This document shows positions 1 to 64,000 of a stretch of 64,000 bases of DNA, piece after piece. The position numbers were made by a program, and so were the translations under genes. Location of the stretch: NCBI GenBank assembly GCA_024690425.1, contig JAILCT010000258.1:1-64000 (forward strand), given 5' to 3'. This DNA comes from Lachnospiraceae bacterium. GTDB taxonomy: Bacteria > Bacillota_A > Clostridia > Lachnospirales > Lachnospiraceae. Within the stretch, counting starts at the first letter, position 1, and the number at the start of each line of letters is the position of its first letter. Under the pieces are notes generated by a model. It was not told the DNA's origin, searched no databases, and worked only from the letters and a program-made list of their open reading frames with translations.

Positions 1-9
1 ACCATAGCT

Positions 10-2601
10 TTATGGCTGACAGCTAACATCACCGCAGACGATGAGCAGGTGTTCATTCGCCACATCGTTATATACTTCGCATTTAGCACCGCTCAGATCA
101 TATACATGAACTATATTCTTCAGTTCTTCCTTTTCTTCAAAATCACCCGTGATATCGGGGTATTCTGCAAGCTTCTCAGGTGAGAAGTGAATTGTTTTCT
201 CATTATTGAATACCGCCGTATAGAGGATCTCGGCCTCGACAAGGTCCTGGAAAATATGGCTTCCGTAAGACAGTTCGGGATTATAGCCGGCACCCGATTC
301 TTCTGTCTCGCATATGACTTCGAAAGCGCTTATGTCGGAGAATGAAGTCGGAACCCCAAGCTCCGGTGATGTTGTTCCCACACGTCCCGGTACTATCAGC
401 ATCATATGTTTATTTAGATCCCTGTAGTGCCAGTTGATCTTCCCAACCAGCTTGGCAACAAGGTCCTTCTCCTTATAAGGCATTGAGTAATACTTTATCG
501 GATCCACATACACGATAAGGTCAATCTCTGTCGTCTTGCACATACCCATTGAAGCTCCCTTGCTCTCAAGGAGGATATTGTCAACAGGTACGTCAGGCGG
601 GATCACGGTGCCTGACTTTCCCTTCTGGACCTGTAAGGGACGGCACTGGAGAAGGTCTATGGAGTACTCCCCGTTTTCTGAGATATTTATGGTAAATTCC
701 GTGTCTACCGGATACTCGTACTCCTCCTGAATGCAGGCAAGCATCCTCTTCATCTGCTCCATCAGGGTCTTATTCTCGACAAGGCCCTTGCAGGAAATAA
801 ACTTAACATCCCTTCTCCTGCCCATCTCACGGAGCCTTGACTCTGCGTCATAGTCATGCTCAAGCAATATCCTATCAAGATAACCCGGAATATCCGGCTC
901 CAAATGATCATGGGACAGCTTCTTAAGTGTATGTTCCGTCATGTTTATGACTTCCGCCTTCCCCTGGGAAAACTTGTGCTTATCGGCCGAAGATGAATAA
1001 GAGGTCTTCTCCGGTTTATCAAGATTGACAATCCTCGGATATGACCCTTCGGTCCTGTCAACAGCCGAGGTCCCAAGGCCCATGACAAGTCGCAGCATAC
1101 CCGCGCTCGGGTCCGTATCCTTCATTATCCTGTAAGGACTGTAGGAATATCCCACGCCGGCTGCGCATGGCATATAGTTGGACCCGTAGTAGGAGCCCGA
1201 AACACGCTGGATAAGAAGGGCCATCTGCTCATCCCTCTTATCAAGGCCCCGCCTCTTACGGTAGTCAAGCGCCGACAGGCTCATGGAGCTGGCATATACA
1301 ACCTTGATGGCGTGCTCGAATTCGTCAAGCCTCTCCTCAAGGCTTCCCCTATTCACACAGAATACCGACTCGTATTTTCCTGCAAAGGCATTCCCGAATC
1401 CATCCTCCAGAATTGAGCTGGATCGTATGATATAGGGATCTTGACCATAGTAGTCAATTATTCTCACGAACTGTTCACGCATAGCATCCGAAAAGGTGCC
1501 TTCCATAATCTTATTCTTAAACTCTTCTGCAAGAGCGAAATATCCTTCCTCCTTACGCTGCTTTATCCTTGTATCCCACAGATTGTTATCAACAATGTAT
1601 GTATAATACATATCAGAACCGACATAAAATGAATCGTGAGGCTCAAGCACTTCGGCAATATCGGCTTCTTTATTTCTTATTATGGCCCTTGCAAGCAGCA
1701 TACCGCAGGCTTTGCCTCCGATCATACCGGTTCCGACCATATGGTCCCTGACTTCGAAATAATCCCGAGGAGTAAAATGCTTTTTTACCATTTCCCTCAT
1801 CTTTTCATCTCTGGTCATCATGATATTGCACATCTTGCTGCTGTCATCGGTAATGTCGGAACCATTATCATAAAGAATTTTTGTACGATTAAAAAAACGG
1901 TCCCAGGAATCCGAATACTGTTCATCGGCTGATCTTTGCGCCTTACCCAGGGTCTGATAAAACCGGCTTGATTTTACACCGTCAAGAATCGGCCTGAATT
2001 CACCGGTCCCCCGGTCATAAGTATGGGGCAGAAACATGGTTTCCGAATTCCTGTTCCATACCTTCTCCGGACGGACATATACATTTTTATTGTCCGAATA
2101 TACATCAAGGAAAAGCTGGGTTGTATTATGCATCTTTTTTATTGCCTGTACCGAATGTTTACCTCTGATGATCGGGAAGAATGCGACCGTGTCAAGTGTA
2201 AAGAGGAAGGGACAGGTGACTCTGAAAAAGTTTCCCATCATAAGGTCAGTTGCCCACGCTGTCTGAAGTTCGGACAGACAGTCAAATACATAGAAGGCAT
2301 CGTAACCTTCCTTCTCTATCACGTTATGGATATCCACCGTAAAGTTCTCAAACCTGTGGGATAGGGGAACATCCACTCTCTTTATCTCGGGCAGGTCCTC
2401 AAGCAGGGGTTCATGGGATGCAAAGCGGAAATAGATGATATTGCGCTTATCCTCAATCGCCTGCCTGACATAGGGCTCCATAAAGAGCTTAAATTCGGAC
2501 AGGTCCGAAACTCTCCATACAACATTATCTCCAAGCCTTATATTATCAAGCGCCGTATCCATCTCGGGAATCCCGCTCTTTACCCTGTCAAATGCAGCCA
2601 T
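10..2601 (-). CDS. PEP/pyruvate-binding domain protein with RecA/KaiC-like N-terminus
   Basis: The 863-residue protein has a PPDK-type ATP-grasp (PEP/pyruvate-binding) domain at about residues 290-655. It includes the signature IRSSSILEDGFGNAFAGKY and ends at the conserved QCRPLQ. The first 200 residues look like a KaiC/RAD55-type fold (SGIPEMDTAL, then VVWRV and IIYFRFASHEP), without a convincing Walker A motif. The phosphohistidine and C-terminal barrel domains of PPDK or PEP synthase are missing; instead there is a roughly 200-residue unique C-terminus. By family knowledge the ATP-grasp part would phosphotransfer from ATP, but the acceptor cannot be named. It stands alone downstream of the xylanase, separated from it by a hairpin terminator. 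Confidence 0.75.
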   Translation of the reverse strand: MAAFDRVKSGIPEMDTALDNIRLGDNVVWRVSDLSEFKLFMEPYVRQAIEDKRNIIYFRFASHEPLLEDLPEIKRVDVPLSHRFENFTVDIHNVIEKEGYDAFYVFDCLSELQTAWATDLMMGNFFRVTCPFLFTLDTVAFFPIIRGKHSVQAIKKMHNTTQLFLDVYSDNKNVYVRPEKVWNRNSETMFLPHTYDRGTGEFRPILDGVKSSRFYQTLGKAQRSADEQYSDSWDRFFNRTKILYDNGSDITDDSSKMCNIMMTRDEKMREMVKKHFTPRDYFEVRDHMVGTGMIGGKACGMLLARAIIRNKEADIAEVLEPHDSFYVGSDMYYTYIVDNNLWDTRIKQRKEEGYFALAEEFKNKIMEGTFSDAMREQFVRIIDYYGQDPYIIRSSSILEDGFGNAFAGKYESVFCVNRGSLEERLDEFEHAIKVVYASSMSLSALDYRKRRGLDKRDEQMALLIQRVSGSYYGSNYMPCAAGVGYSYSPYRIMKDTDPSAGMLRLVMGLGTSAVDRTEGSYPRIVNLDKPEKTSYSSSADKHKFSQGKAEVINMTEHTLKKLSHDHLEPDIPGYLDRILLEHDYDAESRLREMGRRRDVKFISCKGLVENKTLMEQMKRMLACIQEEYEYPVDTEFTINISENGEYSIDLLQCRPLQVQKGKSGTVIPPDVPVDNILLESKGASMGMCKTTEIDLIVYVDPIKYYSMPYKEKDLVAKLVGKINWHYRDLNKHMMLIVPGRVGTTSPELGVPTSFSDISAFEVICETEESGAGYNPELSYGSHIFQDLVEAEILYTAVFNNEKTIHFSPEKLAEYPDITGDFEEKEELKNIVHVYDLSGAKCEVYNDVANEHLLIVCGDVSCQP

Positions 2602-2644
2602 GTCCTAACCCTCTTTAGCCCAACTGCCGGCATTTCAATAAATA

Positions 2645-2677
2645 AAGGCGTTCCATCCTTTACGGACGAAACGCCTT
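2645..2677 (-). terminator. Hairpin terminator after the xylanase gene
   Basis: Arms 2645-2658 and 2664-2677 pair over 14 positions, with two G-U pairs on the minus strand, around a 5-nt loop. On the minus strand the hairpin is followed by TTTATTTATT. It sits between the xylanase stop (2754) and the start of the next minus-strand gene (2601). Confidence 0.7.
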
Positions 2678-2753
2678 CGTTTCTCTGTCTTTATTTATTA
2701 TATCACGAATTTATCACTTTTTCCAGACCTGGCACCCACATTGGCAGGTTATA

Positions 2754-3953
2754 CTATAAGCTTACAACAAGCCCCTCATCATCAAGAATACTGATCTGAG
2801 CTTCCTTACCTGCATCACTTACGGTATAGTCACCCTTAAATGCCTCAACCTTCGCCCATCCGTTTTCGTCCGTCCTTACAGTGGTATCTGTCCACCATTC
2901 TTCCCGGACAAGCTTCTTAAGCATTTCGAATGACGGTTTCCTTGAATTATCCTTTCTTATAAATCCGCTTGGTGCCTTAAGCCATGCACCGTCCTTGTAA
3001 TCCCAGGTCGTTATCGCCTCAACAAGAGGATGAGAAAAGAGTATCCTGTACATTTCTTCTATCTCCCTTGCCTGCCTGGCTTCCCCTTCGGGGGTGCTTG
3101 GCCACTCATCCACCTGCCAGTCGTTAAGATCCACGATGTGTTCAGGCATAAGATCACCGGATATCAGTGTATTCTCGGTAAAATGTATGGGAAGTCCGAA
3201 ATGCGAAAATCGCTCAAGGACTTCTTCAAGCTTCTCCCTTCCCCAGTAGCCCTGATGCTGGTGGGACTGAATACCTATCGCACTTATGGGAACTCCCGCA
3301 TTCAGGCAGCCGTCTATAAGTATCTCGTAATTAGTCGAAGTATTAAAGTCATTAAGGAGCAGAATAGCATCGGGATTACTCTCATGAGCCCTGGCAAACA
3401 CTTCCCTGATGAGCCCTACCCTGCCCTTTTCCTTACATATCCTGGTTATGGCATTGTCATACTTATCAAATATCGGCATGATCACCACTTCATTGATGAC
3501 ATCCCACATATCGATAACGCCTTTAAACCCTGTGACTTCCCTGTCTATCCTCTCAAGCTGTTTCTTAAGGATCGTGGCATTATCATATTTCATCAGCCAG
3601 TCAGCACACACTGTATGCCAGCACAGCGGGTGACCCTTGACTTTCACTCCTTTATCCTTAAGGTACTCAGCCGTCTTCATCAACAGATCCTTACCCGTCT
3701 GTCCTTCCACCGGTTCATAATTCCCCCAGTAAAAAGGAAGCGTGGCATAATTGAATATCTCAAGCCAGCTGTCCGTCACCTGTTTATATTCTTCTTCACC
3801 CTTCATAACATAAGGGATAAAGTCAAACCCGCCGCAGCCAAACAGAAATGCATGATTTTTCTGTTTTATACTTATTTCTCTGCCTGTAATGGGGTTCCCG
3901 CTTGCATCTGTAAATCTTATCCTTTTGCTTATTTTTCTGTGTGATATGTCCAT
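2754..3953 (-). CDS. Intracellular GH10 endo-1,4-beta-xylanase family protein
   Basis: This 399-residue protein has a glycoside hydrolase family 10 barrel. HPLCWH is at about 108-113 and WDVINE at 150-155, with Glu155 as the likely acid/base. IQSHQHQG is at about 229-236 and HFTENT at 257-262, with Glu260 as the likely nucleophile. The nucleophile strand reads TENT rather than the classical TELD, so it belongs to a divergent GH10 branch. There is no signal peptide or carbohydrate-binding module, so it should act in the cytoplasm on imported xylo-oligosaccharides. A roughly 50-residue N-terminal segment (HAFLFGCGGFDF) and a C-terminal beta-rich tail flank the barrel. The start has a good ribosome site (AGGAGGCAATC before ATG). 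Confidence 0.85.
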   Translation of the reverse strand: MDISHRKISKRIRFTDASGNPITGREISIKQKNHAFLFGCGGFDFIPYVMKGEEEYKQVTDSWLEIFNYATLPFYWGNYEPVEGQTGKDLLMKTAEYLKDKGVKVKGHPLCWHTVCADWLMKYDNATILKKQLERIDREVTGFKGVIDMWDVINEVVIMPIFDKYDNAITRICKEKGRVGLIREVFARAHESNPDAILLLNDFNTSTNYEILIDGCLNAGVPISAIGIQSHQHQGYWGREKLEEVLERFSHFGLPIHFTENTLISGDLMPEHIVDLNDWQVDEWPSTPEGEARQAREIEEMYRILFSHPLVEAITTWDYKDGAWLKAPSGFIRKDNSRKPSFEMLKKLVREEWWTDTTVRTDENGWAKVEAFKGDYTVSDAGKEAQISILDDEGLVVSL

Positions 3954-4152
3954 GATTGCCTCCTGATTTTACTTCATTACCAGATATATATTATAATGAT
4001 AGGAACAAACCTGCTTCTTATATTTTGTCATCCCATAGTTTGCTTTTTGCCTGACAAAGCAAAAAATGATAAACAAAAGTGCACTTCATAAGAGGTCATA
4101 AAAACAGGCCTTGATATATAATAAGAAAAAACATCGTACGGGAGGAAAACAC

Positions 4153-5181
4153 ATGAAAGCTCTTTTTATCGGCGGAACAGGAACTATAAGTATGGGGATC
4201 ATCAGATCACTGGCCAAGGATCCACAGTGGGAAGTATATCTCCTTAACCGGGGCAGCCGTAAGGATGAAGTCCCAGAGGGAATCAATCAGATAACTGCCG
4301 ATATCAATAATGAGTCCGATGTTGCAAAAAAGCTTAAGGACATGACCTTTGATGTCGTCAGTGATTTTATAGCCTTTGATGTCAATGCGGTCATGCGTGA
4401 CTACCGCCTCTTCAAGGATAAGACACGTCAGTATATCTTCATAAGCTCTGCTTCGGCATACAATAAGCCCGCAGCAAGCTATATAATAACCGAGGGTACA
4501 ACCCTTGCCAATCCCTACTGGGAATACTCAAGAAACAAGATAGCATGTGAGGAATTCCTTATGGATAAGTACCGCAGTGAAGGCTTCCCTGTAACCATAG
4601 TAAGACCGTCACATACTTATGATGAGCGGAACATTCCTCTGGGAGTCCACGGTGACAAGGGCTTCTATCAGGTGATAAAGCGTATGCAGGAAGGTAAGCC
4701 AGTGATCATCCAAGGCGACGGATCTTCCCTGTGGACACTTACCTTCAACAGTGATTTTGCCATAGGCTTTACAGGACTCATGGGTAACAGACATGCGATA
4801 GGTGAGGCCTTCCAGATCACAGGTGATGAGACACTTACATGGGATCAGATATATAAGACCATCGCCGATGCTCTCGGTGTTGAACTGAAGGCTTACCATG
4901 TGGCTTCGGATTTCCTTGCACAAGTGGGCGAATCATTCGGATATGATTTTACCGGCTCTCTCACAGGCGACAAGTCCGTATCCGTGGTCTTTGATAACTC
5001 CAAGTTAAAAAAGCTCGTTCCTCAGATGACAACCAACGTACCATTCCATAAAGGGGTCCGTATCGCACTTGACTATGTCCTGTCCCATCCCGGAGATTAC
5101 GATGAGGATCCTGATTTTGATTTATTCTGTGATAGGATAATAAATGCCCTTGATAAGGCTAAGAAGGAAGTGATCCGTTAA
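4153..5181 (+). CDS. NAD-dependent epimerase/dehydratase (SDR family)
   Basis: The 342-residue protein begins with a Rossmann nucleotide-binding motif (FIGGTGTIS) at residues 4-12. It has the SSASAY segment and a downstream YSRNK, which fits the SDR Tyr-x3-Lys catalytic pair. It resembles atypical extended SDRs that act on nucleotide sugars or related metabolites; the substrate is not evident. ATG at 4153 was chosen over an upstream ATG at 4111 because GGGAGG lies 7 nt ahead of it. Its TAA overlaps the stop of the convergent EAL gene in a shared TTAA. Confidence 0.75.
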   Translation: MKALFIGGTGTISMGIIRSLAKDPQWEVYLLNRGSRKDEVPEGINQITADINNESDVAKKLKDMTFDVVSDFIAFDVNAVMRDYRLFKDKTRQYIFISSASAYNKPAASYIITEGTTLANPYWEYSRNKIACEEFLMDKYRSEGFPVTIVRPSHTYDERNIPLGVHGDKGFYQVIKRMQEGKPVIIQGDGSSLWTLTFNSDFAIGFTGLMGNRHAIGEAFQITGDETLTWDQIYKTIADALGVELKAYHVASDFLAQVGESFGYDFTGSLTGDKSVSVVFDNSKLKKLVPQMTTNVPFHKGVRIALDYVLSHPGDYDEDPDFDLFCDRIINALDKAKKEVIR

Positions 5182-7040
5182 GCCTGCCTGCTCTTAAGGA
5201 ATTCAATAAGTTCATTATCAGGAAGCGGCCTGGAGAAATAATAGCCCTGTATGTAATCGACCCCAAGCCTTACCATGGTATCGTACTGTTCCCTGGTTTC
5301 TACACCTTCGGACACGATCTTCATGTCCATATCATGTACGACATTCACCATTCCCTTCATTACATGCTTGATCCTGCTGTTGGTGAAATAACCCTGCGTA
5401 AAGCTTAAGTCGAACTTGATGTTGCTTGCCGGCATATTGACAAAATAGTCAAGGTTCGAGCGGCCCGTTCCAAAATCATCCAACGAGAAAGTCACACCCA
5501 TTTTTATGAGCTTCTCCATGTTCATAAAGAGCAGGTGGTTCAGTTCATTATCGGCGGTTTCTGTGATCTCAAGATTTATACTTGAAGGATCTATGTTGTA
5601 GGCTTCTATGTTTTTCTTAACAAATCCGGCGGGATTCTCATGGTCAAATTGAGCTACGGAGATATTGGACTCAATGAACTCGATCCCCAGCTTCTGCAGT
5701 TCTCCCGTGGCAAGAAGTTCACACACCTTCTCAAACACCCTTATTCCCAGGGGTATTATCTGGCCGTTTTCTTCAGCTATCGGTATGAATTCAGCCGGCG
5801 ACACCATCGTACCGTCTTCCTTAAAGATACGGACAAGGGCCTCCGCGGATGTAAACCTTCCCTTCTTCACATTATAGATCGGCTGGTAATACACCTTGAC
5901 CCTGTCATCCCTGAGAGCGGTTTCTATAAGGCTGTAGACCTCTCTCCTCAAACGCATCTTATCTATGAGTTCCTGATTGCAGACAAGTATATCATCAGCC
6001 GAATCCTCATAACAATGTATAAAGTTAAAGATCTCATCGGCCCCTGACAGCATATTGCCATCGGGGAAAAAGATAAACTTGGCTTCAACCGGAATGTCTG
6101 TAACCCCATCTGCCCTGCCCTTTATCTTCAGAAGCTTTTCATAGGCTCTGTCCTTGTCCTCATATACAATGCAGAACATATCATCACCTATCCTGAACAC
6201 GGGCTCATCTCCCAGCTCAAGGAAACCCTTCGCAGATCTGAGCACGGCATTTCTCTTTATTTCGAGTTCCGTAAAGGGAACCAGATATTTGATCTTGGCA
6301 GTATAAAAGGCAAAGGAACTATTGTATTTATACTTATCCTGGAAGTATAAAGACAAAGCATTCTGCGTAAATAATCCCGTGACACGGTCAATATGTTCGT
6401 TGGGATTCTCAAGCTGTGAATACAGCACTATCATACCCATAGCGGCAGCAAAACCGACAAGAAGTGTCTCCTTGGAGAAAAACTGGATAAGGGCTGCAAC
6501 AAGCCATAATCCCTGCCATGTAAAGAGGGCGATCAGTCTTCTGTGGGAAATATCCTTCTTATGCTTAAGTGAAAGATATAACGTGAAGGAAATATAGAAT
6601 ATGGCCAAAATATAGGTGCAAAGAGTCGCCGGACCGTATGAATATACAACCCTTCCGTCCATAAAGTACTCGATGGGCAGGATGATTATCAGGATCTCAC
6701 CGACCAGATAGATAAAAAACGTAAGGCCCCTGATGATCCTGTATTTGAACTGAACCGCAATATCAAGACATGCATACAGAAATCCGCAGTACCCCTGTGT
6801 CACCAGCAGCATGATATAGATCTTGCATACACCCCTCGTAATCATGGGTGAAAATCCGTTGTAAACAGCCTCATGGATGCATACGATCGAAGTAATATCA
6901 AAGGCAAGACATACGATGCATGTTACAAAAGCAGCAATGAATAAGCTTCTATTCTTAACATTCAGCTTCCTCTCACGCTCGATAAGTACCAAAAAGATTA
7001 TCAGCATGGCAAGTCCGCATAACTGAAGTTCAATATTCAT
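5178..7040 (-). CDS. Seven-TM sensor with degenerate GGDEF and EAL phosphodiesterase domain
   Basis: This 620-residue membrane protein has about six to seven hydrophobic helices in residues 1-210, then a GGDEF-like domain, then an EAL domain. The GGDEF site is decayed (RIGDDMF in place of RxGGDEF), so it should not make c-di-GMP. The EAL domain keeps the key motifs: YYQPI with EAL, ESNISV, LEITET, DDFGTG, KFDLSF and EGVET. It is therefore probably an active c-di-GMP phosphodiesterase controlled by a membrane signal. ATG at 7040 is 3 nt after the prsW stop and uses GGGAGA overlapping it, so the two genes are likely translationally coupled. Confidence 0.85.
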   Translation of the reverse strand: MNIELQLCGLAMLIIFLVLIERERKLNVKNRSLFIAAFVTCIVCLAFDITSIVCIHEAVYNGFSPMITRGVCKIYIMLLVTQGYCGFLYACLDIAVQFKYRIIRGLTFFIYLVGEILIIILPIEYFMDGRVVYSYGPATLCTYILAIFYISFTLYLSLKHKKDISHRRLIALFTWQGLWLVAALIQFFSKETLLVGFAAAMGMIVLYSQLENPNEHIDRVTGLFTQNALSLYFQDKYKYNSSFAFYTAKIKYLVPFTELEIKRNAVLRSAKGFLELGDEPVFRIGDDMFCIVYEDKDRAYEKLLKIKGRADGVTDIPVEAKFIFFPDGNMLSGADEIFNFIHCYEDSADDILVCNQELIDKMRLRREVYSLIETALRDDRVKVYYQPIYNVKKGRFTSAEALVRIFKEDGTMVSPAEFIPIAEENGQIIPLGIRVFEKVCELLATGELQKLGIEFIESNISVAQFDHENPAGFVKKNIEAYNIDPSSINLEITETADNELNHLLFMNMEKLIKMGVTFSLDDFGTGRSNLDYFVNMPASNIKFDLSFTQGYFTNSRIKHVMKGMVNVVHDMDMKIVSEGVETREQYDTMVRLGVDYIQGYYFSRPLPDNELIEFLKSRQA

Positions 7041-7043
7041 ATA

Positions 7044-7757
7044 TCAATCTCCCAAACCGTCATCGTACACGGAAGTGTCAAGTGCAGAATAACTCTTAAG
7101 ATTCCTGTAGGTGAGGAAATACAGTACACCGATGAACACAAGAAATACAAGGACCAGGAAACCGTTGCCGCTGAGCAGGCAGAAATCAAAGAAACCATGC
7201 AGAAATATCGGTACCAGCAATGCCTTTTTAAGCATCTTCTTACTCTCTTTACGGTCTCCTGCCGTATCGCACAGCTTAGCTCTGCCGTAATAGTATCCCA
7301 TATACACGGCAAACACCGCATGCCCCGGGACAGATATAAGCGCCCTTATGATCGCATTGCCAAACCCGTTCGATAGTACATATGCAATGTTCTCAATTAT
7401 CGCAAATCCCATCGAAACACTTACCGAATACACGATCGCATCAAATGTATAATCAAAATCAGGTGCATTCCATGTCAACTTCTTAAGGGCTATATATTTT
7501 ACACCCTCTTCGACAAGCGCAACGGCAATAAAGGCATCGACCGCTGTAAGGAAGATGGAATCCGATCCGTCAGAGGAGATCCCAAGGACCGAAGAAGCTA
7601 TCATTTCGATTATAATGGCAGGTATAACGGAAATAACCCCGGCGATAAGAAGCCTTCTTATAAGAGTTGCAGGTTCCTTCTCAATCCTGTCCTGTTTATA
7701 GACCTGGTATGTAATGAACGCACCCGGAGCTATTGCGAGAAGAAGCAGAAATCTCAT
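7044..7757 (-). CDS. prsW: PrsW-family intramembrane metalloprotease
   Basis: The 237-residue polytopic membrane protein carries the PrsW signature motifs VEEGVKY, IENIAYV and PGHAVFAVYMGYYYG. The conserved Glu-Glu and His residues are the presumed metal ligands. PrsW in Bacillus cleaves the anti-sigma factor RsiW; related proteins occur widely in clostridia with other or unknown substrates. ATG at 7757 (MRFLLLL, a membrane segment) was preferred over 7817 because AGGAGGA lies 13 nt upstream, whereas the longer frame has no ribosome site. It is the first gene of a two-gene unit with the EAL protein. Confidence 0.82.
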   Translation of the reverse strand: MRFLLLLAIAPGAFITYQVYKQDRIEKEPATLIRRLLIAGVISVIPAIIIEMIASSVLGISSDGSDSIFLTAVDAFIAVALVEEGVKYIALKKLTWNAPDFDYTFDAIVYSVSVSMGFAIIENIAYVLSNGFGNAIIRALISVPGHAVFAVYMGYYYGRAKLCDTAGDRKESKKMLKKALLVPIFLHGFFDFCLLSGNGFLVLVFLVFIGVLYFLTYRNLKSYSALDTSVYDDGLGD

Positions 7758-7871
7758 GAGCCTATAAATATCCTCCTGTATAGAAGTTCTGTAATGATAT
7801 TTTACCACATATAACAATTTAGTGGTATACTTCCATATATAATGACCGATCCATAACAGGAGATATCTGAT

Positions 7872-8792
7872 ATGAAAAGAACCGAATTCTCTTTCCCATC
7901 AGCAACCGGAACCGGCGATATTTCCGCATACAAATACCTGCCGGACGGAAGTTATGATACCGTTCTTATCATCCATCACGGAATGGCGGAAAACATAACA
8001 CGCTATGAAGGGTTCATAGGCTTTCTTAACAAAAACGGAATAGCTGTATATACACATGACATGGCGGGCCATGGAAGGTCATGCAAGGATACCTCGCTTT
8101 CCGGCTGGTTCGGCGAAAAGGACGGATATCTGCGTCTGGCAGATGATTTTCACACCATGGTAACACAGGCTGCCTGCGACAATCCCGGATGCAGGATCAT
8201 TGTATTCGGCCATTCAATGGGTTCCTTCATATGCCGTATATACTTAAACCTGTATCCCGACGATAAAATATCAGGCGCTATATTTATGGGGACCGGCGGC
8301 CCGAATCCGGCGGCCGGAATGGGGAAACTGATGGCCTCTCTCATTGCCCTTTTCAAAGGCAGGAAGTATAAGAGCAGGCTCATGCACGGGATCATATTTG
8401 CAAATTACGGAAAAGGCTTTGAAGGAAGAACCGATTTCGACTGGCTCACAAGAGATAATGAAATAGTGGATAAATACATAGCCGATCCAGAATGCGGATT
8501 TCTCTTTACTGTACAGGGGGTGTATGATCTTATAGAAGCAAATGTCGCTTCCAATGCAGATGAATGGTACAAAAATCTTAATAAAGATCTGCCGTTATTT
8601 ATAATAAGCGGGGCAGAAGATCCCGTCGGGGATCACTCTCTTGGTGTAAAAACAGTAAGTGACCGGCTTAAAGCAGCCGGCCACAATAAAACAACACTAA
8701 AATTATATCCTTCCTGCCGGCACGAACTTCTGAATGAATTAAACAAAGATGAAGTTATGACCGACATCCTAGACTGGATCTCTTCTCTGTAG
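7872..8792 (+). CDS. Alpha/beta hydrolase, monoacylglycerol lipase-like
   Basis: The 306-residue protein has a serine hydrolase fold of the S33/lysophospholipase type. It shows HHGMAEN (oxyanion region), GHSMGS with the nucleophile serine at about residue 118, an acid in SGAEDPVGD and a histidine in CRHELLN. The order matches monoglyceride lipases. There is no signal peptide. The start is supported by AGGAGATATCTGAT before ATG. It is transcribed divergently from prsW and converges with cysK, with only 1 nt between stops. Confidence 0.8.
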   Translation: MKRTEFSFPSATGTGDISAYKYLPDGSYDTVLIIHHGMAENITRYEGFIGFLNKNGIAVYTHDMAGHGRSCKDTSLSGWFGEKDGYLRLADDFHTMVTQAACDNPGCRIIVFGHSMGSFICRIYLNLYPDDKISGAIFMGTGGPNPAAGMGKLMASLIALFKGRKYKSRLMHGIIFANYGKGFEGRTDFDWLTRDNEIVDKYIADPECGFLFTVQGVYDLIEANVASNADEWYKNLNKDLPLFIISGAEDPVGDHSLGVKTVSDRLKAAGHNKTTLKLYPSCRHELLNELNKDEVMTDILDWISSL

Positions 8793-8793
8793 A

Positions 8794-9726
8794 TCACTCG
8801 GTAAACAATGCCGTAGAGTAGTACCTGTCACCGCTGTCGGGAAGAAGGGCTACTATGGTCTTACCCTTGTTCTCGGGCTTCTTCGCATATTCGATAGCTG
8901 CATGAAGCGCAGCTCCCGATGAAATACCTACCGATATGCCTTCCTTCTTGGCAAGGAGCTTGGCTGCAGCAAATGCATCCTCATTCTTGGCCCTGAATAC
9001 CTCATCATAAACCTTGGTATTAAGGACATCCGGTACGAAGCCTGCGCCGATACCCTGAATCTTATGAGATCCCGATCGTCCCTCCGAGAGTACCGGAGAA
9101 TCATCAGGCTCAAGGGCAACAACCTTCACGGAAGGATTCTGCTCCTTAAGGTACTCGCCTGTTCCGGTAACCGTTCCGCCGGTACCTACACCTGCAATAA
9201 AGATATCAACCTTGCCATCGGTATCCTTCCATATCTCGGGACCGGTGGTCTTCTTATGTATGGCCGGGTTGGCAGGATTTACGAACTGACCGGGGATGAA
9301 GCTTCCCTCTATCTCTTTCGAGAGCTCCTCAGCCTTGGCGATCGCGCCCTTCATACCCTTGGAGCCTTCGGTAAGTACTATCTCTGCACCGTATGCCTTA
9401 AGTATACTCCTTCTCTCAACGCTCATCGTCTCGGGCATTGTAAGGATGATGCGGTAACCCTTTGCAGCTGCGATAGCCGCAAGGCCGATACCCGTATTTC
9501 CTGATGTGGGCTCGATTATGACGGAACCCTTCTTGAGAAGTCCCTTCTCCTCAGCATCCTCGATCATTGCCTTGGCGATACGGTCCTTTACAGATCCTGC
9601 CGGATTGAAATATTCAAGCTTGACAAGAACCGTGGCTTCAAGTCCGAGATCTTTCTCAATGTTTGTAACTTCAACCAATGGTGTGTTTCCCACAAGTCCC
9701 AGCGTTCCTTTATAAATGTTTGCCAT
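8794..9726 (-). CDS. cysK: Cysteine synthase (O-acetylserine sulfhydrylase)
   Basis: The 310-residue PLP enzyme makes cysteine from O-acetylserine and sulfide. NPAGSVKDR carries the PLP lysine (Lys47), TSGNTGIG binds the substrate and [10 protein letters not shown] binds the PLP phosphate. The protein ends with [12 protein letters not shown]. Length and motifs match CysK closely. ATG at 9726 has GAGGAGG 5-6 nt upstream; the longer frame from 9801 runs into the promoter. Upstream lies one of four copies of the LysR-type element described here. It is the first of three cysteine-synthase-fold genes in the window. Confidence 0.93.
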
Positions 9727-9786
9727 GATCATTCCTCCTCTGTATTTGTTATTCGGGTAACTATTCGGTTTATTACTTATGTTAAA

Positions 9787-9856
9787 ATGATAGCTCAGCA
9801 TCAGCCCTGTGTCTAATACATAATAATAATCGTACGTTATAGGATAAGCCTATAAC
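9787..9856 (-). promoter_or_regulatory. cysK promoter with LysR-type operator, copy 1
   Basis: On the minus strand GTTATAGG-N5-CCTATAAC (9836-9856) lies 18 nt upstream of ATTAGACA. TAGACA (9815-9810), a 17-nt spacer and TATCAT (9792-9787) form the promoter. The palindrome centre lies near -66 from the predicted start, the classic position of a LysR-family recognition site. Three other copies in the window keep exactly this spacing. Confidence 0.8.
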
Positions 9857-9916
9857 CGAACACCAAAAAGTGACACATCGGCTCAGAGCCAATGTGTCAC
9901 TTATATGCTCTGGTAT

Positions 9917-11575
9917 TTACGATGACAACTGCGCCAGCCTTGTTTCAAAATCCTCCACGGGGAGAGGCTTGTCAAAATAGTAGCCCTGAACAAAATAACA
10001 CCCGTGCTCTTTCAACAGAATGACCTGGTCGATTGTCTCGACACCTTCAGCAATACTCTTAAGACCCAGGGAATTAACCATCTCTATGATAGAACGAAGC
10101 ATTACCTTCTTCTTCTCGTCCTCGGCGCTTCCGTCACCAACGGGAATAAAACTCCTGTCTATCTTGATAACATTCCAGGGAATCTCATGCAGGAGGCTCA
10201 TGGAGGAGAAGCCGACTCCAAAATCATCCACAGAAGTCGAAAAATCCAGCTCCCGCAGTCCGGTAACAAGTGTTTTTAATTCCTTGAAGCCCACCTCCGT
10301 AGTTGTTTCGGTAAGCTCTATCTCGATAAGGGAATGGGGAACCTCATAACGATCTATGATCTCGGTAATGTGGATAAGCAGATCCGGATCCCCAAGATGG
10401 CATCTTGACAGATTGACTGACACCGGCACAACCTTACGTCCCTCATCTATCCACCTTCTCAGGTCACGGCATACATGCTCTATCATATAGAAGTCCAGCC
10501 TTACAATATCGCCGTTATTCTCAAGCACCGGGATAAAACGGTAGGGAAGCACCATCTTACCTTCATGGAACCAGCGGCACAGGGCTTCCGCTCCGTTAAG
10601 GCGGTATTTTTTTAGTTCGGCCTTGGGCTGGTAGTATACCGTGAACTCTTCATTCTCCAATGCGTCCTGAAATATTCCGGCAATATATTTCTCATCCTTA
10701 TCCGCCTGTTGCAGCTTCTCATCATATATAATGAAGGGCTGGGTGGGATTCTTAAGGGCGCTGTGCATTGCCGATGCAATGGTCTCATTCAGCTCCTCAG
10801 CCGAACCACAGCTCTCCGAGATGGGGTAGAATCCGACACAGGCGCTCATTACCCTTCCCTCAGTGTCCTCTCCCAGGGTAACGATCTTGCCCGATAAATA
10901 AACCGCGATCTCATCAAACCTTTCCTTTTTAAAGATCACGCTGAAATTAATACCTCCGGTCCTTGCCACCAGGCCGTCATCACCAAGAAACTCCTGCAGG
11001 CTCTTCACATAGACCGCCATCAGCTTATTACCCTTGTCATTACCGACCTGACGGTTCAGTTCCGCCATGCCCCGCAGGCTGAAGCCACAGGCCGCATAAC
11101 CGGAGATCGTCCCTTCCTTATACAGACCGTCTACATACTCTGTAAACATTGTCTTCGTTGAGACACCCGTAATGAAATCAGTTTTACTCCTTGCCTCCTC
11201 CCTGCGCCTCTTAAGCTCGCGGACGGTCAGCATCTTTAAGATCTCGTATACTGTATTAAGTCCTGCGGACAGCTCCGCCGGATAGTCCCTGTTGGCAATT
11301 CTTGTATGTAACAGGCAGCTGATCTTCTCGCCGTCATGGGAAAAGTCATACTCTGCCAGGCCTTCCCCATCCTTCTTCTCGTCGTAGAGACTTATAACCT
11401 CCGGTTCATTCCCTGCAGAACCTTCGATCTTTATCTCCACACCGGTAATGCCCAGCACCCTGCCAAGCCGTTCCAAAACACTCAGAAAATCCTCATCCAG
11501 AAGCCATACCTGCTCCGTGATCCTGAGCATGGATTCAAGAGTCTGCATATACTCAAGCACGTCAAAAGATGCCAT
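9917..11575 (-). CDS. Cytoplasmic degenerate-GGDEF/EAL phosphodiesterase
   Basis: This 552-residue protein has no membrane segment. The first 130 residues are an unrecognised, possibly GAF-like domain. Next comes a GGDEF domain with a lost active site (RTGGINF), then an EAL domain with YYQPK...GAEAL, SVNLSR, IEIELTE, VDDFGVGFSS, KIDRSFI and EGVETID. The EAL domain therefore looks catalytically intact and should hydrolyse c-di-GMP. It starts 4 nt after the stop of the PocR-domain gene and is probably co-transcribed with it, so the PocR protein is the likely signal input. Confidence 0.87.
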   Translation of the reverse strand: MASFDVLEYMQTLESMLRITEQVWLLDEDFLSVLERLGRVLGITGVEIKIEGSAGNEPEVISLYDEKKDGEGLAEYDFSHDGEKISCLLHTRIANRDYPAELSAGLNTVYEILKMLTVRELKRRREEARSKTDFITGVSTKTMFTEYVDGLYKEGTISGYAACGFSLRGMAELNRQVGNDKGNKLMAVYVKSLQEFLGDDGLVARTGGINFSVIFKKERFDEIAVYLSGKIVTLGEDTEGRVMSACVGFYPISESCGSAEELNETIASAMHSALKNPTQPFIIYDEKLQQADKDEKYIAGIFQDALENEEFTVYYQPKAELKKYRLNGAEALCRWFHEGKMVLPYRFIPVLENNGDIVRLDFYMIEHVCRDLRRWIDEGRKVVPVSVNLSRCHLGDPDLLIHITEIIDRYEVPHSLIEIELTETTTEVGFKELKTLVTGLRELDFSTSVDDFGVGFSSMSLLHEIPWNVIKIDRSFIPVGDGSAEDEKKKVMLRSIIEMVNSLGLKSIAEGVETIDQVILLKEHGCYFVQGYYFDKPLPVEDFETRLAQLSS

Positions 11576-11579
11576 CTGA

Positions 11580-12842
11580 TCACCCCCCTGCTACCATAAG
11601 CTGCGGGATCGATATGATAAATTCGGTTCCCTTGCCAAGCTCACTGATGATCTTCAATTTTCCGGACATAGCATTTATATGGTATCCCACAAGAGAAAAT
11701 CCTGTCTTGTCGAATTCCTCGTCCCTTACATCCGACAGACCCCTGCTGGATAAGTAACTTTGCATGAATTCAACCTTCTCCTTCTCAATGCCGCCACCTC
11801 CGTCGGCTACCCTTATGACAAGGTCCGTGGAGTAGGATTTCTTCAGAGCCTTCACATCTACGCTGATCCATGCTTCCTTATTATACATGTTGCTGCTTTC
11901 TATAAGCTTCCCGATCATGCTTCCGATCCTCGCAGGATCCCCCACCATTTTCTCGGGTACATCATCATCTATCGAATAACTGATCCGTTCTTGACTTATC
12001 TCACCCTGATCAGTGAACTCCTTGATCTTCATCTCAACAACGGCATGAATGTTATAGATTGTCTCACTGAGCCTATAATCGCCGTTTTTGATATCTATAT
12101 AGTCAAGCTTGTCCTCAACTATGGAACCAAGTTCGATCGTACGTGCCATCAGGCCGTAGACCCTCTTCTGGATCCTCTCATCAAGCTCATCCTTACTCTT
12201 CCCCACCGAAAAGAAAGAGTACATCTCACTCACGCTCTGTTTAAGCTCCTTGGAAAACTGCATCATAAAATCGGACTGATTCTTCGCATCCTCCTTCATC
12301 GCGTGGTTCTGTAAAAGAGCCTGGTATGATTGAAATGCCACCCTTGAAAGAACTCCGGCAAGACGTTGCAAAAAATAAGCAGCCTTGTCGATCTCCTCAC
12401 GGCGGATTTCATTGGTGGATTTCGCTTCCTTCACATACTCGTCGGGATCAAGACCATATTCTGCTGCCTTCTTACGAATGCTGTCCTCATCCACAGGTTC
12501 TGTTCTTACCTGCCCTCCGATGAAGCTTCCGATAAATCCACCGTTTAAAAGTATTGGTGCCGCATAATCGGTAAGTCCCGCATGGCATGTATAAACAGCC
12601 GGCTTGCCACTCTGCATTGTCATGAATGCTCCCTGCCTGTCACAGGCTTCACACTTCTTCCGGCCTTCTCCTGACTTCCGGGTCATCTCCATACAAAACC
12701 TGGTAAAGCCGCTTCCCTTTGTAATTGGTACTCCCTTTGCATCGGTAATGAGCGCAGCCATTCCCGTAAAATCCGAGAAGGCATCCTGAACCTCCTGCAG
12801 GATTTCGGTCGGTATCATATCGGTCAAAAGAATATTACTCAA
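11580..12842 (-). CDS. PocR-domain sensor with degenerate histidine-kinase module
   Basis: Residues 1-160 resemble the PocR ligand-sensing domain: ALITDAKGVPITKGSGF, CEACD, YTCHAGL, APIL and GSFIGGQV, with several conserved cysteines. The rest is a HisKA-HATPase-like module, but the phosphoacceptor position reads SKELKQS instead of SHEIRTP. The N-box Asn of the ATPase is replaced by Ser (LIESSNMY), so it is probably a pseudokinase. A TTG start at 12842 is preferred because AAGGAGGG lies 6 nt upstream; ATG 12848 touches that site and GTG 12869 has a poor one. It lies directly upstream of the EAL gene. Confidence 0.75.
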   Translation of the reverse strand: MSNILLTDMIPTEILQEVQDAFSDFTGMAALITDAKGVPITKGSGFTRFCMEMTRKSGEGRKKCEACDRQGAFMTMQSGKPAVYTCHAGLTDYAAPILLNGGFIGSFIGGQVRTEPVDEDSIRKKAAEYGLDPDEYVKEAKSTNEIRREEIDKAAYFLQRLAGVLSRVAFQSYQALLQNHAMKEDAKNQSDFMMQFSKELKQSVSEMYSFFSVGKSKDELDERIQKRVYGLMARTIELGSIVEDKLDYIDIKNGDYRLSETIYNIHAVVEMKIKEFTDQGEISQERISYSIDDDVPEKMVGDPARIGSMIGKLIESSNMYNKEAWISVDVKALKKSYSTDLVIRVADGGGGIEKEKVEFMQSYLSSRGLSDVRDEEFDKTGFSLVGYHINAMSGKLKIISELGKGTEFIISIPQLMVAGG

Positions 12843-12926
12843 TACCATCCCTCCTTGCGATAAAATCACCTACTCCAAAGTACTCTTATGCTTTAGTATT
12901 ATAATCTAAGGTCTCCTTTTTTTCAA

Positions 12927-12973
12927 TGAAGAAATAGGGGACGGTTTCACCAAGGAACCGTCCCCCTGTTTCA
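12927..12973. repeat. Degenerate member of the ACCGTCCCC hairpin repeat family
   Basis: GGGGACGGTT (12937-12946) pairs perfectly with AACCGTCCCC (12956-12965). Outer TGAA/TTCA sequences extend the stem imperfectly. It lies between the AhpD-like gene and the PocR gene, both on the minus strand. Confidence 0.7.
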
Positions 12974-12989
12974 CTAACTTCTGTTTTGT

Positions 12990-13544
12990 TTATTTAATAG
13001 CTTCTCTCCATGTTGCGGGCTTGAACTCATTTATAATGGGCAGCAGCCTTTGGTCAACATCTATCTTAAGCACTGAATTGAAGTTGTTGGTCGCAATCAT
13101 CTGACCTGCAAATCCTACGATGACTACTATCTCCTGATCGTTCCAGAACTTCTTAAGCTTATCGAAGAGCTCATCCGATACTGCCGTAGGATTCTTTACT
13201 ATCTGACGGCCAAGTTCCGTGAGTGCTTCCTCTTTCTCATCATACTGAAGATTGTGAGGGTCAAGGCCCAGCCCCTTGACATCACTTATAAAGAATAAAG
13301 AGCATAACTGGCATGAGTTGGTGGTTGATATCGCATGTGCGTACAGGATCGCATCCTTCTCACCTATAACCTCAACCAGTCTGTTCCATGAGGTATACCA
13401 TGCCATGTAGGCATCATATGTAGCCGCATCATTAAGAAGGCCTCTCTTCATGTTGGTCACTGCATTCCTTCCTGCCAGCTCCTCATACCTTTCCTTCTCT
13501 GCTCCGCTCGTTTCATTAAGTTCCAATAATTTTACTCTTGCCAT
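12990..13544 (-). CDS. AhpD-like / carboxymuconolactone decarboxylase family protein
   Basis: The 184-residue protein shows the AhpD-type redox motif in HAISTTNSCQLCSLF at about residues 70-84, a CxxC preceded by helix residues typical of the family. Such proteins are alkylhydroperoxidase-like or thiol-disulfide active all-helical proteins; the exact substrate is unknown. ATG at 13544 follows AGGAGAATGGAAAA. It carries its own copy of the LysR-type element upstream. This is the only one of the four such units that is not an obvious sulfur-assimilation enzyme, and it hints at a role in sulfide or thiol stress. Its predicted leader of about 140 nt contains two inverted repeats. Confidence 0.75.
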   Translation of the reverse strand: MARVKLLELNETSGAEKERYEELAGRNAVTNMKRGLLNDAATYDAYMAWYTSWNRLVEVIGEKDAILYAHAISTTNSCQLCSLFFISDVKGLGLDPHNLQYDEKEEALTELGRQIVKNPTAVSDELFDKLKKFWNDQEIVVIVGFAGQMIATNNFNSVLKIDVDQRLLPIINEFKPATWREAIK

Positions 13545-13568
13545 TTTTCCATTCTCCTCTTCTTATTT

Positions 13569-13610
13569 TGAAGACACGGGGACGACACGGGGACGGTTCT
13601 ACTGTCTTCA
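13569..13610. repeat. Hairpin repeat, inverted copy with internal duplication
   Basis: TGAAGACA (13569-13576) and TGTCTTCA (13603-13610) form the outer 8-bp stem. The interior holds CACGGGGACGA followed by CACGGGGACGG, a partial tandem duplication. It lies in inverted orientation to the copy at 13654-13688. Confidence 0.85.
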
Positions 13611-13653
13611 TCCGTTATGATTATGAATTATATTTAACCCTGTAATTTATTTC

Positions 13654-13688
13654 CATGAAGACAGTAGAACCGTCCCCATGTCTTCATG
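13654..13688. repeat. Hairpin repeat, forward copy
   Basis: Perfect 10-bp arms CATGAAGACA (13654-13663) and TGTCTTCATG (13679-13688) enclose the loop GTAGAACCGTCCCCA. Its reverse complement matches the neighbouring copy at 13584-13610 in 26 of 27 positions. Confidence 0.88.
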
Positions 13689-13691
13689 AAA

Positions 13692-13761
13692 ATTGTAATT
13701 CTTATATGTTGATCTGTCTAATTCCTAATAATTATATACGGTTATAGGTTTTGCCTATAAC
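13692..13761 (-). promoter_or_regulatory. Promoter of AhpD-like gene with LysR-type operator, copy 2
   Basis: Minus strand: GTTATAGG-N5-CCTATAAC (13741-13761), 18 nt, ATTAGACA with TAGACA at 13720-13715, a 17-nt spacer, and TACAAT at 13697-13692. Spacing is identical to the other three copies. Confidence 0.8.
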
Positions 13762-13770
13762 CTGGATCAG

Positions 13771-13797
13771 GTGAAACTGGGGGCGGTTCCCCGTTTT
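13771..13797. repeat. Short hairpin related to the ACCGTCCCC repeats
   Basis: GGGG (13779-13782) pairs with CCCC (13789-13792), flanked by AAAC and GTTT. The GGGGGCGGTTCCCC core resembles the repeat family. It lies just after the stop of the isc-linked cysteine synthase gene and may act as a weak terminator. Confidence 0.5.
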
Positions 13798-13798
13798 A

Positions 13799-14710
13799 TC
13801 AGTCGTAGAGTCCCTTGCTTATATAGCGGTCGCCCCGGTCAGGGAAAATGACCACTATATTGCCGTTTTCAATCTCGCCTGCAAGCTTAAGGGCCGCGGT
13901 AAGCGCTGCTCCGGATGAAGAGCCTGCAAATATACCTTCTCTCTTCGCAAGTTCCAGCACATTATCGAAGGCCTCTTTATCGGACACTTTTATAACCTTA
14001 TCTATCATGTTCACATCCATTGTCTCTGCGATAAAGTCATTCCCGATGCCTTCTATATCGTAATCCGCGTGCTCGCCGCCGCCGATTATGGAACCTATCG
14101 GGTCAGCCAGCACACCCTGAATATTCTTATTCTGTTCCTTAAGATACTTAACCGACCCCGAAAAGGTACCACCGCTTCCGGCTCCCGCAACAAGATAATC
14201 TATCTTACCGTCAAGCTGCTTATAGATCTCCGGTCCCGTTGTCTCGTAATGGGCTTTCGGATTGGCCGGATTGTTAAACTGCTTAAGGGATATGGCTCCG
14301 GGGATTTTTGCAACGATCTCATCAGCCTTGCGGTCGGCTCCCAGCATCCCGTCTTCCCTTGGTGTATTCACTATCTCGGCGCCCAAAGCCTTCATGAGCT
14401 TTTGCTTTTCCATAGAGAACTTAAGCGGAACTGTAAATATGATCCTGTAGCCCTTATTAAGGGCGGCAAGTGCTATGCCTATGCCGGTATTTCCGGCAGT
14501 GGCATCCACTATGGTCCCACCGGGCTTAAGTATTCCTCTTTCTTCAGCATCCCTTATCATATATTCACCTACACGGTCCTTCACCGACCCTGCCGGGTTA
14601 TAGAGTTCAAGCTTGGCGTACAGGTTAACCCCCTGCTTTACCCCCATATGTGTAAGCTTAAGGATGGGAGTGTTTCCTATCATTTCATGGATATCTGTAT
14701 ATACGTTCAT
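13799..14710 (-). CDS. Cysteine synthase-fold enzyme of the isc operon (possibly MccA-like)
   Basis: The 303-residue PLP enzyme has [19 protein letters not shown] (PLP Lys44), ATAGNTGIG and GAGSGGTFSG. The substrate loop reads TAGNTG instead of TSGNTG, and DPIGS replaces the EPxxS segment of classical CysK. Both features recall the MccA/YrhA type, which in Bacillus uses O-acetylserine and homocysteine to form cystathionine. It is the last gene of iscS-iscU-cysK-like, with 30 nt after iscU, so it may supply cysteine to the desulfurase. Whether it makes cysteine or cystathionine cannot be decided by eye. Confidence 0.8.
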   Translation of the reverse strand: MNVYTDIHEMIGNTPILKLTHMGVKQGVNLYAKLELYNPAGSVKDRVGEYMIRDAEERGILKPGGTIVDATAGNTGIGIALAALNKGYRIIFTVPLKFSMEKQKLMKALGAEIVNTPREDGMLGADRKADEIVAKIPGAISLKQFNNPANPKAHYETTGPEIYKQLDGKIDYLVAGAGSGGTFSGSVKYLKEQNKNIQGVLADPIGSIIGGGEHADYDIEGIGNDFIAETMDVNMIDKVIKVSDKEAFDNVLELAKREGIFAGSSSGAALTAALKLAGEIENGNIVVIFPDRGDRYISKGLYD

Positions 14711-14740
14711 GGTCTTTCTCCTGTTATTTATAAGTATGGC

Positions 14741-15115
14741 TTACTGTTTCCTTGATTCGTAGTCATCCAGTGCTGACTTTATGGCTTCCTCTGCAAGGAC
14801 CGAACAGTGCATTTTGTAATCGGGAAGACCGTCTAGTGCTTCTGCCACTGCTTTATTGGTAAGCTTCATTGCATCCGCAACGGGCTTGCCCTTGATAAGC
14901 TCGGTCGCCATTGAGCTTGATGCAATGGCACTTCCGCACCCGAATGTCTCAAACTTCACATCCTGTATAACATCATCTTCTATCTTCATATACATCTTCA
15001 TTATGTCTCCGCACTTGGCGTTTCCCACTTCGCCGATCGCATTGGCATCCTCTATAACTCCCACATTTCTGGGATTTCTGAAATGATCCATTACCTTTTC
15101 ACTGTATAATGCCAT
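14741..15115 (-). CDS. iscU: IscU/NifU-type Fe-S cluster scaffold
   Basis: The 124-residue scaffold protein has the three cysteine sites of the family: NAKCGD, FGCGSAIASSS and HCSVLAEE. It accepts sulfur from the cysteine desulfurase encoded just upstream. The length matches NifU-like clostridial scaffolds without the extra ferredoxin or Nfu domains. ATG at 15115 has AAGGAGG 5 nt upstream and lies 10 nt after the iscS stop. Confidence 0.92.
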   Translation of the reverse strand: MALYSEKVMDHFRNPRNVGVIEDANAIGEVGNAKCGDIMKMYMKIEDDVIQDVKFETFGCGSAIASSSMATELIKGKPVADAMKLTNKAVAEALDGLPDYKMHCSVLAEEAIKSALDDYESRKQ

Positions 15116-15125
15116 GACTTCCTCC

Positions 15126-16310
15126 TTATAAAATGAATTTACTCTTTCCTGCCACAAGGTCTCTCCACACCGGCGAAAAACCGCGCAGGTACTCAACAAC
15201 TTCCTTAACTGACTTAATGATATAGTCAACATCCCGATCGGTGATGTCCGCATCGATACTCAAACGAAGTGATCCGTGGGCCACATCATGAACCCTTCCT
15301 ATGGCAAGAAGAACATGGGATGGGTCGAGCGACCCGGATGTACAGGCCGATCCGGACGAAGCCTGAATTCCCTTGTCATCAAGGAGGAGCAGGAGTGATT
15401 CTCCCTCGATCCCCTCGAAACAGAAGTTGACGTTGCCCGGAAGCCTCTTTACGGCATCACCGTTAAGGGCCGAGTGCTCGATAGATCCAAGACCTTCAAT
15501 GAGCTTATCCCGCTCTTTGATAAGATGGGCCGAAGCTGCTTCCATTCCGGATACCGCTTCCTTAAGGGCACAGGCCATGGCTGCGATGCCGGGAACATTC
15601 TCGGTTCCCGCACGCCTTCCCTTCTCCTGTGCACCGCCTTCAATAAGGTTTACCGGCTTGATCCCCTTCCTTACGTACAGGAAGCCTACTCCTTTGGGGC
15701 CGTGGAACTTGTGAGCAGATGCCGACAGCATATCTATGTTGTCATCGTTCACATTTACCGGAATATGTCCTATAACCTGGACAGCATCAGTGTGGAAGAT
15801 AACTCCCTTTTTTCTGCATATAGCTCCTATTTCACGGATGGGCTGGATCGTACCTATCTCATTGTTGGCATACATGATGGTAACAAGTGAAGTGTCTTCT
15901 CTTATAGCCGCTTCCACTTCTTCCGGTCTTATAAGACCGTTCTCATGCACATCAAGCAGGGTTATCTCATATCCTTCCCTCTTGAGCTTATCAAGTGTAT
16001 GCAGCACTGCATGATGTTCGAAGGCAGATGATATGATGTGCATCTTCCCCTTCTGCTTTCCAAGGGCTGCAGCCGATAAGATAGCCTGATTGTCGGCTTC
16101 GCTTCCTCCCGATGTAAATATGATCTCACGAGGCTCGGCTCCCAATACATTTGCAACATCTTCCCTTGCGCCTTCCAGTATTTCCTTGGCCTTCTGTCCG
16201 AAGCTGTATAAGCTGGACGGATTCCCGTAATTGTCATTCATGACCGAGACCATTGTATCTATCGCCGCCTTGCTCATCTTTGTGGTTGCGGCATTATCTG
16301 CATATATCAA
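15126..16310 (-). CDS. iscS: Cysteine desulfurase IscS/NifS
   Basis: The 394-residue class V aminotransferase-fold enzyme converts cysteine to alanine and enzyme-bound persulfide. SAHKFHGPKG carries the PLP lysine (about residue 201) and SGSACTSGS the catalytic cysteine (about 323). The start is a TTG at 16310 (LIYADNAATT), with AGGAG 8 nt ahead. The longer frame from ATG 16379 would begin at the predicted transcription start itself and lacks a ribosome site. It heads an operon with iscU and a cysteine-synthase-like gene. Confidence 0.93.
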   Translation of the reverse strand: MIYADNAATTKMSKAAIDTMVSVMNDNYGNPSSLYSFGQKAKEILEGAREDVANVLGAEPREIIFTSGGSEADNQAILSAAALGKQKGKMHIISSAFEHHAVLHTLDKLKREGYEITLLDVHENGLIRPEEVEAAIREDTSLVTIMYANNEIGTIQPIREIGAICRKKGVIFHTDAVQVIGHIPVNVNDDNIDMLSASAHKFHGPKGVGFLYVRKGIKPVNLIEGGAQEKGRRAGTENVPGIAAMACALKEAVSGMEAASAHLIKERDKLIEGLGSIEHSALNGDAVKRLPGNVNFCFEGIEGESLLLLLDDKGIQASSGSACTSGSLDPSHVLLAIGRVHDVAHGSLRLSIDADITDRDVDYIIKSVKEVVEYLRGFSPVWRDLVAGKSKFIL

Positions 16311-16381
16311 AGTAGTTTCTCCTTTCTTACTTTTCTTATGACTTGTCCCTGGCTTTATCGGGGATTTACAGTATGCCATGG

Positions 16382-16417
16382 ATTTTAAACCTATTTACCT
16401 ACCATGTCAATAGGTTT
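16382..16417 (-). promoter_or_regulatory. isc operon promoter overlapped by Rrf2 operator
   Basis: Minus-strand TTGACA (16410-16405), a 17-nt spacer and TAAAAT (16387-16382) form a near-consensus promoter. A perfect inverted repeat, AAACCTATT (16387-16395) and AATAGGTTT (16409-16417), covers it. Binding there would block RNA polymerase. Confidence 0.78.
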
Positions 16418-16421
16418 TATC

Positions 16422-16457
16422 TTGATTTTCAATTTACCTTGTAATATACTAGGTAAA
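16422..16457 (+). promoter_or_regulatory. rrf2 promoter overlapped by a second operator
   Basis: TTGATT (16422-16427), 17 nt and TATACT (16445-16450) form the promoter. TTTACCT (16433-16439) and AGGTAAA (16451-16457) are a perfect inverted repeat over the -10 region. The ACCTA/TAGGT core is shared with the isc-side repeat, which suggests one regulator controls both. Confidence 0.75.
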
Positions 16458-16499
16458 ACAAGTTTAAAAATCACCGTTCTTATAAGGGAGGACCGGATA

Positions 16500-16898
16500 A
16501 TGATCTCAACAAAAGGAAGATATGCCCTCAGGGTTTTGATAGATCTTGCAAGGAATGATAACGGCCGCTATATTCCACTCAAGGATGTGGCTGAAAGACA
16601 GGAGATAAGCAAGAAATATCTCGAGATAATAGTAAAGGACATGGTGTCCGGCGGTATCCTTACAGGAGCAAGCGGTAAGGGAGGGGGCTATAAGCTGTGC
16701 CGTAAGCCTGAAGAATATTCCGTGGGAGAAATACTCGAGCTTATGGAAGGCCCTCTGTCATCCGTTGTATGCCTTGCCGACAAGGGTTATGAATGTCCCA
16801 AGAAAACAAAGTGCCCAACCCTTCCCATGTGGGAGGAGTTCGACACCATGGTACATGACTTTTTCTATAGTAAAAAGCTGAGCGATCTGATCCGGTGA
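16500..16898 (+). CDS. Rrf2/IscR-type Fe-S-linked repressor
   Basis: The 132-residue protein has the Rrf2 winged helix (STKGRYALRVLIDLA, GGYKLCR) and three cysteines in VVCLADKGYECPKKTKCP. The C-x7-C-x5-C spacing is close to the IscR Fe-S ligand motif. It probably senses Fe-S or cysteine status and represses itself and the divergent isc operon through the two intergenic inverted repeats. ATG at 16500 has GGGAGG 8 nt upstream. Its TGA stop is the first TGA of a hairpin repeat at 16894-16928. Confidence 0.88.
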   Translation: MISTKGRYALRVLIDLARNDNGRYIPLKDVAERQEISKKYLEIIVKDMVSGGILTGASGKGGGYKLCRKPEEYSVGEILELMEGPLSSVVCLADKGYECPKKTKCPTLPMWEEFDTMVHDFFYSKKLSDLIR

Positions 16899-16928
16899 AG
16901 ACAGAAGAACCGTCCCCGTGTCCTCACC
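16894..16928. repeat. Hairpin repeat between convergent genes, containing a stop codon
   Basis: GGTGAAGACA (16894-16903) pairs with TGTCCTCACC (16919-16928) with one mismatch. The loop is GAAGAACCGTCCCCG. The rrf2 stop (16896-16898) is inside the left arm. It may act as a bidirectional terminator with the convergent phosphoesterase gene. Confidence 0.82.
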
Positions 16929-16935
16929 TGTGTGC

Positions 16936-18048
16936 TCATCGTCGTTCCTGGATAACGTCGATGATAACATATTCCGCTTTTGAGGCCGTTTTAAACAGGA
17001 TTTCCCAGTCTGATATTCCCGAAGTTACGATAAAGTCAGTATTGGCCCGTCTCTCATATCCGTAAGTTCTGTCATTTATATCAAACCATTCACCGACATA
17101 CGTTACCGGAAATACCTGTCCGCCATGAGTGTGTCCGGACAGCACAAGGTCAGCACCGACTGCGGCTTCATTATCGTAATCCGTAGGCTGGTGATCAAGG
17201 ACTATCGTGTATTTATCCGGGTCAAGACCGCTTACAAGGTCTCCTATTTCCATACGTTCCGGCCTGCCGGCATCTTCCCTGCCCACAAGATAAAACCTTC
17301 CATCTATCAGTTCGGCCTCATCCACCAGTACATGTACGTGATTCTTCTCAAGCTCGTCTATAAGATCACTTTCGTCAAAATCATCCTCTTCACCCCTGTA
17401 ATAACCCCTGTCATGGTTACCAAAAACATACCATACACCGTATTTGGGCTCAAGCCTTCCCAGTGCCTCGCAGGCCATGATCATATCGGCCTTCTTCGTG
17501 CTGTCATCAACGAAATCGCCCACGATAAGAATGATATCCGGTGAGTGCTTCATCATATCATCCATAAGGGAAGAAAATCCGGTCGCATCAAAGGTGGTTC
17601 CCATATGGGAATCGGCAAACATGGCGATCCTTAGCTTTCCGATCTCCTTATCCGTACCAAGATCATATTCGGTAGCAACGACATGATGGCATATGATATA
17701 CCCCGCTGTAAGATATACCGCGCAGGCAAGCAGTGACAGACAGCCCTGCCAGTATGTCTTATAAGGCTCCTTGTGAAAGAGCCTGATGATCCGTCCCAGC
17801 AGCCCGAATGTAAGCCTGAACCCGATTGCAAACAGCAGCACCACTATCGCATTGGTCATCGACATTGTCATCATGATAATACAGAATACAAGCGCGATAA
17901 GTACAAATGAAATAAGGGAAGATATCTTCTTATTTCCACCGGCAAGCTTATCTATTAACGGAAACTGCCTTACAGCCCAGACCATATACACAAGCCCTGC
18001 AAGAGAGGCAGCTATCGTGATCACAAATATGATTATCCAGATGTTCAT
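16936..18048 (-). CDS. Membrane-anchored metallophosphoesterase
   Basis: The 370-residue protein has about four transmembrane helices in residues 1-120 followed by a calcineurin-like phosphoesterase domain. All metal motifs are present: ADSHMG, GDFVDD, GNHDRG, DHQP and SGHTHGGQ. This layout is shared with the YkuE/YaeI family, whose members are linked to lipid or cell-wall phosphoesters; the substrate is not known here. ATG at 18048 (MNIWIIIF) is preferred to a GTG at 18087 because the membrane helix follows directly and GGGAG lies 9 nt upstream. Confidence 0.82.
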   Translation of the reverse strand: MNIWIIIFVITIAASLAGLVYMVWAVRQFPLIDKLAGGNKKISSLISFVLIALVFCIIMMTMSMTNAIVVLLFAIGFRLTFGLLGRIIRLFHKEPYKTYWQGCLSLLACAVYLTAGYIICHHVVATEYDLGTDKEIGKLRIAMFADSHMGTTFDATGFSSLMDDMMKHSPDIILIVGDFVDDSTKKADMIMACEALGRLEPKYGVWYVFGNHDRGYYRGEEDDFDESDLIDELEKNHVHVLVDEAELIDGRFYLVGREDAGRPERMEIGDLVSGLDPDKYTIVLDHQPTDYDNEAAVGADLVLSGHTHGGQVFPVTYVGEWFDINDRTYGYERRANTDFIVTSGISDWEILFKTASKAEYVIIDVIQERR

Positions 18049-18131
18049 ACCATGTTTCTCCCATTCTTTATGCTCTGATTCTATCACAGGTCCGTAGAAA
18101 AATTAAGGAAAACGTGAGGTGCACGGACCCG

Positions 18132-18160
18132 TTGCCGCTTTTATAAATAAGTTGTATGAT
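18132..18160 (+). promoter_or_regulatory. Promoter of Fe-S aldo/keto reductase gene
   Basis: TTGCCG (18132-18137), a 17-nt spacer and TATGAT (18155-18160), about 37 nt ahead of the start codon. Confidence 0.55.
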
Positions 18161-18196
18161 TATTATGAATATTTCCATTGCAAAGGAGGATCCAGT

Positions 18197-19231
18197 ATGC
18201 GCGAGATCACACTTGGAAGAACCGGGATAAGGGTGCCCCAGAACGGATTCGGAGCCCTTCCCATACAACGTGTCAAAATGGATGAAGCTGTCAAGATACT
18301 ACGCAAGGCTTACGACGGCGGCATGAGGTTTTTCGATACCGCAAGGGCCTACAGCGACAGCGAAGTCAAGCTGGGTGAAGCCTTTGGTACAGGATACGTC
18401 AAACGTGAGGATATCATTATCACGACCAAGACTACCGCAACAACTCCGGAAGGATTCCGCAAAGACCTTGAGACATCCCTTTCAAATCTTAAGACGGATT
18501 ATATTGATGTCTACCAGTTCCACCTCATGGGTACATGCTTTAAGCCGGACGATGGCAGCGGAATGTATGAATGTATGTTGAAGGCCAGGGATGAAGGCCT
18601 TATAAAGCACATCGGCGGTACTGCCCATAAAATAGGTATTGCAACGGAGCTTGCAGAATCAGGTCTCTATGAAACCGTACAGTATCCGATAAGCTATCTT
18701 GCTGACGAGAAGGAGATTGATTTTATACGGCTGTGCCAAAAGAACAATGTTGGTGTAATATGCATGAAAGGTCTTGCCGGCGGCCTCATTACCAATTCCG
18801 AAGCTGCAATGGCATTCGTCGGACAATTTGACGGGACAGTCCCGATCTGGGGGATCCAGCGGGAGAGTGAGCTCGATGAGTGGCTTTCCTACATGACTGA
18901 TACTCCGGTCATGAACGATAAGATAAGGGCCTTCATTGAATCCGAAAGAAATGAACTGAAGGGTGAATTCTGCAGGGGATGCGGATACTGTATGCCATGT
19001 ACCGTCGGAATACAGATAAACCAGTGCAACAGGATGAGCCTTATGTTGAGGCGCGCTCCGAGTGCGGGCTGGTTAAGCGATCACTGGCAGGAAGAGATGA
19101 AAAAGATAGAGGATTGTATATCATGCGGTGCCTGTCTGCCCAAATGTCCCTACGAGCTTGATATTCCGAACCTCCTTAAGAAAAACCTTGAAGATTACAG
19201 AGAGGTTCTTGCAGGCAACAGGGTCGTATAA
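18197..19231 (+). CDS. Aldo/keto reductase with C-terminal 2x[4Fe-4S] ferredoxin domain
   Basis: The 344-residue protein has an AKR barrel (GFGALPIQR, FFDTARAYSDSE, TKTTA, YIDVYQFH) fused to a ferredoxin-like tail. The cluster motifs are CRGCGYCMPC with a later CNR, and CISCGACLPKCP. Such clostridial fusions probably use ferredoxin electrons as well as or instead of NAD(P)H; the substrate is unknown. ATG at 18197 has AAAGGAGG 7 nt upstream. A second enzyme of the same architecture is at 44814-45986. Confidence 0.85.
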   Translation: MREITLGRTGIRVPQNGFGALPIQRVKMDEAVKILRKAYDGGMRFFDTARAYSDSEVKLGEAFGTGYVKREDIIITTKTTATTPEGFRKDLETSLSNLKTDYIDVYQFHLMGTCFKPDDGSGMYECMLKARDEGLIKHIGGTAHKIGIATELAESGLYETVQYPISYLADEKEIDFIRLCQKNNVGVICMKGLAGGLITNSEAAMAFVGQFDGTVPIWGIQRESELDEWLSYMTDTPVMNDKIRAFIESERNELKGEFCRGCGYCMPCTVGIQINQCNRMSLMLRRAPSAGWLSDHWQEEMKKIEDCISCGACLPKCPYELDIPNLLKKNLEDYREVLAGNRVV

Positions 19232-19263
19232 CCATATTTACTGGCAGGATATCGGAGGAAGTC

Positions 19264-19755
19264 ATGAGTACGGATACTTCTGCTGCGATAAGAAGATATA
19301 AGAAAAATATAGAAATTAGCGGAATTGCGCTTTTTATCATTGGGGTCTGGTCAGTACTTAAGTTCCTTATCACCGTAATGATGGGATCACAGTCACTTCA
19401 GGATGTATTACAGGTTTCGGATGCCGAGATGGAAAAGTACAGGGGCGTTTATATAGTTGCCCTGATGATCATGTTTGCACTTTTCATGCTCCTGTATCTG
19501 TATATAGCCAGGAGCGCCATTTATTATGCAAACGGCAAAAAGAAAAAGAAAACCTTCATGTACTTTGCAGCTGTTCTTGGCATATTATCCCTTATCGGTA
19601 TACCCTTCTATTTTGTATCGGAGGATGTCCTGAAAAACATAGATATGATAATAGCATCCATTATGGTGGATCTGTCCACATGCTTTCTGATATTTGATAT
19701 GCTTTATTCGTCAGTCATGATGAAAAAGCTGAAAAAGATTGAAGAGGGGAATTAG
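19264..19755 (+). CDS. Small four-helix membrane protein, unknown
   Basis: The 163-residue protein has four likely membrane helices (about 20-40, 62-85, 103-122 and 128-150) and a lysine-rich loop GKKKKKT. I do not recognise a family. ATG at 19264 has GGAGG 5-6 nt upstream. It starts a three-gene unit with a DUF6765-like protein 3 nt downstream and an HdeD-like membrane protein. Confidence 0.7.
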   Translation: MSTDTSAAIRRYKKNIEISGIALFIIGVWSVLKFLITVMMGSQSLQDVLQVSDAEMEKYRGVYIVALMIMFALFMLLYLYIARSAIYYANGKKKKKTFMYFAAVLGILSLIGIPFYFVSEDVLKNIDMIIASIMVDLSTCFLIFDMLYSSVMMKKLKKIEEGN

Positions 19756-19758
19756 AAA

Positions 19759-20856
19759 ATGCAGGAAGATTTTCATTATTATGCCACATATTGTGCTGCA
19801 TTTCTCGCAGGTTTTTCCCATACGGAAAGCATGGATATCTGTTACAGTGCGCAGTTTGTTGACCTGTGTTCAAGAACACTTCTTTACAAGCTGAAAGGTC
19901 CGGGCAACGCCGCAACAACCCAGCTGCAGCTTGAAATGATGGATGCAAGAACAGACATCGTCGGCCTTCAGGATATCACAAGGATATGGGCTTCATTCCA
20001 CTTCCTTCCAAAAGATCTCTATGCGAAAAAGGATAGGCGGCCCAGGCGGTATATGAACAAGTACAGGCTCATCTGCGGACCAAACGGTGATCTTTTGGTA
20101 AAGACTATAGAAAATGCCAAAGATAAGTCCCTTCAGCATATAGGTATTGCAATGCATGTCCTGGCAGACACCTGGGCTCACACCAATTTTGCCGGAACTC
20201 CCTCATATGTAATCAATAATGTTGACCGTGAATTTTACGAGATCATCGATCAGGGCGGAGAAGAAACCTTCCGTCAGATCTCATTCAGGCACAATCCGTC
20301 CGCCCCGGACGATCCCGAAAACGGACTGTACACAAACAGTATCCATACGGACAGCGAGAATTCCGTTATGAACCTGGGGCACGGAAGGGCGGGGCATTTC
20401 CCGGACTATTCTTTTGCACGCTTTAAATACATGCCCGCATGGGATGATTACAGGGAGACCGTGAAGGATAACCCTTCCGATTATATCAGTGCCTTTACAC
20501 AGATGGTCTATGCCATGAAGTATTTAAGAGGAGATATATCCGTTTTTGAAAGGGACAGGTATGATAACTCCGTGATGGAGAAGCATGGCAGCCGGATAAG
20601 GGATATCATAAGCAGACGCCGTCTCATCGCAAGCGAGGACTGGCGAAGCTTCGGGGAGGACATGTCGGGCTTTGAGGTAAGTGATTTTGATATAAACAGA
20701 TATCAGGACGAATATACAGGTGCGGCCGCAAATAAAAAGGATGACACCTTTATAGGGCGGTTCATTAAAGGGGCTATATCACATAAGGGTATGGTCACGG
20801 ATGAGATCTACAGATCCGGAAACATATTGGCCGGATATTCCAAGGTGGTATTATGA
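19759..20856 (+). CDS. DUF6765-like protein, histidine-rich helical
   Basis: The 365-residue soluble protein begins MQEDFHYYATYCAAFLAG with ICYSAQFVDLCS. It has a later H-x3-HVLADTWAHTNFAG segment and a C-terminal MGHGRAGH-like region (NLGHGRAGHFPDYS). The spaced His and Asp residues recall the metal sites of zinc-dependent phospholipase C-like folds, which is inference only. I recognise it as the family I know as DUF6765, without assigned function. It lies between two membrane proteins, with a 4-nt overlap to the next gene. Confidence 0.65.
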   Translation: MQEDFHYYATYCAAFLAGFSHTESMDICYSAQFVDLCSRTLLYKLKGPGNAATTQLQLEMMDARTDIVGLQDITRIWASFHFLPKDLYAKKDRRPRRYMNKYRLICGPNGDLLVKTIENAKDKSLQHIGIAMHVLADTWAHTNFAGTPSYVINNVDREFYEIIDQGGEETFRQISFRHNPSAPDDPENGLYTNSIHTDSENSVMNLGHGRAGHFPDYSFARFKYMPAWDDYRETVKDNPSDYISAFTQMVYAMKYLRGDISVFERDRYDNSVMEKHGSRIRDIISRRRLIASEDWRSFGEDMSGFEVSDFDINRYQDEYTGAAANKKDDTFIGRFIKGAISHKGMVTDEIYRSGNILAGYSKVVL

Positions 20857-21386
20857 CAAAGCTTCAGAGAGCAAAAAGTATTATGGCAGGCCTTATTATG
20901 ATCTTAACGTCCGTGATCATGTTCAGGTATCCTGCCGATTCATATGCTTTTATCCTATTCTTCATCGGTACGGGTTTTCTTGTGACCGGCATAGGAAGAC
21001 TTATTTACTACTTTACCATGGCTCGATATATGGTCGGAGGAAAGATGACCCTTTACATGGGAGTTATCCTGGTTGATTTTGCTGTGCTCACAACTTCGCT
21101 CGTGAATGTTCCGAAGGTATATATCCTTGTGTATCTTGCGGTTATCCATGCTTTCTCTGGTCTTATCGAAGTGCTCCGGGCAAGGGAAACAAGACAGACG
21201 GGATCGGGGCGTTTCAAGCTTAAGTTCTTCCACGGAATACTGAACATCACAATGGCTCTATGCTGCCTCATCTTCATAAACAGGACCAACACAGCCATCT
21301 TCGTATACTGTCTGGGGCTTGCCTATTCGGGGTTGATCCGGGTGATCACAGCGTTCCGCAGGTCGACATTTGTGTATATCCAGTAA
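20853..21386 (+). CDS. HdeD/DUF308-like membrane protein
   Basis: The 177-residue protein has six predicted short membrane helices in three pairs, the pattern of DUF308/HdeD proteins. Examples are IMAGLIMILTSVIMF and FHGILNITMALCCLIF. The start overlaps the previous stop as ATGA, so translation is coupled. Function unknown; HdeD relatives are linked to acid or membrane stress in enterobacteria. Confidence 0.68.
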   Translation: MTKLQRAKSIMAGLIMILTSVIMFRYPADSYAFILFFIGTGFLVTGIGRLIYYFTMARYMVGGKMTLYMGVILVDFAVLTTSLVNVPKVYILVYLAVIHAFSGLIEVLRARETRQTGSGRFKLKFFHGILNITMALCCLIFINRTNTAIFVYCLGLAYSGLIRVITAFRRSTFVYIQ

Positions 21387-21399
21387 TTGATAATCACTC

Positions 21400-21428
21400 T
21401 TGACAGCATCAGTCAAAAAGACTATACT
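21400..21428 (+). promoter_or_regulatory. Promoter of thiT riboswitch transcript
   Basis: TTGACA (21400-21405), exactly 17 nt and TATACT (21423-21428), placed 23 nt ahead of the riboswitch. Near-consensus vegetative promoter. Confidence 0.8.
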
Positions 21429-21450
21429 CCGAATCGAACAAAAAAATAAA

Positions 21451-21536
21451 ACGTGCTAGGGGTGCATTTTGCTGAGATGGACATTGTCCTAACCCTCATT
21501 ACTTGAACCGGGTAATACCGGCGTAAGGAAGCAATG
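21451..21536 (+). promoter_or_regulatory. TPP riboswitch (THI element)
   Basis: The conserved THI core elements are all present in order: CTAGGGGTGC, GCTGAGATGG, the CCTAACCCT segment, ACTTGAACCGGGTAATACCGGCG and the closing AAGGAAGCA. TGCT (21454-21457) can pair with AGCA (21530-21533) as the P1 stem. It precedes a thiamine transporter gene and should lower its expression when thiamine pyrophosphate is abundant. Confidence 0.96.
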
Positions 21537-21555
21537 ATCATATGATGGATTATGT

Positions 21556-21583
21556 ACCTCCTGCACGTAGATACGCAGGAGGT
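21556..21583 (+). promoter_or_regulatory. Ribosome-site sequestering hairpin for thiT
   Basis: ACCTCCTGC (21556-21564) pairs perfectly with GCAGGAGGT (21575-21583), which contains the Shine-Dalgarno site 6 nt before ATG 21590. No T-run follows, so TPP control is probably at translation initiation. Confidence 0.82.
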
Positions 21584-21589
21584 TCTATT

Positions 21590-22321
21590 ATGTCTGGTTT
21601 AATCAATCACGTGAACGATCCCGAATGGGGATCATACTTCGAGCTGACAAAGGGCGGATATTATGTGGCTGTAATACTCATGCTCATTGTCATCGCCATC
21701 GCGGCATATATTGCCGGCAAGAAACAGGATACAGGCCGGTTTTCCGCCAAGAAGCTGTCTTGTGCGGGAATATCCTTAGCACTTGCATTTGTAACTTCTT
21801 ATATAAAGTTCGAGCTTCCCATGGGCGGTTCTGTCACCTTATTCTCAATGTTTTTCATCTGCTTTGTCGGATACGTGTATGGGATCAAGGTCGGATTTAC
21901 CGCTGCGTTCGCATACAGCCTCCTCCAGTTTATCCAGGATGGCGGTAATTATTTCCTTACTCCCTTCCAGGTATGCTGCGACTATTTCTTCGCTTTTACC
22001 GCACTTGGCGTAGCCGGATTCTTTTACAATAAGGAAAAAGGACTTGTAAAGGGATTTGTTTTTGCCGCCCTTATAAGGGGACTTTTCCATACGATAGGCG
22101 GATATATCTACTGGATGGATTACATGCCCGACTGGTTCCCTGCATCTCTCAAAAGCGTATACTCGATCGTATATAATTACAGCTACATCCTTACGGAGAT
22201 GGCAGCAACTCTCATAGTCATAAATATACCCGCAGTCAGGAAGGGGATAGAAAGGATAAAGGAACAGTTTTCTGATCCATCCGTACCTTCATCTTTCAGG
22301 CCTGAACCTGATCATACCTGA
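21590..22321 (+). CDS. thiT: Thiamine transporter ThiT (ECF S component)
   Basis: The 243-residue protein has six membrane helices and ThiT-type features: ISLALAFVTSYIKFELPMGGSVTLFSM near the first helices, and GGNYFLTPFQ and GGYIYWMDYMPDWFP for thiamine binding. ThiT is the substrate-binding subunit of an energy-coupling-factor transporter; the EcfA/T energising module is not in the window. ATG at 21590 is set by the AGGAGG inside the sequestering hairpin. The TPP riboswitch upstream agrees with the role, and thiN, which converts thiamine to TPP, is at 44.1 kb. Confidence 0.94.
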   Translation: MSGLINHVNDPEWGSYFELTKGGYYVAVILMLIVIAIAAYIAGKKQDTGRFSAKKLSCAGISLALAFVTSYIKFELPMGGSVTLFSMFFICFVGYVYGIKVGFTAAFAYSLLQFIQDGGNYFLTPFQVCCDYFFAFTALGVAGFFYNKEKGLVKGFVFAALIRGLFHTIGGYIYWMDYMPDWFPASLKSVYSIVYNYSYILTEMAATLIVINIPAVRKGIERIKEQFSDPSVPSSFRPEPDHT

Positions 22322-23254
22322 TCAGTCGTTTTCAAACAGGGGTGTTGAGAAATACCTCTCAGCGGTATCGGGAAGCACTGTCACAACGGTCTTGCCCCTG
22401 CCAAGCTTCTTGGCCATCTTAAGGGCAGCCGCGACATTGGTTCCCGAGCTTATACCGCACATAAGCCCTTCCTTGCGCGCAAGGTCCTTGGCTGTCTGAA
22501 TGGCTTCTTCATCGCTTACTATATAAATATCATCATATATCTTCTGATTAAGGTTTTTGGGTATTATCCCGTCACCTATTCCCATCTGTATATGGGTTCC
22601 GATGTTGCCTCCCGCAAGAATGGCCGCATTCTCCGGTTCAACCGCCCATATCTCGATATCCGGATATTGAGCCTTCAGGGTCTCACCTATACCGCTTATC
22701 GTCCCGCCCGTTCCTATTCCGGAGCAGAACCCGTGGATAGGTCCTGCAACCTGTTCCAGTATCTCAAGACCGGTGTGGTGCTTATGTACCTTGGGGTTTG
22801 CCGGATTCTCGAACTGCTGGGGGATGTAGACTCTGGGATCCTCCTTGGACATCCTTATGGCGGTCTGCAGGCATTCATCCATGCAGGCACCGATGTCACC
22901 GTCATCATGTATCAGAATGACCTTCGCTCCGTAATGGTTCACAAGCAGCCGTCTCTCCTGGCTCACGCTGTCAGGCATTATGATCACGGTCTCAAGTCCC
23001 ATTACCGCACCGATAAGAGCCAAGCCGATACCCTGATTCCCGGATGTCGGCTCGACTATTATCGTATCTTCCTTTATTATTCCGTCCTTTTTTGCCTGTT
23101 TTATCATGTTGAAGGCAGTTCTGGTCTTTATGGATCCTCCAACATTAAGGCCTTCGTATTTTACCAGGACTTCGGCCGCATCCGGGTCACTCATCCTGTT
23201 AAGTCTTATCATCGGCGTATGGCCGATGTAATCAAGTACGCTGTCACAGATCAT
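22322..23254 (-). CDS. Cysteine synthase family PLP enzyme, second gene of the cystathionine operon
   Basis: The 310-residue protein has IGHTPMIRLNR, GGSIKTR (PLP Lys43), TSGNQGIGLAL, GTGGTISGIGE and LPDTAERYFST. TSGNQG and SIKTR differ from classical TSGNTG and SVKDR, so substrate preference may differ, for example O-phosphoserine or cystathionine beta-synthase-like. It follows the cystathionine synthase/lyase gene on the same strand with an 89-nt gap, with no hairpin between, and is probably co-transcribed from promoter copy 3. Its stop abuts the thiT stop. Confidence 0.8.
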   Translation of the reverse strand: MICDSVLDYIGHTPMIRLNRMSDPDAAEVLVKYEGLNVGGSIKTRTAFNMIKQAKKDGIIKEDTIIVEPTSGNQGIGLALIGAVMGLETVIIMPDSVSQERRLLVNHYGAKVILIHDDGDIGACMDECLQTAIRMSKEDPRVYIPQQFENPANPKVHKHHTGLEILEQVAGPIHGFCSGIGTGGTISGIGETLKAQYPDIEIWAVEPENAAILAGGNIGTHIQMGIGDGIIPKNLNQKIYDDIYIVSDEEAIQTAKDLARKEGLMCGISSGTNVAAALKMAKKLGRGKTVVTVLPDTAERYFSTPLFEND

Positions 23255-23343
23255 ACCCTGCTCCTTTTTTGATAGATTAAGATCAACTCAGAGTCAATCA
23301 TACAACCTATCGGCCAAAGAGGCAAGTTTTCCTGTGATCTCTT

Positions 23344-24495
23344 CTATCTGGCCGATGCTTCAATGGCCTGCTCAAGATCAGCGATCAGGTCATCCACATT
23401 CTCTATTCCGACCGACAATCTGATAAGCTCATCAACGATACCAACCTCTTCCCTGACTTCCCTGGGAATAGCAGCATGCGTCATAGATGCCGGATGGCAT
23501 ACAAGTGATTCCACTCCGCCAAGGCTCTCAGCCAAAGTCACAAGCTTAAGCGATTCGAAGAATTTCCTGTAATCGTATTTTTTGTCAAGCACGAATGAAA
23601 TCATCGCACCCGCTCCGTCTGCCTGCTTTTTCTGAACCTCATATCCGGGATCTGATTCAAGACCCGGATAATATATCTTTTCAACATATCCGCTCTTTTC
23701 AAGCCATCTTGCTATCTTATCTGCATTTTCAACATGCCGGTCCATCCTGACTCCCAGTGTCTTTATTCCCCTTGTTACCAGGAAGCTGTCAAAAGGAGAC
23801 AGAACACCGCCTATTGCATTCTGAAGATAATACAGCCTGTCTGCAAGTTCCTTGTCCTTTACGGCAACGAAACCCGAGATGGTATCTGAATGCCCGCCAA
23901 GATACTTGGTCCCGCTGTGAATGACTATGTCTGCGCCGAGAGAAAGGGGCCTCTGAAGATAAGGTGTCAGGAAGGTATTATCCACTATAACAAGCTTGCC
24001 TGCCTTCTTTGCTATCTTCGATACCGCCTCGATATCGGTAACCGTAAGAAGGGGATTGGCCGGAGTCTCGATATATACTGCTTTAACCTCGGGTGTTATC
24101 GCATCTTCTACCTGCTTAAGATCCGATGTATCCACTATCTCATAGGTGATACCGAAATTACTGAAAACGTTATCAAGTATTCGGAAGGTTCCTCCGTAAA
24201 TATTGTCAGATACTACAAGCCTGTCGCCCTGCTTAAATAAAGAAAGAACAGTATTGATAGCTGCAAGGCCCGATGCGAATGCCATCCCGTACTTACCTTC
24301 CTCAAGTTCGGCGATCAGGGCTTCAAGTGCGGCCCTTGTGGGATTTCCTGTCCTTGAATACTCCCAGCCCCTGTCCTTGCCAAGGCCGTCCTGTCTGTAG
24401 GTCGATGTCTGATATATCGGAACGACAACCGCTCCGGTGGTCTCATCCCCGTCTATTCCTCCGTGTATAAGCTTTGATTCTATTGCATAACTCAT
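23344..24495 (-). CDS. Cystathionine gamma-synthase / gamma-lyase family enzyme
   Basis: The 383-residue fold-type I PLP enzyme has YSRTGNPTR, ASGLAAI, SDNIYGGTFR, DNTFLTPYLQRP and SGTKYLGGHSD (PLP Lys197). The length and motif set fit MetB, MccB or MetC-type enzymes equally, so the direction of transsulfuration is open. Pairing with a cysteine-synthase-like gene recalls the mccA-mccB pair that converts homocysteine to cysteine. ATG at 24495 has AGGAGG 6 nt upstream. Promoter copy 3 of the LysR-type element lies ahead of it. Confidence 0.85.
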   Translation of the reverse strand: MSYAIESKLIHGGIDGDETTGAVVVPIYQTSTYRQDGLGKDRGWEYSRTGNPTRAALEALIAELEEGKYGMAFASGLAAINTVLSLFKQGDRLVVSDNIYGGTFRILDNVFSNFGITYEIVDTSDLKQVEDAITPEVKAVYIETPANPLLTVTDIEAVSKIAKKAGKLVIVDNTFLTPYLQRPLSLGADIVIHSGTKYLGGHSDTISGFVAVKDKELADRLYYLQNAIGGVLSPFDSFLVTRGIKTLGVRMDRHVENADKIARWLEKSGYVEKIYYPGLESDPGYEVQKKQADGAGAMISFVLDKKYDYRKFFESLKLVTLAESLGGVESLVCHPASMTHAAIPREVREEVGIVDELIRLSVGIENVDDLIADLEQAIEASAR

Positions 24496-24523
24496 GATCT
24501 TACCTCCTCTTTTTTCTTCCTAA

Positions 24524-24593
24524 ATGATAATCTCCCTGCAGATCTCTGTCTAATTCCTAAATATTATCGGACGTTATAGGTTATGCCTATAAC
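24524..24593 (-). promoter_or_regulatory. Cystathionine operon promoter with LysR-type operator, copy 3
   Basis: Minus strand: GTTATAGG-N5-CCTATAAC (24573-24593), 18 nt, ATTAGACA with TAGACA at 24552-24547, 17 nt, and TATCAT at 24529-24524. Same geometry as the other copies. Confidence 0.8.
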
Positions 24594-24603
24594 TATACCG
24601 GCC

Positions 24604-24632
24604 TTGTCTAGGGAACAGATCTGTTGTATGAT
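24604..24632 (+). promoter_or_regulatory. Promoter of GNAT gene
   Basis: TTGTCT (24604-24609), 17 nt and TATGAT (24627-24632). It starts 11 nt beyond the operator palindrome, so the divergent genes could influence each other. Confidence 0.55.
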
Positions 24633-24664
24633 TGATTTTGAATATTTCAGGGAGGAATTGCCGT

Positions 24665-25135
24665 ATGAATATCCGAAATGCACAGAGCAAAGACACCGAC
24701 AGGATCCTGTACCTGCTAAGTCAGGTACTTGAGATCCACGCAGAAATAAGGCCCGACATATTTATATCCGGGACCACCAAATATACCCACGAAGATCTTA
24801 TCGGATTATTTGAGGATGAAACCAGGCGGACTTATGTTGCAGTCGATGAGAATGATGAGGTTCTCGGTTATGCCATGTGTGAACTGAAGGAATATAAGGA
24901 CAGTAATAATATCCATCCTCATAAGGAAATATATATTGACGACCTGTGCGTTGATTCCGCAGCAAGGGGACAGGGTATAGGAAAGGACCTGTTCCTGTAT
25001 GTTAAGGAACAGGCCCGAATAATGGACTGTTATAATATTACCCTCAATGTCTGGGAGGGAAATGACACGGCGAAGGCCTTCTATGACAGTATGGGTATGA
25101 AACCCAAGTCAACCAAGATGGAGATGTTAGCCTAA
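24665..25135 (+). CDS. GNAT family N-acetyltransferase
   Basis: The 156-residue protein has the GNAT fold: an N-terminal IRNAQSKDTDRI, a central YVAVDENDEVLGYAM, and the acetyl-CoA loop DDLCVDSAARGQGIGKDL (Q/RxxGxG/A). It ends with NVWEGNDTAKAFYDSMGM. The acetyl acceptor is unknown. ATG at 24665 has GGGAGG 9 nt upstream. Its stop overlaps the convergent LysR gene by 9 bp. Confidence 0.88.
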   Translation: MNIRNAQSKDTDRILYLLSQVLEIHAEIRPDIFISGTTKYTHEDLIGLFEDETRRTYVAVDENDEVLGYAMCELKEYKDSNNIHPHKEIYIDDLCVDSAARGQGIGKDLFLYVKEQARIMDCYNITLNVWEGNDTAKAFYDSMGMKPKSTKMEMLA

Positions 25136-26053
25136 TACCATATCCTTGTATTTGGATATCTCTTCTATGTATTTTAGTCCGATCTCACTAATGATGGAAT
25201 TCTTCCTGGCGATATATCCGATAGTCATCTTCTCATCCGTATCCACCTTCAGGGCGCAGTAATCATCGCCGTTAAGGTCCTCGCACAGGATACCCGAACA
25301 CAGGGTATATCCGTTGACGCCCTTGGCAAGGTTAAGCATTGTCGCCCGGTCGTTGGCTCTTATTATCTGCCTGTACTGGTTGGTGCTCATTACCTCCTCT
25401 GCGTAATAAGCCGAATTGTATTCGCCCTGGTCAAATGCAAGACAGGGAAAATCATCCAGTTCCTCAAGGGTTACCGGCTCGCCGGTCTTAAGCTTCTTCT
25501 TCGCAAGCGGATTGTCCTTGCTTATGTAGGCATATATTGAACAGTCAAACAGCGGTGTGAATGAAAGACCTGCTTCTGACAAAACCTTCTCAAGAACCTT
25601 CCTGTTAAAGTCATTCAGGTATATGATCCCCAGCTCACTCTTCTGATTCTTAACATTCGATATTATCTCATGGGTCTTGGTCTCATGAACCTCGAACTCA
25701 TAATCATCATATCCATACTGGTTCACCAGCTCTATGAATGCCTTGACCGCAAAGGAATAATGCTGCATCGACACCGAAAACTGGCGCTTGATATTGGTCT
25801 TGGAGATATATTTAGCGTCCAATATATCGTACTGTTCTACAACCGATCTGGCGTAGCCGATGAACTCCGCACCCTTCACCGTAAGAGATATTCCGTTCTT
25901 CGACCTTATGAAGATATCGAAACCAATCTCATCCTCGAGGGCATGCATTGCTCCCGTGAGGCTCGGCTGAGAGATGAAGAGTTTCTTGGCCGCGTCGTTA
26001 AGTGAATTTTCTTTCGAGATCGCGATTGCGTACTTTAGCTGGTTAAGGGTCAT
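25127..26053 (-). CDS. LysR-family regulator, likely of sulfur genes
   Basis: The 308-residue protein has an N-terminal HTH (MTLNQLKYAIAISKENSLNDAAKKLFISQPSLTGAM) written here in its recognisable parts: LNDAAKKLFISQPSLT at about 19-34, followed by the effector domain. It sits directly downstream of metY, separated only by a hairpin repeat. Four promoters in the window carry a palindrome at the -66 position expected for LysR activators, three of them ahead of sulfur genes. It is therefore the best candidate for binding them; the co-inducer would be something like O-acetylserine or O-acetylhomoserine. ATG at 26053 was chosen for its GAGAATAATA upstream and LysR-typical beginning. Confidence 0.88.
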   Translation of the reverse strand: MTLNQLKYAIAISKENSLNDAAKKLFISQPSLTGAMHALEDEIGFDIFIRSKNGISLTVKGAEFIGYARSVVEQYDILDAKYISKTNIKRQFSVSMQHYSFAVKAFIELVNQYGYDDYEFEVHETKTHEIISNVKNQKSELGIIYLNDFNRKVLEKVLSEAGLSFTPLFDCSIYAYISKDNPLAKKKLKTGEPVTLEELDDFPCLAFDQGEYNSAYYAEEVMSTNQYRQIIRANDRATMLNLAKGVNGYTLCSGILCEDLNGDDYCALKVDTDEKMTIGYIARKNSIISEIGLKYIEEISKYKDMVLG

Positions 26054-26077
26054 TATTATTCTCCTATGTTTTTCCAA

Positions 26078-26110
26078 ATGAAGACAGTAGAACCGTCCCC
26101 ATGTCTTCAT
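26078..26110. repeat. Hairpin repeat between metY and lysR
   Basis: Perfect 9-bp arms ATGAAGACA (26078-26086) and TGTCTTCAT (26102-26110) around GTAGAACCGTCCCCA, identical in loop to the copy at 13654-13688. It could attenuate read-through from metY into the lysR gene. Confidence 0.88.
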
Positions 26111-26121
26111 AGGACTTTATT

Positions 26122-27402
26122 TTATACTGCCGCGAATCCTTTTTCAAGGTCTGCGATGATATCGTCAATATGCTCGGTTCCGATCGACAATCTTATCGTA
26201 CTCTCCTCGATGCCGGTTTCCTTAAGAGCTTCAGCTGACAACTGCGAATGAGTAGTTGACGCCGGGTGTATGACCAGACTCTTAACATCGGCAACGTTCG
26301 CAAGCAGGGAGAATATCTTAAGATTGTCGATGAACCTCCAGGCTTCCTCACGTCCGCCCTTTATATCAAATGTAAAGATCGAACCTCCGCCGTTGGGGAA
26401 ATACTTCCTGTATAGTGCATGCTGGGGGTGATCCTCGATCGAAGGATGGTTCACCTTAACTACCTTCGGGTGATTTTTCAGGAAATCGATCACCTTGATG
26501 GTATTCTCAACATGTCTCTCAAGACGGAGGGAAAGAGTCTCAACACCCTGAAGAAGAAGGAAAGCATTAAAAGGTGATATGGCTGCTCCGGTATCCCTTA
26601 AGATGACGGCTCTTATATACGTTGTAAATGTTGCAGGGCCTAATGCATCATAGAAGGCCAGGCCATGGTAGCTCGGGTTTGGGTCAGAAAGCTGAGGATA
26701 TTTGCCGCTTGCCTTAAAGTCGAACTTGCCAGATTCTACGATCACACCGCCAAGGGTCGTGCCGTGGCCGCCGATGAACTTGGTTGCCGAATGAACCACT
26801 ATGTCTGCACCATGCTCGATAGGTCTTATAAGGTAAGGAGTTCCGAAGGTGTTGTCGATCACGAGGGGAAGTCCGTGCTTATGAGCTATCTCGGCAACTG
26901 CGTCGATATCCGGGATATCGCTGTTGGGATTTCCGAGAGTCTCAAGGTAGATCGCCCTTGTGTCATCCTTTATAGATGCTTCGACAGCCTTGAGGTCATG
27001 GATATTTACGAAGGTTGTCTCGATGCCAAGCTGTGGAAGTGTGTTGGCCAGAAGGTTGTAGCTTCCGCCATATATGGTTTCCTGGGCTACTATATGTCCG
27101 CCGCCGAGTGCCAGAGCTTCGATCGTATATGTGATGGCTGCCGCTCCCGATGCTACTGCCAGTGCCGATGTGCCGCCTTCAAGGGCTGCCAGCCTCTGCT
27201 CAAGAACCGCCTGTGTCGAATTGGTGATCCTTCCGTATATATTGCCTACTTCTGCCAGACCAAACCTTGCTGCTGCACTTGCGCTGTCCTTAAATACATA
27301 TGATGTTGTCTGGTAAATGGGAACCGCCCTTGCATCAGACGCCGGATCCGGCTCTTCCTGTCCCACATGTAACTGTAATGTCTCAAATCTGTAATCGCTC
27401 AT
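26122..27402 (-). CDS. metY: O-acetylhomoserine sulfhydrylase
   Basis: The 426-residue PLP enzyme makes homocysteine from O-acetylhomoserine and sulfide. FETLQLHVGQEEPDP at the N-terminus, YGRITNST, ETIYGGSYNL, DNTFGTPYLIRP and SATKFIGGHG (PLP Lys208) are typical of the 420-430-residue MetY group, longer than MetB. ATG at 27402 has GGGAGGG upstream. It is driven from LysR-type promoter copy 4 and probably runs into lysR. Confidence 0.93.
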   Translation of the reverse strand: MSDYRFETLQLHVGQEEPDPASDARAVPIYQTTSYVFKDSASAAARFGLAEVGNIYGRITNSTQAVLEQRLAALEGGTSALAVASGAAAITYTIEALALGGGHIVAQETIYGGSYNLLANTLPQLGIETTFVNIHDLKAVEASIKDDTRAIYLETLGNPNSDIPDIDAVAEIAHKHGLPLVIDNTFGTPYLIRPIEHGADIVVHSATKFIGGHGTTLGGVIVESGKFDFKASGKYPQLSDPNPSYHGLAFYDALGPATFTTYIRAVILRDTGAAISPFNAFLLLQGVETLSLRLERHVENTIKVIDFLKNHPKVVKVNHPSIEDHPQHALYRKYFPNGGGSIFTFDIKGGREEAWRFIDNLKIFSLLANVADVKSLVIHPASTTHSQLSAEALKETGIEESTIRLSIGTEHIDDIIADLEKGFAAV

Positions 27403-27477
27403 CGTTAATCCCTCCCGTGTTTTTAATTTAGCAGTTTATCAGTTTTGTTTTTGCAAACCGGTTTTGTTCTTGATGCA

Positions 27478-27547
27478 ATCATAAAACAGGCGGGATTATC
27501 TGTCTAATACATGAAAATAATAAGGCGTTATAGGTTTTGCCTATAAC
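27478..27547 (-). promoter_or_regulatory. metY promoter with LysR-type operator, copy 4
   Basis: Minus strand: GTTATAGG-N5-CCTATAAC (27527-27547), 18 nt, ATTAGACA with TAGACA at 27506-27501, 17 nt, and TATGAT at 27483-27478. Same spacing as copies 1-3. Confidence 0.8.
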
Positions 27548-27555
27548 GCCTTATT
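27519..27555. terminator. 16-bp perfect hairpin merging chemoreceptor 3' end and metY operator
   Basis: Arms 27519-27534 and 27540-27555 pair perfectly around a 5-nt loop. Followed on the minus strand by TATTTTC, it could end the chemoreceptor transcript while its inner part is the GTTATAGG/CCTATAAC operator. Confidence 0.6.
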
Positions 27556-27584
27556 TCTATTTCTGAACAGCTATGAAATCTTAA

Positions 27585-29678
27585 TCACGAATTGTCTTCA
27601 AGCCTGAAGAACTCGATAGCCGCACTCATATCATCATTGATATTGCGCATCTCTGTGGTCGAATTCTGGGTATCGGTACATGCATCCGTAACCGTCTGGC
27701 AGGATGCCGCAACTTCCTGAGCGGAAGCACCCAGCTCTTCGGATATGGCACCAAGGTCTGTTGTGGCATTGGCAAAGTCACCCTTGATCTGGTCGAGCTG
27801 TTCTGCCATATTCCTGATAGCGTTGATCATATCTATGGATGCCTCAACCGAATCGGACAGAACCGTGAACTTCTCCTGAGCCTGCTCGATATCCGACTGT
27901 TCCTTGCTTATTACATCGAATACCCTGTTGGATATATCGACCGTTCCGTTGGATAGAACGATGACGTTCTCGATGATCTGCTTGATCTCCTTGGCTGATT
28001 CCGCTGAAGAATCGGCAAGAGACCTGATCTCATCGGCAACAACCGCAAAGCCTCGTCCTGCCTCGCCTGCACGGGCCGCCTCGATAGAAGCATTGAGCGA
28101 AAGGAGGTTGGTCTGTGCAGCTATCGATTCGATAGCCTGAACCGCAGTTCCTATCTCACCTATGGCAGAGTTGGTCTCAGCTATCTTGGAGTTGATGTTC
28201 TCCATTGCCTGAACCGACTCATTGGCGCCTGCATATACAGACTTCATGCATTCGGTAGCCTCGTCATTAGCTGACTTGATCATATTGGAGTTATCATAAA
28301 GCTGCGTAACGTTATCATTAAGTATATCAATATCTTCTCCGAACTCAGCCGCCTTCTGAGCCATGGCCGTTGCATTCTCGGCAACTGCCTGTGAGGTCTC
28401 GGCAACCTCATTGATGGCCGTATTGATCTGGGATACGGATTCAACGTTATGACCGGTCATTCCGTCAACACTTACGATCGCATTATTAAGAACAAATGCC
28501 GAATTCTTAACAGACCGCATGGATGTTGACAGGGCATTCTTAAGATCCTTGAAGGCTCCGATAAGACTGATAGTCTCGCGGATGTGTGATTTTGCCTTGC
28601 AGTCTGCAGTAACATCACCAGTACTTAACTTCTCGAGTGATTCCGATATCTGGATGAGCGGAACTGAGATCAGCCTCTCAACAAGAAGCGCTATGACTGT
28701 AAAGAGCACTATACATGCAATACAGATAAATACGATATATTTCCTGATGTTGGCAACACCGCTTAATACATCACTCTCATCAGCCGTAAGAACTGCAATA
28801 TAATGATCATTCTCACCTACGTAATAACCTGCATATTTGATCTTGCCTTTATACTCATATTCAATAATATCGGGTTCGGGATGCTCACCTGCTTCAAGTC
28901 TTGCGACAAGACCCTTAACTGCCTCATTTTCCACGGGATTACCAATCTTACTCTCATCGGGATGGTAGAGCATGGTTCCCTTATTGTCTACAAAATAAAC
29001 ATAGGCACTGCTTAAGTTAAGGCCTGACACATCCGATATATCCGAAGCCACTGTTTCTACAAAAGTTCCACAGCCCGCATAACCTATAGGCTCGCCCTTA
29101 CCCTGCTCACCTTCATATATGGGATAATACATCGACATGATGAGCTGACCCGATGCAGGGCTTACCATGATACCTGTATTATATACATCACCGTTGCAGG
29201 CCATGATCGCACTCTGCAGCTGCTTAAGGGGATCGCCTTCACGAAGCGGCTTGCCGATAACCGGAGGTGCAGGATGCGCCAAAACGGTGGAATCCCACTT
29301 TGCAAGATATATTCCTTCCCATCCGTTAAGCTTGGAAAAATAATCATTTGTATACTGGATCACCTGTGCCTGTATCTCCGGGTCATCCGGATTATGAAGT
29401 GCTTCCTTTACTATCGGGGCCGTTGTATATGCCCTTAGAAATTCCATATTTCTGTGTGTGATGGTATCGAAAGAATTACCTACATTCTCAACTACCTGAA
29501 CCAGGGAATTGTGAGTATAATTCTTCATTTCCTTACTGCTCTCACTCACAGACACAAGACCTATCGTGATAGAAGTAACGAGAAGCGGGATCAGAGCAAA
29601 CAAAATGAGGGTGATCCTCATATTAAGTCCGCTCCCACCCCCTTTTTTGTTGGTCTTTTTCTTTTTACTCTTTGCCAT
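27585..29678 (-). CDS. Methyl-accepting chemotaxis protein with extracellular Cache domain
   Basis: The 697-residue receptor has a basic N-terminus, TM1 at about 22-44, a dCache-like ligand domain to about 310 ([32 protein letters not shown]), TM2 near 312-335 and a HAMP-like linker. The C-terminal signalling domain has the conserved hairpin [20 protein letters not shown]...[12 protein letters not shown]. Cache domains usually bind amino acids or small carboxylates; the ligand is not evident. No methylesterase-docking pentapeptide is seen at the C-terminus. No other chemotaxis genes are in the window. Confidence 0.93.
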
Positions 29679-29815
29679 AGCTGCCTTCTCCTTGTGATAA
29701 ATATTATAACCGCTTATATCACGGCTATATTATTGTATCACAATTAGTCACTTTTTGGCAACAAAATGACACATTTTTTAGCTAAATTTTACAATTTTCT
29801 GACATTTCAATTTTT

Positions 29816-31033
29816 CTACGCCAATTCTTTTATCCGGTCTACCGCTTCAACTGTGTTTTCATAGCTTCCGAAGGCCGTCAGCCTGAAATAACCCTCTCCG
29901 TGGGGACCGAATCCCGATCCCGGGGTTCCCACAACATTGGCTTCCCTGAGCAGATAGTCAAAAAAGTCCCAGCTTGTCATCCCGTCGGGTGTCTTAAGCC
30001 ATATATAGGGCGCATCCACACCGCCCGAAACCGTAAATCCCGCTGACCTCAATCCTTCCAATATATATGAAGCATTTCTCATATAGTAGTCAACAAGACC
30101 CCTGATCTCCTTCTGCCCCTCCTGCGAATACACGGCCTCACCGGCCTTCTGTACGATATAGGGGGCTCCGTTATACTTGGTCCCGTGCCTCCTTGCCCAG
30201 AGGGCATGAAGCTTGATACCACCTCTATCAAGATCTTTTGGGATGACCGTGTAACCGAGTCTGAGTCCCGTAAAGCCGGCATTTTTGGAAAAGGAATGCA
30301 GCTCGATGGCACAAGACCTTGCCCCCCTGCATTCATAGATCGAGTGCGGAACACCCTCTGTCCTTATATACGCTTCATAGGCCGCATCGTATATGATGAT
30401 CGATCCGTGCTCATTGGCATGATCAACCCACTTCTGGAGTTCTTCCTTATTTATCACCGCTCCTGTAGGATTATTCGGAAAGCACAGGTATATAAGGTCA
30501 GGTATTTCCTGCGGCAACTGCGGTGCAAAATCATTCTCCTCAAGGCAGGGCATATATATGATATCAGTAAATCCCTCTGTTTTGGTATCGTAGATCCCGC
30601 CGCGGCCTGCCATCACGTTGGAATCAACATAAACGGGATATACGGGATCGCACACCGCCACTTTCGAGTCAAGGGCAAATATCTCCTGGATATTCCCGCA
30701 GTCGCACTTGGCCCCGTCGGATACAAATATCTCATCAGGCTCGATATCACAGCCCCTTGCCTTGTAATCATTCTCCGAAATGGCCTTCCTTAAGAATTCA
30801 TAGCCAAGGTCCGGCGCATAACCCTTAAAGGTCTCCGCCTCTCCCATCTCATCGACCGCATCATGCAGAGACTTTATTATTGCAGGAGTAAGCGGCTGCG
30901 TCACATCCCCGATCCCAAGCCTTATCACCTTCCTGTCAGGGTTTTCCTTAATGAAAGCATTCACCTTTTTACCTATGTTCGAGAAGAGATAACTTCCCGG
31001 CAGTTTAAGATAATTATCATTTATTCTTACCAT
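29816..31033 (-). CDS. dapL: LL-diaminopimelate aminotransferase
   Basis: The 405-residue class I/II aminotransferase has the DapL signature regions: NDNYLKLPGSYLFSNI at the N-terminus, IRLGIGDVTQPL, VSDGAKCDCGNIQ, CFPNNPTGAV and SFSKNAGFTGLRLG with the PLP lysine. DapL turns tetrahydrodipicolinate directly into LL-diaminopimelate, by-passing the acylated intermediates. It follows dapF by 69 nt on the same strand, so the two lysine and cell-wall enzymes form an operon. ATG has AAGGAGG upstream. Confidence 0.95.
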   Translation of the reverse strand: MVRINDNYLKLPGSYLFSNIGKKVNAFIKENPDRKVIRLGIGDVTQPLTPAIIKSLHDAVDEMGEAETFKGYAPDLGYEFLRKAISENDYKARGCDIEPDEIFVSDGAKCDCGNIQEIFALDSKVAVCDPVYPVYVDSNVMAGRGGIYDTKTEGFTDIIYMPCLEENDFAPQLPQEIPDLIYLCFPNNPTGAVINKEELQKWVDHANEHGSIIIYDAAYEAYIRTEGVPHSIYECRGARSCAIELHSFSKNAGFTGLRLGYTVIPKDLDRGGIKLHALWARRHGTKYNGAPYIVQKAGEAVYSQEGQKEIRGLVDYYMRNASYILEGLRSAGFTVSGGVDAPYIWLKTPDGMTSWDFFDYLLREANVVGTPGSGFGPHGEGYFRLTAFGSYENTVEAVDRIKELA

Positions 31034-31102
31034 TTGTTTCCTCCTTGATCATAAGAACCGGTTAATGACCGGACATGATACATTAATATTGACCATTTAA
31101 GT

Positions 31103-31915
31103 CTATAATTCGATCTCTCCATCAAATACCGTAGCCGCAGGCCCCGTCATATACACATGGTTATCCTTTTCATCCCATTCTATGAGGATATCACCACCCA
31201 ATACATGCACCGTGACCGCTCTGTCGGTATATCCGTTGAGCACACAGGCTACAGCCGTTGCGCAACAGCCGGTACCGCAGGCCAGGGTCTCCCCGGTACC
31301 CCTCTCCCACACTCTCATATGGACATTGTTTCTGTCATCAACCCTGACAAACTCAGCATTTGTCCTGTTTGGAAAAGCTTCATGATATTCAAACCGGGGG
31401 CCTATGCTTTCTATATCAAGACCATTTGGGTCAATGAACATGACGGCGTGAGGATTGCCCATGGAAACGCATGTCATGTGATATTCCTTTCCGTCCACCA
31501 GGATCGGAGAATTTATGAGCTCCGGATCAAATACCGGCTCCCCCATATCAACACGAATCATCTTAGCTCTGCCATCCTTAGCCGTGATATGGATTGGCTT
31601 GACCTTGCCGAAGCTTTCTATGGCAATATCACATTTATCAGTCATCCCGTGATCATAAACGTACTTGGCCACGCATCTTATCCCGTTTCCGCACATCTCG
31701 GATCTCGACCCGTCCGCATTATACATCTCCATTTCAAAGTCAGCCTTATCGGAAGGATTTATAAAAATGACTCCATCCGATCCAATCCCGAAGTGCCGGT
31801 CGCTGGCTTTTATTACAAAATCCCTCTTCTTATCCTGACTGATCTTCTGGGCAAATCCGTTTATATACACATAATCATTGCCGCATCCATGCATTTTGGT
31901 AAATTCGATCTTCAT
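31103..31915 (-). CDS. dapF: Diaminopimelate epimerase
   Basis: The 270-residue enzyme interconverts LL- and meso-diaminopimelate. It has both catalytic cysteine motifs, EMCGNGIRC and ACGTGCCA, and the start TKMHGCGNDYVY. ATG at 31915 has AGGAG 7 nt upstream; the longer frame to 32098 runs through a terminator hairpin. First gene of the dapF-dapL pair. Confidence 0.95.
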   Translation of the reverse strand: MKIEFTKMHGCGNDYVYINGFAQKISQDKKRDFVIKASDRHFGIGSDGVIFINPSDKADFEMEMYNADGSRSEMCGNGIRCVAKYVYDHGMTDKCDIAIESFGKVKPIHITAKDGRAKMIRVDMGEPVFDPELINSPILVDGKEYHMTCVSMGNPHAVMFIDPNGLDIESIGPRFEYHEAFPNRTNAEFVRVDDRNNVHMRVWERGTGETLACGTGCCATAVACVLNGYTDRAVTVHVLGGDILIEWDEKDNHVYMTGPAATVFDGEIEL

Positions 31916-31934
31916 ATCATTTCTCCTGCTCTGC

Positions 31935-31972
31935 AAAAAAAGGGTGCCCGGACCTAAATCCGAGCACCCTTG
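31935..31972 (-). terminator. Rho-independent terminator after the small membrane-protein pair
   Basis: A 13-bp stem with one mismatch (31940-31952 with 31959-31971), followed on the minus strand by seven T residues (31941-31935). It lies between the 32023 gene stop and the dapF start. Confidence 0.88.
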
Positions 31973-32022
31973 CTCAACGTGATTAATATAAATCTTTTGT
32001 ACTATTTCGTCAACCCTGAATA

Positions 32023-32340
32023 TTATACTTGCGTCTTCTTCATAAGGCTGGCCCTGATAACGCCCTTGGGATCCAGGATGAGAAGCCTCACAAGCCATAT
32101 GACAAGTCCCAATGCCACAGCGGAAAGTCCCAGAAACGTATCGTTAAGCATGTCCTCAACCGCAGGCGTGAAATACTCTGCCCCAAGTTCAGCATATTCA
32201 AAGATCGCATCCACAAGCCACATAAGAGATGCTCCCCAGTACATAAACAGAAGGATGCCAAGCTTCATGGAATCATCTTCCCTTTTATACCATTTAACCG
32301 TAGCAGCGACTGCCGCAAATACTGTAATAAGTAAAGTCAT
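32023..32340 (-). CDS. Small membrane protein, unknown
   Basis: The 105-residue protein has three likely membrane helices (about 2-15, 27-45 and 68-90) with an acidic loop between the second and third. I do not recognise a family. It follows the 132-residue membrane protein by 20 nt with its own GGGAGGG site and ends before a strong terminator, so the two form an isolated bicistronic unit. Confidence 0.65.
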   Translation of the reverse strand: MTLLITVFAAVAATVKWYKREDDSMKLGILLFMYWGASLMWLVDAIFEYAELGAEYFTPAVEDMLNDTFLGLSAVALGLVIWLVRLLILDPKGVIRASLMKKTQV

Positions 32341-32360
32341 TTTACCCTCCCTGTATCCGC

Positions 32361-32759
32361 TTATACCGTCTCGCCGCTTCCGTTGCTTTCCTTCCTGTTA
32401 ACTATCGAAGTAGCCACCGCACATATACCAAACCATGCTGCCGTTATAAGCGCCGCCATCGAAACACCTACCGTTGCGATCTCACGGAACATTTCCGCCG
32501 CATCCCCGGCATTGCCCATGGCCGTAAGAAAAGGAAACCAGGGTGTTACCTCTCCGTGCCATACATGTTCAAAAGCAAGCAGGGCAGAACCACCGTACAG
32601 CATTCCGGATAACCACTTAAGCCTTCTGCTCAAAGGAATGGTAACCTTACCCGTCTTGTTCCCTGCAGCTTCCGCATGCTGCATTTCCTTCTTCTCTTCG
32701 GCCTTCGTTACCGCCGAAACTATAACCGATTCAACCAATGGTGCCGTAAAACAAGCCAT
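32361..32759 (-). CDS. Small membrane protein, unknown
   Basis: The 132-residue protein starts MACFTAPLVESVIVSAV, has a charged region with KAEEKKEMQHAEAAGNK, a helix near 48-62 (GMLYGGSALLAFEHVWHG) and a C-terminal helix near 95-118. I do not recognise a family. AGGAGG lies 6 nt before the start. It pairs with the downstream 105-residue membrane protein. Confidence 0.65.
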   Translation of the reverse strand: MACFTAPLVESVIVSAVTKAEEKKEMQHAEAAGNKTGKVTIPLSRRLKWLSGMLYGGSALLAFEHVWHGEVTPWFPFLTAMGNAGDAAEMFREIATVGVSMAALITAAWFGICAVATSIVNRKESNGSGETV

Positions 32760-32870
32760 ATTCTACCTCCTGCACATTCTGCGAACAAATTCACTATCAT
32801 TATTTTACATTGCCGTCTGCCTTAATTCAACCATAAGAACCGCAAAATCATTTATCATTTTTTGCCATTT

Positions 32871-33659
32871 TCATGATCCTTCCCTGTCTCCTTCATCCCC
32901 ATCAGGCTTTGCCTTACGGTACAGGGTCTCAAAATCCTTGTCATAGAGCCTGCTCAGCTCGTATTCGCTGTCAAGGACATTACCCACTATGATAAGGGCT
33001 GTCCTCTCGATACCGTTCTCTTCCATGTCCCTGACCATATCATCAACAGTCGTATAGATGATCTTCTCATCCGGCCAGGTGGCCTTATATACCACGGCAA
33101 CAGCCGTATTCCCCGGATATCCCCCTGCCTTTAAGTCATCGCTTACCTTCTGCGCCATTCCGGATGAAAGGAAAAGCACCATTGTCGACCCGTGGACCGC
33201 CATGTCTTTAAGCTCCTGGCCGCGCGGGACTCCTGTACGTCCTTCCGCACGCGTGATTATTATGCTCTGGGAGACTCCCGGCAGGGTATACTCTGCCCTG
33301 AGTGCAGCCGCAGCTCCCGACATCGAACTGACTCCGGGACATATATCGTACGGGATCCCTTCCTCATCCAGGATGTCCATCTGTTCCCTGATCGCTCCGT
33401 ATATAGACGGGTCTCCGGTGTGCAGCCGCACCAGCTCCCCGTCGCAGTCCTTCATGACCTGTATTATCTCCTCAAGGTTCATATGGGCGCTGTTATATAC
33501 AAGACAGCCCTCACGGGCAAAATCAAGCAGGGCCGGATTGACCAAAGATCCGGCATATATGATAACGTCAGCCTTTTCTATAAGTTCTTTTCCCCTTACA
33601 GTGATAAGATCAACCGCTCCGGGTCCCGCTCCGACAAAATGAACCATATGACCATCCAC
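32871..33659 (-). CDS. cobM: Precorrin-4/cobalt-precorrin-4 C11-methyltransferase
   Basis: The 262-residue SAM-dependent tetrapyrrole methylase has VHFVGAGPGAVDLITVRG, YAGSLVNP, HTGDPSIYGA, CPGVSS and ALRAEYTLP. The YAGSLV and DPSIYGA forms are typical of CobM/CbiF. It methylates C11 in corrin ring formation, oxygen-independent in anaerobes. No other ring-forming cob/cbi genes are nearby; cobT is at 50.3 kb. ATG 33659 or 33647 are both possible starts. Confidence 0.9.
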   Translation of the reverse strand: MDGHMVHFVGAGPGAVDLITVRGKELIEKADVIIYAGSLVNPALLDFAREGCLVYNSAHMNLEEIIQVMKDCDGELVRLHTGDPSIYGAIREQMDILDEEGIPYDICPGVSSMSGAAAALRAEYTLPGVSQSIIITRAEGRTGVPRGQELKDMAVHGSTMVLFLSSGMAQKVSDDLKAGGYPGNTAVAVVYKATWPDEKIIYTTVDDMVRDMEENGIERTALIIVGNVLDSEYELSRLYDKDFETLYRKAKPDGDEGDREGS

Positions 33660-33680
33660 CCTTCCTAAGCCCTGTCTTCT

Positions 33681-34796
33681 TCAGCTGCGCCTGCTCCAGC
33701 CTTCCTTAATCTTCTTATCTATCCTGTCAAAAGTCATCAGCCCGCCAAGAGCATCATATGATGCAACACAGCATGCTCCGGTGGCTGCCGCATAACACAC
33801 ACTCTTTTCAAGACTTTCTCCATTGACCATCGAGGTCAAAAACGCGGCCACGCTCGTGTCTCCGGCCCCTGTCCCGGACAGTATCCTCTCCGGCTCGAAG
33901 CTTTTCTCAAATCCCTTCATTCCGGCCCATTTGCCCAGATCAAGGTCAAGTATCCTGCCTATCCTTCCCAGCTCCTTTTCTTCCGCTGTCTGATAATACA
34001 TACCCGGAGCCCCGCATTTTATAAGCACTATCTTTACTCCCATGTCAAAACACTTATCTGCCAGAGGCTGTACATCCTTATCTATGTCGATCAGACCGGT
34101 AAAGTCAATATTTCCTTCTCTTCCTCTTATCTCTTCATATCTGTCCCTGTCTATCATAAACATGAGCTCTTCGACACTAGGGACAAAAACATCAACATAA
34201 GGAAGTGTCTTCTTCAGTATCTCCTTCCAGTCTGCACGCCCGGCCTCGCCCGACGGATCTACTGCTGCCAGATCCAGCGAAGTCACGGTATCTGCATCAT
34301 GAGCCTTTTTCATCACCTTCGCAAGCTCTGTCCCGCCGTTTTCATACATCCTTCTCATTATCGGAGGATATCCGAAATGAAACAGGACCGCCTCATTTAT
34401 GGCATCCATCGGAAGGTCATCGGCACAGAAAGTGTTATTCGCCCCGGGATTATGCAGAAAGATCCGGTCAACACCGGGTATGGCCAGCACGACCGAATAT
34501 GAAGTAGAGTCTTCGCTGCTCCTTATAAGCCCGTCAGCCAGGCCATATTTTCCCACAATGCTGCTTATCATATCACCAAATGCATCATTACCCGTCTTAC
34601 CTGCCAGTGTGACATCTGCCCCCAATATCTTCATGGCCAGACCGGTATTTGCAACAACTCCTCCGGTATGGATATCCGCATCTCCTACTTCAACAAGAGA
34701 TCCCGGAGACAGAATATTCCCGATATCGGTTCCCCTGCCGTGTATTTCAGGGGTTATATCAAGACATATATGGCCCGCTACAACAATCTTTCCCAT
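33681..34796 (-). CDS. PfkB-family carbohydrate kinase
   Basis: The 371-residue ribokinase-fold kinase has an N-terminal GKIVVAGHICLDITPE, HTGGVVANTG and AGKTGNDAFGDM, and the catalytic/anion-hole motif GTGAGDTSVAAFL near residue 320. It is longer than typical fructokinases, with an insert around 230-280. The sugar substrate is not evident. ATG at 34796 has GGGAGG 7 nt upstream; the longer frame from 34817 does not. It lies 21 nt upstream of cobM on the same strand, an unusual partner. Confidence 0.88.
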   Translation of the reverse strand: MGKIVVAGHICLDITPEIHGRGTDIGNILSPGSLVEVGDADIHTGGVVANTGLAMKILGADVTLAGKTGNDAFGDMISSIVGKYGLADGLIRSSEDSTSYSVVLAIPGVDRIFLHNPGANNTFCADDLPMDAINEAVLFHFGYPPIMRRMYENGGTELAKVMKKAHDADTVTSLDLAAVDPSGEAGRADWKEILKKTLPYVDVFVPSVEELMFMIDRDRYEEIRGREGNIDFTGLIDIDKDVQPLADKCFDMGVKIVLIKCGAPGMYYQTAEEKELGRIGRILDLDLGKWAGMKGFEKSFEPERILSGTGAGDTSVAAFLTSMVNGESLEKSVCYAAATGACCVASYDALGGLMTFDRIDKKIKEGWSRRS

Positions 34797-34853
34797 TTTG
34801 TCCTCCCAAAGAAGCATTTCTTCCTATTAATATAGTAGCTTTTTTTATTCTTT

Positions 34854-34882
34854 TAGACAAGTGCGGCGGATTCTGTTATAAT
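34854..34882 (+). promoter_or_regulatory. nadE promoter
   Basis: TAGACA (34854-34859), 17 nt and TATAAT (34877-34882), 30 nt ahead of the nadE start codon. Confidence 0.75.
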
Positions 34883-34912
34883 TCATGCAGTTAAAAGTCA
34901 GGAGGGATCTCT

Positions 34913-35671
34913 ATGTACAATTTTGATGCAGAAAAAACAATGAACGAATGTGTCGAATGGATACGCGACTTCTTCAGAAAAAACGGACCGGACTCTCCGG
35001 CCGTCATAGGTATATCCGGAGGCAAGGACTCAACCGTTACAGCGGCCCTGTGTGTTGCGGCTCTTGGCTGCGACAGGGTGATAGGCGTGCTCATGCCGAA
35101 CGGAGTCCAGGCTGATATAAACGATTCCATCGCAGTTGTTGAGCATCTTAAGATCAAAAACTTCACAATAGACATTAAGGACGCCGTTTCGGCTATCCTC
35201 AAAGAAATGGAAGATAAGGGTATACCCATATCAGACCAGTCAAGGATCAACCTTCCGCCGCGCATCAGGATGTCCACACTTTATGCGGTTTCTCAAAGTC
35301 ATAACGGGCGTGTTGCAAACACATGTAATTTATCTGAGGATTGGGTCGGATATTCTACCAGATACGGCGATGCGGCAGGCGATTTCTCACCTCTTGCACA
35401 TCTTACCGTCACCGAGGTGAAGGAAATAGGCCGTCTCCTTAAGCTTCCGTCCTTCCTCGTTGACAAGGCTCCTTCGGACGGGCTGTGCGGCAAGACCGAT
35501 GAGGACAACCTTGGTTTCAGATATGCAACTCTTGATAAGTATATCCGCGAGGGAGTGATAGAAAGTGAAGCGGATAAGGCTATAATAGACAAAAAGCATG
35601 TTCAGAACCTGTTCAAGCTTCAGGTTATGCCCGGGTTCAGCTCAGGCCTTCCTGAAATCCCGCAGGTCTGA
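34913..35671 (+). CDS. nadE: NAD synthetase, ammonia-dependent
   Basis: The 252-residue enzyme amidates deamido-NAD. It has the N-type ATP pyrophosphatase loop GISGGKDST, plus RMSTLYAVSQSHNG, NTCNLSEDWVGYSTRYGD and DKAPSDGLCGKTDEDNLGF. There is no glutaminase domain, so ammonia is the nitrogen donor. AGGAGGG lies 6 nt before the start. Only 5 nt separate its stop from the convergent DtxR-type regulator. Confidence 0.95.
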   Translation: MYNFDAEKTMNECVEWIRDFFRKNGPDSPAVIGISGGKDSTVTAALCVAALGCDRVIGVLMPNGVQADINDSIAVVEHLKIKNFTIDIKDAVSAILKEMEDKGIPISDQSRINLPPRIRMSTLYAVSQSHNGRVANTCNLSEDWVGYSTRYGDAAGDFSPLAHLTVTEVKEIGRLLKLPSFLVDKAPSDGLCGKTDEDNLGFRYATLDKYIREGVIESEADKAIIDKKHVQNLFKLQVMPGFSSGLPEIPQV

Positions 35672-35676
35672 TGCTC

Positions 35677-36060
35677 TTATAACTCATCATCACGTGCAAG
35701 CAGATATTCTTTGATCTTCGTAAAGCTGTCGCGGGAAATGACGTGCTCTATCAGGCATGCCTCATCTTCCGCGACCTTTTCACTTATCCCTGCTCTTACA
35801 AGCCATTTTTTAAAAAAGGAATGCTTGTCATAAGTCACCTCTGCTATCTCTCTTCCCTTTTCGGTAAGCAGAACCTTCCAGTCATCCCTTATTATATAAC
35901 CGTCTTCTTCAAGCTTCTTGAGCGCGATAGAAGCACTGGGCTTGGAGAATCCAAGCTGTGTGGCAACGTCGGTTGAACGGCATGCACCGTTTTCTTTAAT
36001 GCGGATAAGGATAGCCTCAAGGTAATCTTCCTTGGATTTTCCGATAAGTGTTGCATCCAT
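35677..36060 (-). CDS. DtxR/MntR-family metal-dependent regulator
   Basis: The 127-residue protein has an N-terminal winged helix (SKEDYLEAILIRIKE, RSTDVATQLGFSKPSASIALKKL, LTEKGREIAE) and a short dimerisation and metal-binding domain (EDEACLIEHVIS). The length fits MntR rather than full DtxR, with no SH3 domain. It probably senses Mn or Fe. A TTAGTG/CACTAA palindrome 52 nt upstream could be its own operator. No metal transporter is adjacent. Confidence 0.85.
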   Translation of the reverse strand: MDATLIGKSKEDYLEAILIRIKENGACRSTDVATQLGFSKPSASIALKKLEEDGYIIRDDWKVLLTEKGREIAEVTYDKHSFFKKWLVRAGISEKVAEDEACLIEHVISRDSFTKIKEYLLARDDEL

Positions 36061-36111
36061 CTCTATATTCTCCGATCTTATTCATGGAATCACCTATGTC
36101 CGCGCACTTGA

Positions 36112-36125
36112 TTAGTGGACACTAA
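36112..36125 (-). promoter_or_regulatory. Candidate operator of the DtxR-type regulator
   Basis: TTAGTG (36112-36117) and CACTAA (36120-36125) are perfect inverted half-sites separated by GA, placed upstream of the regulator start at 36060. Autoregulation is inferred. Confidence 0.45.
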
Positions 36126-36201
36126 CAATAGTATACATCATTTAACTCTTGTTGTATACCCCAAATATGATCTATATCTGCTGTTTTGATAACAGAAGTG
36201 A

Positions 36202-37464
36202 TTATTTCCATATCCCCGGCCAAATATTATCGCACAGATCTCTGCAGCGTTCCACGGAAAATAAGCTGTCCTGCTTTAAGATTTCATTTGACCCGGCCAG
36301 TCTGTCATCGTAATCCTTCAGCCTGTATACCGCCAATTCATCTCTGCTTTTACTCAGATGAGTAACAAGGGCTTCCACATCATTATCCTTTATTGTCACC
36401 CGTCCGTCTTCATCGCGACCGACCCGGACTCTCGCCATTCCTCCCACCAGCCTGTTCCCGACATTCTCGCCCTTGCCGGATGTCCAGTTGACGAAGTTGC
36501 CTATGGAATAGTAGACCAGCATCCTGTTCCCGTTGACTCCATCATCCATCCATTCAACAGGCTGGATGACATGCGGATGTGTTCCTATCACAAGATCTGC
36601 TCCGTTATCCATAAAGATATCTGTCCATTCCCTCTGTTCGTCAGATGGTTCATAGTCATATTCGATCCCCCAGTGAGGACAGACTATAGTAAAATCAGCC
36701 TCTTTTTCCGCTCGCTCCAGGTCACTTATGACTTCATCTTTTTTCAGCCGGTTGACTGAATATCTGTCTCCGCCCGAAATATTGACTCCATTAGTACCAT
36801 AGGTATAGTTAAGTATCGCAATTCTGACACCCGTTCTTTCCACAACCGCTATCTCTTTCTCCCGTTGACTGTCACTTATGCCGACGATCGTTACATCCGG
36901 GTGATTTTCACCCCAATAGGTGACGCAATTGACCAATCCCGTCTCTCGACGGTCATACACATGATTGGTCGCGTGACACACAACATCAAAACCGGTTGAT
37001 GCCAGTTCATCAGCTATTTCAAACGGAGCATTAAAGGACGGGTATCCGGTCACCCCCAGCTCTTTTCCACCTATGATAACTTCCTGGTTTACTATCGCAA
37101 TATCCGACTCCCTTATTTCATTACGTACGTTTTTAAATAATCCCGAATAATCGTAGTCTCCATCTTCAAGCCGGCAGGTCTTGTTTATTCCGTCATGGAG
37201 CAGGATATCTCCTACCATAACTATCGATATTGTATCTTCTTTGCTTGGCTTTGAAGCAACAGGGGACGGCTCTGCAGGTCCATTATCAGAACTTACAGAG
37301 TCGTCCCCATGTATCATATCATTCTCTGGCCTGTCTGCCTCAGCATTCTCTGACAGGGATGCGGCATGAAATCCTTCTTCCGGCCGGACCGCATTCCCGG
37401 TGCATCCGCACAGGCATACGGTAAGTATGATCCAGAATAATGATCTTACGCCTTTCCTAATCAA
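36202..37464 (-). CDS. CapA-family (PGA_cap) lipoprotein, metallophosphatase-like
   Basis: The protein of about 420 residues has a lipoprotein signal ending CLCGC and a low-complexity linker, then a CapA/PgsA domain. That domain has VMVGDILLH, NQEV, YPSFNAP, CHATNHVYDR, CPHWGIEY, GTHPHVIQP and YSIGNFV. CapA proteins belong to the metallophosphatase superfamily and serve poly-gamma-glutamate capsule export, but most paralogues have no proven role. A TTG start at 37464 (8 nt after AAGG) places it inside the end of the S1-domain gene; an in-frame GTG at 37491 is the alternative. It is the third gene of the rep-S1-capA unit. Confidence 0.82.
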   Translation of the reverse strand: MIRKGVRSLFWIILTVCLCGCTGNAVRPEEGFHAASLSENAEADRPENDMIHGDDSVSSDNGPAEPSPVASKPSKEDTISIVMVGDILLHDGINKTCRLEDGDYDYSGLFKNVRNEIRESDIAIVNQEVIIGGKELGVTGYPSFNAPFEIADELASTGFDVVCHATNHVYDRRETGLVNCVTYWGENHPDVTIVGISDSQREKEIAVVERTGVRIAILNYTYGTNGVNISGGDRYSVNRLKKDEVISDLERAEKEADFTIVCPHWGIEYDYEPSDEQREWTDIFMDNGADLVIGTHPHVIQPVEWMDDGVNGNRMLVYYSIGNFVNWTSGKGENVGNRLVGGMARVRVGRDEDGRVTIKDNDVEALVTHLSKSRDELAVYRLKDYDDRLAGSNEILKQDSLFSVERCRDLCDNIWPGIWK

Positions 37465-38365
37465 ACTTGAATCCCTTAAGAAGGTCACCAAGTCCGGTAC
37501 CGATAGTCTCGTTTGACGAATACTTCTGAGCTTCTATAGAAGATTCCTCGCCACTTCCTTCTTCTTCAGCCGCAGCCTTGATGCTAAGGCTTATCTTGCC
37601 TTCATTGGTATTCAATATCTTCACCCTGACCTTATCGCCCACCTTAAGTACTTCGGAAGGCTTCTTAATCCTGAATTCACTGATCTGCGAAATATGAACC
37701 AGGCCACTCAGCCCGTCGCCTATATCAACAAAAGCTCCAAATGTCTGCAGGCTCTCAACAACACCATCAGTTATTGTTCCCGGAGCAAGCATTGCTATCT
37801 TATGATCATGTTCTTCTTTCAGCCTCTCCTTAAGCACTTCCTTCGCTGACAGGATCAGCTTCTTTTTGTCGCCGTTAACTTCCGTGACCCGCACGGTCAA
37901 CTTCTTCCCCTGGAAGGAATCGAGATCTTCAACATATGAAACATCCAGCTGGGAAGCAGGGATAAAACCCCTTATTCCCTCGACATACGCAACAGCTCCA
38001 CCCTTGACTACCTGAGTTATCTTTACCGGTATCTCCTTCTTTTCTTCCATATACTGCTTCAGTACATCCCATGCCAGTACGGCATTTGCCTCTTTTTTAG
38101 ATAACACTATGTTGCCATTACCGTCATCGGTCTTTATAACTGTAGCTTCGATCTCATCCCCGATCTTTACATCGTCAAGGATCGAAAATCCGGGATCATC
38201 ACTTAAATCCCCAGCCTTTATTATTCCCTGGGTATAATACTTAAGATCCAGCGTTACTTCTTCATCTGTAACATCGATTACGGTTCCCTTGATAACATCG
38301 CCCTCATTTATTGTACGGAACGACGCCTCAAGCTCTCTTTCATAGTCCTTCATTGATTCTTCCAT
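37457..38365 (-). CDS. Ribosomal S1-like RNA-binding protein with three S1 domains
   Basis: The 302-residue protein has three S1 repeats, at about 19-90 (GDVIKGTVIDVTDEEVTLDLKY), 105-175 (GGAVAYVEGIRGFIPASQLD) and 193-262 (GVVESLQTFGAFVDIGDGLSGLVHISQIS). An acidic tail follows. It resembles the short S1 proteins of Firmicutes that bind mRNA and assist translation. It begins 20 nt after the replication initiator gene on the same strand with a GGGGG site, so it is likely co-transcribed with rep. That is an unexpected partner, and might reflect a role in replicon or transcript control or a carried housekeeping copy. Confidence 0.88.
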   Translation of the reverse strand: MEESMKDYERELEASFRTINEGDVIKGTVIDVTDEEVTLDLKYYTQGIIKAGDLSDDPGFSILDDVKIGDEIEATVIKTDDGNGNIVLSKKEANAVLAWDVLKQYMEEKKEIPVKITQVVKGGAVAYVEGIRGFIPASQLDVSYVEDLDSFQGKKLTVRVTEVNGDKKKLILSAKEVLKERLKEEHDHKIAMLAPGTITDGVVESLQTFGAFVDIGDGLSGLVHISQISEFRIKKPSEVLKVGDKVRVKILNTNEGKISLSIKAAAEEEGSGEESSIEAQKYSSNETIGTGLGDLLKGFKFD

Positions 38366-38385
38366 TGGTCTTATCCCCCTTTATT

Positions 38386-39582
38386 TTACTGAAGAGCTGC
38401 CCTCTCCAATTCTTCATAATCATATTTTCTCTGGTCAAAGTCATTAAATCCGCTTCTGATCACGGTCTTCTCATTAGGCTTTATCTGATTGTTTATCGCC
38501 CATATCATAAAAGCAGTATATGAAGTCTTGAATTCCCGCTGCTGCCTGGCTGCCTCATGTGCGATCTTCACCTTCTCAAGGTCATAACCTGCAGCCTTTA
38601 TTATGGCCCTGCAGTCCGCAACCCTGATCCTTTCTATCTCATAAGCAAGGTCAAGAACTTCATCGACAAGATCATCCTCATTGTATTCCATTAAAGGTGT
38701 ATTGTCTTCTATCTTATGCTCTTCGTTCTTTACCCCGGCAGGTGTCTTGTCAATGTAGAAATACAGCGACTTTATCCTTCCGCCCTTTCCTTCCCGGGCC
38801 GATGGCTCATAACTTACTTTAAGTTCTGTCTTTTCATTGATCTCATCAACCGCCTTGTCAATGGTCCTTTTAAAATGACGCCAGTCATCATTAGTCTGTT
38901 CCTTAACCTTCTCAAGCGCCTTGTTATAGTCGGGTGTCCCGCTTATGGAATTCTTGGAAGTCTCGATAAGCGTCTTCTTCACGCCGCCCACTTCTATATT
39001 GATCGTTCCCATCTCGAATTTAAGCTCAGCAACATCGATATCAACTACTATTTTATTGGGATCCCTGGCTGTTTCCCCTTTTGGAATATAGGCCTTGGAT
39101 TTGAGTATTTCATATAATCTCAGAGAATAATTGGACTTGAATGAAGTGACCACGCCAAGGTCGAGTACCGTAAAGTTGTTGGTAAGCTGTATCAGCTTAT
39201 CCTTCATCTCCGGAGCAAACCTTATGGTAAGTTCATTATTTTCATATTTTGCCTTAGTGATGAGCGGAACATATTCGAATGATTCAGTGTCCGGATTGGA
39301 ATAGCCCATTACACGGCCGGATAACATTTCCGCAGTCTTGTCAAGATTGGAGAAGTAAGTACCTGCCTTCCAGCCCATTAGCTTACTGAGCTGAGACCTT
39401 GACATCCTTACTATAACGGATCCTTCGGCATCAACTTCACCGTTCTTTACATTAGCTATGGCACAGTTAAGAAGTTTATTCTCAGTGATAGTAGACTTGT
39501 ATTTGGCAGATATTAATGCATTACCCTTGGAATACCTAATACCCGGAGAATAGAATTCGAGCTTTTCATTATTATTTTTCAT
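38386..39582 (-). CDS. Rep_3-like plasmid/chromid replication initiator
   Basis: The 398-residue protein fits the Rep_3 (RepB/RepE) winged-helix initiator layout. An N-terminal domain has KGNALISAKYKSTITENKLLNCA and SRSQLSKLMGW. A second winged helix holds NYSLRLYEILKSKAY, a hallmark segment of the family, and RTIDKAVDEINEKTELKVSYE. A C-terminal extension of about 110 residues is less conserved. It faces away from a 780-bp AT-rich region with repeats and a DnaA box, the presumed origin. Family assignment is by motif reading and should be confirmed by HMM. Confidence 0.85.
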   Translation of the reverse strand: MKNNNEKLEFYSPGIRYSKGNALISAKYKSTITENKLLNCAIANVKNGEVDAEGSVIVRMSRSQLSKLMGWKAGTYFSNLDKTAEMLSGRVMGYSNPDTESFEYVPLITKAKYENNELTIRFAPEMKDKLIQLTNNFTVLDLGVVTSFKSNYSLRLYEILKSKAYIPKGETARDPNKIVVDIDVAELKFEMGTINIEVGGVKKTLIETSKNSISGTPDYNKALEKVKEQTNDDWRHFKRTIDKAVDEINEKTELKVSYEPSAREGKGGRIKSLYFYIDKTPAGVKNEEHKIEDNTPLMEYNEDDLVDEVLDLAYEIERIRVADCRAIIKAAGYDLEKVKIAHEAARQQREFKTSYTAFMIWAINNQIKPNEKTVIRSGFNDFDQRKYDYEELERAALQ

Positions 39583-39984
39583 ACATCCCCCTGTGTTGTT
39601 GCTTTTTTATAATAACAACATCTTTATTAATTATTTATATGCCCCGAAACCCTGTAAATATAGGAAAAAACCGATTTACTCATCCCTCATTATTTATAAA
39701 ATCGGCCCTCTTTTATTAAGAGGATATCCATATGTGTTTATGAAGATGTACCATAAAATTTATGGGCAAATTAAACCTTGATCAATATGAATATATACCC
39801 CCCGTTGTACTTACTTGTACCAACATTTTTAGGGGAAAGGCTTAACTCGTACCATCTTTTTTACCTTGTACAAATATGTTGTATCATATCCGGGTGAAAA
39901 CATCAAGATATTGATTTAAATTTGTACCATCTTTTTTATAGAAAAATTATGGGCATTATTAAATGCGGTATAAAAATTATTAAC

Positions 39985-40352
39985 TTTGCCCATTATTTTT
40001 ACGATATGAATCTTTACCATGTGATCATGCCCATAATAAATAAAAACAATGCCCGCTTTTTTTACGGCAGCTCTTTTTAGCTTGGCTTTTGTGGATAAAA
40101 GGTGTTCATTAGACTTAAAAACCGGAAAATATGGGGATTTATCAACATTTTTTTGAAAGAACAGACAAAAAGGAGAGCATTGATTATATATCGGAAAGTC
40201 AAAAGAAAGAATGAAATACCATAAAATTTACAAATATAGCCCTAAATTTTTATCACAGGCCCGGATTTATGACCAACAATGCCTGTTATTTTTATGATGA
40301 AAGCCTATAATGCCCGGTTTTGAGGGAAACTTTGCCCTAAAACTTTACGACA
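39985..40352 (+). repeat. Iteron-like direct repeats, four imperfect copies
   Basis: Units at 39985-40010, 40048-40069, 40278-40300 and 40331-40352 share a TTTGCCC or AATGCCC start, a T-rich middle and an ending TTTACGA or TTTATGA. Shorter inverted matches (TATGGGCA) occur near 39761 and 39948. They could be binding sites for the initiator. Confidence 0.6.
40090..40098 (-). promoter_or_regulatory. DnaA box
   Basis: TGTGGATAA is the exact reverse complement of the consensus DnaA box TTATCCACA. A one-mismatch box TTATCAACA lies at 40139-40147 on the plus strand. Both lie within the presumed origin. Confidence 0.7.
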
Positions 40353-40362
40353 CCTGTTCGTA

Positions 40363-40971
40363 TTAATGACGTTTGTTCTTACTTTCGGCTATAAGCCTGT
40401 CAAGATATTTCTCATACTCTGCTCCTGACATGAACTCGTCATAGTAGTAGTCAGCGTCTTTTACAGGACCGGCATCAGATTCAGAAGATACAGGCAATTG
40501 ACCAATTGGGTCAGAACCATTTATCCGGTCAGTAGATGAATAACGCTTGATATAAATAGATGGCTGCGTGCGGATATATTCCACAGAAGAAGCAAGCCTT
40601 ATATATTTACCAAGATCCAGCATATGGAATTGCCGGAGGATCATTAGTTTAATATATGAAGGTGTTCTGTTCTTTCCTGAATACCAATCCTCTATAGTCC
40701 TTATTGGAATACAAAAAATATGGGAAATATCGCTCTTTTTGGCACCGGCAGCTTCAAGAAGGTCCTTAAAAGACATATTCTTGGCTTCATACAGCTCTCT
40801 AAGAAGATACAAACACTCCTGGTATGTGATCCCGTATGCATCATAGTTAAATATTGAAGTGTCCGTAGATAAGGATGAAACATACTGATCAGACAGATCA
40901 TAGTCATCAACAGCATTCCAGAGCTTATGAAATACTCTGTCAGGGATGATCTTAAGCCTTTTTTTCCTCAT
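40363..40971 (-). CDS. HTH protein between origin and partition region
   Basis: The 202-residue protein is of unknown family. Residues about 65-115 look like an XRE-type helix-turn-helix: FKDLLEAAGAKKSDISHIF, then IPIRTIEDWYSGKNRTPSYI. The C-terminal 60 residues are polar and likely flexible. ATG at 40971 has GGAGG 5 nt upstream. It points towards rep across the origin, and could regulate rep or copy number. A role is inferred from position only. Confidence 0.7.
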   Translation of the reverse strand: MRKKRLKIIPDRVFHKLWNAVDDYDLSDQYVSSLSTDTSIFNYDAYGITYQECLYLLRELYEAKNMSFKDLLEAAGAKKSDISHIFCIPIRTIEDWYSGKNRTPSYIKLMILRQFHMLDLGKYIRLASSVEYIRTQPSIYIKRYSSTDRINGSDPIGQLPVSSESDAGPVKDADYYYDEFMSGAEYEKYLDRLIAESKNKRH

Positions 40972-41340
40972 TTATACCTCCGTGAAACACGATTTTTGAT
41001 CGAAAACTAAGAAAAACACCACGGAATACGTGGATTACAATAAGAATTATATCCATAAAAACAAATAATTACAAGCATCTTAAAACTAAAAATAGTATAA
41101 GAATGTTTCACAAAAACCGGAACTAAGAGATAATACCACGTAACGCGAGGATATAAAATAACAAAAAGGTATAAACATAAGGCTTTCGGCCAAATAAAAT
41201 AATTATTAGATTCTGTTTGTTTTTCGCTGTCTGATACAAAAATATCCTCTATAATGTTCGTTTTCTCCTGCTTTTTGCTCTTCGCCTGTTTTTTGACCCA
41301 AAATCCTAATCTATAAGGAATTTAACACACATATAAAATA
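40972..41340. other. Non-coding AT-rich spacer
   Basis: No gene is seen. The stretch is AT-rich, contains the ribosome site and promoter region of the HTH gene, and leads into the repeat field that starts near 41341. Confidence 0.6.
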
Positions 41341-42134
41341 ATAAATTGCTAAATAGAGTTATATAATTAGCGATTTATTGAATAAATAAACTGCTAAAAC
41401 AATAAATATATAAACTGCAAAAATAGTAAACGACCGGCTATAAATAATTAAATAAACTGATAAACATAAAATAACTAAACTATAAATATATAAACCGGTA
41501 AACTAATAAACATATAAATCATATCATTTCTTTAGTAAATTCGGAAGAGGAAAAAATGGGTACTAAATAGTAATTAAATAAACTTGTAAATAGAAAAACA
41601 ATAAGTTTAAAAATTTACACAGAAAGGTTATTCGGGTCCAGGGAAAAGAAAAAATAAATAAACTGAAAAATGGATACATAAAAAACCAAATATATAAACT
41701 GCTATATTATAAAACCATCATTGTAAAGACTTTTCTTTATTGTTTAGTGTGATAGATCCTGTACACAGATATTGCAGCGTTGGACATACCGATCATCTGA
41801 GCGTGGTTATAAGTACTAATAAATAAGTACATATAGGAAGGATATATATAAAGCAAGTAAAAGCAAAATAGTAATATAATAATTAACCAGTTTATATAAT
41901 TTGTAATTATATAAACAATTACAATGATAAGAGTGACAGTTGATCAACGGGAAGTCTAAAGATATTACTAAACCAGTAAATTATAGTTTGTTAAATTAAA
42001 GTTTTGTAAATATCTATATTATTAAACACAAAAACATATAAACTAATAAACTAAACAATTCTCAACAATTAAATAAACTGATAAACGGAAAATATCATAA
42101 AATAAATAATAAATTTTATAAACTGATAAATTGG
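41341..42134. repeat. Partition-site-like field of TAAACTG repeats
   Basis: About a dozen irregularly spaced, mostly same-strand copies of ATAAACTGATAAAC-like units fill this extremely AT-rich region upstream of parA. TAAACTG itself occurs exactly at 41387, 41411, 41453, 41657, 41696, 42074 and 42119; others are variants such as TAAACCGGTAAAC (41491). No gene is seen here. A centromere (parS/parC) bound by the AT-hook protein encoded after parA is the likely reading. Confidence 0.65.
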
Positions 42135-42207
42135 TTCTTGCAAAATTATGTTAACTATGTTAGTTTAATCTTATAAATTTAGTGAAAATCAAAAATGGAG
42201 GAATGAA

Positions 42208-42972
42208 ATGTCGGTAATAATAGCATTAGCCAACCAGAAGGGAGGCGTCGGCAAGACTACCAGTACGATAGAACTGGCGGCCTGCTTCGAGAACAGAGGA
42301 TATAAAACTCTTGTAGTAGATCTTGAACAGCAGATGGATACAACCAAGTACTGCGGCGGAGATCCCTTTAAATCAGGATGTTACAAGGTTTTGAAGGAGG
42401 AAATGGATATAAGGGATGCGATCCAGCAGACGGAGGAATTTGATCTTCTTCCGGCAACCCCTGAACTGAGCAAGGCGGATGATGAATTCACAAAGCCTAC
42501 TGATGTGCTTAAGCTGAAGAAGGCACTTAAGGCCATAGAAGATGACTATGATTTCGTTGTAATAGATACCAATCCGGGCAGAAACAGGCTCCTTAATATG
42601 GCTTATATAGCCTCGGATTACGTGATAATCCCCACGGATGCTGATGATGGCTCTGTTTCCGGTATTATATCGATATTTGACGATCTCAAGGAATATAAGG
42701 AAGCGGGTTGGACTGATTCGGATGTGATGGGAATTATCCTTACCAGATATGAGAATACATCCATGCACAGATACCAGGAAGAGGTGATACGTGAGCTTAT
42801 AGAGGTTAAGCAGCCCGATGCATTCTTCATGAACGTGCGTAAGGCTATTGCGGCATCTGAGTGCAAAACTGAGAGAACCAGCCTGCAGAGGGGCAAGAGG
42901 AGCTCCAAGCCTGCAATTGATTACAGGAACATAGCTGATGAGATCATAGACCGCTTAACAGAGGAGGATTGA
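42208..42972 (+). CDS. parA: ParA-family partition ATPase
   Basis: The 254-residue protein has the deviant Walker A KGGVGKTTST at residues 11-20 and the Walker B-like DFVVIDTNPGRNRLL. Like small type Ib ParAs it has no N-terminal HTH domain. It should form the motor for segregation of the replicon. It is followed 1 nt later by the gene for a small DNA-binding partner and preceded by the repeat field. AATGGAGGAATGAA gives a good ribosome site. Confidence 0.93.
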   Translation: MSVIIALANQKGGVGKTTSTIELAACFENRGYKTLVVDLEQQMDTTKYCGGDPFKSGCYKVLKEEMDIRDAIQQTEEFDLLPATPELSKADDEFTKPTDVLKLKKALKAIEDDYDFVVIDTNPGRNRLLNMAYIASDYVIIPTDADDGSVSGIISIFDDLKEYKEAGWTDSDVMGIILTRYENTSMHRYQEEVIRELIEVKQPDAFFMNVRKAIAASECKTERTSLQRGKRSSKPAIDYRNIADEIIDRLTEED

Positions 42973-42973
42973 A

Positions 42974-43492
42974 ATGGCACTGAAAGTTAAAAACCCTAAA
43001 AAGAACCTTGCGGATATATTGATCGAGAAGGAACGACTGAATGAGTCATATGATTCATCGTCGGCGGTAAGCCTGAAGACGCTCGAGTCAATACCTGAGA
43101 ATGAAGAACCGGAAGAAGACAAGCAGATCCAAGAAATATCGGGGGTAGAGACAAAGAAAGAGAATGATAGACCAAATGAGTCAATCGGTCAAAATATTGA
43201 AAAGCAGGTCATAAATGAACCCAGTAAGCCGGTTCTCGCGGATGTTTCGGGTGACGCGGTAAGAAGACCCATATATGATATGGAAGATTACAATCCGCCA
43301 AGAAAGAAAAGGGGACGTCCGTACCAGGGATACGCAGAGAATACACATGTACAGTCGATCTATGTAAGAAACGATCTCTACGAATATATAATGATAAATT
43401 ACGTGGGACACGGAAGAAAGCATACGTCATTCAATAAATTCGTAAATGCCGCGATCAATAATTACTTAAGAATGCTTGATGAAGAAAGATAG
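42974..43492 (+). CDS. AT-hook plus ribbon-helix-helix partition partner (ParB-like)
   Basis: The 172-residue protein has a long acidic, likely disordered N-terminal half. It then has an AT-hook core (KKRGRPYQ) near residue 112 and a C-terminal segment compatible with a ribbon-helix-helix fold: a strand HVQSIYVRNDLYEYI, then TSFNKFVNAAINNYL. It does not resemble classical ParB, but small RHH proteins are the usual partners of type Ib ParA. The AT-hook fits the AT-rich repeat field upstream of parA. It is in operon with parA. Confidence 0.78.
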   Translation: MALKVKNPKKNLADILIEKERLNESYDSSSAVSLKTLESIPENEEPEEDKQIQEISGVETKKENDRPNESIGQNIEKQVINEPSKPVLADVSGDAVRRPIYDMEDYNPPRKKRGRPYQGYAENTHVQSIYVRNDLYEYIMINYVGHGRKHTSFNKFVNAAINNYLRMLDEER

Positions 43493-43500
43493 GATATAAA

Positions 43501-43530
43501 AACGATCGGGGGCATCAGCCCTCGATCGTT
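43501..43530 (-). terminator. hsp20 terminator
   Basis: A 13-bp stem (43501-43513 with 43518-43530, one G-U pair) with a 4-nt loop. On the minus strand it is followed by TTTTTATAT. The loop and one arm include the last codons and stop of hsp20, and it also separates this gene from the convergent partition operon. Confidence 0.85.
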
Positions 43531-43958
43531 ATGTATTTGGTCTCCGGAACTTCCGGCTTTAATTCCTTTTTTGGAACGGATATCTTCAGAATACCGTCTT
43601 CGTATTTAGCCTTGATATCCTCCTGAGTAACTGCTTCGCCTACATAGAAGCTTCTTGAAGATCTGCCGTAGTAGCGCTCGCGCCTGATGAAGTTACCCTT
43701 GTCATCATTCTCGTTTTCTTCGTGCTTGCTCTCGGCGCTGATGGTCATATAACCTTCCTTGAGCTCGATCTTCAATTCGTCCTTTTTGTGACCGGGAAGC
43801 TCTACCGCAAGCTCGTATCCGGATTCATTCTCCTTGATATCGGTCTTCATGAGACCCGGTTCCGGCCCCTTTACAGGCCGCTGCGGTCTTGCGGGATAAT
43901 GGAAGTTATCAAAAAGATCATCAAATAAGTTCTCTGCAAAAATACTTGGCATCAACAT
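43515..43958 (-). CDS. Hsp20/alpha-crystallin small heat-shock protein
   Basis: The 147-residue chaperone has an alpha-crystallin domain at about 38-135 (YELAVELPGHKKDELKIELKEGYMTISAE) with the family A-x-x-x-n-G-v-L motif as AKYEDGILKISVPK. The N-terminus has FDDLFDNF. It holds unfolding proteins during heat stress. A perfect CIRCE element over its promoter indicates HrcA control. AGGAGG lies 7 nt ahead of the ATG. Confidence 0.95.
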   Translation of the reverse strand: MLMPSIFAENLFDDLFDNFHYPARPQRPVKGPEPGLMKTDIKENESGYELAVELPGHKKDELKIELKEGYMTISAESKHEENENDDKGNFIRRERYYGRSSRSFYVGEAVTQEDIKAKYEDGILKISVPKKELKPEVPETKYITIEG

Positions 43959-44014
43959 AAGTCATACCTCCTGTCTTTATATGTTATTGATATTGTTTTT
44001 CTTGTTGCAATTAT

Positions 44015-44043
44015 GTTATATCACCTTTGTTAGCACTCGTCAA
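44015..44043 (-). promoter_or_regulatory. hsp20 promoter
   Basis: Minus-strand TTGACG (44043-44038), a 17-nt spacer and TATAAC (44020-44015). The CIRCE operator overlaps it. Confidence 0.75.
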
Positions 44044-44056
44044 GTTTGAGTGCTAA
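44030..44056. promoter_or_regulatory. CIRCE element (HrcA operator)
   Basis: TTAGCACTC (44030-44038), a 9-nt spacer and GAGTGCTAA (44048-44056) match the CIRCE consensus exactly. It overlaps the hsp20 promoter and lies 38 nt before thiN. Confidence 0.97.
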
Positions 44057-44094
44057 CAAAAATTGTGAACTTTTTGTGTTCTAAGGAGAAAACC

Positions 44095-44733
44095 GTGGAA
44101 AAGCTTAGCTGCCTTATCATATCCGGGGGAAGATTCGCGGCGGTACCGGATGAAATTCTCAAAACCGACCTTGTGATCGCATGCGATTCGGGGTTGGATC
44201 ATGCAGACAGATACGGAATCATTCCTGATATCGTACTTGGTGATTTTGACTCGATTTCGGATAAAAACCGTGACCGTCTGTCAAAGGGCGAATTCAAGAT
44301 TGTGCGTTATCCAAAAGAAAAAGATGATACAGATACGGCACTTGCCATGAAACACGCTCTTGACCTTGGTTGTAAGGATATAAGAATGGTGTCTGTTTTC
44401 GGAAACAGGATGGATCATTCCATCGCAAATATACAGACAGCTCATTACGGCGCGGAACATGGTGCAATAGTCAGGATGTATGATGAAGATACTGAGATAA
44501 TCGTATTTTCGGGGACCGAAGCTACCGTTCCCGCAAGAGAGAGCTACGGACTGTCTGTTTTTGCGCTTTCGGATGCGTGCAGGGGAGCAAGCATAAAGGG
44601 GACACGTTATGAAATTGAGGATGCGGAGCTTGTAAATTCATTCCCCCTAGGACAGAGCAATGAGTTTAAGGGTAAGGAAGCCGTTATCACGGTTAAAGAG
44701 GGAACAGCGATGGTGGTCCTGTCAAGACAGTGA
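44095..44733 (+). CDS. thiN: Thiamine pyrophosphokinase
   Basis: The 212-residue enzyme makes thiamine pyrophosphate from thiamine and ATP. It has ACDSGLDHADRYGIIPDIVLGDFDS, split here as CDSGLDHA and VLGDFDSIS, then KDDTDTALAMKHAL and FGNRMDHSIANIQ, all typical of TPK catalytic domains. The GTG start at 44095 has AAGGAG 6 nt upstream; the longer frame would begin inside the CIRCE element. It completes the thiamine salvage route with ThiT. Confidence 0.92.
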   Translation: MEKLSCLIISGGRFAAVPDEILKTDLVIACDSGLDHADRYGIIPDIVLGDFDSISDKNRDRLSKGEFKIVRYPKEKDDTDTALAMKHALDLGCKDIRMVSVFGNRMDHSIANIQTAHYGAEHGAIVRMYDEDTEIIVFSGTEATVPARESYGLSVFALSDACRGASIKGTRYEIEDAELVNSFPLGQSNEFKGKEAVITVKEGTAMVVLSRQ

Positions 44734-44761
44734 GATATTATAATTACACCATATAATAAAA

Positions 44762-44790
44762 GTGACATATTTCCATCAATGCGGTAAAAT
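44762..44790 (+). promoter_or_regulatory. Promoter of AKR-GGDEF pair
   Basis: GTGACA (44762-44767), 17 nt and TAAAAT (44785-44790), 24 nt ahead of the start codon. Confidence 0.6.
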
Positions 44791-44813
44791 ATAAAAAACG
44801 AGGATATCAATAT

Positions 44814-45986
44814 ATGAACTACAGAACAGACGACAATTTATCAATACTTGGCTTTGGCTGTATGAGGTTTCCCAAGAAAGGGGCTTCGTTCGACTACGAA
44901 GAGATCGAACGCGAATTATTGTATGCCATTGACAAGGGAGTTAATTATTTTGATATGGCATATATCTATCCCGGGATCGAGGAAGCCTTTGGCACCGTGA
45001 TGGAGAAGTGCGGATTCAGGGACAGGATCAATATAGCGACCAAGCTTCCCCATTACATGATGAATACGGTCGAGGAGATGCAGAAGTATTTCGATGAACA
45101 GCTTAAGCGCCTTAAGACCGATCATGTCGATTATTATCTAATGCATATGCTTCCGGATCTTAAGACCTGGAAGGAGCTTGTTGACAGAGGTGCGATTGAG
45201 TGGCTTGAAGGGCTTAAGGAGAAAGGAAAGATACGCAAGATAGGTTTTTCCTTTCACGGTAATACAAGCCTTTTCCTTGAACTGCTTAATGCATACAGCT
45301 GGGATTTCTGCCAGGTACAGTACAATTATATAGATGAGACATCGCAGGCCGGACGCAGGGGAGTTGAGGATGCTTATGCCAGGGGTATCCCTGTGATAAT
45401 CATGGAGCCTCTTAAAGGAGGCAGGCTTGTAAACAATCTTCCCAAGGATGTCTATAAGATATTCGGATCGTCTTCGAGGGGCTATTCTCCCGCAGAATGG
45501 GGCCTTAGATGGTTGTGGGACCAGCCGGGTGTTTCCGTTATCCTGTCCGGGATGAATTCGATGGATCAGGTTAATGAGAACATAAGGATCGCATCGGAAG
45601 TTACCGCTTCATCCATGACGGATGAAGATCTTAAGATAATCGATCAGGCAAGAAGTGTGATCAACAAGAAGACCAAGGTGCCATGTACAGGCTGTGCTTA
45701 CTGCATGCCGTGTCCTTTTGGCGTTGATATTCCGGGATCTTTCCACTGCCTTAATACATCATATAATGATTCTTACTTTGTCGGGATCAAGGAATACCTT
45801 ATGTGTACGTCTTTTAAGAAGCAGAACTCCAATGCCTCCCTGTGCCGTGAGTGCGGAAGATGTGAGCAGCACTGCCCGCAGCATATTGAGATACGTAAGG
45901 AATTAAAGTCGGTAGTGAGGCGGTTCGAAAGTCCGTTATTTAAGCTGATCGTATTTGTCTATAACAAGGTTCTTAAGAGAGGGTAA
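44814..45986 (+). CDS. Aldo/keto reductase with C-terminal 2x[4Fe-4S] domain
   Basis: The 390-residue protein has an AKR barrel (LGFGCMRFPK, YFDMAYIYPG, IATKLPHYM, VDYYLMHML, IGFSFHG) and a ferredoxin-like C-terminus with CTGCAYCMPCPFGV and CRECGRCEQHCPQHI. It is longer than the paralogue at 18197-19231 and lacks close sequence identity by eye. Substrate unknown. Only 2 nt separate it from the following GGDEF-sensor gene, so a shared signal or metabolite is likely. Confidence 0.87.
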   Translation: MNYRTDDNLSILGFGCMRFPKKGASFDYEEIERELLYAIDKGVNYFDMAYIYPGIEEAFGTVMEKCGFRDRINIATKLPHYMMNTVEEMQKYFDEQLKRLKTDHVDYYLMHMLPDLKTWKELVDRGAIEWLEGLKEKGKIRKIGFSFHGNTSLFLELLNAYSWDFCQVQYNYIDETSQAGRRGVEDAYARGIPVIIMEPLKGGRLVNNLPKDVYKIFGSSSRGYSPAEWGLRWLWDQPGVSVILSGMNSMDQVNENIRIASEVTASSMTDEDLKIIDQARSVINKKTKVPCTGCAYCMPCPFGVDIPGSFHCLNTSYNDSYFVGIKEYLMCTSFKKQNSNASLCRECGRCEQHCPQHIEIRKELKSVVRRFESPLFKLIVFVYNKVLKRG

Positions 45987-45988
45987 GG

Positions 45989-47878
45989 ATGAAGGTAGCA
46001 TTATTTGTCGGACAGATATATATCTATACCCAGCGTGAGATCATACGGGGTGTATATGAGGAGTGTAAGAAGAACGGAGATGAATTACACCTCTTTTCTT
46101 TTTATGTATCCAATGATGAGCAGTTCGACCTTGGTGAATACGAATATATCAAGAGGATGGACCTGAGCGGTTTTGACGGGTTTATCCTGTATGCCAGTGC
46201 CTTTTATAATCCCTATATCCGCGGGCTTCTCGTGGATAAGCTTAAGGCAGCTGACAAGCCGATCGTATCGATCGACTCATATGATGAGAATTTCGTGAAT
46301 GTGACAAGCTGCAACGGGGGAGCCATGGAGGAGCTTGTCGAACATATAATAACCGATCATAATGCTAAGATAATTAACTTCGTCGGCGGTCCCACCGACT
46401 CAACGGATGCCCTTGATCGTTTAAGGGCCTGCCGCAAAGTCATGGAAGCCCATGGCCTGACCCTGCCGGATGAGAGGGTATTCAGCGGTAATTACTATGT
46501 TGACAGCGGTTACAAGGCATATGAATATTTCAAGTCCAATAATATGATGGATGCCGATGCCTTCATATGTGTTAACGATCAGTCGGCAATGGGCGTTTTT
46601 TATCATGCGACAGATGACGGATATAAGATTCCGGATGACTTTATGCTTACTGGCTTTGACCATATACCTCAGGCTTCGTATAACGAACCGTCCATCACCT
46701 CGATAGAGAGGTTTGAGGATAAGATCGGACAGGCAGCTTACAGGGGTCTATGGGCAGAAGATAAGAAAGAAATAATTATAAAGCCAAGGCTGGTAAAGGG
46801 GAATTCCTGCTGTAAGGACTTTGTTCAGGACAGTGACAAACGGAAGGATTACCTGCGCGAGTGTATCAAGCTGTCTCTTGAAAATTCTAGATACGCGGGT
46901 TTTATAAGTGACTGTGCGGCTGACTTCATGGCTTACCGGTCTTCGGATGAAATGTATGGAATGCTGCCTTCTTATCAGAAGAAGTTCAACATACCGGAGA
47001 TGACTATTGTCCTTGACAAGGATGCCGGCAAGAAGGTCCTTGATATACCCTATCATTACAAGCTTGAAGGCAAAGAGAAGATATCCATGCTGATAAAGAG
47101 GGATGAGATCTATTCAAGCGAGGGTGAGGGGAATATGTATGTCTATTCATCCCTCCACTATGGCGGTTCATATTTTGGCTATGTTATAACCAAGAACTAC
47201 TTCGCGGCTACAGAGACCGAGCTATATCATATGTTCATAAACAATATATCCAATATGTACGAATCCGCAGTCAAATACGACAATCAGGAAGAGTATATCA
47301 ATAAACTGAGAGATTTAAGCTATTACGACCCGCTGACCAAGATATATAACCGGCTGGGATTTTTCAACAAGGCCGAGGATGACTTTGAGAAGGCCAAGAA
47401 AGCCGGAGAGAATATGTATATCATTTTCGCCGATCTTGACAGGCTCAAGGTGATAAACGACACCATGGGCCATAAGATGGGTGATTCCTATATCGTGGAT
47501 TTCGTGAACATCCTGACGTCATGTATTGATGCATACGATACACCTTTAAGGTTTGGCGGGGATGAATTTGTTATCTTCGGAGTATCGACCACCGAGGAGG
47601 AGGTCAGGGCCAAGATAAAGCGGATACAGGAGGAGATCAAGATCTTCAATGAACAGGGTAAATATTCGCCTTATATTCTTGGCGTTTCTATGGGTTACAC
47701 CATGATAAAACCTGACACGAAGAAGACGCTCTTCTCCTATATAGAGACGGCTGACCAGAAGATGTACAAGGTTAAGCAGGAGAAGAAAGATGCAAGATCA
47801 GGCAAGGACAGAAGATCAGGAAGGGATCGAAGGATCAGCAACAGGCGCGCCCTCAACGACCCGATAAATCTCTCGTGA
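45989..47878 (+). CDS. LacI-like ligand-binding domain fused to diguanylate cyclase
   Basis: The 629-residue cytoplasmic protein begins directly with a LacI/RbsB-type periplasmic-binding fold (residues 1-275, VALFVGQIYIYTQREIIRGV, DAFICVNDQSAMG, LTGFDHIPQA). It has no HTH or signal peptide. A middle region of about 170 residues follows, then a GGDEF domain with DPLTKIYNRLGFF and RFGGDEF (523-527). The active site is intact and no RxxD inhibitory site precedes it. It probably makes c-di-GMP in response to an intracellular sugar-like ligand. The TGA stop is the start of a hairpin repeat. Confidence 0.88.
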   Translation: MKVALFVGQIYIYTQREIIRGVYEECKKNGDELHLFSFYVSNDEQFDLGEYEYIKRMDLSGFDGFILYASAFYNPYIRGLLVDKLKAADKPIVSIDSYDENFVNVTSCNGGAMEELVEHIITDHNAKIINFVGGPTDSTDALDRLRACRKVMEAHGLTLPDERVFSGNYYVDSGYKAYEYFKSNNMMDADAFICVNDQSAMGVFYHATDDGYKIPDDFMLTGFDHIPQASYNEPSITSIERFEDKIGQAAYRGLWAEDKKEIIIKPRLVKGNSCCKDFVQDSDKRKDYLRECIKLSLENSRYAGFISDCAADFMAYRSSDEMYGMLPSYQKKFNIPEMTIVLDKDAGKKVLDIPYHYKLEGKEKISMLIKRDEIYSSEGEGNMYVYSSLHYGGSYFGYVITKNYFAATETELYHMFINNISNMYESAVKYDNQEEYINKLRDLSYYDPLTKIYNRLGFFNKAEDDFEKAKKAGENMYIIFADLDRLKVINDTMGHKMGDSYIVDFVNILTSCIDAYDTPLRFGGDEFVIFGVSTTEEEVRAKIKRIQEEIKIFNEQGKYSPYILGVSMGYTMIKPDTKKTLFSYIETADQKMYKVKQEKKDARSGKDRRSGRDRRISNRRALNDPINLS

Positions 47879-47906
47879 AGACAAAAGAACCGTCCCCGTG
47901 TCTTCA
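47876..47906. repeat. Hairpin repeat supplying a stop codon
   Basis: TGAAGACA (47876-47883) and TGTCTTCA (47899-47906) enclose AAAGAACCGTCCCCG. The GGDEF gene stop is the leading TGA. A degenerate GGGGGACGATTC follows at about 47914-47925. Confidence 0.87.
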
Positions 47907-47938
47907 GTGGAATGGGGGACGATTCAACGGAGGTAAAT

Positions 47939-49357
47939 ATGGAGAACAAGACATCACTCTCAGGGGGGGAGAAAGTCTCTTACGGTCTGGGTGCGGTAGG
48001 CAAGGATATGGTCTACATGCTGTCCGCAAGCTATATCCTGTATTATTATCAGGATGTATGCGGGGTACCGGCGGCAGCAATGGGAGTCATCCTGCTGGTG
48101 GCAAGGGTGTTTGATGCCTTCAACGATCCGATAATGGGTGTTATCGTTGCGAAGACAAGGACCAGGTGGGGGAAGTTCCGCCCCTGGCTCATGATAGGTA
48201 CCATTCTTAATTCCATAATACTGTATTTCATGTTTTCGGCCCCGCCAAGGCTTGACGGGCCGGGACTTACGGCCTATGCGGCCGTTTTTTATATCATGTG
48301 GGGTGTAACATATACGATGATGGACATCCCTTATTGGAGCATGGTTCCCGCATTTACCCGGTCCGGAAAGGAGAGGGAGGGTTTATCCGCTCTTGCAAGG
48401 TCCTGCGCCGGCGTGGGATCGGCCATCATATCTATAATAACCGTCAAGGCGGTATCGGCCCTGGGACATGCCGCGGGAGGAACGGATGAGAACTACGAAC
48501 GGCTGGGTTACAGTAAGCTGGCCCTTATAGTTGCCGTTCTCTTCGTTGCATTCATTACCGTTACCTGTCTTGTCATCAAGGAAAAGTCAACCGTTGATGT
48601 TAAATCGGCCTCCGTTAAGGAGATGTTTTCCGCTCTTGTAAGCAACGATCAGGCGATAACGATCGTTATAGCGATAGTCATAACAAATACTGCTCTATAC
48701 ATCACGAGCAATCTGGTCATCTATTTCTTTAAATATGACTTTTCCCCGGCTGTCTGGGAGGATAATTATACCCTGTTTAACGTGGCCGGAGGAGGTTTTC
48801 AGATCCTGTCGATGATGATCCTTTTCCCGCTGCTTAGAAGATTCATGAATACCCTTAAGATATTCTATACCTGTTTTATCATGTCATTTTTGGGTTACGG
48901 GGTCTTGCTTGCGGAATCATTCATCCTTAAAGATAACGTATATTACCTGCTGATCCCTGCATTCCTTATAATGAGCGCGCTGGGAATGCTCAATGTTGTA
49001 CAGACCATCTTCCTTGCCAATACCGTGGATTACGGGGAGCTTAAGAACAGAAGACGTGATGAGTCGGTCATCTTTTCCATGCAGACCTTCGTTGTTAAGC
49101 TTTCGTCAGGTGTGGCTGCTTTTGTGGCAGGTATCGTATTGTCCGTGTGCAATATAAAGAAGGATACCGAGGCGGTGGTTTCCGGTGAGATCGCAGCTTC
49201 AACAAGGACCGGCCTTCGCATGTCCATGACCATCATACCGATCATCATCCTGGCAGTGGGTATCACGGTGTTTGCAAAGAAATATATCCTTACGGATGAA
49301 TATCTTGCAAAGATCACGGAGGAACTTAAGGAACAAAGAAATGAAGCCGGGGAATGA
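47939..49357 (+). CDS. GPH-family sugar:cation symporter
   Basis: The 472-residue protein has twelve membrane helices and the glycoside-pentoside-hexuronide (MelB/XynB) pattern: KVSYGLGAVGKDMVY, DAFNDPIMGVIVAKTRTRWGKFRPW and MDIPYWSMVPAFT. It should import a sugar or glycoside with Na+ or H+. ATG at 47939 has GGAGG 5 nt upstream. It follows the sugar-sensor-like GGDEF gene, and its sugar might be the sensed ligand. The intracellular xylanase at 2.7 kb makes xylo-oligosaccharides a possible substrate. Confidence 0.9.
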   Translation: MENKTSLSGGEKVSYGLGAVGKDMVYMLSASYILYYYQDVCGVPAAAMGVILLVARVFDAFNDPIMGVIVAKTRTRWGKFRPWLMIGTILNSIILYFMFSAPPRLDGPGLTAYAAVFYIMWGVTYTMMDIPYWSMVPAFTRSGKEREGLSALARSCAGVGSAIISIITVKAVSALGHAAGGTDENYERLGYSKLALIVAVLFVAFITVTCLVIKEKSTVDVKSASVKEMFSALVSNDQAITIVIAIVITNTALYITSNLVIYFFKYDFSPAVWEDNYTLFNVAGGGFQILSMMILFPLLRRFMNTLKIFYTCFIMSFLGYGVLLAESFILKDNVYYLLIPAFLIMSALGMLNVVQTIFLANTVDYGELKNRRRDESVIFSMQTFVVKLSSGVAAFVAGIVLSVCNIKKDTEAVVSGEIAASTRTGLRMSMTIIPIIILAVGITVFAKKYILTDEYLAKITEELKEQRNEAGE

Positions 49358-49406
49358 ACCGGGTAATTAAGGTGGCTGATCATATAATTTTGGGAGTCTG
49401 TGATAT

Positions 49407-50303
49407 ATGAATATCCTTGCGGTAATATTGATTATAGTGTTGATCCTGTTTGTTGCTTTAAGCTGCAGCCTGTGCTATTACGCGACCCACGTAAAGAGGC
49501 AGTCCTTTGAGGAGGCACTTGCCTGGCAGAAGGACCATTATGACATATCTTTTTATGAGACCCTTGAGAAAAGGGATTATAAGATCACAAGCTATGACGG
49601 CTATGTGATCCCTGTTCAGTTTCTAAAGAATCCCAATCCCACTGACAAATACATGCTCATAACCCACGGGCACACGGATAATCATTACGGTATGCTCAAG
49701 TATACGAAGATGTACCTTGACTACGGGTTCAACGTGATCCTTTATGATCTTCGTGCCCACGGGGAGAACGTTAAGACCTTTTGTACCTTTTCCATCCGTG
49801 AAGCTAGGGACCTTGATGTCATTATAAAGGACTGCAGGGCTCGGTATCACGATATGAGGATATTCGGTATACACGGAGAGTCACTCGGGGCGGCAACAAC
49901 GATAGCGGTGCTTAAGTATAAGCCCGAGATCGATTTTGCAGTGTCTGACTGTGGATTCGCAGAAATAATACCAGTTATGCAGGGAGGGCTTAAGGGTATG
50001 CACCTGCCGGCATGGATGGTATATCCCGCATCATTGTGCTCCCGGATCCTTTACGGATATTCCTTCAGGGACATGCGGCCCATAGATTCGCTTAAGGATA
50101 ATAAGATCCCGATCCTCTTTATACATGGGGCGAATGATACATATATCCTGCCTTCGCATGCGCAGAAGATGCATGAAGCATCCGGAGGTTACAGTGAAGT
50201 ACATCTTATCGATGGTGCGGAGCATGCGGCATCGATCCTTACGGATCCTGATGAATACAGGACGATAGTAAAGGAATTCCTTGAAAGGATCGGAGTGAAT
50301 TGA
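49407..50303 (+). CDS. Membrane-anchored alpha/beta hydrolase
   Basis: The 298-residue protein has an N-terminal membrane helix (ILAVILIIVLILFVALS) and then an esterase-like domain. That domain has THGHTDNHYG, LYDLRAHGEN, the nucleophile motif GESLG, an acid in HGANDTYILP and a histidine in GAEHAAS. It resembles the YqkD/BEM46 type of clostridial hydrolases, of unknown substrate. It precedes cobT by 2 nt. Confidence 0.82.
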   Translation: MNILAVILIIVLILFVALSCSLCYYATHVKRQSFEEALAWQKDHYDISFYETLEKRDYKITSYDGYVIPVQFLKNPNPTDKYMLITHGHTDNHYGMLKYTKMYLDYGFNVILYDLRAHGENVKTFCTFSIREARDLDVIIKDCRARYHDMRIFGIHGESLGAATTIAVLKYKPEIDFAVSDCGFAEIIPVMQGGLKGMHLPAWMVYPASLCSRILYGYSFRDMRPIDSLKDNKIPILFIHGANDTYILPSHAQKMHEASGGYSEVHLIDGAEHAASILTDPDEYRTIVKEFLERIGVN

Positions 50304-50305
50304 GA

Positions 50306-51394
50306 ATGATAAAACAGTTTAATAAACTGGAAAATATAAAGCCTGCCGATACAGCTGTTTATGAAAGGATAATGGAAATCTGGGACAGTATAGCCAAGCC
50401 TTTAAGGGGCCTTGGCAGGTTCGAGGAGATGATCGCACAGATAGGAGCGGTGCTTCATACGGATAATGTGGATATCCGCAGGAGAGCTGCCGTTATCATG
50501 TGTGCGGATAACGGGATAGTCGGTGAAGGCGTGAGCCAGTCCGGGCAGGACGTTACCGCTGCGGTTGCCGGATGGATGGGGAAGGACTTAAGCTCGGTGT
50601 GCAGGATCGCCGGGGGATGCGGAACAGATATAATAACGATTGATATAGGTATCGATATGGAGGGTTCTCCGGAAGGGGTGGTCAACAAAAAGATCCGCCG
50701 GGGAACGGCTGATTTCCTGACGGAGCCGGCAATGAGTGAGGAAGAACTCATGCAGGCCGTACAGGTCGGAACCGATATTGTGGGTGAATGTCTGGATAAG
50801 GGTTATACCATCATCGCAACAGGTGAGATGGGGATAGGAAATACCACGACAAGCGCGGCTGTATGTGCGGCCCTTCTTAACCTTCCCGCAGATCTGGTAA
50901 CGGGACGCGGAGCAGGTCTTGATGACAGCGGATTCAAAAAAAAGAAAGAGATAATAGAAGAGGCGCTGCTAAAATATGATTTTAAGGGCAGGACCGCTGT
51001 AAGCAGGGAGTATGCCATAAAGGTGTTAAGGACGGTCGGAGGCCTGGATATTGCGGGTCTTGCCGGGGTATTTATCGGCGGCGCGCTCTACAATATCCCC
51101 ATTGTTATCGACGGATTCATAAGTGCCGTGGCAGCTCTTGCGGCAGAGAGGCTGCTGCCCGGAACTAAGGATGTTATGATCGCATCCCACCTCGGAAGGG
51201 AAGAGGGTATGGGCTATGTGCTCAGGGAGCTGGGTCTTAAGGCTGTTATCGATGCGGACATGGCACTCGGAGAGGGTACAGGTGCGCTTATGCTCTTTCC
51301 CCTGTTGGACTGTGCCCTGGAACTGTATAAAAACGGACTTAGATTTGAGGACACGGAAGTAGAACAATATAAACATTTTGGAAAGAATATATAA
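50306..51394 (+). CDS. cobT: Nicotinate-nucleotide--dimethylbenzimidazole phosphoribosyltransferase
   Basis: The 362-residue enzyme makes alpha-ribazole phosphate for the lower ligand of cobalamin. It has PLRGLGRFEEM, MCADNGIVGEGVSQS, TGEMGIGNTTTSAA, GRGAGLDD, IDGFISAVAAL and DMALGEGTGA, where the last Glu corresponds to the catalytic base. ATG at 50306 is 2 nt after the hydrolase stop and was preferred to an overlapping TTG at 50300. No cobU, cobS or cobC neighbours are present. Confidence 0.94.
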   Translation: MIKQFNKLENIKPADTAVYERIMEIWDSIAKPLRGLGRFEEMIAQIGAVLHTDNVDIRRRAAVIMCADNGIVGEGVSQSGQDVTAAVAGWMGKDLSSVCRIAGGCGTDIITIDIGIDMEGSPEGVVNKKIRRGTADFLTEPAMSEEELMQAVQVGTDIVGECLDKGYTIIATGEMGIGNTTTSAAVCAALLNLPADLVTGRGAGLDDSGFKKKKEIIEEALLKYDFKGRTAVSREYAIKVLRTVGGLDIAGLAGVFIGGALYNIPIVIDGFISAVAALAAERLLPGTKDVMIASHLGREEGMGYVLRELGLKAVIDADMALGEGTGALMLFPLLDCALELYKNGLRFEDTEVEQYKHFGKNI

Positions 51395-51495
51395 AAACAG
51401 TAGTTATTTGTTCCGGAGATGATATAATATATATTAACTATAAATACTGTTGTTATGAGGATCTAAGAATCCTCACGGATGGCTGACGGTGTAAT

Positions 51496-53763
51496 ATGTA
51501 CTTATTTGTCACTTGCGTTTTATACTTTACAATAGTGGGACTGATAGCTGTATGCGGGTTCGCTTTACGTAAGTGGAAGAGCAGGCTCCATACATATCTC
51601 TTCTTCAGTTGTGTAGCCAATCTTATCTATGATGTTGGCTGCCTTATGGAACTGCGGGCAACCGATCAGCAGACGTATGTTACCGCCCTTAAAATGGGTT
51701 ATCTCGGACGTATCTGGATAGGTTTTTCTCTTTTTCTTTTTATCGCGGAGCTGTGCAATATTAAGCTTCCCGATCTGCTCAAGACAGTGGCGGCGCTTAT
51801 CCATGTCATAATCTACATAACGATCATTAATCTTGAACGCAATACTCTTTATTACAACTACATGGAATTTACCATGGACGGTGATTTTCCCAAGCTCCTG
51901 CATACGGGCGGGCCACTGTATTATGTGCTGACAGCCCTTAACCTTATATATACGTTTGGTGGTATATATATGATAACCAGGCATGCCCTGCTTGAGAAGA
52001 ACAGAATTGCAAGGAAGCGGTATATGATCATGATGGTCGGAGTATTTGCAACGGGCTTTGCGTATATAATCTATTTCTTCAAGCTTGTTCCGCTGGCACG
52101 CAAGTTCGATGTTATGGTGATCGGATTCGCAGTATGTCTTGTCGCCATGCTTGTTGCGATAATCAAATACCGGCTGCTTGATGTGACTGAGGCCGCCAAG
52201 AATTACGTTGTGGATGAACTGTCCGAAGCCATAATAGTCGCCGATACGGATGATAGGATCATATACTTTAACAAACCGGCACAGAAGATGTTTCCGGAGC
52301 TTAATAATGATATGACGGAGGAAAGCACCGGGAAGTTCCTTAAGGATTTAAAAGAGGCAACAAGGTCAGGGGTCCCTATCAGGATAATGGGGAATATATA
52401 TACACCTAAGGCCAACAGGTTCTCTGAGGACGGGACTGAGGCAGGTACCCTGTTTACCTTAAGCGATGACAGTGAGCATTACAGGTACATGGATGAACTG
52501 AGGCTGCAGAAGAGAATAGCCGACGATGCCAACATGGCAAAGACGCAGTTTCTTGCGAACATGTCGCATGAGATAAGGACACCCATTAATGCGGTGCTCG
52601 GCTTCAACGAAATGATAATGAGGGAATGCGCCGGGGTTAGTAGAGAGGATAAGGAAGAGGCCCCCGATCCGAAAAGGGCATTTTCGAATATCAGCTCATA
52701 TGCCGGAAATATCCAGAATGCAGGAAACAACCTTTTATCCATCATTAGTGATATTCTTGACATCTCGAAGATCGAGGAAGGCAAGATGGATATCATGGAA
52801 GCACCTTATACCTTAAGTTCTCTCCTTAATGATGTCCGCAATATGATGTTATTCAGGGCTGAGAAAAAAGGCCTTGATTTTGAGGTTGATGTCGATCCCG
52901 CTCTTCCGGATAAGCTCTATGGCGATAAGTCACGGGTAAGGCAGGTTATAACCAACCTTCTTACAAATGCAGTGAAATATACCGATAAGGGAAGCGTGCA
53001 CATGACAGTGCGCGGAAGTGCTGATGGAGGCATGGAAGCAGGACGGATGCTTAACCTTGTCGTTGAGGTTAAGGACACCGGAATAGGTATACATCAAGAA
53101 GATATCGACAAGCTCTTTGGTAAATTTCAGAGGTTCGATCTTACGCATAACAGCACCGTGGAGGGAAGCGGTCTGGGCCTGGCTATCACAAAGCAGCTTA
53201 TGGATATGATGGGAGGCCGGATAGAGGTTCAGAGCGTATATGGAAGCGGTTCGACATTCATTATGGAACTCCCTCAGAAGATCATTTCATGTGATCCCAT
53301 CGGTGACTTCATGGCCGGTGTTAAGAGCGATGATAATGCAGAAAAATCAAATGAGAAGAACTTTACGGCACCTGATGCATATATACTTATCGTTGATGAT
53401 ACAAGGGTAAACCTTATTGTGGCCAGGGGCCTTCTTAAGAACACTAAGATCCGGATAGACACTGCAGGAAGCGGAAGTGAATCGATCATGCTGGCAAATG
53501 AGAATTCATACGACTTGATCCTTATGGATCAGCGGATGCCGGGCATGGACGGAACAGAGGCATTAAAGATCATAAGAAACGGGGAGAGCAGCCTGAACCG
53601 GGAGACGCCCATCATCTGCCTTACCGCTGATGCCATCATCGGTGCCAAGGAGCATTATATAGCGGAAGGGTTTACCGACTATCTGGCTAAACCCATTAAC
53701 AGTCACGAGCTTGAAAAGATGATGATCAAATACCTGCCGGAAGATAAGATAATCACGCAGTAA
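51496..53763 (+). CDS. Hybrid histidine kinase with 7TM input and receiver domain
   Basis: The 755-residue membrane protein has seven helices in residues 1-225 (histidine-kinase N-terminal 7TM type) and a PAS-like region at about 235-330. HisKA has SHEIRTP (phosphoacceptor His358), and the HATPase domain has TNLLTNAVKYT, DTGIGI and GSGLGLAI. A C-terminal receiver has LIVDDTRVN, LILMDQRMPGMDG (Asp678) and the conserved Lys in LAKPI. No Hpt domain follows, so the output partner is elsewhere. The start has a weak ribosome site but begins the first membrane helix. Confidence 0.92.
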   Translation: MYLFVTCVLYFTIVGLIAVCGFALRKWKSRLHTYLFFSCVANLIYDVGCLMELRATDQQTYVTALKMGYLGRIWIGFSLFLFIAELCNIKLPDLLKTVAALIHVIIYITIINLERNTLYYNYMEFTMDGDFPKLLHTGGPLYYVLTALNLIYTFGGIYMITRHALLEKNRIARKRYMIMMVGVFATGFAYIIYFFKLVPLARKFDVMVIGFAVCLVAMLVAIIKYRLLDVTEAAKNYVVDELSEAIIVADTDDRIIYFNKPAQKMFPELNNDMTEESTGKFLKDLKEATRSGVPIRIMGNIYTPKANRFSEDGTEAGTLFTLSDDSEHYRYMDELRLQKRIADDANMAKTQFLANMSHEIRTPINAVLGFNEMIMRECAGVSREDKEEAPDPKRAFSNISSYAGNIQNAGNNLLSIISDILDISKIEEGKMDIMEAPYTLSSLLNDVRNMMLFRAEKKGLDFEVDVDPALPDKLYGDKSRVRQVITNLLTNAVKYTDKGSVHMTVRGSADGGMEAGRMLNLVVEVKDTGIGIHQEDIDKLFGKFQRFDLTHNSTVEGSGLGLAITKQLMDMMGGRIEVQSVYGSGSTFIMELPQKIISCDPIGDFMAGVKSDDNAEKSNEKNFTAPDAYILIVDDTRVNLIVARGLLKNTKIRIDTAGSGSESIMLANENSYDLILMDQRMPGMDGTEALKIIRNGESSLNRETPIICLTADAIIGAKEHYIAEGFTDYLAKPINSHELEKMMIKYLPEDKIITQ

Positions 53764-53774
53764 CCCCTGCCGGC

Positions 53775-55133
53775 TTACAGACCGACGATAAGTATTATGA
53801 GCAATACTACAGGCACGAAGAAGCGCATATAATTCTTAAGCCACTTCGGCATTGCAAGCCCCTTGCCGCTGTTGGCCTCTTCAATGAAGTTATCCCATCC
53901 CCAGCCATACCGTACGGTACAGAAAAGCACATATATTATCGCACCTATCGGAAGAAGGAGATTTGATACTATGAAATCTTCGAGGTCAAGAACACCGGTC
54001 CCTTCTCCGAGAGGCATGAATCCCGACCACACATTGAAGCCAAGGGCACATGGTATGGCAAGCAGGAACATGGCAATCCCGCATATAAGGCAGGCCTTCT
54101 TGCGATCAAGGCCGGTCAGCTCTATAAAATTGGCGATTATACCCTCATATACAGCAAAGGCCGTGGACAGAGCCGCAAAACTCATGAAGAGGAAGAAGAG
54201 TGTTCCCCACAGCCTTCCGAGTGTCATATTGGCAAATACATTGGGCATGGTGATGAACAGAAGCGAAGGTCCGGCATTGACATCTATTCCGAATGAGAAG
54301 CATGCGGGAAACATGATAAGCCCCGCCGTGATGGCAACCAGAGTATCAAGTATAGTAACATTGACGGATTCACCCAGGAGCCTTTGGTCCTTATTTATAT
54401 AGCTTCCGAACACTGCCATACAGCCGATACCGATACTGAGAGTAAAGAAAGCCTGGTTAAGGGCCCCCATCAGTACCTTCCCAAATCCTATCTCCCGTGT
54501 CCTGTTAATATCCGGGAAAAGGAAGAACTTCAAGCCTTCACGGCTTCCGGGCATTGTAAATGAATTGACCGCAAGTACCAGCATGAGTATCAGAAGGGCA
54601 GCCATCATATATTTGGTGACCCGCTCGAGTCCACTCTGAAGACCGATTGCACATACAATGAAGCTTATGACGACAACTATCGCAAGATAGCCTATATTAA
54701 CAGCAGGAGACGAGAGCATTGCGCCGAACTCACCTTCTATCATGTCAGGTGTTGCACCGTTAAAGTCACCGGTCAGGAACTTGACAAAATACCTTATTAT
54801 CCAGCCGGCTACCACAGCATAATACATCATAAGGAGCATGCAGCCGACAGCACCGACGAAACCGTGGATATGCCACTTGCTTCCCTTGGGTTCAAGATCG
54901 TTATACATATGAACGGGTGCCTTCTGCGATGCACGTCCTATGGCGAATTCTATGGTCATGACCGGAATTCCGAACATGATGAGCATAATGAAATAAAGTA
55001 TGAGGAAAACACCGCCTCCGTATTGCCCGGTCATATAGGGAAACTTCCATACATTTCCCAGACCTATAGCACAGCCTGCACTTAAAAGAATGAAGCCCAT
55101 ACGGCTTCCCAGCTTTTCTCTTGACCTGTCCAT
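53775..55133 (-). CDS. NSS-family sodium:amino-acid symporter
   Basis: The 452-residue protein has eleven or twelve membrane helices with the LeuT-type signature GFILLSAGCAIGLGNVWKFPY near the start, and GGVFLILYF. This is a bacterial SNF transporter for an amino acid or related compound; the substrate is not evident. ATG at 55133 has GGAAGGG 5 nt upstream; a GTG two codons earlier is possible. It is divergent from the YjjI/YjjW genes. Confidence 0.93.
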   Translation of the reverse strand: MDRSREKLGSRMGFILLSAGCAIGLGNVWKFPYMTGQYGGGVFLILYFIMLIMFGIPVMTIEFAIGRASQKAPVHMYNDLEPKGSKWHIHGFVGAVGCMLLMMYYAVVAGWIIRYFVKFLTGDFNGATPDMIEGEFGAMLSSPAVNIGYLAIVVVISFIVCAIGLQSGLERVTKYMMAALLILMLVLAVNSFTMPGSREGLKFFLFPDINRTREIGFGKVLMGALNQAFFTLSIGIGCMAVFGSYINKDQRLLGESVNVTILDTLVAITAGLIMFPACFSFGIDVNAGPSLLFITMPNVFANMTLGRLWGTLFFLFMSFAALSTAFAVYEGIIANFIELTGLDRKKACLICGIAMFLLAIPCALGFNVWSGFMPLGEGTGVLDLEDFIVSNLLLPIGAIIYVLFCTVRYGWGWDNFIEEANSGKGLAMPKWLKNYMRFFVPVVLLIILIVGL

Positions 55134-55293
55134 ATACACCCTTCCTTTTGGAAAATTGATATCACTCTAGGATTATACCAACCCGCATGTACTATTACAA
55201 TATAAACGCACTCAGATGTGTTATAATAATGATCAGAAGGAACTTCTCAACATTGTTGGGAATTTATCTTATAACGATAAGGAGGGATCGGCC

Positions 55294-56814
55294 GTGTCAG
55301 AAGCGTTAAATATAATAAAAGATCCGACATTAACCTACAGGCAGGAATTACTGGCCCTGGCCCGTCTGGGTGAGAGTACGGATGAGAGCCTGCGCTATTC
55401 GGATGAATATTATAAGGCAAAAGAGAATGCTGCATTATGTGATCTTAATGAAGGGGTCATGCCTTACAGACCGCGGTATATCTGCCCGGATTATGAGAAG
55501 CTGTTTTCGGACGGATGCGCTTTTCTTGAGCTCGATCCTCCGACTGACCTGCTGGAAGCAGTAAACGTTCTGGAGATATTCTACTGCCATGTTCCGTCGA
55601 TTACCGGTTATCCGGTGTATCTGGGAAGGCTTGATGCACTCCTTGAACCCTTTGTTAGGAAGGAGGACAGAGCTTTTGCAAAAAAGGTGCTTGGCCTCTT
55701 CCTTCGAAATATTGACCGTGTTCAGACGGATTCCTTCGTGCATGCCGATATAGGGCCAAAGGACAGCCTTACGGGACGGATCCTCTTGGAGCTTACAGAG
55801 GAAATGCAGCTTGCCATTCCCAACATTACACTTCTGTATGATCCGGATGAGACGACGGATGATTTTGCCCTGGCATGTATTAAGTGTATGCTTAAAACCG
55901 CCAAGCCGTCATTTGCCAACCACCGCATGTTTGTTAAGGAGTGGGGAGAGCGATACGCGATAGCTTCCTGCTACAACGGCCTGTCGATCGGTGGAGGCGG
56001 GTTTACGCTTCCGAGGATGCGCCTGTATGAATGCTCTCTTGATGCGGGATCGGTGGATGATTTTATTGATAATGTTCTTCCCCGCTATATCGACCTGCAG
56101 CTTGAATATATGGACAAAAGAGTTAAGTTTATCGTGGAAGAATCAAGCTTTTTTAGGACCAACTTCCTGGTAACAGAAGGCTTCGTTAAGCAGGAGAACT
56201 TCACGGGTATGTTCGGGGTTGTAGGACTTGCAGAGTGCTGCAATCACCTGCTTGGGATAAGTGACAATAAGAAAGGTTTTGGAATGAATGATGAAGCGAC
56301 TGCCCTGGGACGCCGTATCATGGATGCCATTAAGGACCGTGTCGATGAACATATCGCGCCCTATTGCGATGCTTATGGACATCATTACAGGCTGCATGCC
56401 CAGGTGGGAATCGATACGGATGGAATGGATGATTCGCCTGGCACACGTATTCCCATCGGTGCTGAACCGCCCATGCTTATGCAGCTTAAGGTAAATGAGC
56501 AGTTCCACCCGTATTTTCCTACCGGGACCGGAGATATATTCAAGTTCGAAGAAACCTATTTAAAAACACCGGATGCCATTCTTCCCATAATAAAGGGATC
56601 CATGGAGAGGGGCCTGCGCTATTTCTCGGGTTATCTTGAAAACAATGATGTGGTAAGAGTGACAGGTTATCTTGTGAAAAAGAGCGAGATCGAAAAGCTC
56701 AGACAGAAAAAACAGTCACTGAATCAGGTAACACTCTTTGGCATGGGCGCGCAGGATGGCGGACATGCCCTGGATCGGAGGGTTCAGCATCATGAAGAAA
56801 GCACCGGTCAATAA
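55294..56814 (+). CDS. yjjI: YjjI-family glycyl radical enzyme
   Basis: The 506-residue protein matches the E. coli YjjI family as I remember it: PYRPRYICPDYEKL, FYCHVPSITGYPVYLG, SFVHADIGPKDS, ASCYNGLSIGGGGFT, MFGVVGLAE and near the C-terminus RVTGYL. Gly458 in RVTGYL is the probable radical site and Cys226 in SCYN a probable thiyl residue, conserved with E. coli YjjI; an adjacent Cys-Cys pair in GLAECCN is a second candidate. The reaction is unknown in all members. A GTG start at 55294 has AAGGAGGG 7 nt upstream. It overlaps its activase gene by 23 nt. Confidence 0.87.
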   Translation: MSEALNIIKDPTLTYRQELLALARLGESTDESLRYSDEYYKAKENAALCDLNEGVMPYRPRYICPDYEKLFSDGCAFLELDPPTDLLEAVNVLEIFYCHVPSITGYPVYLGRLDALLEPFVRKEDRAFAKKVLGLFLRNIDRVQTDSFVHADIGPKDSLTGRILLELTEEMQLAIPNITLLYDPDETTDDFALACIKCMLKTAKPSFANHRMFVKEWGERYAIASCYNGLSIGGGGFTLPRMRLYECSLDAGSVDDFIDNVLPRYIDLQLEYMDKRVKFIVEESSFFRTNFLVTEGFVKQENFTGMFGVVGLAECCNHLLGISDNKKGFGMNDEATALGRRIMDAIKDRVDEHIAPYCDAYGHHYRLHAQVGIDTDGMDDSPGTRIPIGAEPPMLMQLKVNEQFHPYFPTGTGDIFKFEETYLKTPDAILPIIKGSMERGLRYFSGYLENNDVVRVTGYLVKKSEIEKLRQKKQSLNQVTLFGMGAQDGGHALDRRVQHHEESTGQ

Positions 56815-57634
56815 GATAATCCCTTTTTCCAATGTGGATGGACCCGGTAACCGTACGGCTGTGTTTTTTCAGGGCTGTTCCTTTAACTGTCTCTTCTGTC
56901 ATAATCCGGAAACGATATACTTATGCAATAACTGCGGGGAGTGTGTTCCGGCATGTCCTGTCGGAGCGCTCAGGATAAACGGTGAAGGACAGACAGAATG
57001 GGATCAGGATACCTGCATTCAGTGTGATACCTGCATAAGAACCTGCCCGCATGATGCATCACCCAGGGTAAAATGGATGACTGTCCGGGAGATTATGAAT
57101 GAGATCCGCAGGACAGAGCCGTATATCACAGGGATTACCGTTTCGGGCGGTGAATGTACCCTGCGGAATGAATTTCTCATTGATCTGTTTGGCGAAGTGA
57201 ACGGCCTTGGTAAGACCTGCCTTATAGATTCAAACGGTTCGTTTGATTTTGAAAAGGATCCCCGTGTACTGTCGGTCTGCGAAGGTGTTATGCTTGACGT
57301 AAAGGCCGCAGGGTGCGCATGGCATGATAAGCTTACCGGCCATTCTGCAGATATGGTGCTTAAGAACCTTGATTACCTGCTGCATACAGGCAAGCTGTTT
57401 GAGGTCCGTACAGTGATCTTTCCGGGAATGGACAGGGAAAACGAGGAGACCGTGCGATATGTGGCCCGGCATATAGGAGACAGTTGTCCCTATAAGATCA
57501 TCCGCTACCGCCCCTTCGGAGTCCGGGAAAAATACAGGCAGATGCTTGGAGAGGATGAAACTGATGAGATGTATGCAAAAAAGTATGCAGAGCTTGCTGT
57601 TAATGAAGGGGCAGTAAAAGCATATGTTGTATGA
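56792..57634 (+). CDS. yjjW: YjjW-type radical SAM glycyl radical enzyme activase
   Basis: The 280-residue protein has the radical SAM motif CSFNCLFC (CxxxCxxC) near residue 28, then two ferredoxin clusters CNNCGECVPACP and CIQCDTCIRTCP, then SGGECTL. This is the activase layout with an inserted 2x[4Fe-4S] domain. It installs the glycyl radical on the YjjI-like protein encoded just upstream. ATG at 56792 has GGAGG upstream and lies within the end of yjjI. Confidence 0.92.
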   Translation: MKKAPVNKIIPFSNVDGPGNRTAVFFQGCSFNCLFCHNPETIYLCNNCGECVPACPVGALRINGEGQTEWDQDTCIQCDTCIRTCPHDASPRVKWMTVREIMNEIRRTEPYITGITVSGGECTLRNEFLIDLFGEVNGLGKTCLIDSNGSFDFEKDPRVLSVCEGVMLDVKAAGCAWHDKLTGHSADMVLKNLDYLLHTGKLFEVRTVIFPGMDRENEETVRYVARHIGDSCPYKIIRYRPFGVREKYRQMLGEDETDEMYAKKYAELAVNEGAVKAYVV

Positions 57635-57652
57635 TGCAGGGATTGGAGATAT

Positions 57653-58126
57653 ATGAAAGAGATAGAAAGATTAAAAGAAATAGTTGAGAAGTTAAGGAGC
57701 GAGAACGGTTGTCCCTGGGACAGGATACAGACCCATGGCAGCCTTAAGGCAGCGTGCATAGAAGAGGCCGCTGAGGTCATAAGCGGAATCAATATACTGG
57801 AAGAGAAGGGTAATCCGGACAACCTTAAGGAAGAACTGGGAGACCTTCTCCTGCAGGTTATGTTCCATGCCGTGATAGCAGAAGAGGAAGGGCTCTTTAC
57901 ATTTGATGACGTGGCAGCGACCATATCCGAGAAGATGATAAGAAGACACCCGCATGTCTTTAGCGGTGTCAATTATGCTTCCGATGAAGAGAGGCATAAG
58001 GCTTGGGAGGAGATCAAGAAAGCCGAGAAGGCCGGACGGGAATGGGAGGATGAATACTTAAGGAAGGCCTTCGAGGAAGCTGACGCCTTAATAGATACCG
58101 CCAGAGAGCGCAAGGGATTTAAATAG
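57653..58126 (+). CDS. mazG: MazG-family nucleotide pyrophosphohydrolase
   Basis: The 157-residue protein has a single MazG domain: NGCPWDRIQTHGSL, EEAAEVISGI, KEELGDLLLQVMFHA and KMIRRHPHVF. The EExxE and ExxD metal-binding residues are present. It is shorter than the two-domain E. coli enzyme. It hydrolyses NTPs or dNTPs to monophosphates as house-cleaning. It follows yjjW by 18 nt and ends before a strong terminator. Confidence 0.93.
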   Translation: MKEIERLKEIVEKLRSENGCPWDRIQTHGSLKAACIEEAAEVISGINILEEKGNPDNLKEELGDLLLQVMFHAVIAEEEGLFTFDDVAATISEKMIRRHPHVFSGVNYASDEERHKAWEEIKKAEKAGREWEDEYLRKAFEEADALIDTARERKGFK

Positions 58127-58158
58127 ATGTGGGTATGACCGGAAGAGTAACGAAACGG

Positions 58159-58187
58159 GTCAGGAGATGTTTCTCCTGACTTTTTTA
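58159..58187 (+). terminator. Terminator after mazG
   Basis: GTCAGGAGA (58159-58167) and TCTCCTGAC (58172-58180) form a perfect 9-bp stem with a 4-nt loop, followed by six T residues and a further T-rich run. Confidence 0.93.
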
Positions 58188-58205
58188 TTTTTTTGAGATA
58201 AGTTA

Positions 58206-58239
58206 TTGACTCGTACAATATTATATGCTATATAATATT
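58206..58239 (+). promoter_or_regulatory. padR operon promoter with palindromic operator
   Basis: TTGACT (58206-58211), 17 nt and TATATA (58229-58234). A perfect inverted repeat, AATATTATAT (58217-58226) and ATATAATATT (58230-58239), covers the spacer and -10, fitting autorepression by the PadR protein. Confidence 0.65.
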
Positions 58240-58270
58240 ATGCAAGCAATGATAACGAAAGGAGTATAAT

Positions 58271-58651
58271 ATGACTTACCAGTTAACAGCACCATTACTT
58301 GACGCCTGTGTGCTGGGTATAGTAAGGACAGAGGATTCTTACGGTTATACGCTTACCCAGAAGGTCCGCCAGGTGGTGGATATATCCGAATCCACCTTAT
58401 ATCCGGTTCTGAGGCGGCTTCAGAAATCGGGATATCTGACAACATATGATGCGCCCTTCCAGGGAAGAAACAGGAGATACTATGCGATCACAGGCGAAGG
58501 CAGGGATATTCTTAAGTTCTATGCCAATGAATGGAATGAATACAAGTCAAAGATCGATGAACTCATCGAGGGAAGCGGCGGAGAGGTTACGGAAGCAGGC
58601 GGCGATGCGCTCCCGGCCCTTGAAGATAAGGAGGGAGGCAGCGATGAATAA
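58271..58651 (+). CDS. PadR-family transcriptional regulator
   Basis: The 126-residue winged-helix protein has LLDACVLGIVRTEDSYGYTLTQKV, VDISESTLYPVLRRLQKSGYLTTY and RRYYAITGEGRDIL, the standard PadR pattern. A glycine- and acid-rich tail follows. It is the first gene of PadR-DUF1700-DUF4097, a common envelope-stress module in Firmicutes. AAAGGAG lies 7 nt before the start, and the next gene overlaps by 8 nt. Confidence 0.93.
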   Translation: MTYQLTAPLLDACVLGIVRTEDSYGYTLTQKVRQVVDISESTLYPVLRRLQKSGYLTTYDAPFQGRNRRYYAITGEGRDILKFYANEWNEYKSKIDELIEGSGGEVTEAGGDALPALEDKEGGSDE

Positions 58652-59213
58652 GGAAGCATTTTTAAAAGAACTTGAAAAGAGGCTTCGGTATATCCCGGCA
58701 GAAGACAGGCAGGATGCCATTGAATACTACGAAGAGTATATAGCGGATATGGGGCTTGCCGAAGGAGATGATATTGTAAGCAAGCTTGGCACTCCCAAAG
58801 ATGTGGCTAAGAACATCCTTATGGATTGCAAGGAAAAGCATATTGATGAGGCAGTAGAGCAGAAGACGGTAAAGAGCAGGGCTACGGTCGTGTGGCTGTC
58901 TATACTCGGTGTTCTGTCATTACCGGTATCGCTGCCCATTGCCATCGCACTGATTGCTGTAGTCCTGGCGCTCAGCATAGCGGCATTGGCTGTAGTATTA
59001 TCCCTTATCATAGCGGCGGCAGCGGTTGCCGTTGGGGGTGTTGCGGCAATTTTCTGGGGATTCTTTGTTCCGGGTATCGGACAGAAGCTCTTTACCATAG
59101 GTACCGGCCTTGCACTCACCGGAACAGCGGTCCTTGTAGGATTCCTTGCGGCTGCGATTATAAAGGGTATCAGGAGATCTATATTCAGAAAGAAGAAAGA
59201 GGAGGACAGGTAA
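58644..59213 (+). CDS. DUF1700-family membrane protein
   Basis: The 189-residue protein begins MNKEAFLKELEKRLRYIP and EDRQDAIEYYEEYIADMG, the DUF1700 signature, with KLGTPKDVAKNIL. Three hydrophobic segments of alanine- and valine-rich type follow, at about 75-165. It is thought to act with PadR and DUF4097 proteins; the function is unknown. ATG at 58644 has GGGAGG upstream. Confidence 0.9.
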   Translation: MNKEAFLKELEKRLRYIPAEDRQDAIEYYEEYIADMGLAEGDDIVSKLGTPKDVAKNILMDCKEKHIDEAVEQKTVKSRATVVWLSILGVLSLPVSLPIAIALIAVVLALSIAALAVVLSLIIAAAAVAVGGVAAIFWGFFVPGIGQKLFTIGTGLALTGTAVLVGFLAAAIIKGIRRSIFRKKKEEDR

Positions 59214-59214
59214 G

Positions 59215-60117
59215 ATGAGCAGATCTAAGATAGCGGCATTGATAGTTGCAGCCGTAATGGTGGTTTCAGGTGTGAGCATGCTGATATTGGGACTTACAGT
59301 GGGGGCAGCTCCGGTAGTAAGCATAGGAAATAAGGATACCGTCAAGAAGGGCGGAAGTACGATGGAGTCGGGAAATATTGACCTGGATGATTTTGATTCG
59401 GTCAGGATAGATGTTTCTTCGGTTGATACGATAATTGAGAAGGGTGACGGATACAGTCTTGAGTATATGGCATACAATGATTCGGTTCCGGAAACTGAGG
59501 TAAAGAACGGACATCTGACCATAACGCAGCCGGGGAGGAATGCATTCTTCATGTTCGATTTCAGGTTTTTTGGCAACGATCAGAGACCATACTATAAGCT
59601 GACAGTTCCCGACGACTGTAAGAAACTTGACATCAACCTGGAGTCATCTTCGGGTGACTTTACTTCGGAGGGCGTAAATATCAGCGGTAAGCTGGATTTA
59701 TCCTCAGGAGATGTGCGCATAAGCGATTCGGAGGGCAAGGAGCTTGAACTTAAGGCATCATCGGGATCGACAGACCTTGAGAAGGTTGCCTTAAAGAAGC
59801 TTAAGGTACACGTTTCATCAGGAAGTGTGAGCGTATATGACAGCAGGATCGATGATATATCAGCTGATTTGTCGAGCGGATCAACGAAGCTTGAGGATGT
59901 GGAAGTGAAGAATGCCGATCTTGAATCTTCATCGGGTGATATCACGCTTAATTTACTGGGAAAAGAAGATGATTATTCATTTGATATTGACACGTCATCG
60001 GGAGATATTAAGATAGGAGATAAGAAGCTTGATGACCATTATGAGACCGACGGCAATAAGTCAGGATCTATAAAGGCAGACGTATCAAGCGGAGATGTAA
60101 CGATCGATTTTAAATAA
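59215..60117 (+). CDS. DUF4097-family beta-strand repeat protein
   Basis: The 300-residue protein has one N-terminal membrane helix and then repeated beta strands rich in SSGD, SSGS and SSGDI, typical of the putative adhesin DUF4097 fold. No LPxTG-type or other sorting signal is visible at the C-terminus (VTIDFK). It is probably exposed on the outside of the membrane. It begins 1 nt after the DUF1700 stop and precedes a sortase by 15 nt. Confidence 0.88.
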   Translation: MSRSKIAALIVAAVMVVSGVSMLILGLTVGAAPVVSIGNKDTVKKGGSTMESGNIDLDDFDSVRIDVSSVDTIIEKGDGYSLEYMAYNDSVPETEVKNGHLTITQPGRNAFFMFDFRFFGNDQRPYYKLTVPDDCKKLDINLESSSGDFTSEGVNISGKLDLSSGDVRISDSEGKELELKASSGSTDLEKVALKKLKVHVSSGSVSVYDSRIDDISADLSSGSTKLEDVEVKNADLESSSGDITLNLLGKEDDYSFDIDTSSGDIKIGDKKLDDHYETDGNKSGSIKADVSSGDVTIDFK

Positions 60118-60132
60118 ACGATGGGGTGATTC

Positions 60133-61083
60133 ATGGACAGGAGACCAGGAACAGGTGCATTTTTGATCATGCTTTTGATAACCGGTTCGGTGCTGGCATC
60201 GGGCTGCCGGAGTGAAGAAGACACAGGCACGACGGATGTGGTGGAGGCTCCTGTAATTGCAGAAGATCAGGCTCATAAGCTGTCGCAGATATCCGTTGTA
60301 CCCAAGGAGAGTGAGCCGGAACTTCTGCCCATGGAGAAATACGATGAATATCTTAAGATCAATCCCTATGTATCGGGATGGTTAAGGATAGACGATACCG
60401 TAATAGACGCTCCGGTCGTTTACACACCCCAGGATCAGAATTACTTTCTGCATAAGGCGCTTGACGGGACCGATGAATCCAAGGGAACCTTCTTTATCGC
60501 CAACAACTGGGGAGACGTGATGAACCAGACCCTGATATACGGTCATAATATGAAGGACGGGACGGCCTTCGGATCTCTCTTGAAGTTCGCCGATGAATCT
60601 TACGGCAGGAAGCATCATGTACTGCACTTTGATACCCTGTACGAAGAGCGGGAGTACGAGCTATACGGAGTATTCTATTCACAGATAGATGTGGAAGACC
60701 TTGAAACGGATGAAGACAGGGCCGAGCGAGAACAGGCGGTTGAAGATAAGACCATGGCAAGGCTAAGCAGAGAAGGAGAAGAAGTAAGCGAGGAGGATCT
60801 GACACTTGAAGACCTTGAGCTCTACGGAGTATCTGCGGGAGATCTTGATATCTACCGTCAGGAGAAGGATGAGGACAACGGGCGTTTCAGATATTATTTC
60901 TACACCGATCTGAGGAAGAAGGACGACTTCTTCTACTTCGCGGACAGTGTTAAGGAAAGGGCTCTTTATGATATGGGTATAGAGGCCGAATGGGGCGATG
61001 AATTCCTGACCCTGTCGACCTGCTCCTACCAGGTTAAGAACGGCAGGTTCGTAGTGGTGGGAATAAGGAAGGCTGCGGAATGA
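60133..61083 (+). CDS. srtB: Class B sortase with a lipoprotein signal
   Basis: The 316-residue protein has a sortase B catalytic domain: VSGWLRIDDTVIDAPVVY, LIYGHNMKDGTAFG (His), TLSTCSY (Cys) and VVVGIR (Arg). A long acidic insert at about 180-235 lies before the catalytic Cys. The N-terminus reads LITGSVLASGC, a good lipobox, so the enzyme may be lipid-anchored instead of held by the usual transmembrane helix. No sortase substrate with a sorting motif was seen in the window. It follows the DUF4097 gene, perhaps in the same transcript. Confidence 0.88.
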   Translation: MDRRPGTGAFLIMLLITGSVLASGCRSEEDTGTTDVVEAPVIAEDQAHKLSQISVVPKESEPELLPMEKYDEYLKINPYVSGWLRIDDTVIDAPVVYTPQDQNYFLHKALDGTDESKGTFFIANNWGDVMNQTLIYGHNMKDGTAFGSLLKFADESYGRKHHVLHFDTLYEEREYELYGVFYSQIDVEDLETDEDRAEREQAVEDKTMARLSREGEEVSEEDLTLEDLELYGVSAGDLDIYRQEKDEDNGRFRYYFYTDLRKKDDFFYFADSVKERALYDMGIEAEWGDEFLTLSTCSYQVKNGRFVVVGIRKAAE

Positions 61084-61165
61084 TTTTTAATCATTTTTTA
61101 ATAATAGATAAAAGATTAATTAATTTTACGATGGTATATTTTACTCATCAAGGAGGTAAATGACC

Positions 61166-61381
61166 ATGTTGACACTGATAATAACAATAATGTTCTTTCT
61201 GGTATTCGGAAGGTTACTGCTTTTTGCTATAAAGGTAGGATGGAGTATTTTTAAGATAGCGGCATTTCTGATCTTTCTGCCCGCACTGGTTCTTATGATG
61301 ATATTCGGCGGACTTATATATCTTGCGATCCCCATACTTATCATAGCCGGTATAGCGGGACTTGCTGCACATGCCTGCTGA
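61166..61381 (+). CDS. Very hydrophobic small membrane protein, unknown
   Basis: The 71-residue protein is almost entirely two to three membrane helices, with one short polar stretch (KVGWSIFK). ATG at 61166 is preferred because AAGGAGGT lies 8 nt upstream; the ATG at 61160 is only 2 nt from it. It is followed by a strong terminator. I recognise no family. Confidence 0.65.
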   Translation: MLTLIITIMFFLVFGRLLLFAIKVGWSIFKIAAFLIFLPALVLMMIFGGLIYLAIPILIIAGIAGLAAHAC

Positions 61382-61394
61382 GGACAGTGAGCAT

Positions 61395-61431
61395 AAGAGC
61401 CACCATCATATTACAGATGGTGGCTCTTTTT
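61395..61431 (+). terminator. Strong terminator
   Basis: AAGAGCCACCATC (61395-61407) pairs perfectly with GATGGTGGCTCTT (61416-61428) around an 8-nt loop, followed by TTT. It closes the padR-to-small-membrane-protein block. Confidence 0.92.
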
Positions 61432-61485
61432 ACGGTTTTTGTGGTATATTTATATGGTATACAGAACTGATCAAAGGAGGAGATC

Positions 61486-61983
61486 ATGGGCAGGGCATCG
61501 ACCAAGGAAAACAAATCAATATATCAGACAGCAAGGGAAGAGCTTAAGCTCACCCGCGAGAAGGCAAGTGAAAAGATAGGTTTCATGTCGGCGGAACGTA
61601 TCGAGAAGATAGAGAATGCGAGAGTGAACATACAGCCTGAAGATGTAATGGCGCTTGCCCAGTGCTATAAGGCACCAAAGCTGTGCAATTATTACTGCTC
61701 CAATGAATGTCCCATAGGCAGGAAGTACGTTCCTGAGGTTCAGGCGAAGGATCTTGCACAGATAGCCATAGAGACACTTAATTCACTTAATAAGATAAAC
61801 CGAGATAAGGACCGCCTTCTTGAGATCATAGAAGACGGAAGGGTTTCTGATGATGAGATATCTGATTTTGCCTCTATCAAGAAGACTCTTGATAAGATAG
61901 CTTTATCGGTGGATACCCTCCAGCTGTGGGTGGACCAGGCAATAGCCGACGGTAATCTTGATAAGTCGGTATTCGAAGACTGA
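61486..61983 (+). CDS. XRE-family regulator with a cysteine cluster
   Basis: The 165-residue protein has an N-terminal XRE HTH (IYQTAREELKLTREKASEKIGF and ERIEKIENARVNIQPEDVMALA). A cysteine-rich stretch CYKAPKLCNYYCSNECPIG at about 59-77 follows, then a long helical region. The four cysteines could bind a metal or Fe-S cluster, which is inference. AAAGGAGG lies 5 nt before the start. It converges with the sensor kinase gene. Confidence 0.82.
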   Translation: MGRASTKENKSIYQTAREELKLTREKASEKIGFMSAERIEKIENARVNIQPEDVMALAQCYKAPKLCNYYCSNECPIGRKYVPEVQAKDLAQIAIETLNSLNKINRDKDRLLEIIEDGRVSDDEISDFASIKKTLDKIALSVDTLQLWVDQAIADGNLDKSVFED

Positions 61984-61986
61984 CCG

Positions 61987-63309
61987 CTAGACCTTTTTTA
62001 ACAGCAGTTCAGTTACGAAGCCGTTATCGTTGTAGTAATCGAGCCCGCCGCCCTGTTTATCCATATACCATTTCACATTGTAAAGACCCAGGCCGTAGCC
62101 TTCGGAGGAAGCGTTGGAACCCCTGTAATATTTCTCCGTAAGCAGCGGCAGTTCATCTTCCCCGGCTCCGGGGCCATAGTCTCGTATGGTTATCTTTATG
62201 AAGCGTCCGTAAGTACCGTCATCCATAAGTATGTCGTTTAATTCCGCAAAGCTTACATGGATATCGGTTCCGGCGTACTTATAGGAATTCCCCACTATGT
62301 TATCGATGACCTGCTCCATACGGAGGGGGTCCATATATAAGAGACAGGCCGGTATATGGTTCTCAAGGATGATATTCCCGTAATCCTTAAGCTTGCCGAA
62401 ATAGTCCTCTATGATACGTGAATCCGCTTCGATGGTATTGACATCGGGTTCTTCGAGATCGCTTATGGTGGAGCGGATCACATTGCCCATCAGGGAACTT
62501 ATCGTGTCTGCCTTGGATGATATGATACCGATCTTGTCAAGAATATCATCCGTATCATCAGTGTCCGAATTATCGGACATATTCTTTTCTGTGATGTTCG
62601 CATCCTGCATCCTCTTAAGCTTGAGTTCAAGAACCTCGCAGGTAGCCCTGATGACAGCGGCCGGAGTCTTGATATCGTGACTTAACTTGGTAACGATCTC
62701 CTTCCGTGCCATTTCGGAATCCATCTCCCGTTTTCTGGCTTCCTTAAGGGTCAGCCTCATGATATCGAAGGCCTCGGAAAAGTTGCCGAAGAGGCCGTGC
62801 CCGTGCCTGGGAAGAGGGACGTCAAGGTTACCTCCGGCGATCTGTTCGGAAAAGGCCGTGAGTTCATCCACAGGCCTTATAAGATTCAGATAAACGATCA
62901 GGATAAGGATATAACCGCACAAAAGGACACCGATCCACAGGCTGTAAGAGGTGACCATGAAATATCTTTTGGCCCGCTCATGGGTATCCTGTGAATCCGC
63001 CCAGGCGACCTTGCCTATATAATCTCCGTCCGGAGCAAAGTCAAGAACGAGGGCACCCTTTTTATAAAGCTCGGCAAGTTCAGGATCCTGTATCTCTTTT
63101 GCAAGGATTATCCGGCAATCGTATTTTTCCTCTATTTCTTCTTCGGGAAGGCCTGCACTGTAATCATCGCATATTTTGTACAGCAGATCGTTGTAGTAGG
63201 ATATGTCCCTGTCGGTATTATCAAACTGCCTGCCGCGGAGGCAAAACCCCCCTATAACGGCAAGCATGATCGCGGTATATATGATAAAAATCCGTCTTAT
63301 CTGTTTCAT
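61987..63309 (-). CDS. Two-component sensor histidine kinase
   Basis: The 440-residue kinase has TM1 at about 7-25, a sensor loop of about 105 residues, TM2 near 130-150 and HAMP (RPVDELTAFSEQIAGGNLDVPL). HisKA has LSHDIKTPAAV as the phosphoacceptor, and the ATPase domain has DNIVGNSYKYAG, DYGPGAGEDE and GYGLGLYNVK. It starts 10 nt after the response-regulator stop and forms an operon with it. The stimulus is unknown. Confidence 0.93.
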   Translation of the reverse strand: MKQIRRIFIIYTAIMLAVIGGFCLRGRQFDNTDRDISYYNDLLYKICDDYSAGLPEEEIEEKYDCRIILAKEIQDPELAELYKKGALVLDFAPDGDYIGKVAWADSQDTHERAKRYFMVTSYSLWIGVLLCGYILILIVYLNLIRPVDELTAFSEQIAGGNLDVPLPRHGHGLFGNFSEAFDIMRLTLKEARKREMDSEMARKEIVTKLSHDIKTPAAVIRATCEVLELKLKRMQDANITEKNMSDNSDTDDTDDILDKIGIISSKADTISSLMGNVIRSTISDLEEPDVNTIEADSRIIEDYFGKLKDYGNIILENHIPACLLYMDPLRMEQVIDNIVGNSYKYAGTDIHVSFAELNDILMDDGTYGRFIKITIRDYGPGAGEDELPLLTEKYYRGSNASSEGYGLGLYNVKWYMDKQGGGLDYYNDNGFVTELLLKKV

Positions 63310-63319
63310 GTTATTATGG

Positions 63320-64000
63320 TTACTTTAACTCAAGATAGTAACCGGTTCCCCATACTGTCTTTATAAGCTTTGGTTCGTTCGGTTCTTCCTCGAGTTTCTC
63401 GCGAAGTTTTCGAATATGTACATTAAGGGTGGAATCACTGAAAAAGGCATCGCCCCACACTTCGTCGAACAATACCTCTTTTTTCACTATTGAATTCTTA
63501 TGCCGGTAGAGACAGTCAAGAAGGGCGTACTCCTTGGCCTTAAGAGAAATGGGACTGCCGTTTAATACAACTGACATGGTGGCAGGGTCCATCCTGAAAC
63601 GGGTGTCTGCATCCCCGTTGGCAGTGCCGCCGGCAAAAGCAGCTGCGGTATCCGCCGCAGAACCGGCTGACTTTATCTGTTCATATCTCTTAAGGTTTAC
63701 CTTGACCTTGGCAAGAAGGACGGAGAGGCTGTAAGGCTTCTTGACATAGTCATCCCCTCCGATGCTTAAGGCAACAAGAACGTCATCATCACTCTGCCTT
63801 GCACTTATAAAGAGGATGGGGAGCTGCAAGTCCTTTCGGATCTTTTTGCATACATCAAAGCCTGAGCCGTCTCCAAGATTAATATCAAGGAGGATAAGGT
63901 CAGCGGAATTGTCTTCAAAAAATCTGTAGCAGTCGGCCGCAGAACATACGTATTCCGTGCTCACATCAAACATGCGGAAGTATTCCGCAGTCATCTTCGC
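63320..64000 (-). CDS. OmpR/PhoB-family response regulator, 5' end outside window
   Basis: The visible 226 residues lack the first receiver strand, so the gene starts beyond 64000. Present are LILLDINLGDGSG with the phosphorylated Asp, PILFISA, the conserved Lys in DDYVKKPYS, an alanine-rich linker and the winged-helix effector domain (LKAKEYALLDCLYRHKN, LNVHIRKLREKL, TVWGTGYYLE). The ATG at 63994 is internal to the receiver domain. It is partner of the adjacent sensor kinase. Confidence 0.93.
   Translation of the reverse strand, partial: AKMTAEYFRMFDVSTEYVCSAADCYRFFEDNSADLILLDINLGDGSGFDVCKKIRKDLQLPILFISARQSDDDVLVALSIGGDDYVKKPYSLSVLLAKVKVNLKRYEQIKSAGSAADTAAAFAGGTANGDADTRFRMDPATMSVVLNGSPISLKAKEYALLDCLYRHKNSIVKKEVLFDEVWGDAFFSDSTLNVHIRKLREKLEEEPNEPKLIKTVWGTGYYLELK

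Follow-up and report, generated by a model that had tools for sequence, protein, structure and literature searches.

Segment 38386-43492 of the window, by which we mean the whole 64,000-nucleotide stretch analysed here, very probably serves a chromid-type secondary replicon of a Lachnospiraceae bacterium as its origin and partition module. Replication and partition elements of plasmid type, a Rep_3 initiator, iteron-like repeats and ParA, are present with their genes intact, and the replicon looks like a small second chromosome, plasmid-born and now carrying genes that its host likely needs. It is probably separate from the chromosome, as a circle of its own, for which the skew described below and the circular pNP243 speak indirectly; the contig that holds the window is probably 86,973 bp long, according to a database listing of the identical Rep protein. 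A sequence-only reading of this DNA had named the gene set of the module correctly (Rep_3 initiator, two repeat-bearing AT-rich gaps, HTH protein, ParA and small partner), but the left part of the interval that it delimited, 36202-38365, lies outside the module and encodes a PGA_cap family protein and an S1-domain protein. The features are:

14741-16379, minus strand: nifU/iscU-type scaffold (nifU over the NCBIfam cut-off) and nifS/iscS-type desulfurase, cargo
29816-31033, minus strand: dapL, LL-diaminopimelate aminotransferase, core cargo (TIGR03542, 1.4e-179)
31103-32098, minus strand: dapF, diaminopimelate epimerase, core cargo (family match)
32871-33659, minus strand: cobM/cbiF, cargo (over the NCBIfam cut-off)
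34913-35671, plus strand: nadE, NAD+ synthase, core cargo (TIGR00552, over the cut-off)
36202-37491, minus strand: PGA_cap family protein (Pfam)
37457-38365, minus strand: S1-domain protein, 302 aa, adjoining rep (Pfam)
38386-39582, minus strand: rep, Rep_3-type replication initiator, 398 aa (Rep3_N PF01051, E 1.9e-26; Rep3_C PF21205, E 2.7e-8)
39583-40362: putative origin, 780 bp, 32% GC, with iteron-like motifs TTTGCCCATWATTTTTA and GTACCATCTTTTTTA and an exact DnaA box at 40090-40098
40363-40971, minus strand: HTH protein, 202 aa (predicted model, mean pLDDT 80)
40972-42207: AT-rich gap, 1,236 bp, 25% GC, with 15 ATAAACTGATAAA-like repeats at 41333-42130
42208-42972, plus strand: parA, partition ATPase, 254 aa (AAA_31, E 3.5e-40)
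42974-43492, plus strand: small ParA partner, 172 aa, directly downstream of parA
43515-43958, minus strand: Hsp20, the gene next to the par genes on the right (family match)
44050-44733, plus strand: thiamine pyrophosphokinase (TPK; family match)

Both winged-helix domains of Rep_3 initiators, Rep3_N and Rep3_C, were found in Rep by Pfam, and the protein is 90% identical to the Rep of G001, a related MAG (Lachnospiraceae UBA3641). Matches to Rep at E<=1e-3, including short and weak ones, occur in 28 of 397 genomes of the family and 14 of 37 of the genus. Rep_3 plasmids of the RepE/RepM type share these two domains and the iteron-like repeats upstream of rep; unlike them, the window replicon has core genes aboard, and its Rep stays far under the NCBIfam cut-offs (RepM 70 of 250 bits, RepE 42 of 342 bits). 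The two motifs upstream of rep are present in three copies each (up to 3 mismatches), and ATAAACTGATAAA occurs 15 times upstream of parA (up to 2 mismatches) compared with 10 times in the remaining 61,375 bases, bearing out the repeat field described earlier. For each gap, 300 dinucleotide shuffles were made and none reached these counts, a test that overstates the result because the motifs were chosen after viewing the sequence. The repeats upstream of rep are present and conserved in G001, with 88% identity in the 40-column blocks starting at 39741 and 39901 versus 68% across all aligned columns of the gap; they are putative iterons that Rep may bind. Other repeats adjoin the different Rep of G415 and, judged by eye, that of G400. 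The DnaA box that had been noted is there as an exact match, yet it says little for an origin, since two exact boxes occur in the window against 0.61 expected and 16 of 100 shuffles reach two; in G001, one base differs at its position.

ParA combines its AAA_31 domain with a deviant Walker A motif, KGGVGKTT, near the N-terminus, the two features by which we recognize a ParA partition ATPase, and its closest solved structure is the segregation protein 1wcv (E 1.8e-24). It is 96% identical to ParA on contig C33 of G001 and 86% identical to that of G419, where it adjoins a different Rep. The partner, which has no match in Pfam, displays a nearly invariant N-terminus, a linker of variable length, the motif KKRGRP, presumably AT-hook-like, and a conserved C-terminal part with two helices; its G001 C33 counterpart is intact with a longer linker. 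Its predicted model was too weak to assign a fold, such as the strand-helix-helix dimer of ribbon-helix-helix centromere-binding proteins, and PDB comparisons gave nothing informative. We propose that it is a centromere-binding protein and that the gap at 40972-42207 serves as centromere and parA operator. A ParA with a small centromere-binding partner is what we take to be type Ib; the short ParA, the small downstream partner and the repeats upstream of parA are shared with such systems, whereas the lack of a Pfam match, the long variable linker and KKRGRP set the partner apart. Of the pair claimed earlier, parA and a DNA-binding partner, both genes are present, and DNA binding, here as for Rep, is what we infer. 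The HTH protein between the two gaps has no match in Pfam or NCBIfam; the top Foldseek rows for its model are mostly XRE-type HTH by title, with a best E of only 0.41. Relatives of it occur on contig C95 of G001, in G426, adjoining Rep and ParA, and on pNP243 of Butyrivibrio fibrisolvens D1. We propose that it is a copy-control or auxiliary initiation regulator.

In strand asymmetry the rep/par locus acts like an origin, with the lowest point of cumulative GC skew at 41530, within the gap upstream of parA. Codon-3 skew is negative in the left arm for plus- and minus-strand genes (-0.106 and -0.100) and positive for both in the right arm (+0.112 and +0.138), and intergenic skew is -0.147 on the left versus +0.119 on the right. 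The breakpoint that best divides the genes by orientation coincides exactly with parA (44 of 58 ORFs, permutation p 0.00035). Fifteen Rep stretches of relatives were examined, eight of them with about 3.4 kb or more on each side of Rep. In seven of these eight (G421, G418, G430, G427, G425, G381 and G136), skew turns from minus to plus no farther than about 2 kb from Rep/ParA, and the turn is weak and noisy in the eighth, G268; in the remaining seven of the 15, the sequence ends close to Rep.

The ORF scan of the window covered 58 ORFs (49 by Pfam, 9 by NCBIfam only), 7 of which were left without any family. It recovered the flanking genes listed in the earlier reading, with dapL, nadE, cobM and nifU over NCBIfam cut-offs and dapF, a nifS/iscS type and a cobT type also found. 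GC content is 45.5% in the window and 45-49% in chromosome-type contigs of G001; measured against five such contigs pooled, so that the yardstick is a relative's chromosome, the dinucleotide distance is 0.012 for the window and 0.033 for the Rep contig C95. The window is syntenic with two G001 contigs, C95 and C33, and G001 retains Rep, ParA and the repeats along with the neighbours nadE, dapF and dapL. Linkage of Rep to nadE, cobM, dapF and dapL is maintained in a second species, on C95, which also carries the single nadE match of that genome and its only close copy of dapL, the frame of which is split in two. Of the core genes, dapL is chromosomal elsewhere, sharing a contig with dnaA in the congeners G417 and G408. 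Counting against the chromid reading, the Rep-bearing G431 has dapL and glmS about 18 kb apart on a single contig that may be chromosomal. With the skew origin at rep/par, the conserved Rep linkage and single dapL and nadE genes in G001, the secondary replicon with core genes first suggested from the sequence gains support. Its cargo of dapL, dapF, nadE and thiamine pyrophosphokinase probably makes the replicon indispensable to its host.

Integration of a plasmid into the main chromosome, with rep/par as passenger or remnant among chromosomal genes, would fit the housekeeping neighbours of chromosome-like composition, a closed circle that was not seen, and G408, which also groups nadE, PGA_cap and S1 close to a uvrB-like gene. 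We nevertheless consider it unlikely. No integrase or transposase is named among the 58 scanned ORFs, as the sequence-only reading had stated, the skew switch requires long use as an origin, and a plain insertion beside S1 would keep TPK on the nadE side. Moreover, little of the gene content around dapL in relatives recurs in the window and on the replicon contigs of G001 (1 of 16 in G417, 3 of 13 in G404, 1 of 15 in G408; ORFs at >=50% identity, dapL included, the dapF of G417 having been missed by the ORF picker). Flank tests against relatives lent plain integration no support, as flanks matching a Rep-less relative on both sides were not found, and a simple integrated plasmid leaves the skew and the gene order unexplained. 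Very unlikely in our view is a dispensable megaplasmid with extra copies of core genes: related Rep and ParA do reside on megaplasmids of Butyrivibrio proteoclasticus, other plasmid records contain nadE-like (164) and dapL-like (455) genes, and G426 has related Rep, HTH protein and ParA, yet the nadE context of Rep-less G404, but G001 lacks a second copy of dapL or nadE, and on its contig C2 the position upstream of glmS, taken by dapL in G417 and G404, is occupied by another gene. When viral contigs were searched with Rep and ParA, a method limited to close relatives, no relatives were found, and a viral or phage-plasmid origin was set aside.

That the Rep_3 module replaced DnaA-oriC on the main chromosome is barely credible, although a comparison of nine near genomes gave no dnaA match for the six whose Rep is clear (G001, G400, G415, G419, G426 and G431) and one each for G404, G417 and G408. 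An oriC-region query returned only short stretches in G001, G426 and G431, read as a gyrB paralogue, and likewise in G415 together with one 68% Soj-type match; part of gyrB is kept in G400 and most of the region in G419, where dnaA has contig ends to its left and right. Several MAGs thus lack the oriC region altogether, as expected from assembly or binning loss, and dnaA loss in Rep-bearing genomes was rejected. Across the genus, 10 of the 14 Rep-matching genomes, including G001, gave no dnaA match, as did 11 of the 23 Rep-less ones, so that the case for two origins per genome rests on other species, namely G418, G425 and G430, in which a Rep match and dnaA occur together.

As to how the chromid-type replicon arose, a chromosomal TPK-nadE-PGA_cap-S1 segment may have circularized around a Rep_3/Par module in an F-prime-like manner, a possible but unproven route that we hold to be rather doubtful. 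What makes it possible is that a gene block found next to uvrB in two congeners has its two ends on either side of this origin. PGA_cap and S1 are neighbours in the window as well as in G001, G408 and G417; in the latter two, S1 is close to a uvrB-like gene and a TPK only about 50% identical lies on the PGA_cap-S1 contig. Both ends of the G408 segment now flank the module, with all four gene orientations retained. TPK adjoins hsp20 in G001, G400, G415 and G431, and in the last three hsp20 adjoins a different Rep, which under capture is an origin swap in a retained backbone. The reverse, a return of genes from replicon to chromosome in G408 and G417, is also conceivable. On that side, the contigs of five genomes (G001, G415, G431, G419 and Rep-less G404) continue beyond MBOAT, and in all five a non-S1 gene occupies the position that S1 has in G408 and G417, an arrangement compatible with either direction of the block move. 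Neither the dapL tree (11 rows) nor the nadE tree (15 rows) gave an order of gene moves. If capture is true, the congeners represent the states before and after the birth of a chromid.

The chromid-type replicon is a further case of a kind already known from Butyrivibrio relatives. Among the matches listed in literature searches, chromid papers on Lachnospiraceae concern Butyrivibrio and Pseudobutyrivibrio; elsewhere in Clostridia, one entry names Clostridium butyricum. The respective reports describe pNP243 as a megaplasmid (PMC11237740), pINBov266 of Butyrivibrio as a chromid (PMC6249431), and BPc2 (PMC2914790), BhuII (PMC5716241) and PxyII of Pseudobutyrivibrio (PMC7523725) as further chromids or megaplasmids; all belong to the same bacterial family as the window. 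The pNP243 record is circular, 242,710 bp long, with a skew minimum at rep and a maximum near 130-135 kb. This replicon of the same family resembles that of the window in its related Rep (35%), HTH protein (34%) and dapL (70%) and in the skew minimum at rep, but carries, in place of the small partner, a pair annotated as ParA and ParB/RepB/Spo0J family, and has no match at E 1e-8 to the nadE, cobM, thiamine pyrophosphokinase or nifS/nifU of the window. Chromosome 2 of Vibrio cholerae, an iteron chromid, likewise unites a plasmid-type iteron origin with dedicated partition genes and a cargo of core genes, but uses the RctB initiator and belongs to Proteobacteria, as opposed to Rep_3 and Clostridia (PMC6090056).

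In the mechanism that we propose, Rep_3 would bind the iterons upstream of its own gene, whereupon AT-rich DNA would open and the host replisome be recruited, with forks departing bidirectionally. ParA and its small partner, acting on the ATAAACTGATAAA repeat field, would sort the copies, and the HTH protein would probably regulate the module. In G001 and the window, dapL and nadE reside at a plasmid-type origin, and in two congeners dapL is on the dnaA contig; gene order here makes the question of such gene movement testable. With a few genomes of the genus closed, it could be studied how essential genes pass between the chromosome and a secondary replicon.

All four genes of the replication and partition module proposed by the sequence-only reading are present and intact:

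38386-39582, minus strand, Rep_3 initiator, 398 aa
40363-40971, minus strand, HTH protein, 202 aa
42208-42972, plus strand, ParA
42974-43492, plus strand, ParA partner, 172 aa

The span that had been drawn from 36202 stands for Rep, HTH, ParA and partner, while the PGA_cap and S1-domain genes included in it are neighbours only. GC content drops from 46% in both arms to 32% in the gap upstream of rep and 25% in that upstream of parA. Motifs recur in these gaps, two in the rep gap and one in the parA gap, and the count of each was reached by 0/300 dinucleotide shuffles of the same gap; as the motifs were selected after inspection of the window and of G001 (the MAG Lachnospiraceae UBA3641), the shuffles exaggerate the surprise. 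In G001, the same three motifs occur 7, 5, and 7 times (0/300 shuffles each), with two copies of the third in a short further piece (1/300 shuffles). Conservation in G001 of the blocks around the motifs is better support than the shuffles. The DnaA box taken alone is not significant.

Strand composition switches at this locus. Over the 64 kb, cumulative GC skew is lowest at 41530, in the gap separating the HTH gene from parA. Plus-strand skew at codon position 3 is -0.106 (10 plus genes) and -0.100 (27 minus genes) in the left arm, and +0.112 (16 plus genes) and +0.138 (4 minus genes) in the right arm; as plus and minus genes share the same sign within each arm, the switch is not due to gene orientation. 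Intergenic skew agrees (-0.147 left, +0.119 right), and the best gene-orientation breakpoint is parA (44/58 ORFs, p 0.00035 by permutation). If rep and par were inactive remnants, the alternative that had been held against the module, strand composition should stay constant, yet it changes here. Skew was checked in all 15 fetched Rep stretches of relatives, eight with at least ~3.4 kb to each side of Rep and seven ending close to Rep and hence uninformative. A minus-to-plus turn lies within ~2 kb of Rep or ParA in 7/8 long-flanked stretches; in that of relative G268, the turn is weak and noisy. In the positive control pNP243, a circular 243 kb Butyrivibrio fibrisolvens record carrying a related Rep, the minimum is at rep and the maximum about half way round. 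That the locus is a secondary-replicon origin module, ordinary in kind, is well supported, and we infer that the replicon is separate from the chromosome.

In an alignment of the ParA partner (24 rows, two without most of the C-terminal part), the N-terminus hardly varies; a linker that differs in length follows, then KKRGRP and a conserved C-terminal stretch. A low-confidence model places helices at 12-28, 133-144, and 153-171. Our hypothesis is that the N-terminus stimulates ParA and is combined with an AT-hook and a small domain for DNA binding, a layout that would fit the AT-rich repeat field.

Protein searches returned 43 Rep, 43 HTH, and 23 partner relatives. Rep matches occur in 28/397 family genomes (E<=0.001) and 14/37 genus genomes, short weak matches included. 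Pattern matching in genome contigs gave 47 hits, one of which encodes a Rep relative (90% identity), on the 36,186 bp contig DFKQ01000066.1 of MAG Lachnospiraceae bacterium UBA3641 (G001:C95). This contig carries HTH, Rep, S1, PGA_cap, regulator, nadE, cobM, two small proteins, dapF and dapL, further a chemotaxis receptor as well as metY, LysR and others in partly changed order, at 62-96% identity to the window proteins and with insertions. A second G001 contig (C33) encodes an S33 hydrolase, a GGDEF protein, an aldo-keto reductase, thiamine pyrophosphokinase (TPK), hsp20, ParA (96%) and a partner whose linker is longer than the window's, and a third (C37) holds genes from both window arms. 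C95 has two additional genes between HTH and rep (1284-2602 of its stretch L033), one for an HTH_3 protein and one for a 259-aa protein that has no Pfam match, to us resembling a HipBA-type pair. At L033 12040-14826, C95 encodes a 928-aa protein in which an EF-G-like GTPase is joined to a YacP-type NYN domain; a 66% relative lies on the glmS-dapL contig of G431. In relative G419 (C57, stretch L089), a ParA 86% identical to the window's adjoins a Rep with just 29% identity; it seems that replicons exchange their partition and replication genes. The last 30 Rep residues share 63-67% identity with the ends of other open frames (G408:C12 and G419:C34) and may perhaps be a shared host-factor binding tail.

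G001 has one copy each of nadE and a close dapL, both on C95, where the dapL frame is split in two, perhaps a MAG error. Within the genus (37 genomes), an aminotransferase match was found in 36 and nadE in only 23, indicating that MAG gaps are common. The dapL gene shares a contig with dnaA in G417 (38.7 kb) and G408 (137 kb); the genes surrounding dnaA we read from translations as rnpA, mnmE, mnmG and soj/spo0J, in G408 additionally dnaN, recF and gyrB. A gene we take to be glmS-type adjoins dapL in G417 and G404 and lies <=2 kb away in G408. The gene preceding it on G001 C2 is not dapL; in G431, glmS and dapL are ~18 kb apart on one contig, which also carries relatives of two replicon genes. 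Large plasmid records of two other gut Firmicutes, Selenomonas ruminantium (NC_017078.1, 57% identity) and Vescimonas fastidiosa (NZ_AP023416.1, 51%), carry nadE, so that secondary replicons may bear core genes there in parallel.

The six near relatives with a clear Rep (G001, G400, G415, G419, G426, G431) gave no dnaA match. The rest of the oriC region is absent in G001, G426 and G431 and nearly so in G415; G400 retains part of gyrB and G419 most of the region, with contig ends flanking the missing dnaA. Real dnaA loss was rejected because the oriC region itself is lost in several of these genomes and broken by contig ends in G419, and we take the missing gene as assembly loss. Detection of dnaA in only 16/37 genus genomes calls for caution with absence claims there.

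The gene order around the origin bears on how the replicon arose. G408 C48 reads TPK(+), two genes, miaA, nadE(+), two genes, PGA_cap(-), S1(-), followed by MBOAT, glycosyltransferase and uvrB, and G417 C52 has this order minus miaA and nadE (miaA, MBOAT, glycosyltransferase and uvrB being our readings of translations). The window reads nadE(+), regulator, PGA_cap(-), S1(-), module, hsp20, TPK(+), with both ends of the G408-type block at the module and all four orientations kept. A circle formed from the TPK-to-S1 block and a plasmid origin would give this order, whereas plain plasmid insertion beside S1 does not, as it would not bring both block ends to the module. Identity is only ~50% for TPK (window vs G408 50%, G408 vs G417 47%) and for PGA_cap, so that their orthology is partly by position, and nadE is linked within the block in G408 only. 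In G400, G415 and G431, hsp20 and TPK adjoin a Rep of only 39-43% identity; TTTCTACGTTAAA-type repeats are found in G415 and, by eye, in G400. The nadE-regulator-PGA_cap contig of G415 (C99) runs, beside PGA_cap, into 3.5 kb of 27% GC with no ORF >90 aa (stretch L100, 12408-15965), perhaps origin or centromere DNA. Since MBOAT adjoins a gene other than S1 in five genomes, Rep-less G404 among them, and trees did not settle the branching, we draw no firm conclusion from gene order.

Besides TPK, the replicon carries a TPP riboswitch (21448-21546, plus strand) directly upstream of the thiamine transporter gene Thia_YuaJ (21542-22321). Three cysteine synthase-like genes (8794-9801, 13799-14710, 22322-23254) and cystathionine synthase/lyase-type enzymes (23344-24495, 26122-27402) form a sulfur amino acid cluster.

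Chromids are treated in PMC5716241, PMC6249431, PMC2914790, PMC7523725, PMC12456017, PMC6090056 and PMC11237740. Lachnospiraceae chromids outside Butyrivibrio/Pseudobutyrivibrio were absent among the open-access literature matches listed. The window GC of 45.5% exceeds the 39-40% given for Butyrivibrio genomes (PMC5716241, PMC6249431, PMC2914790). The replicon sits in a genus where gene exchange between chromosome and replicon can be traced.
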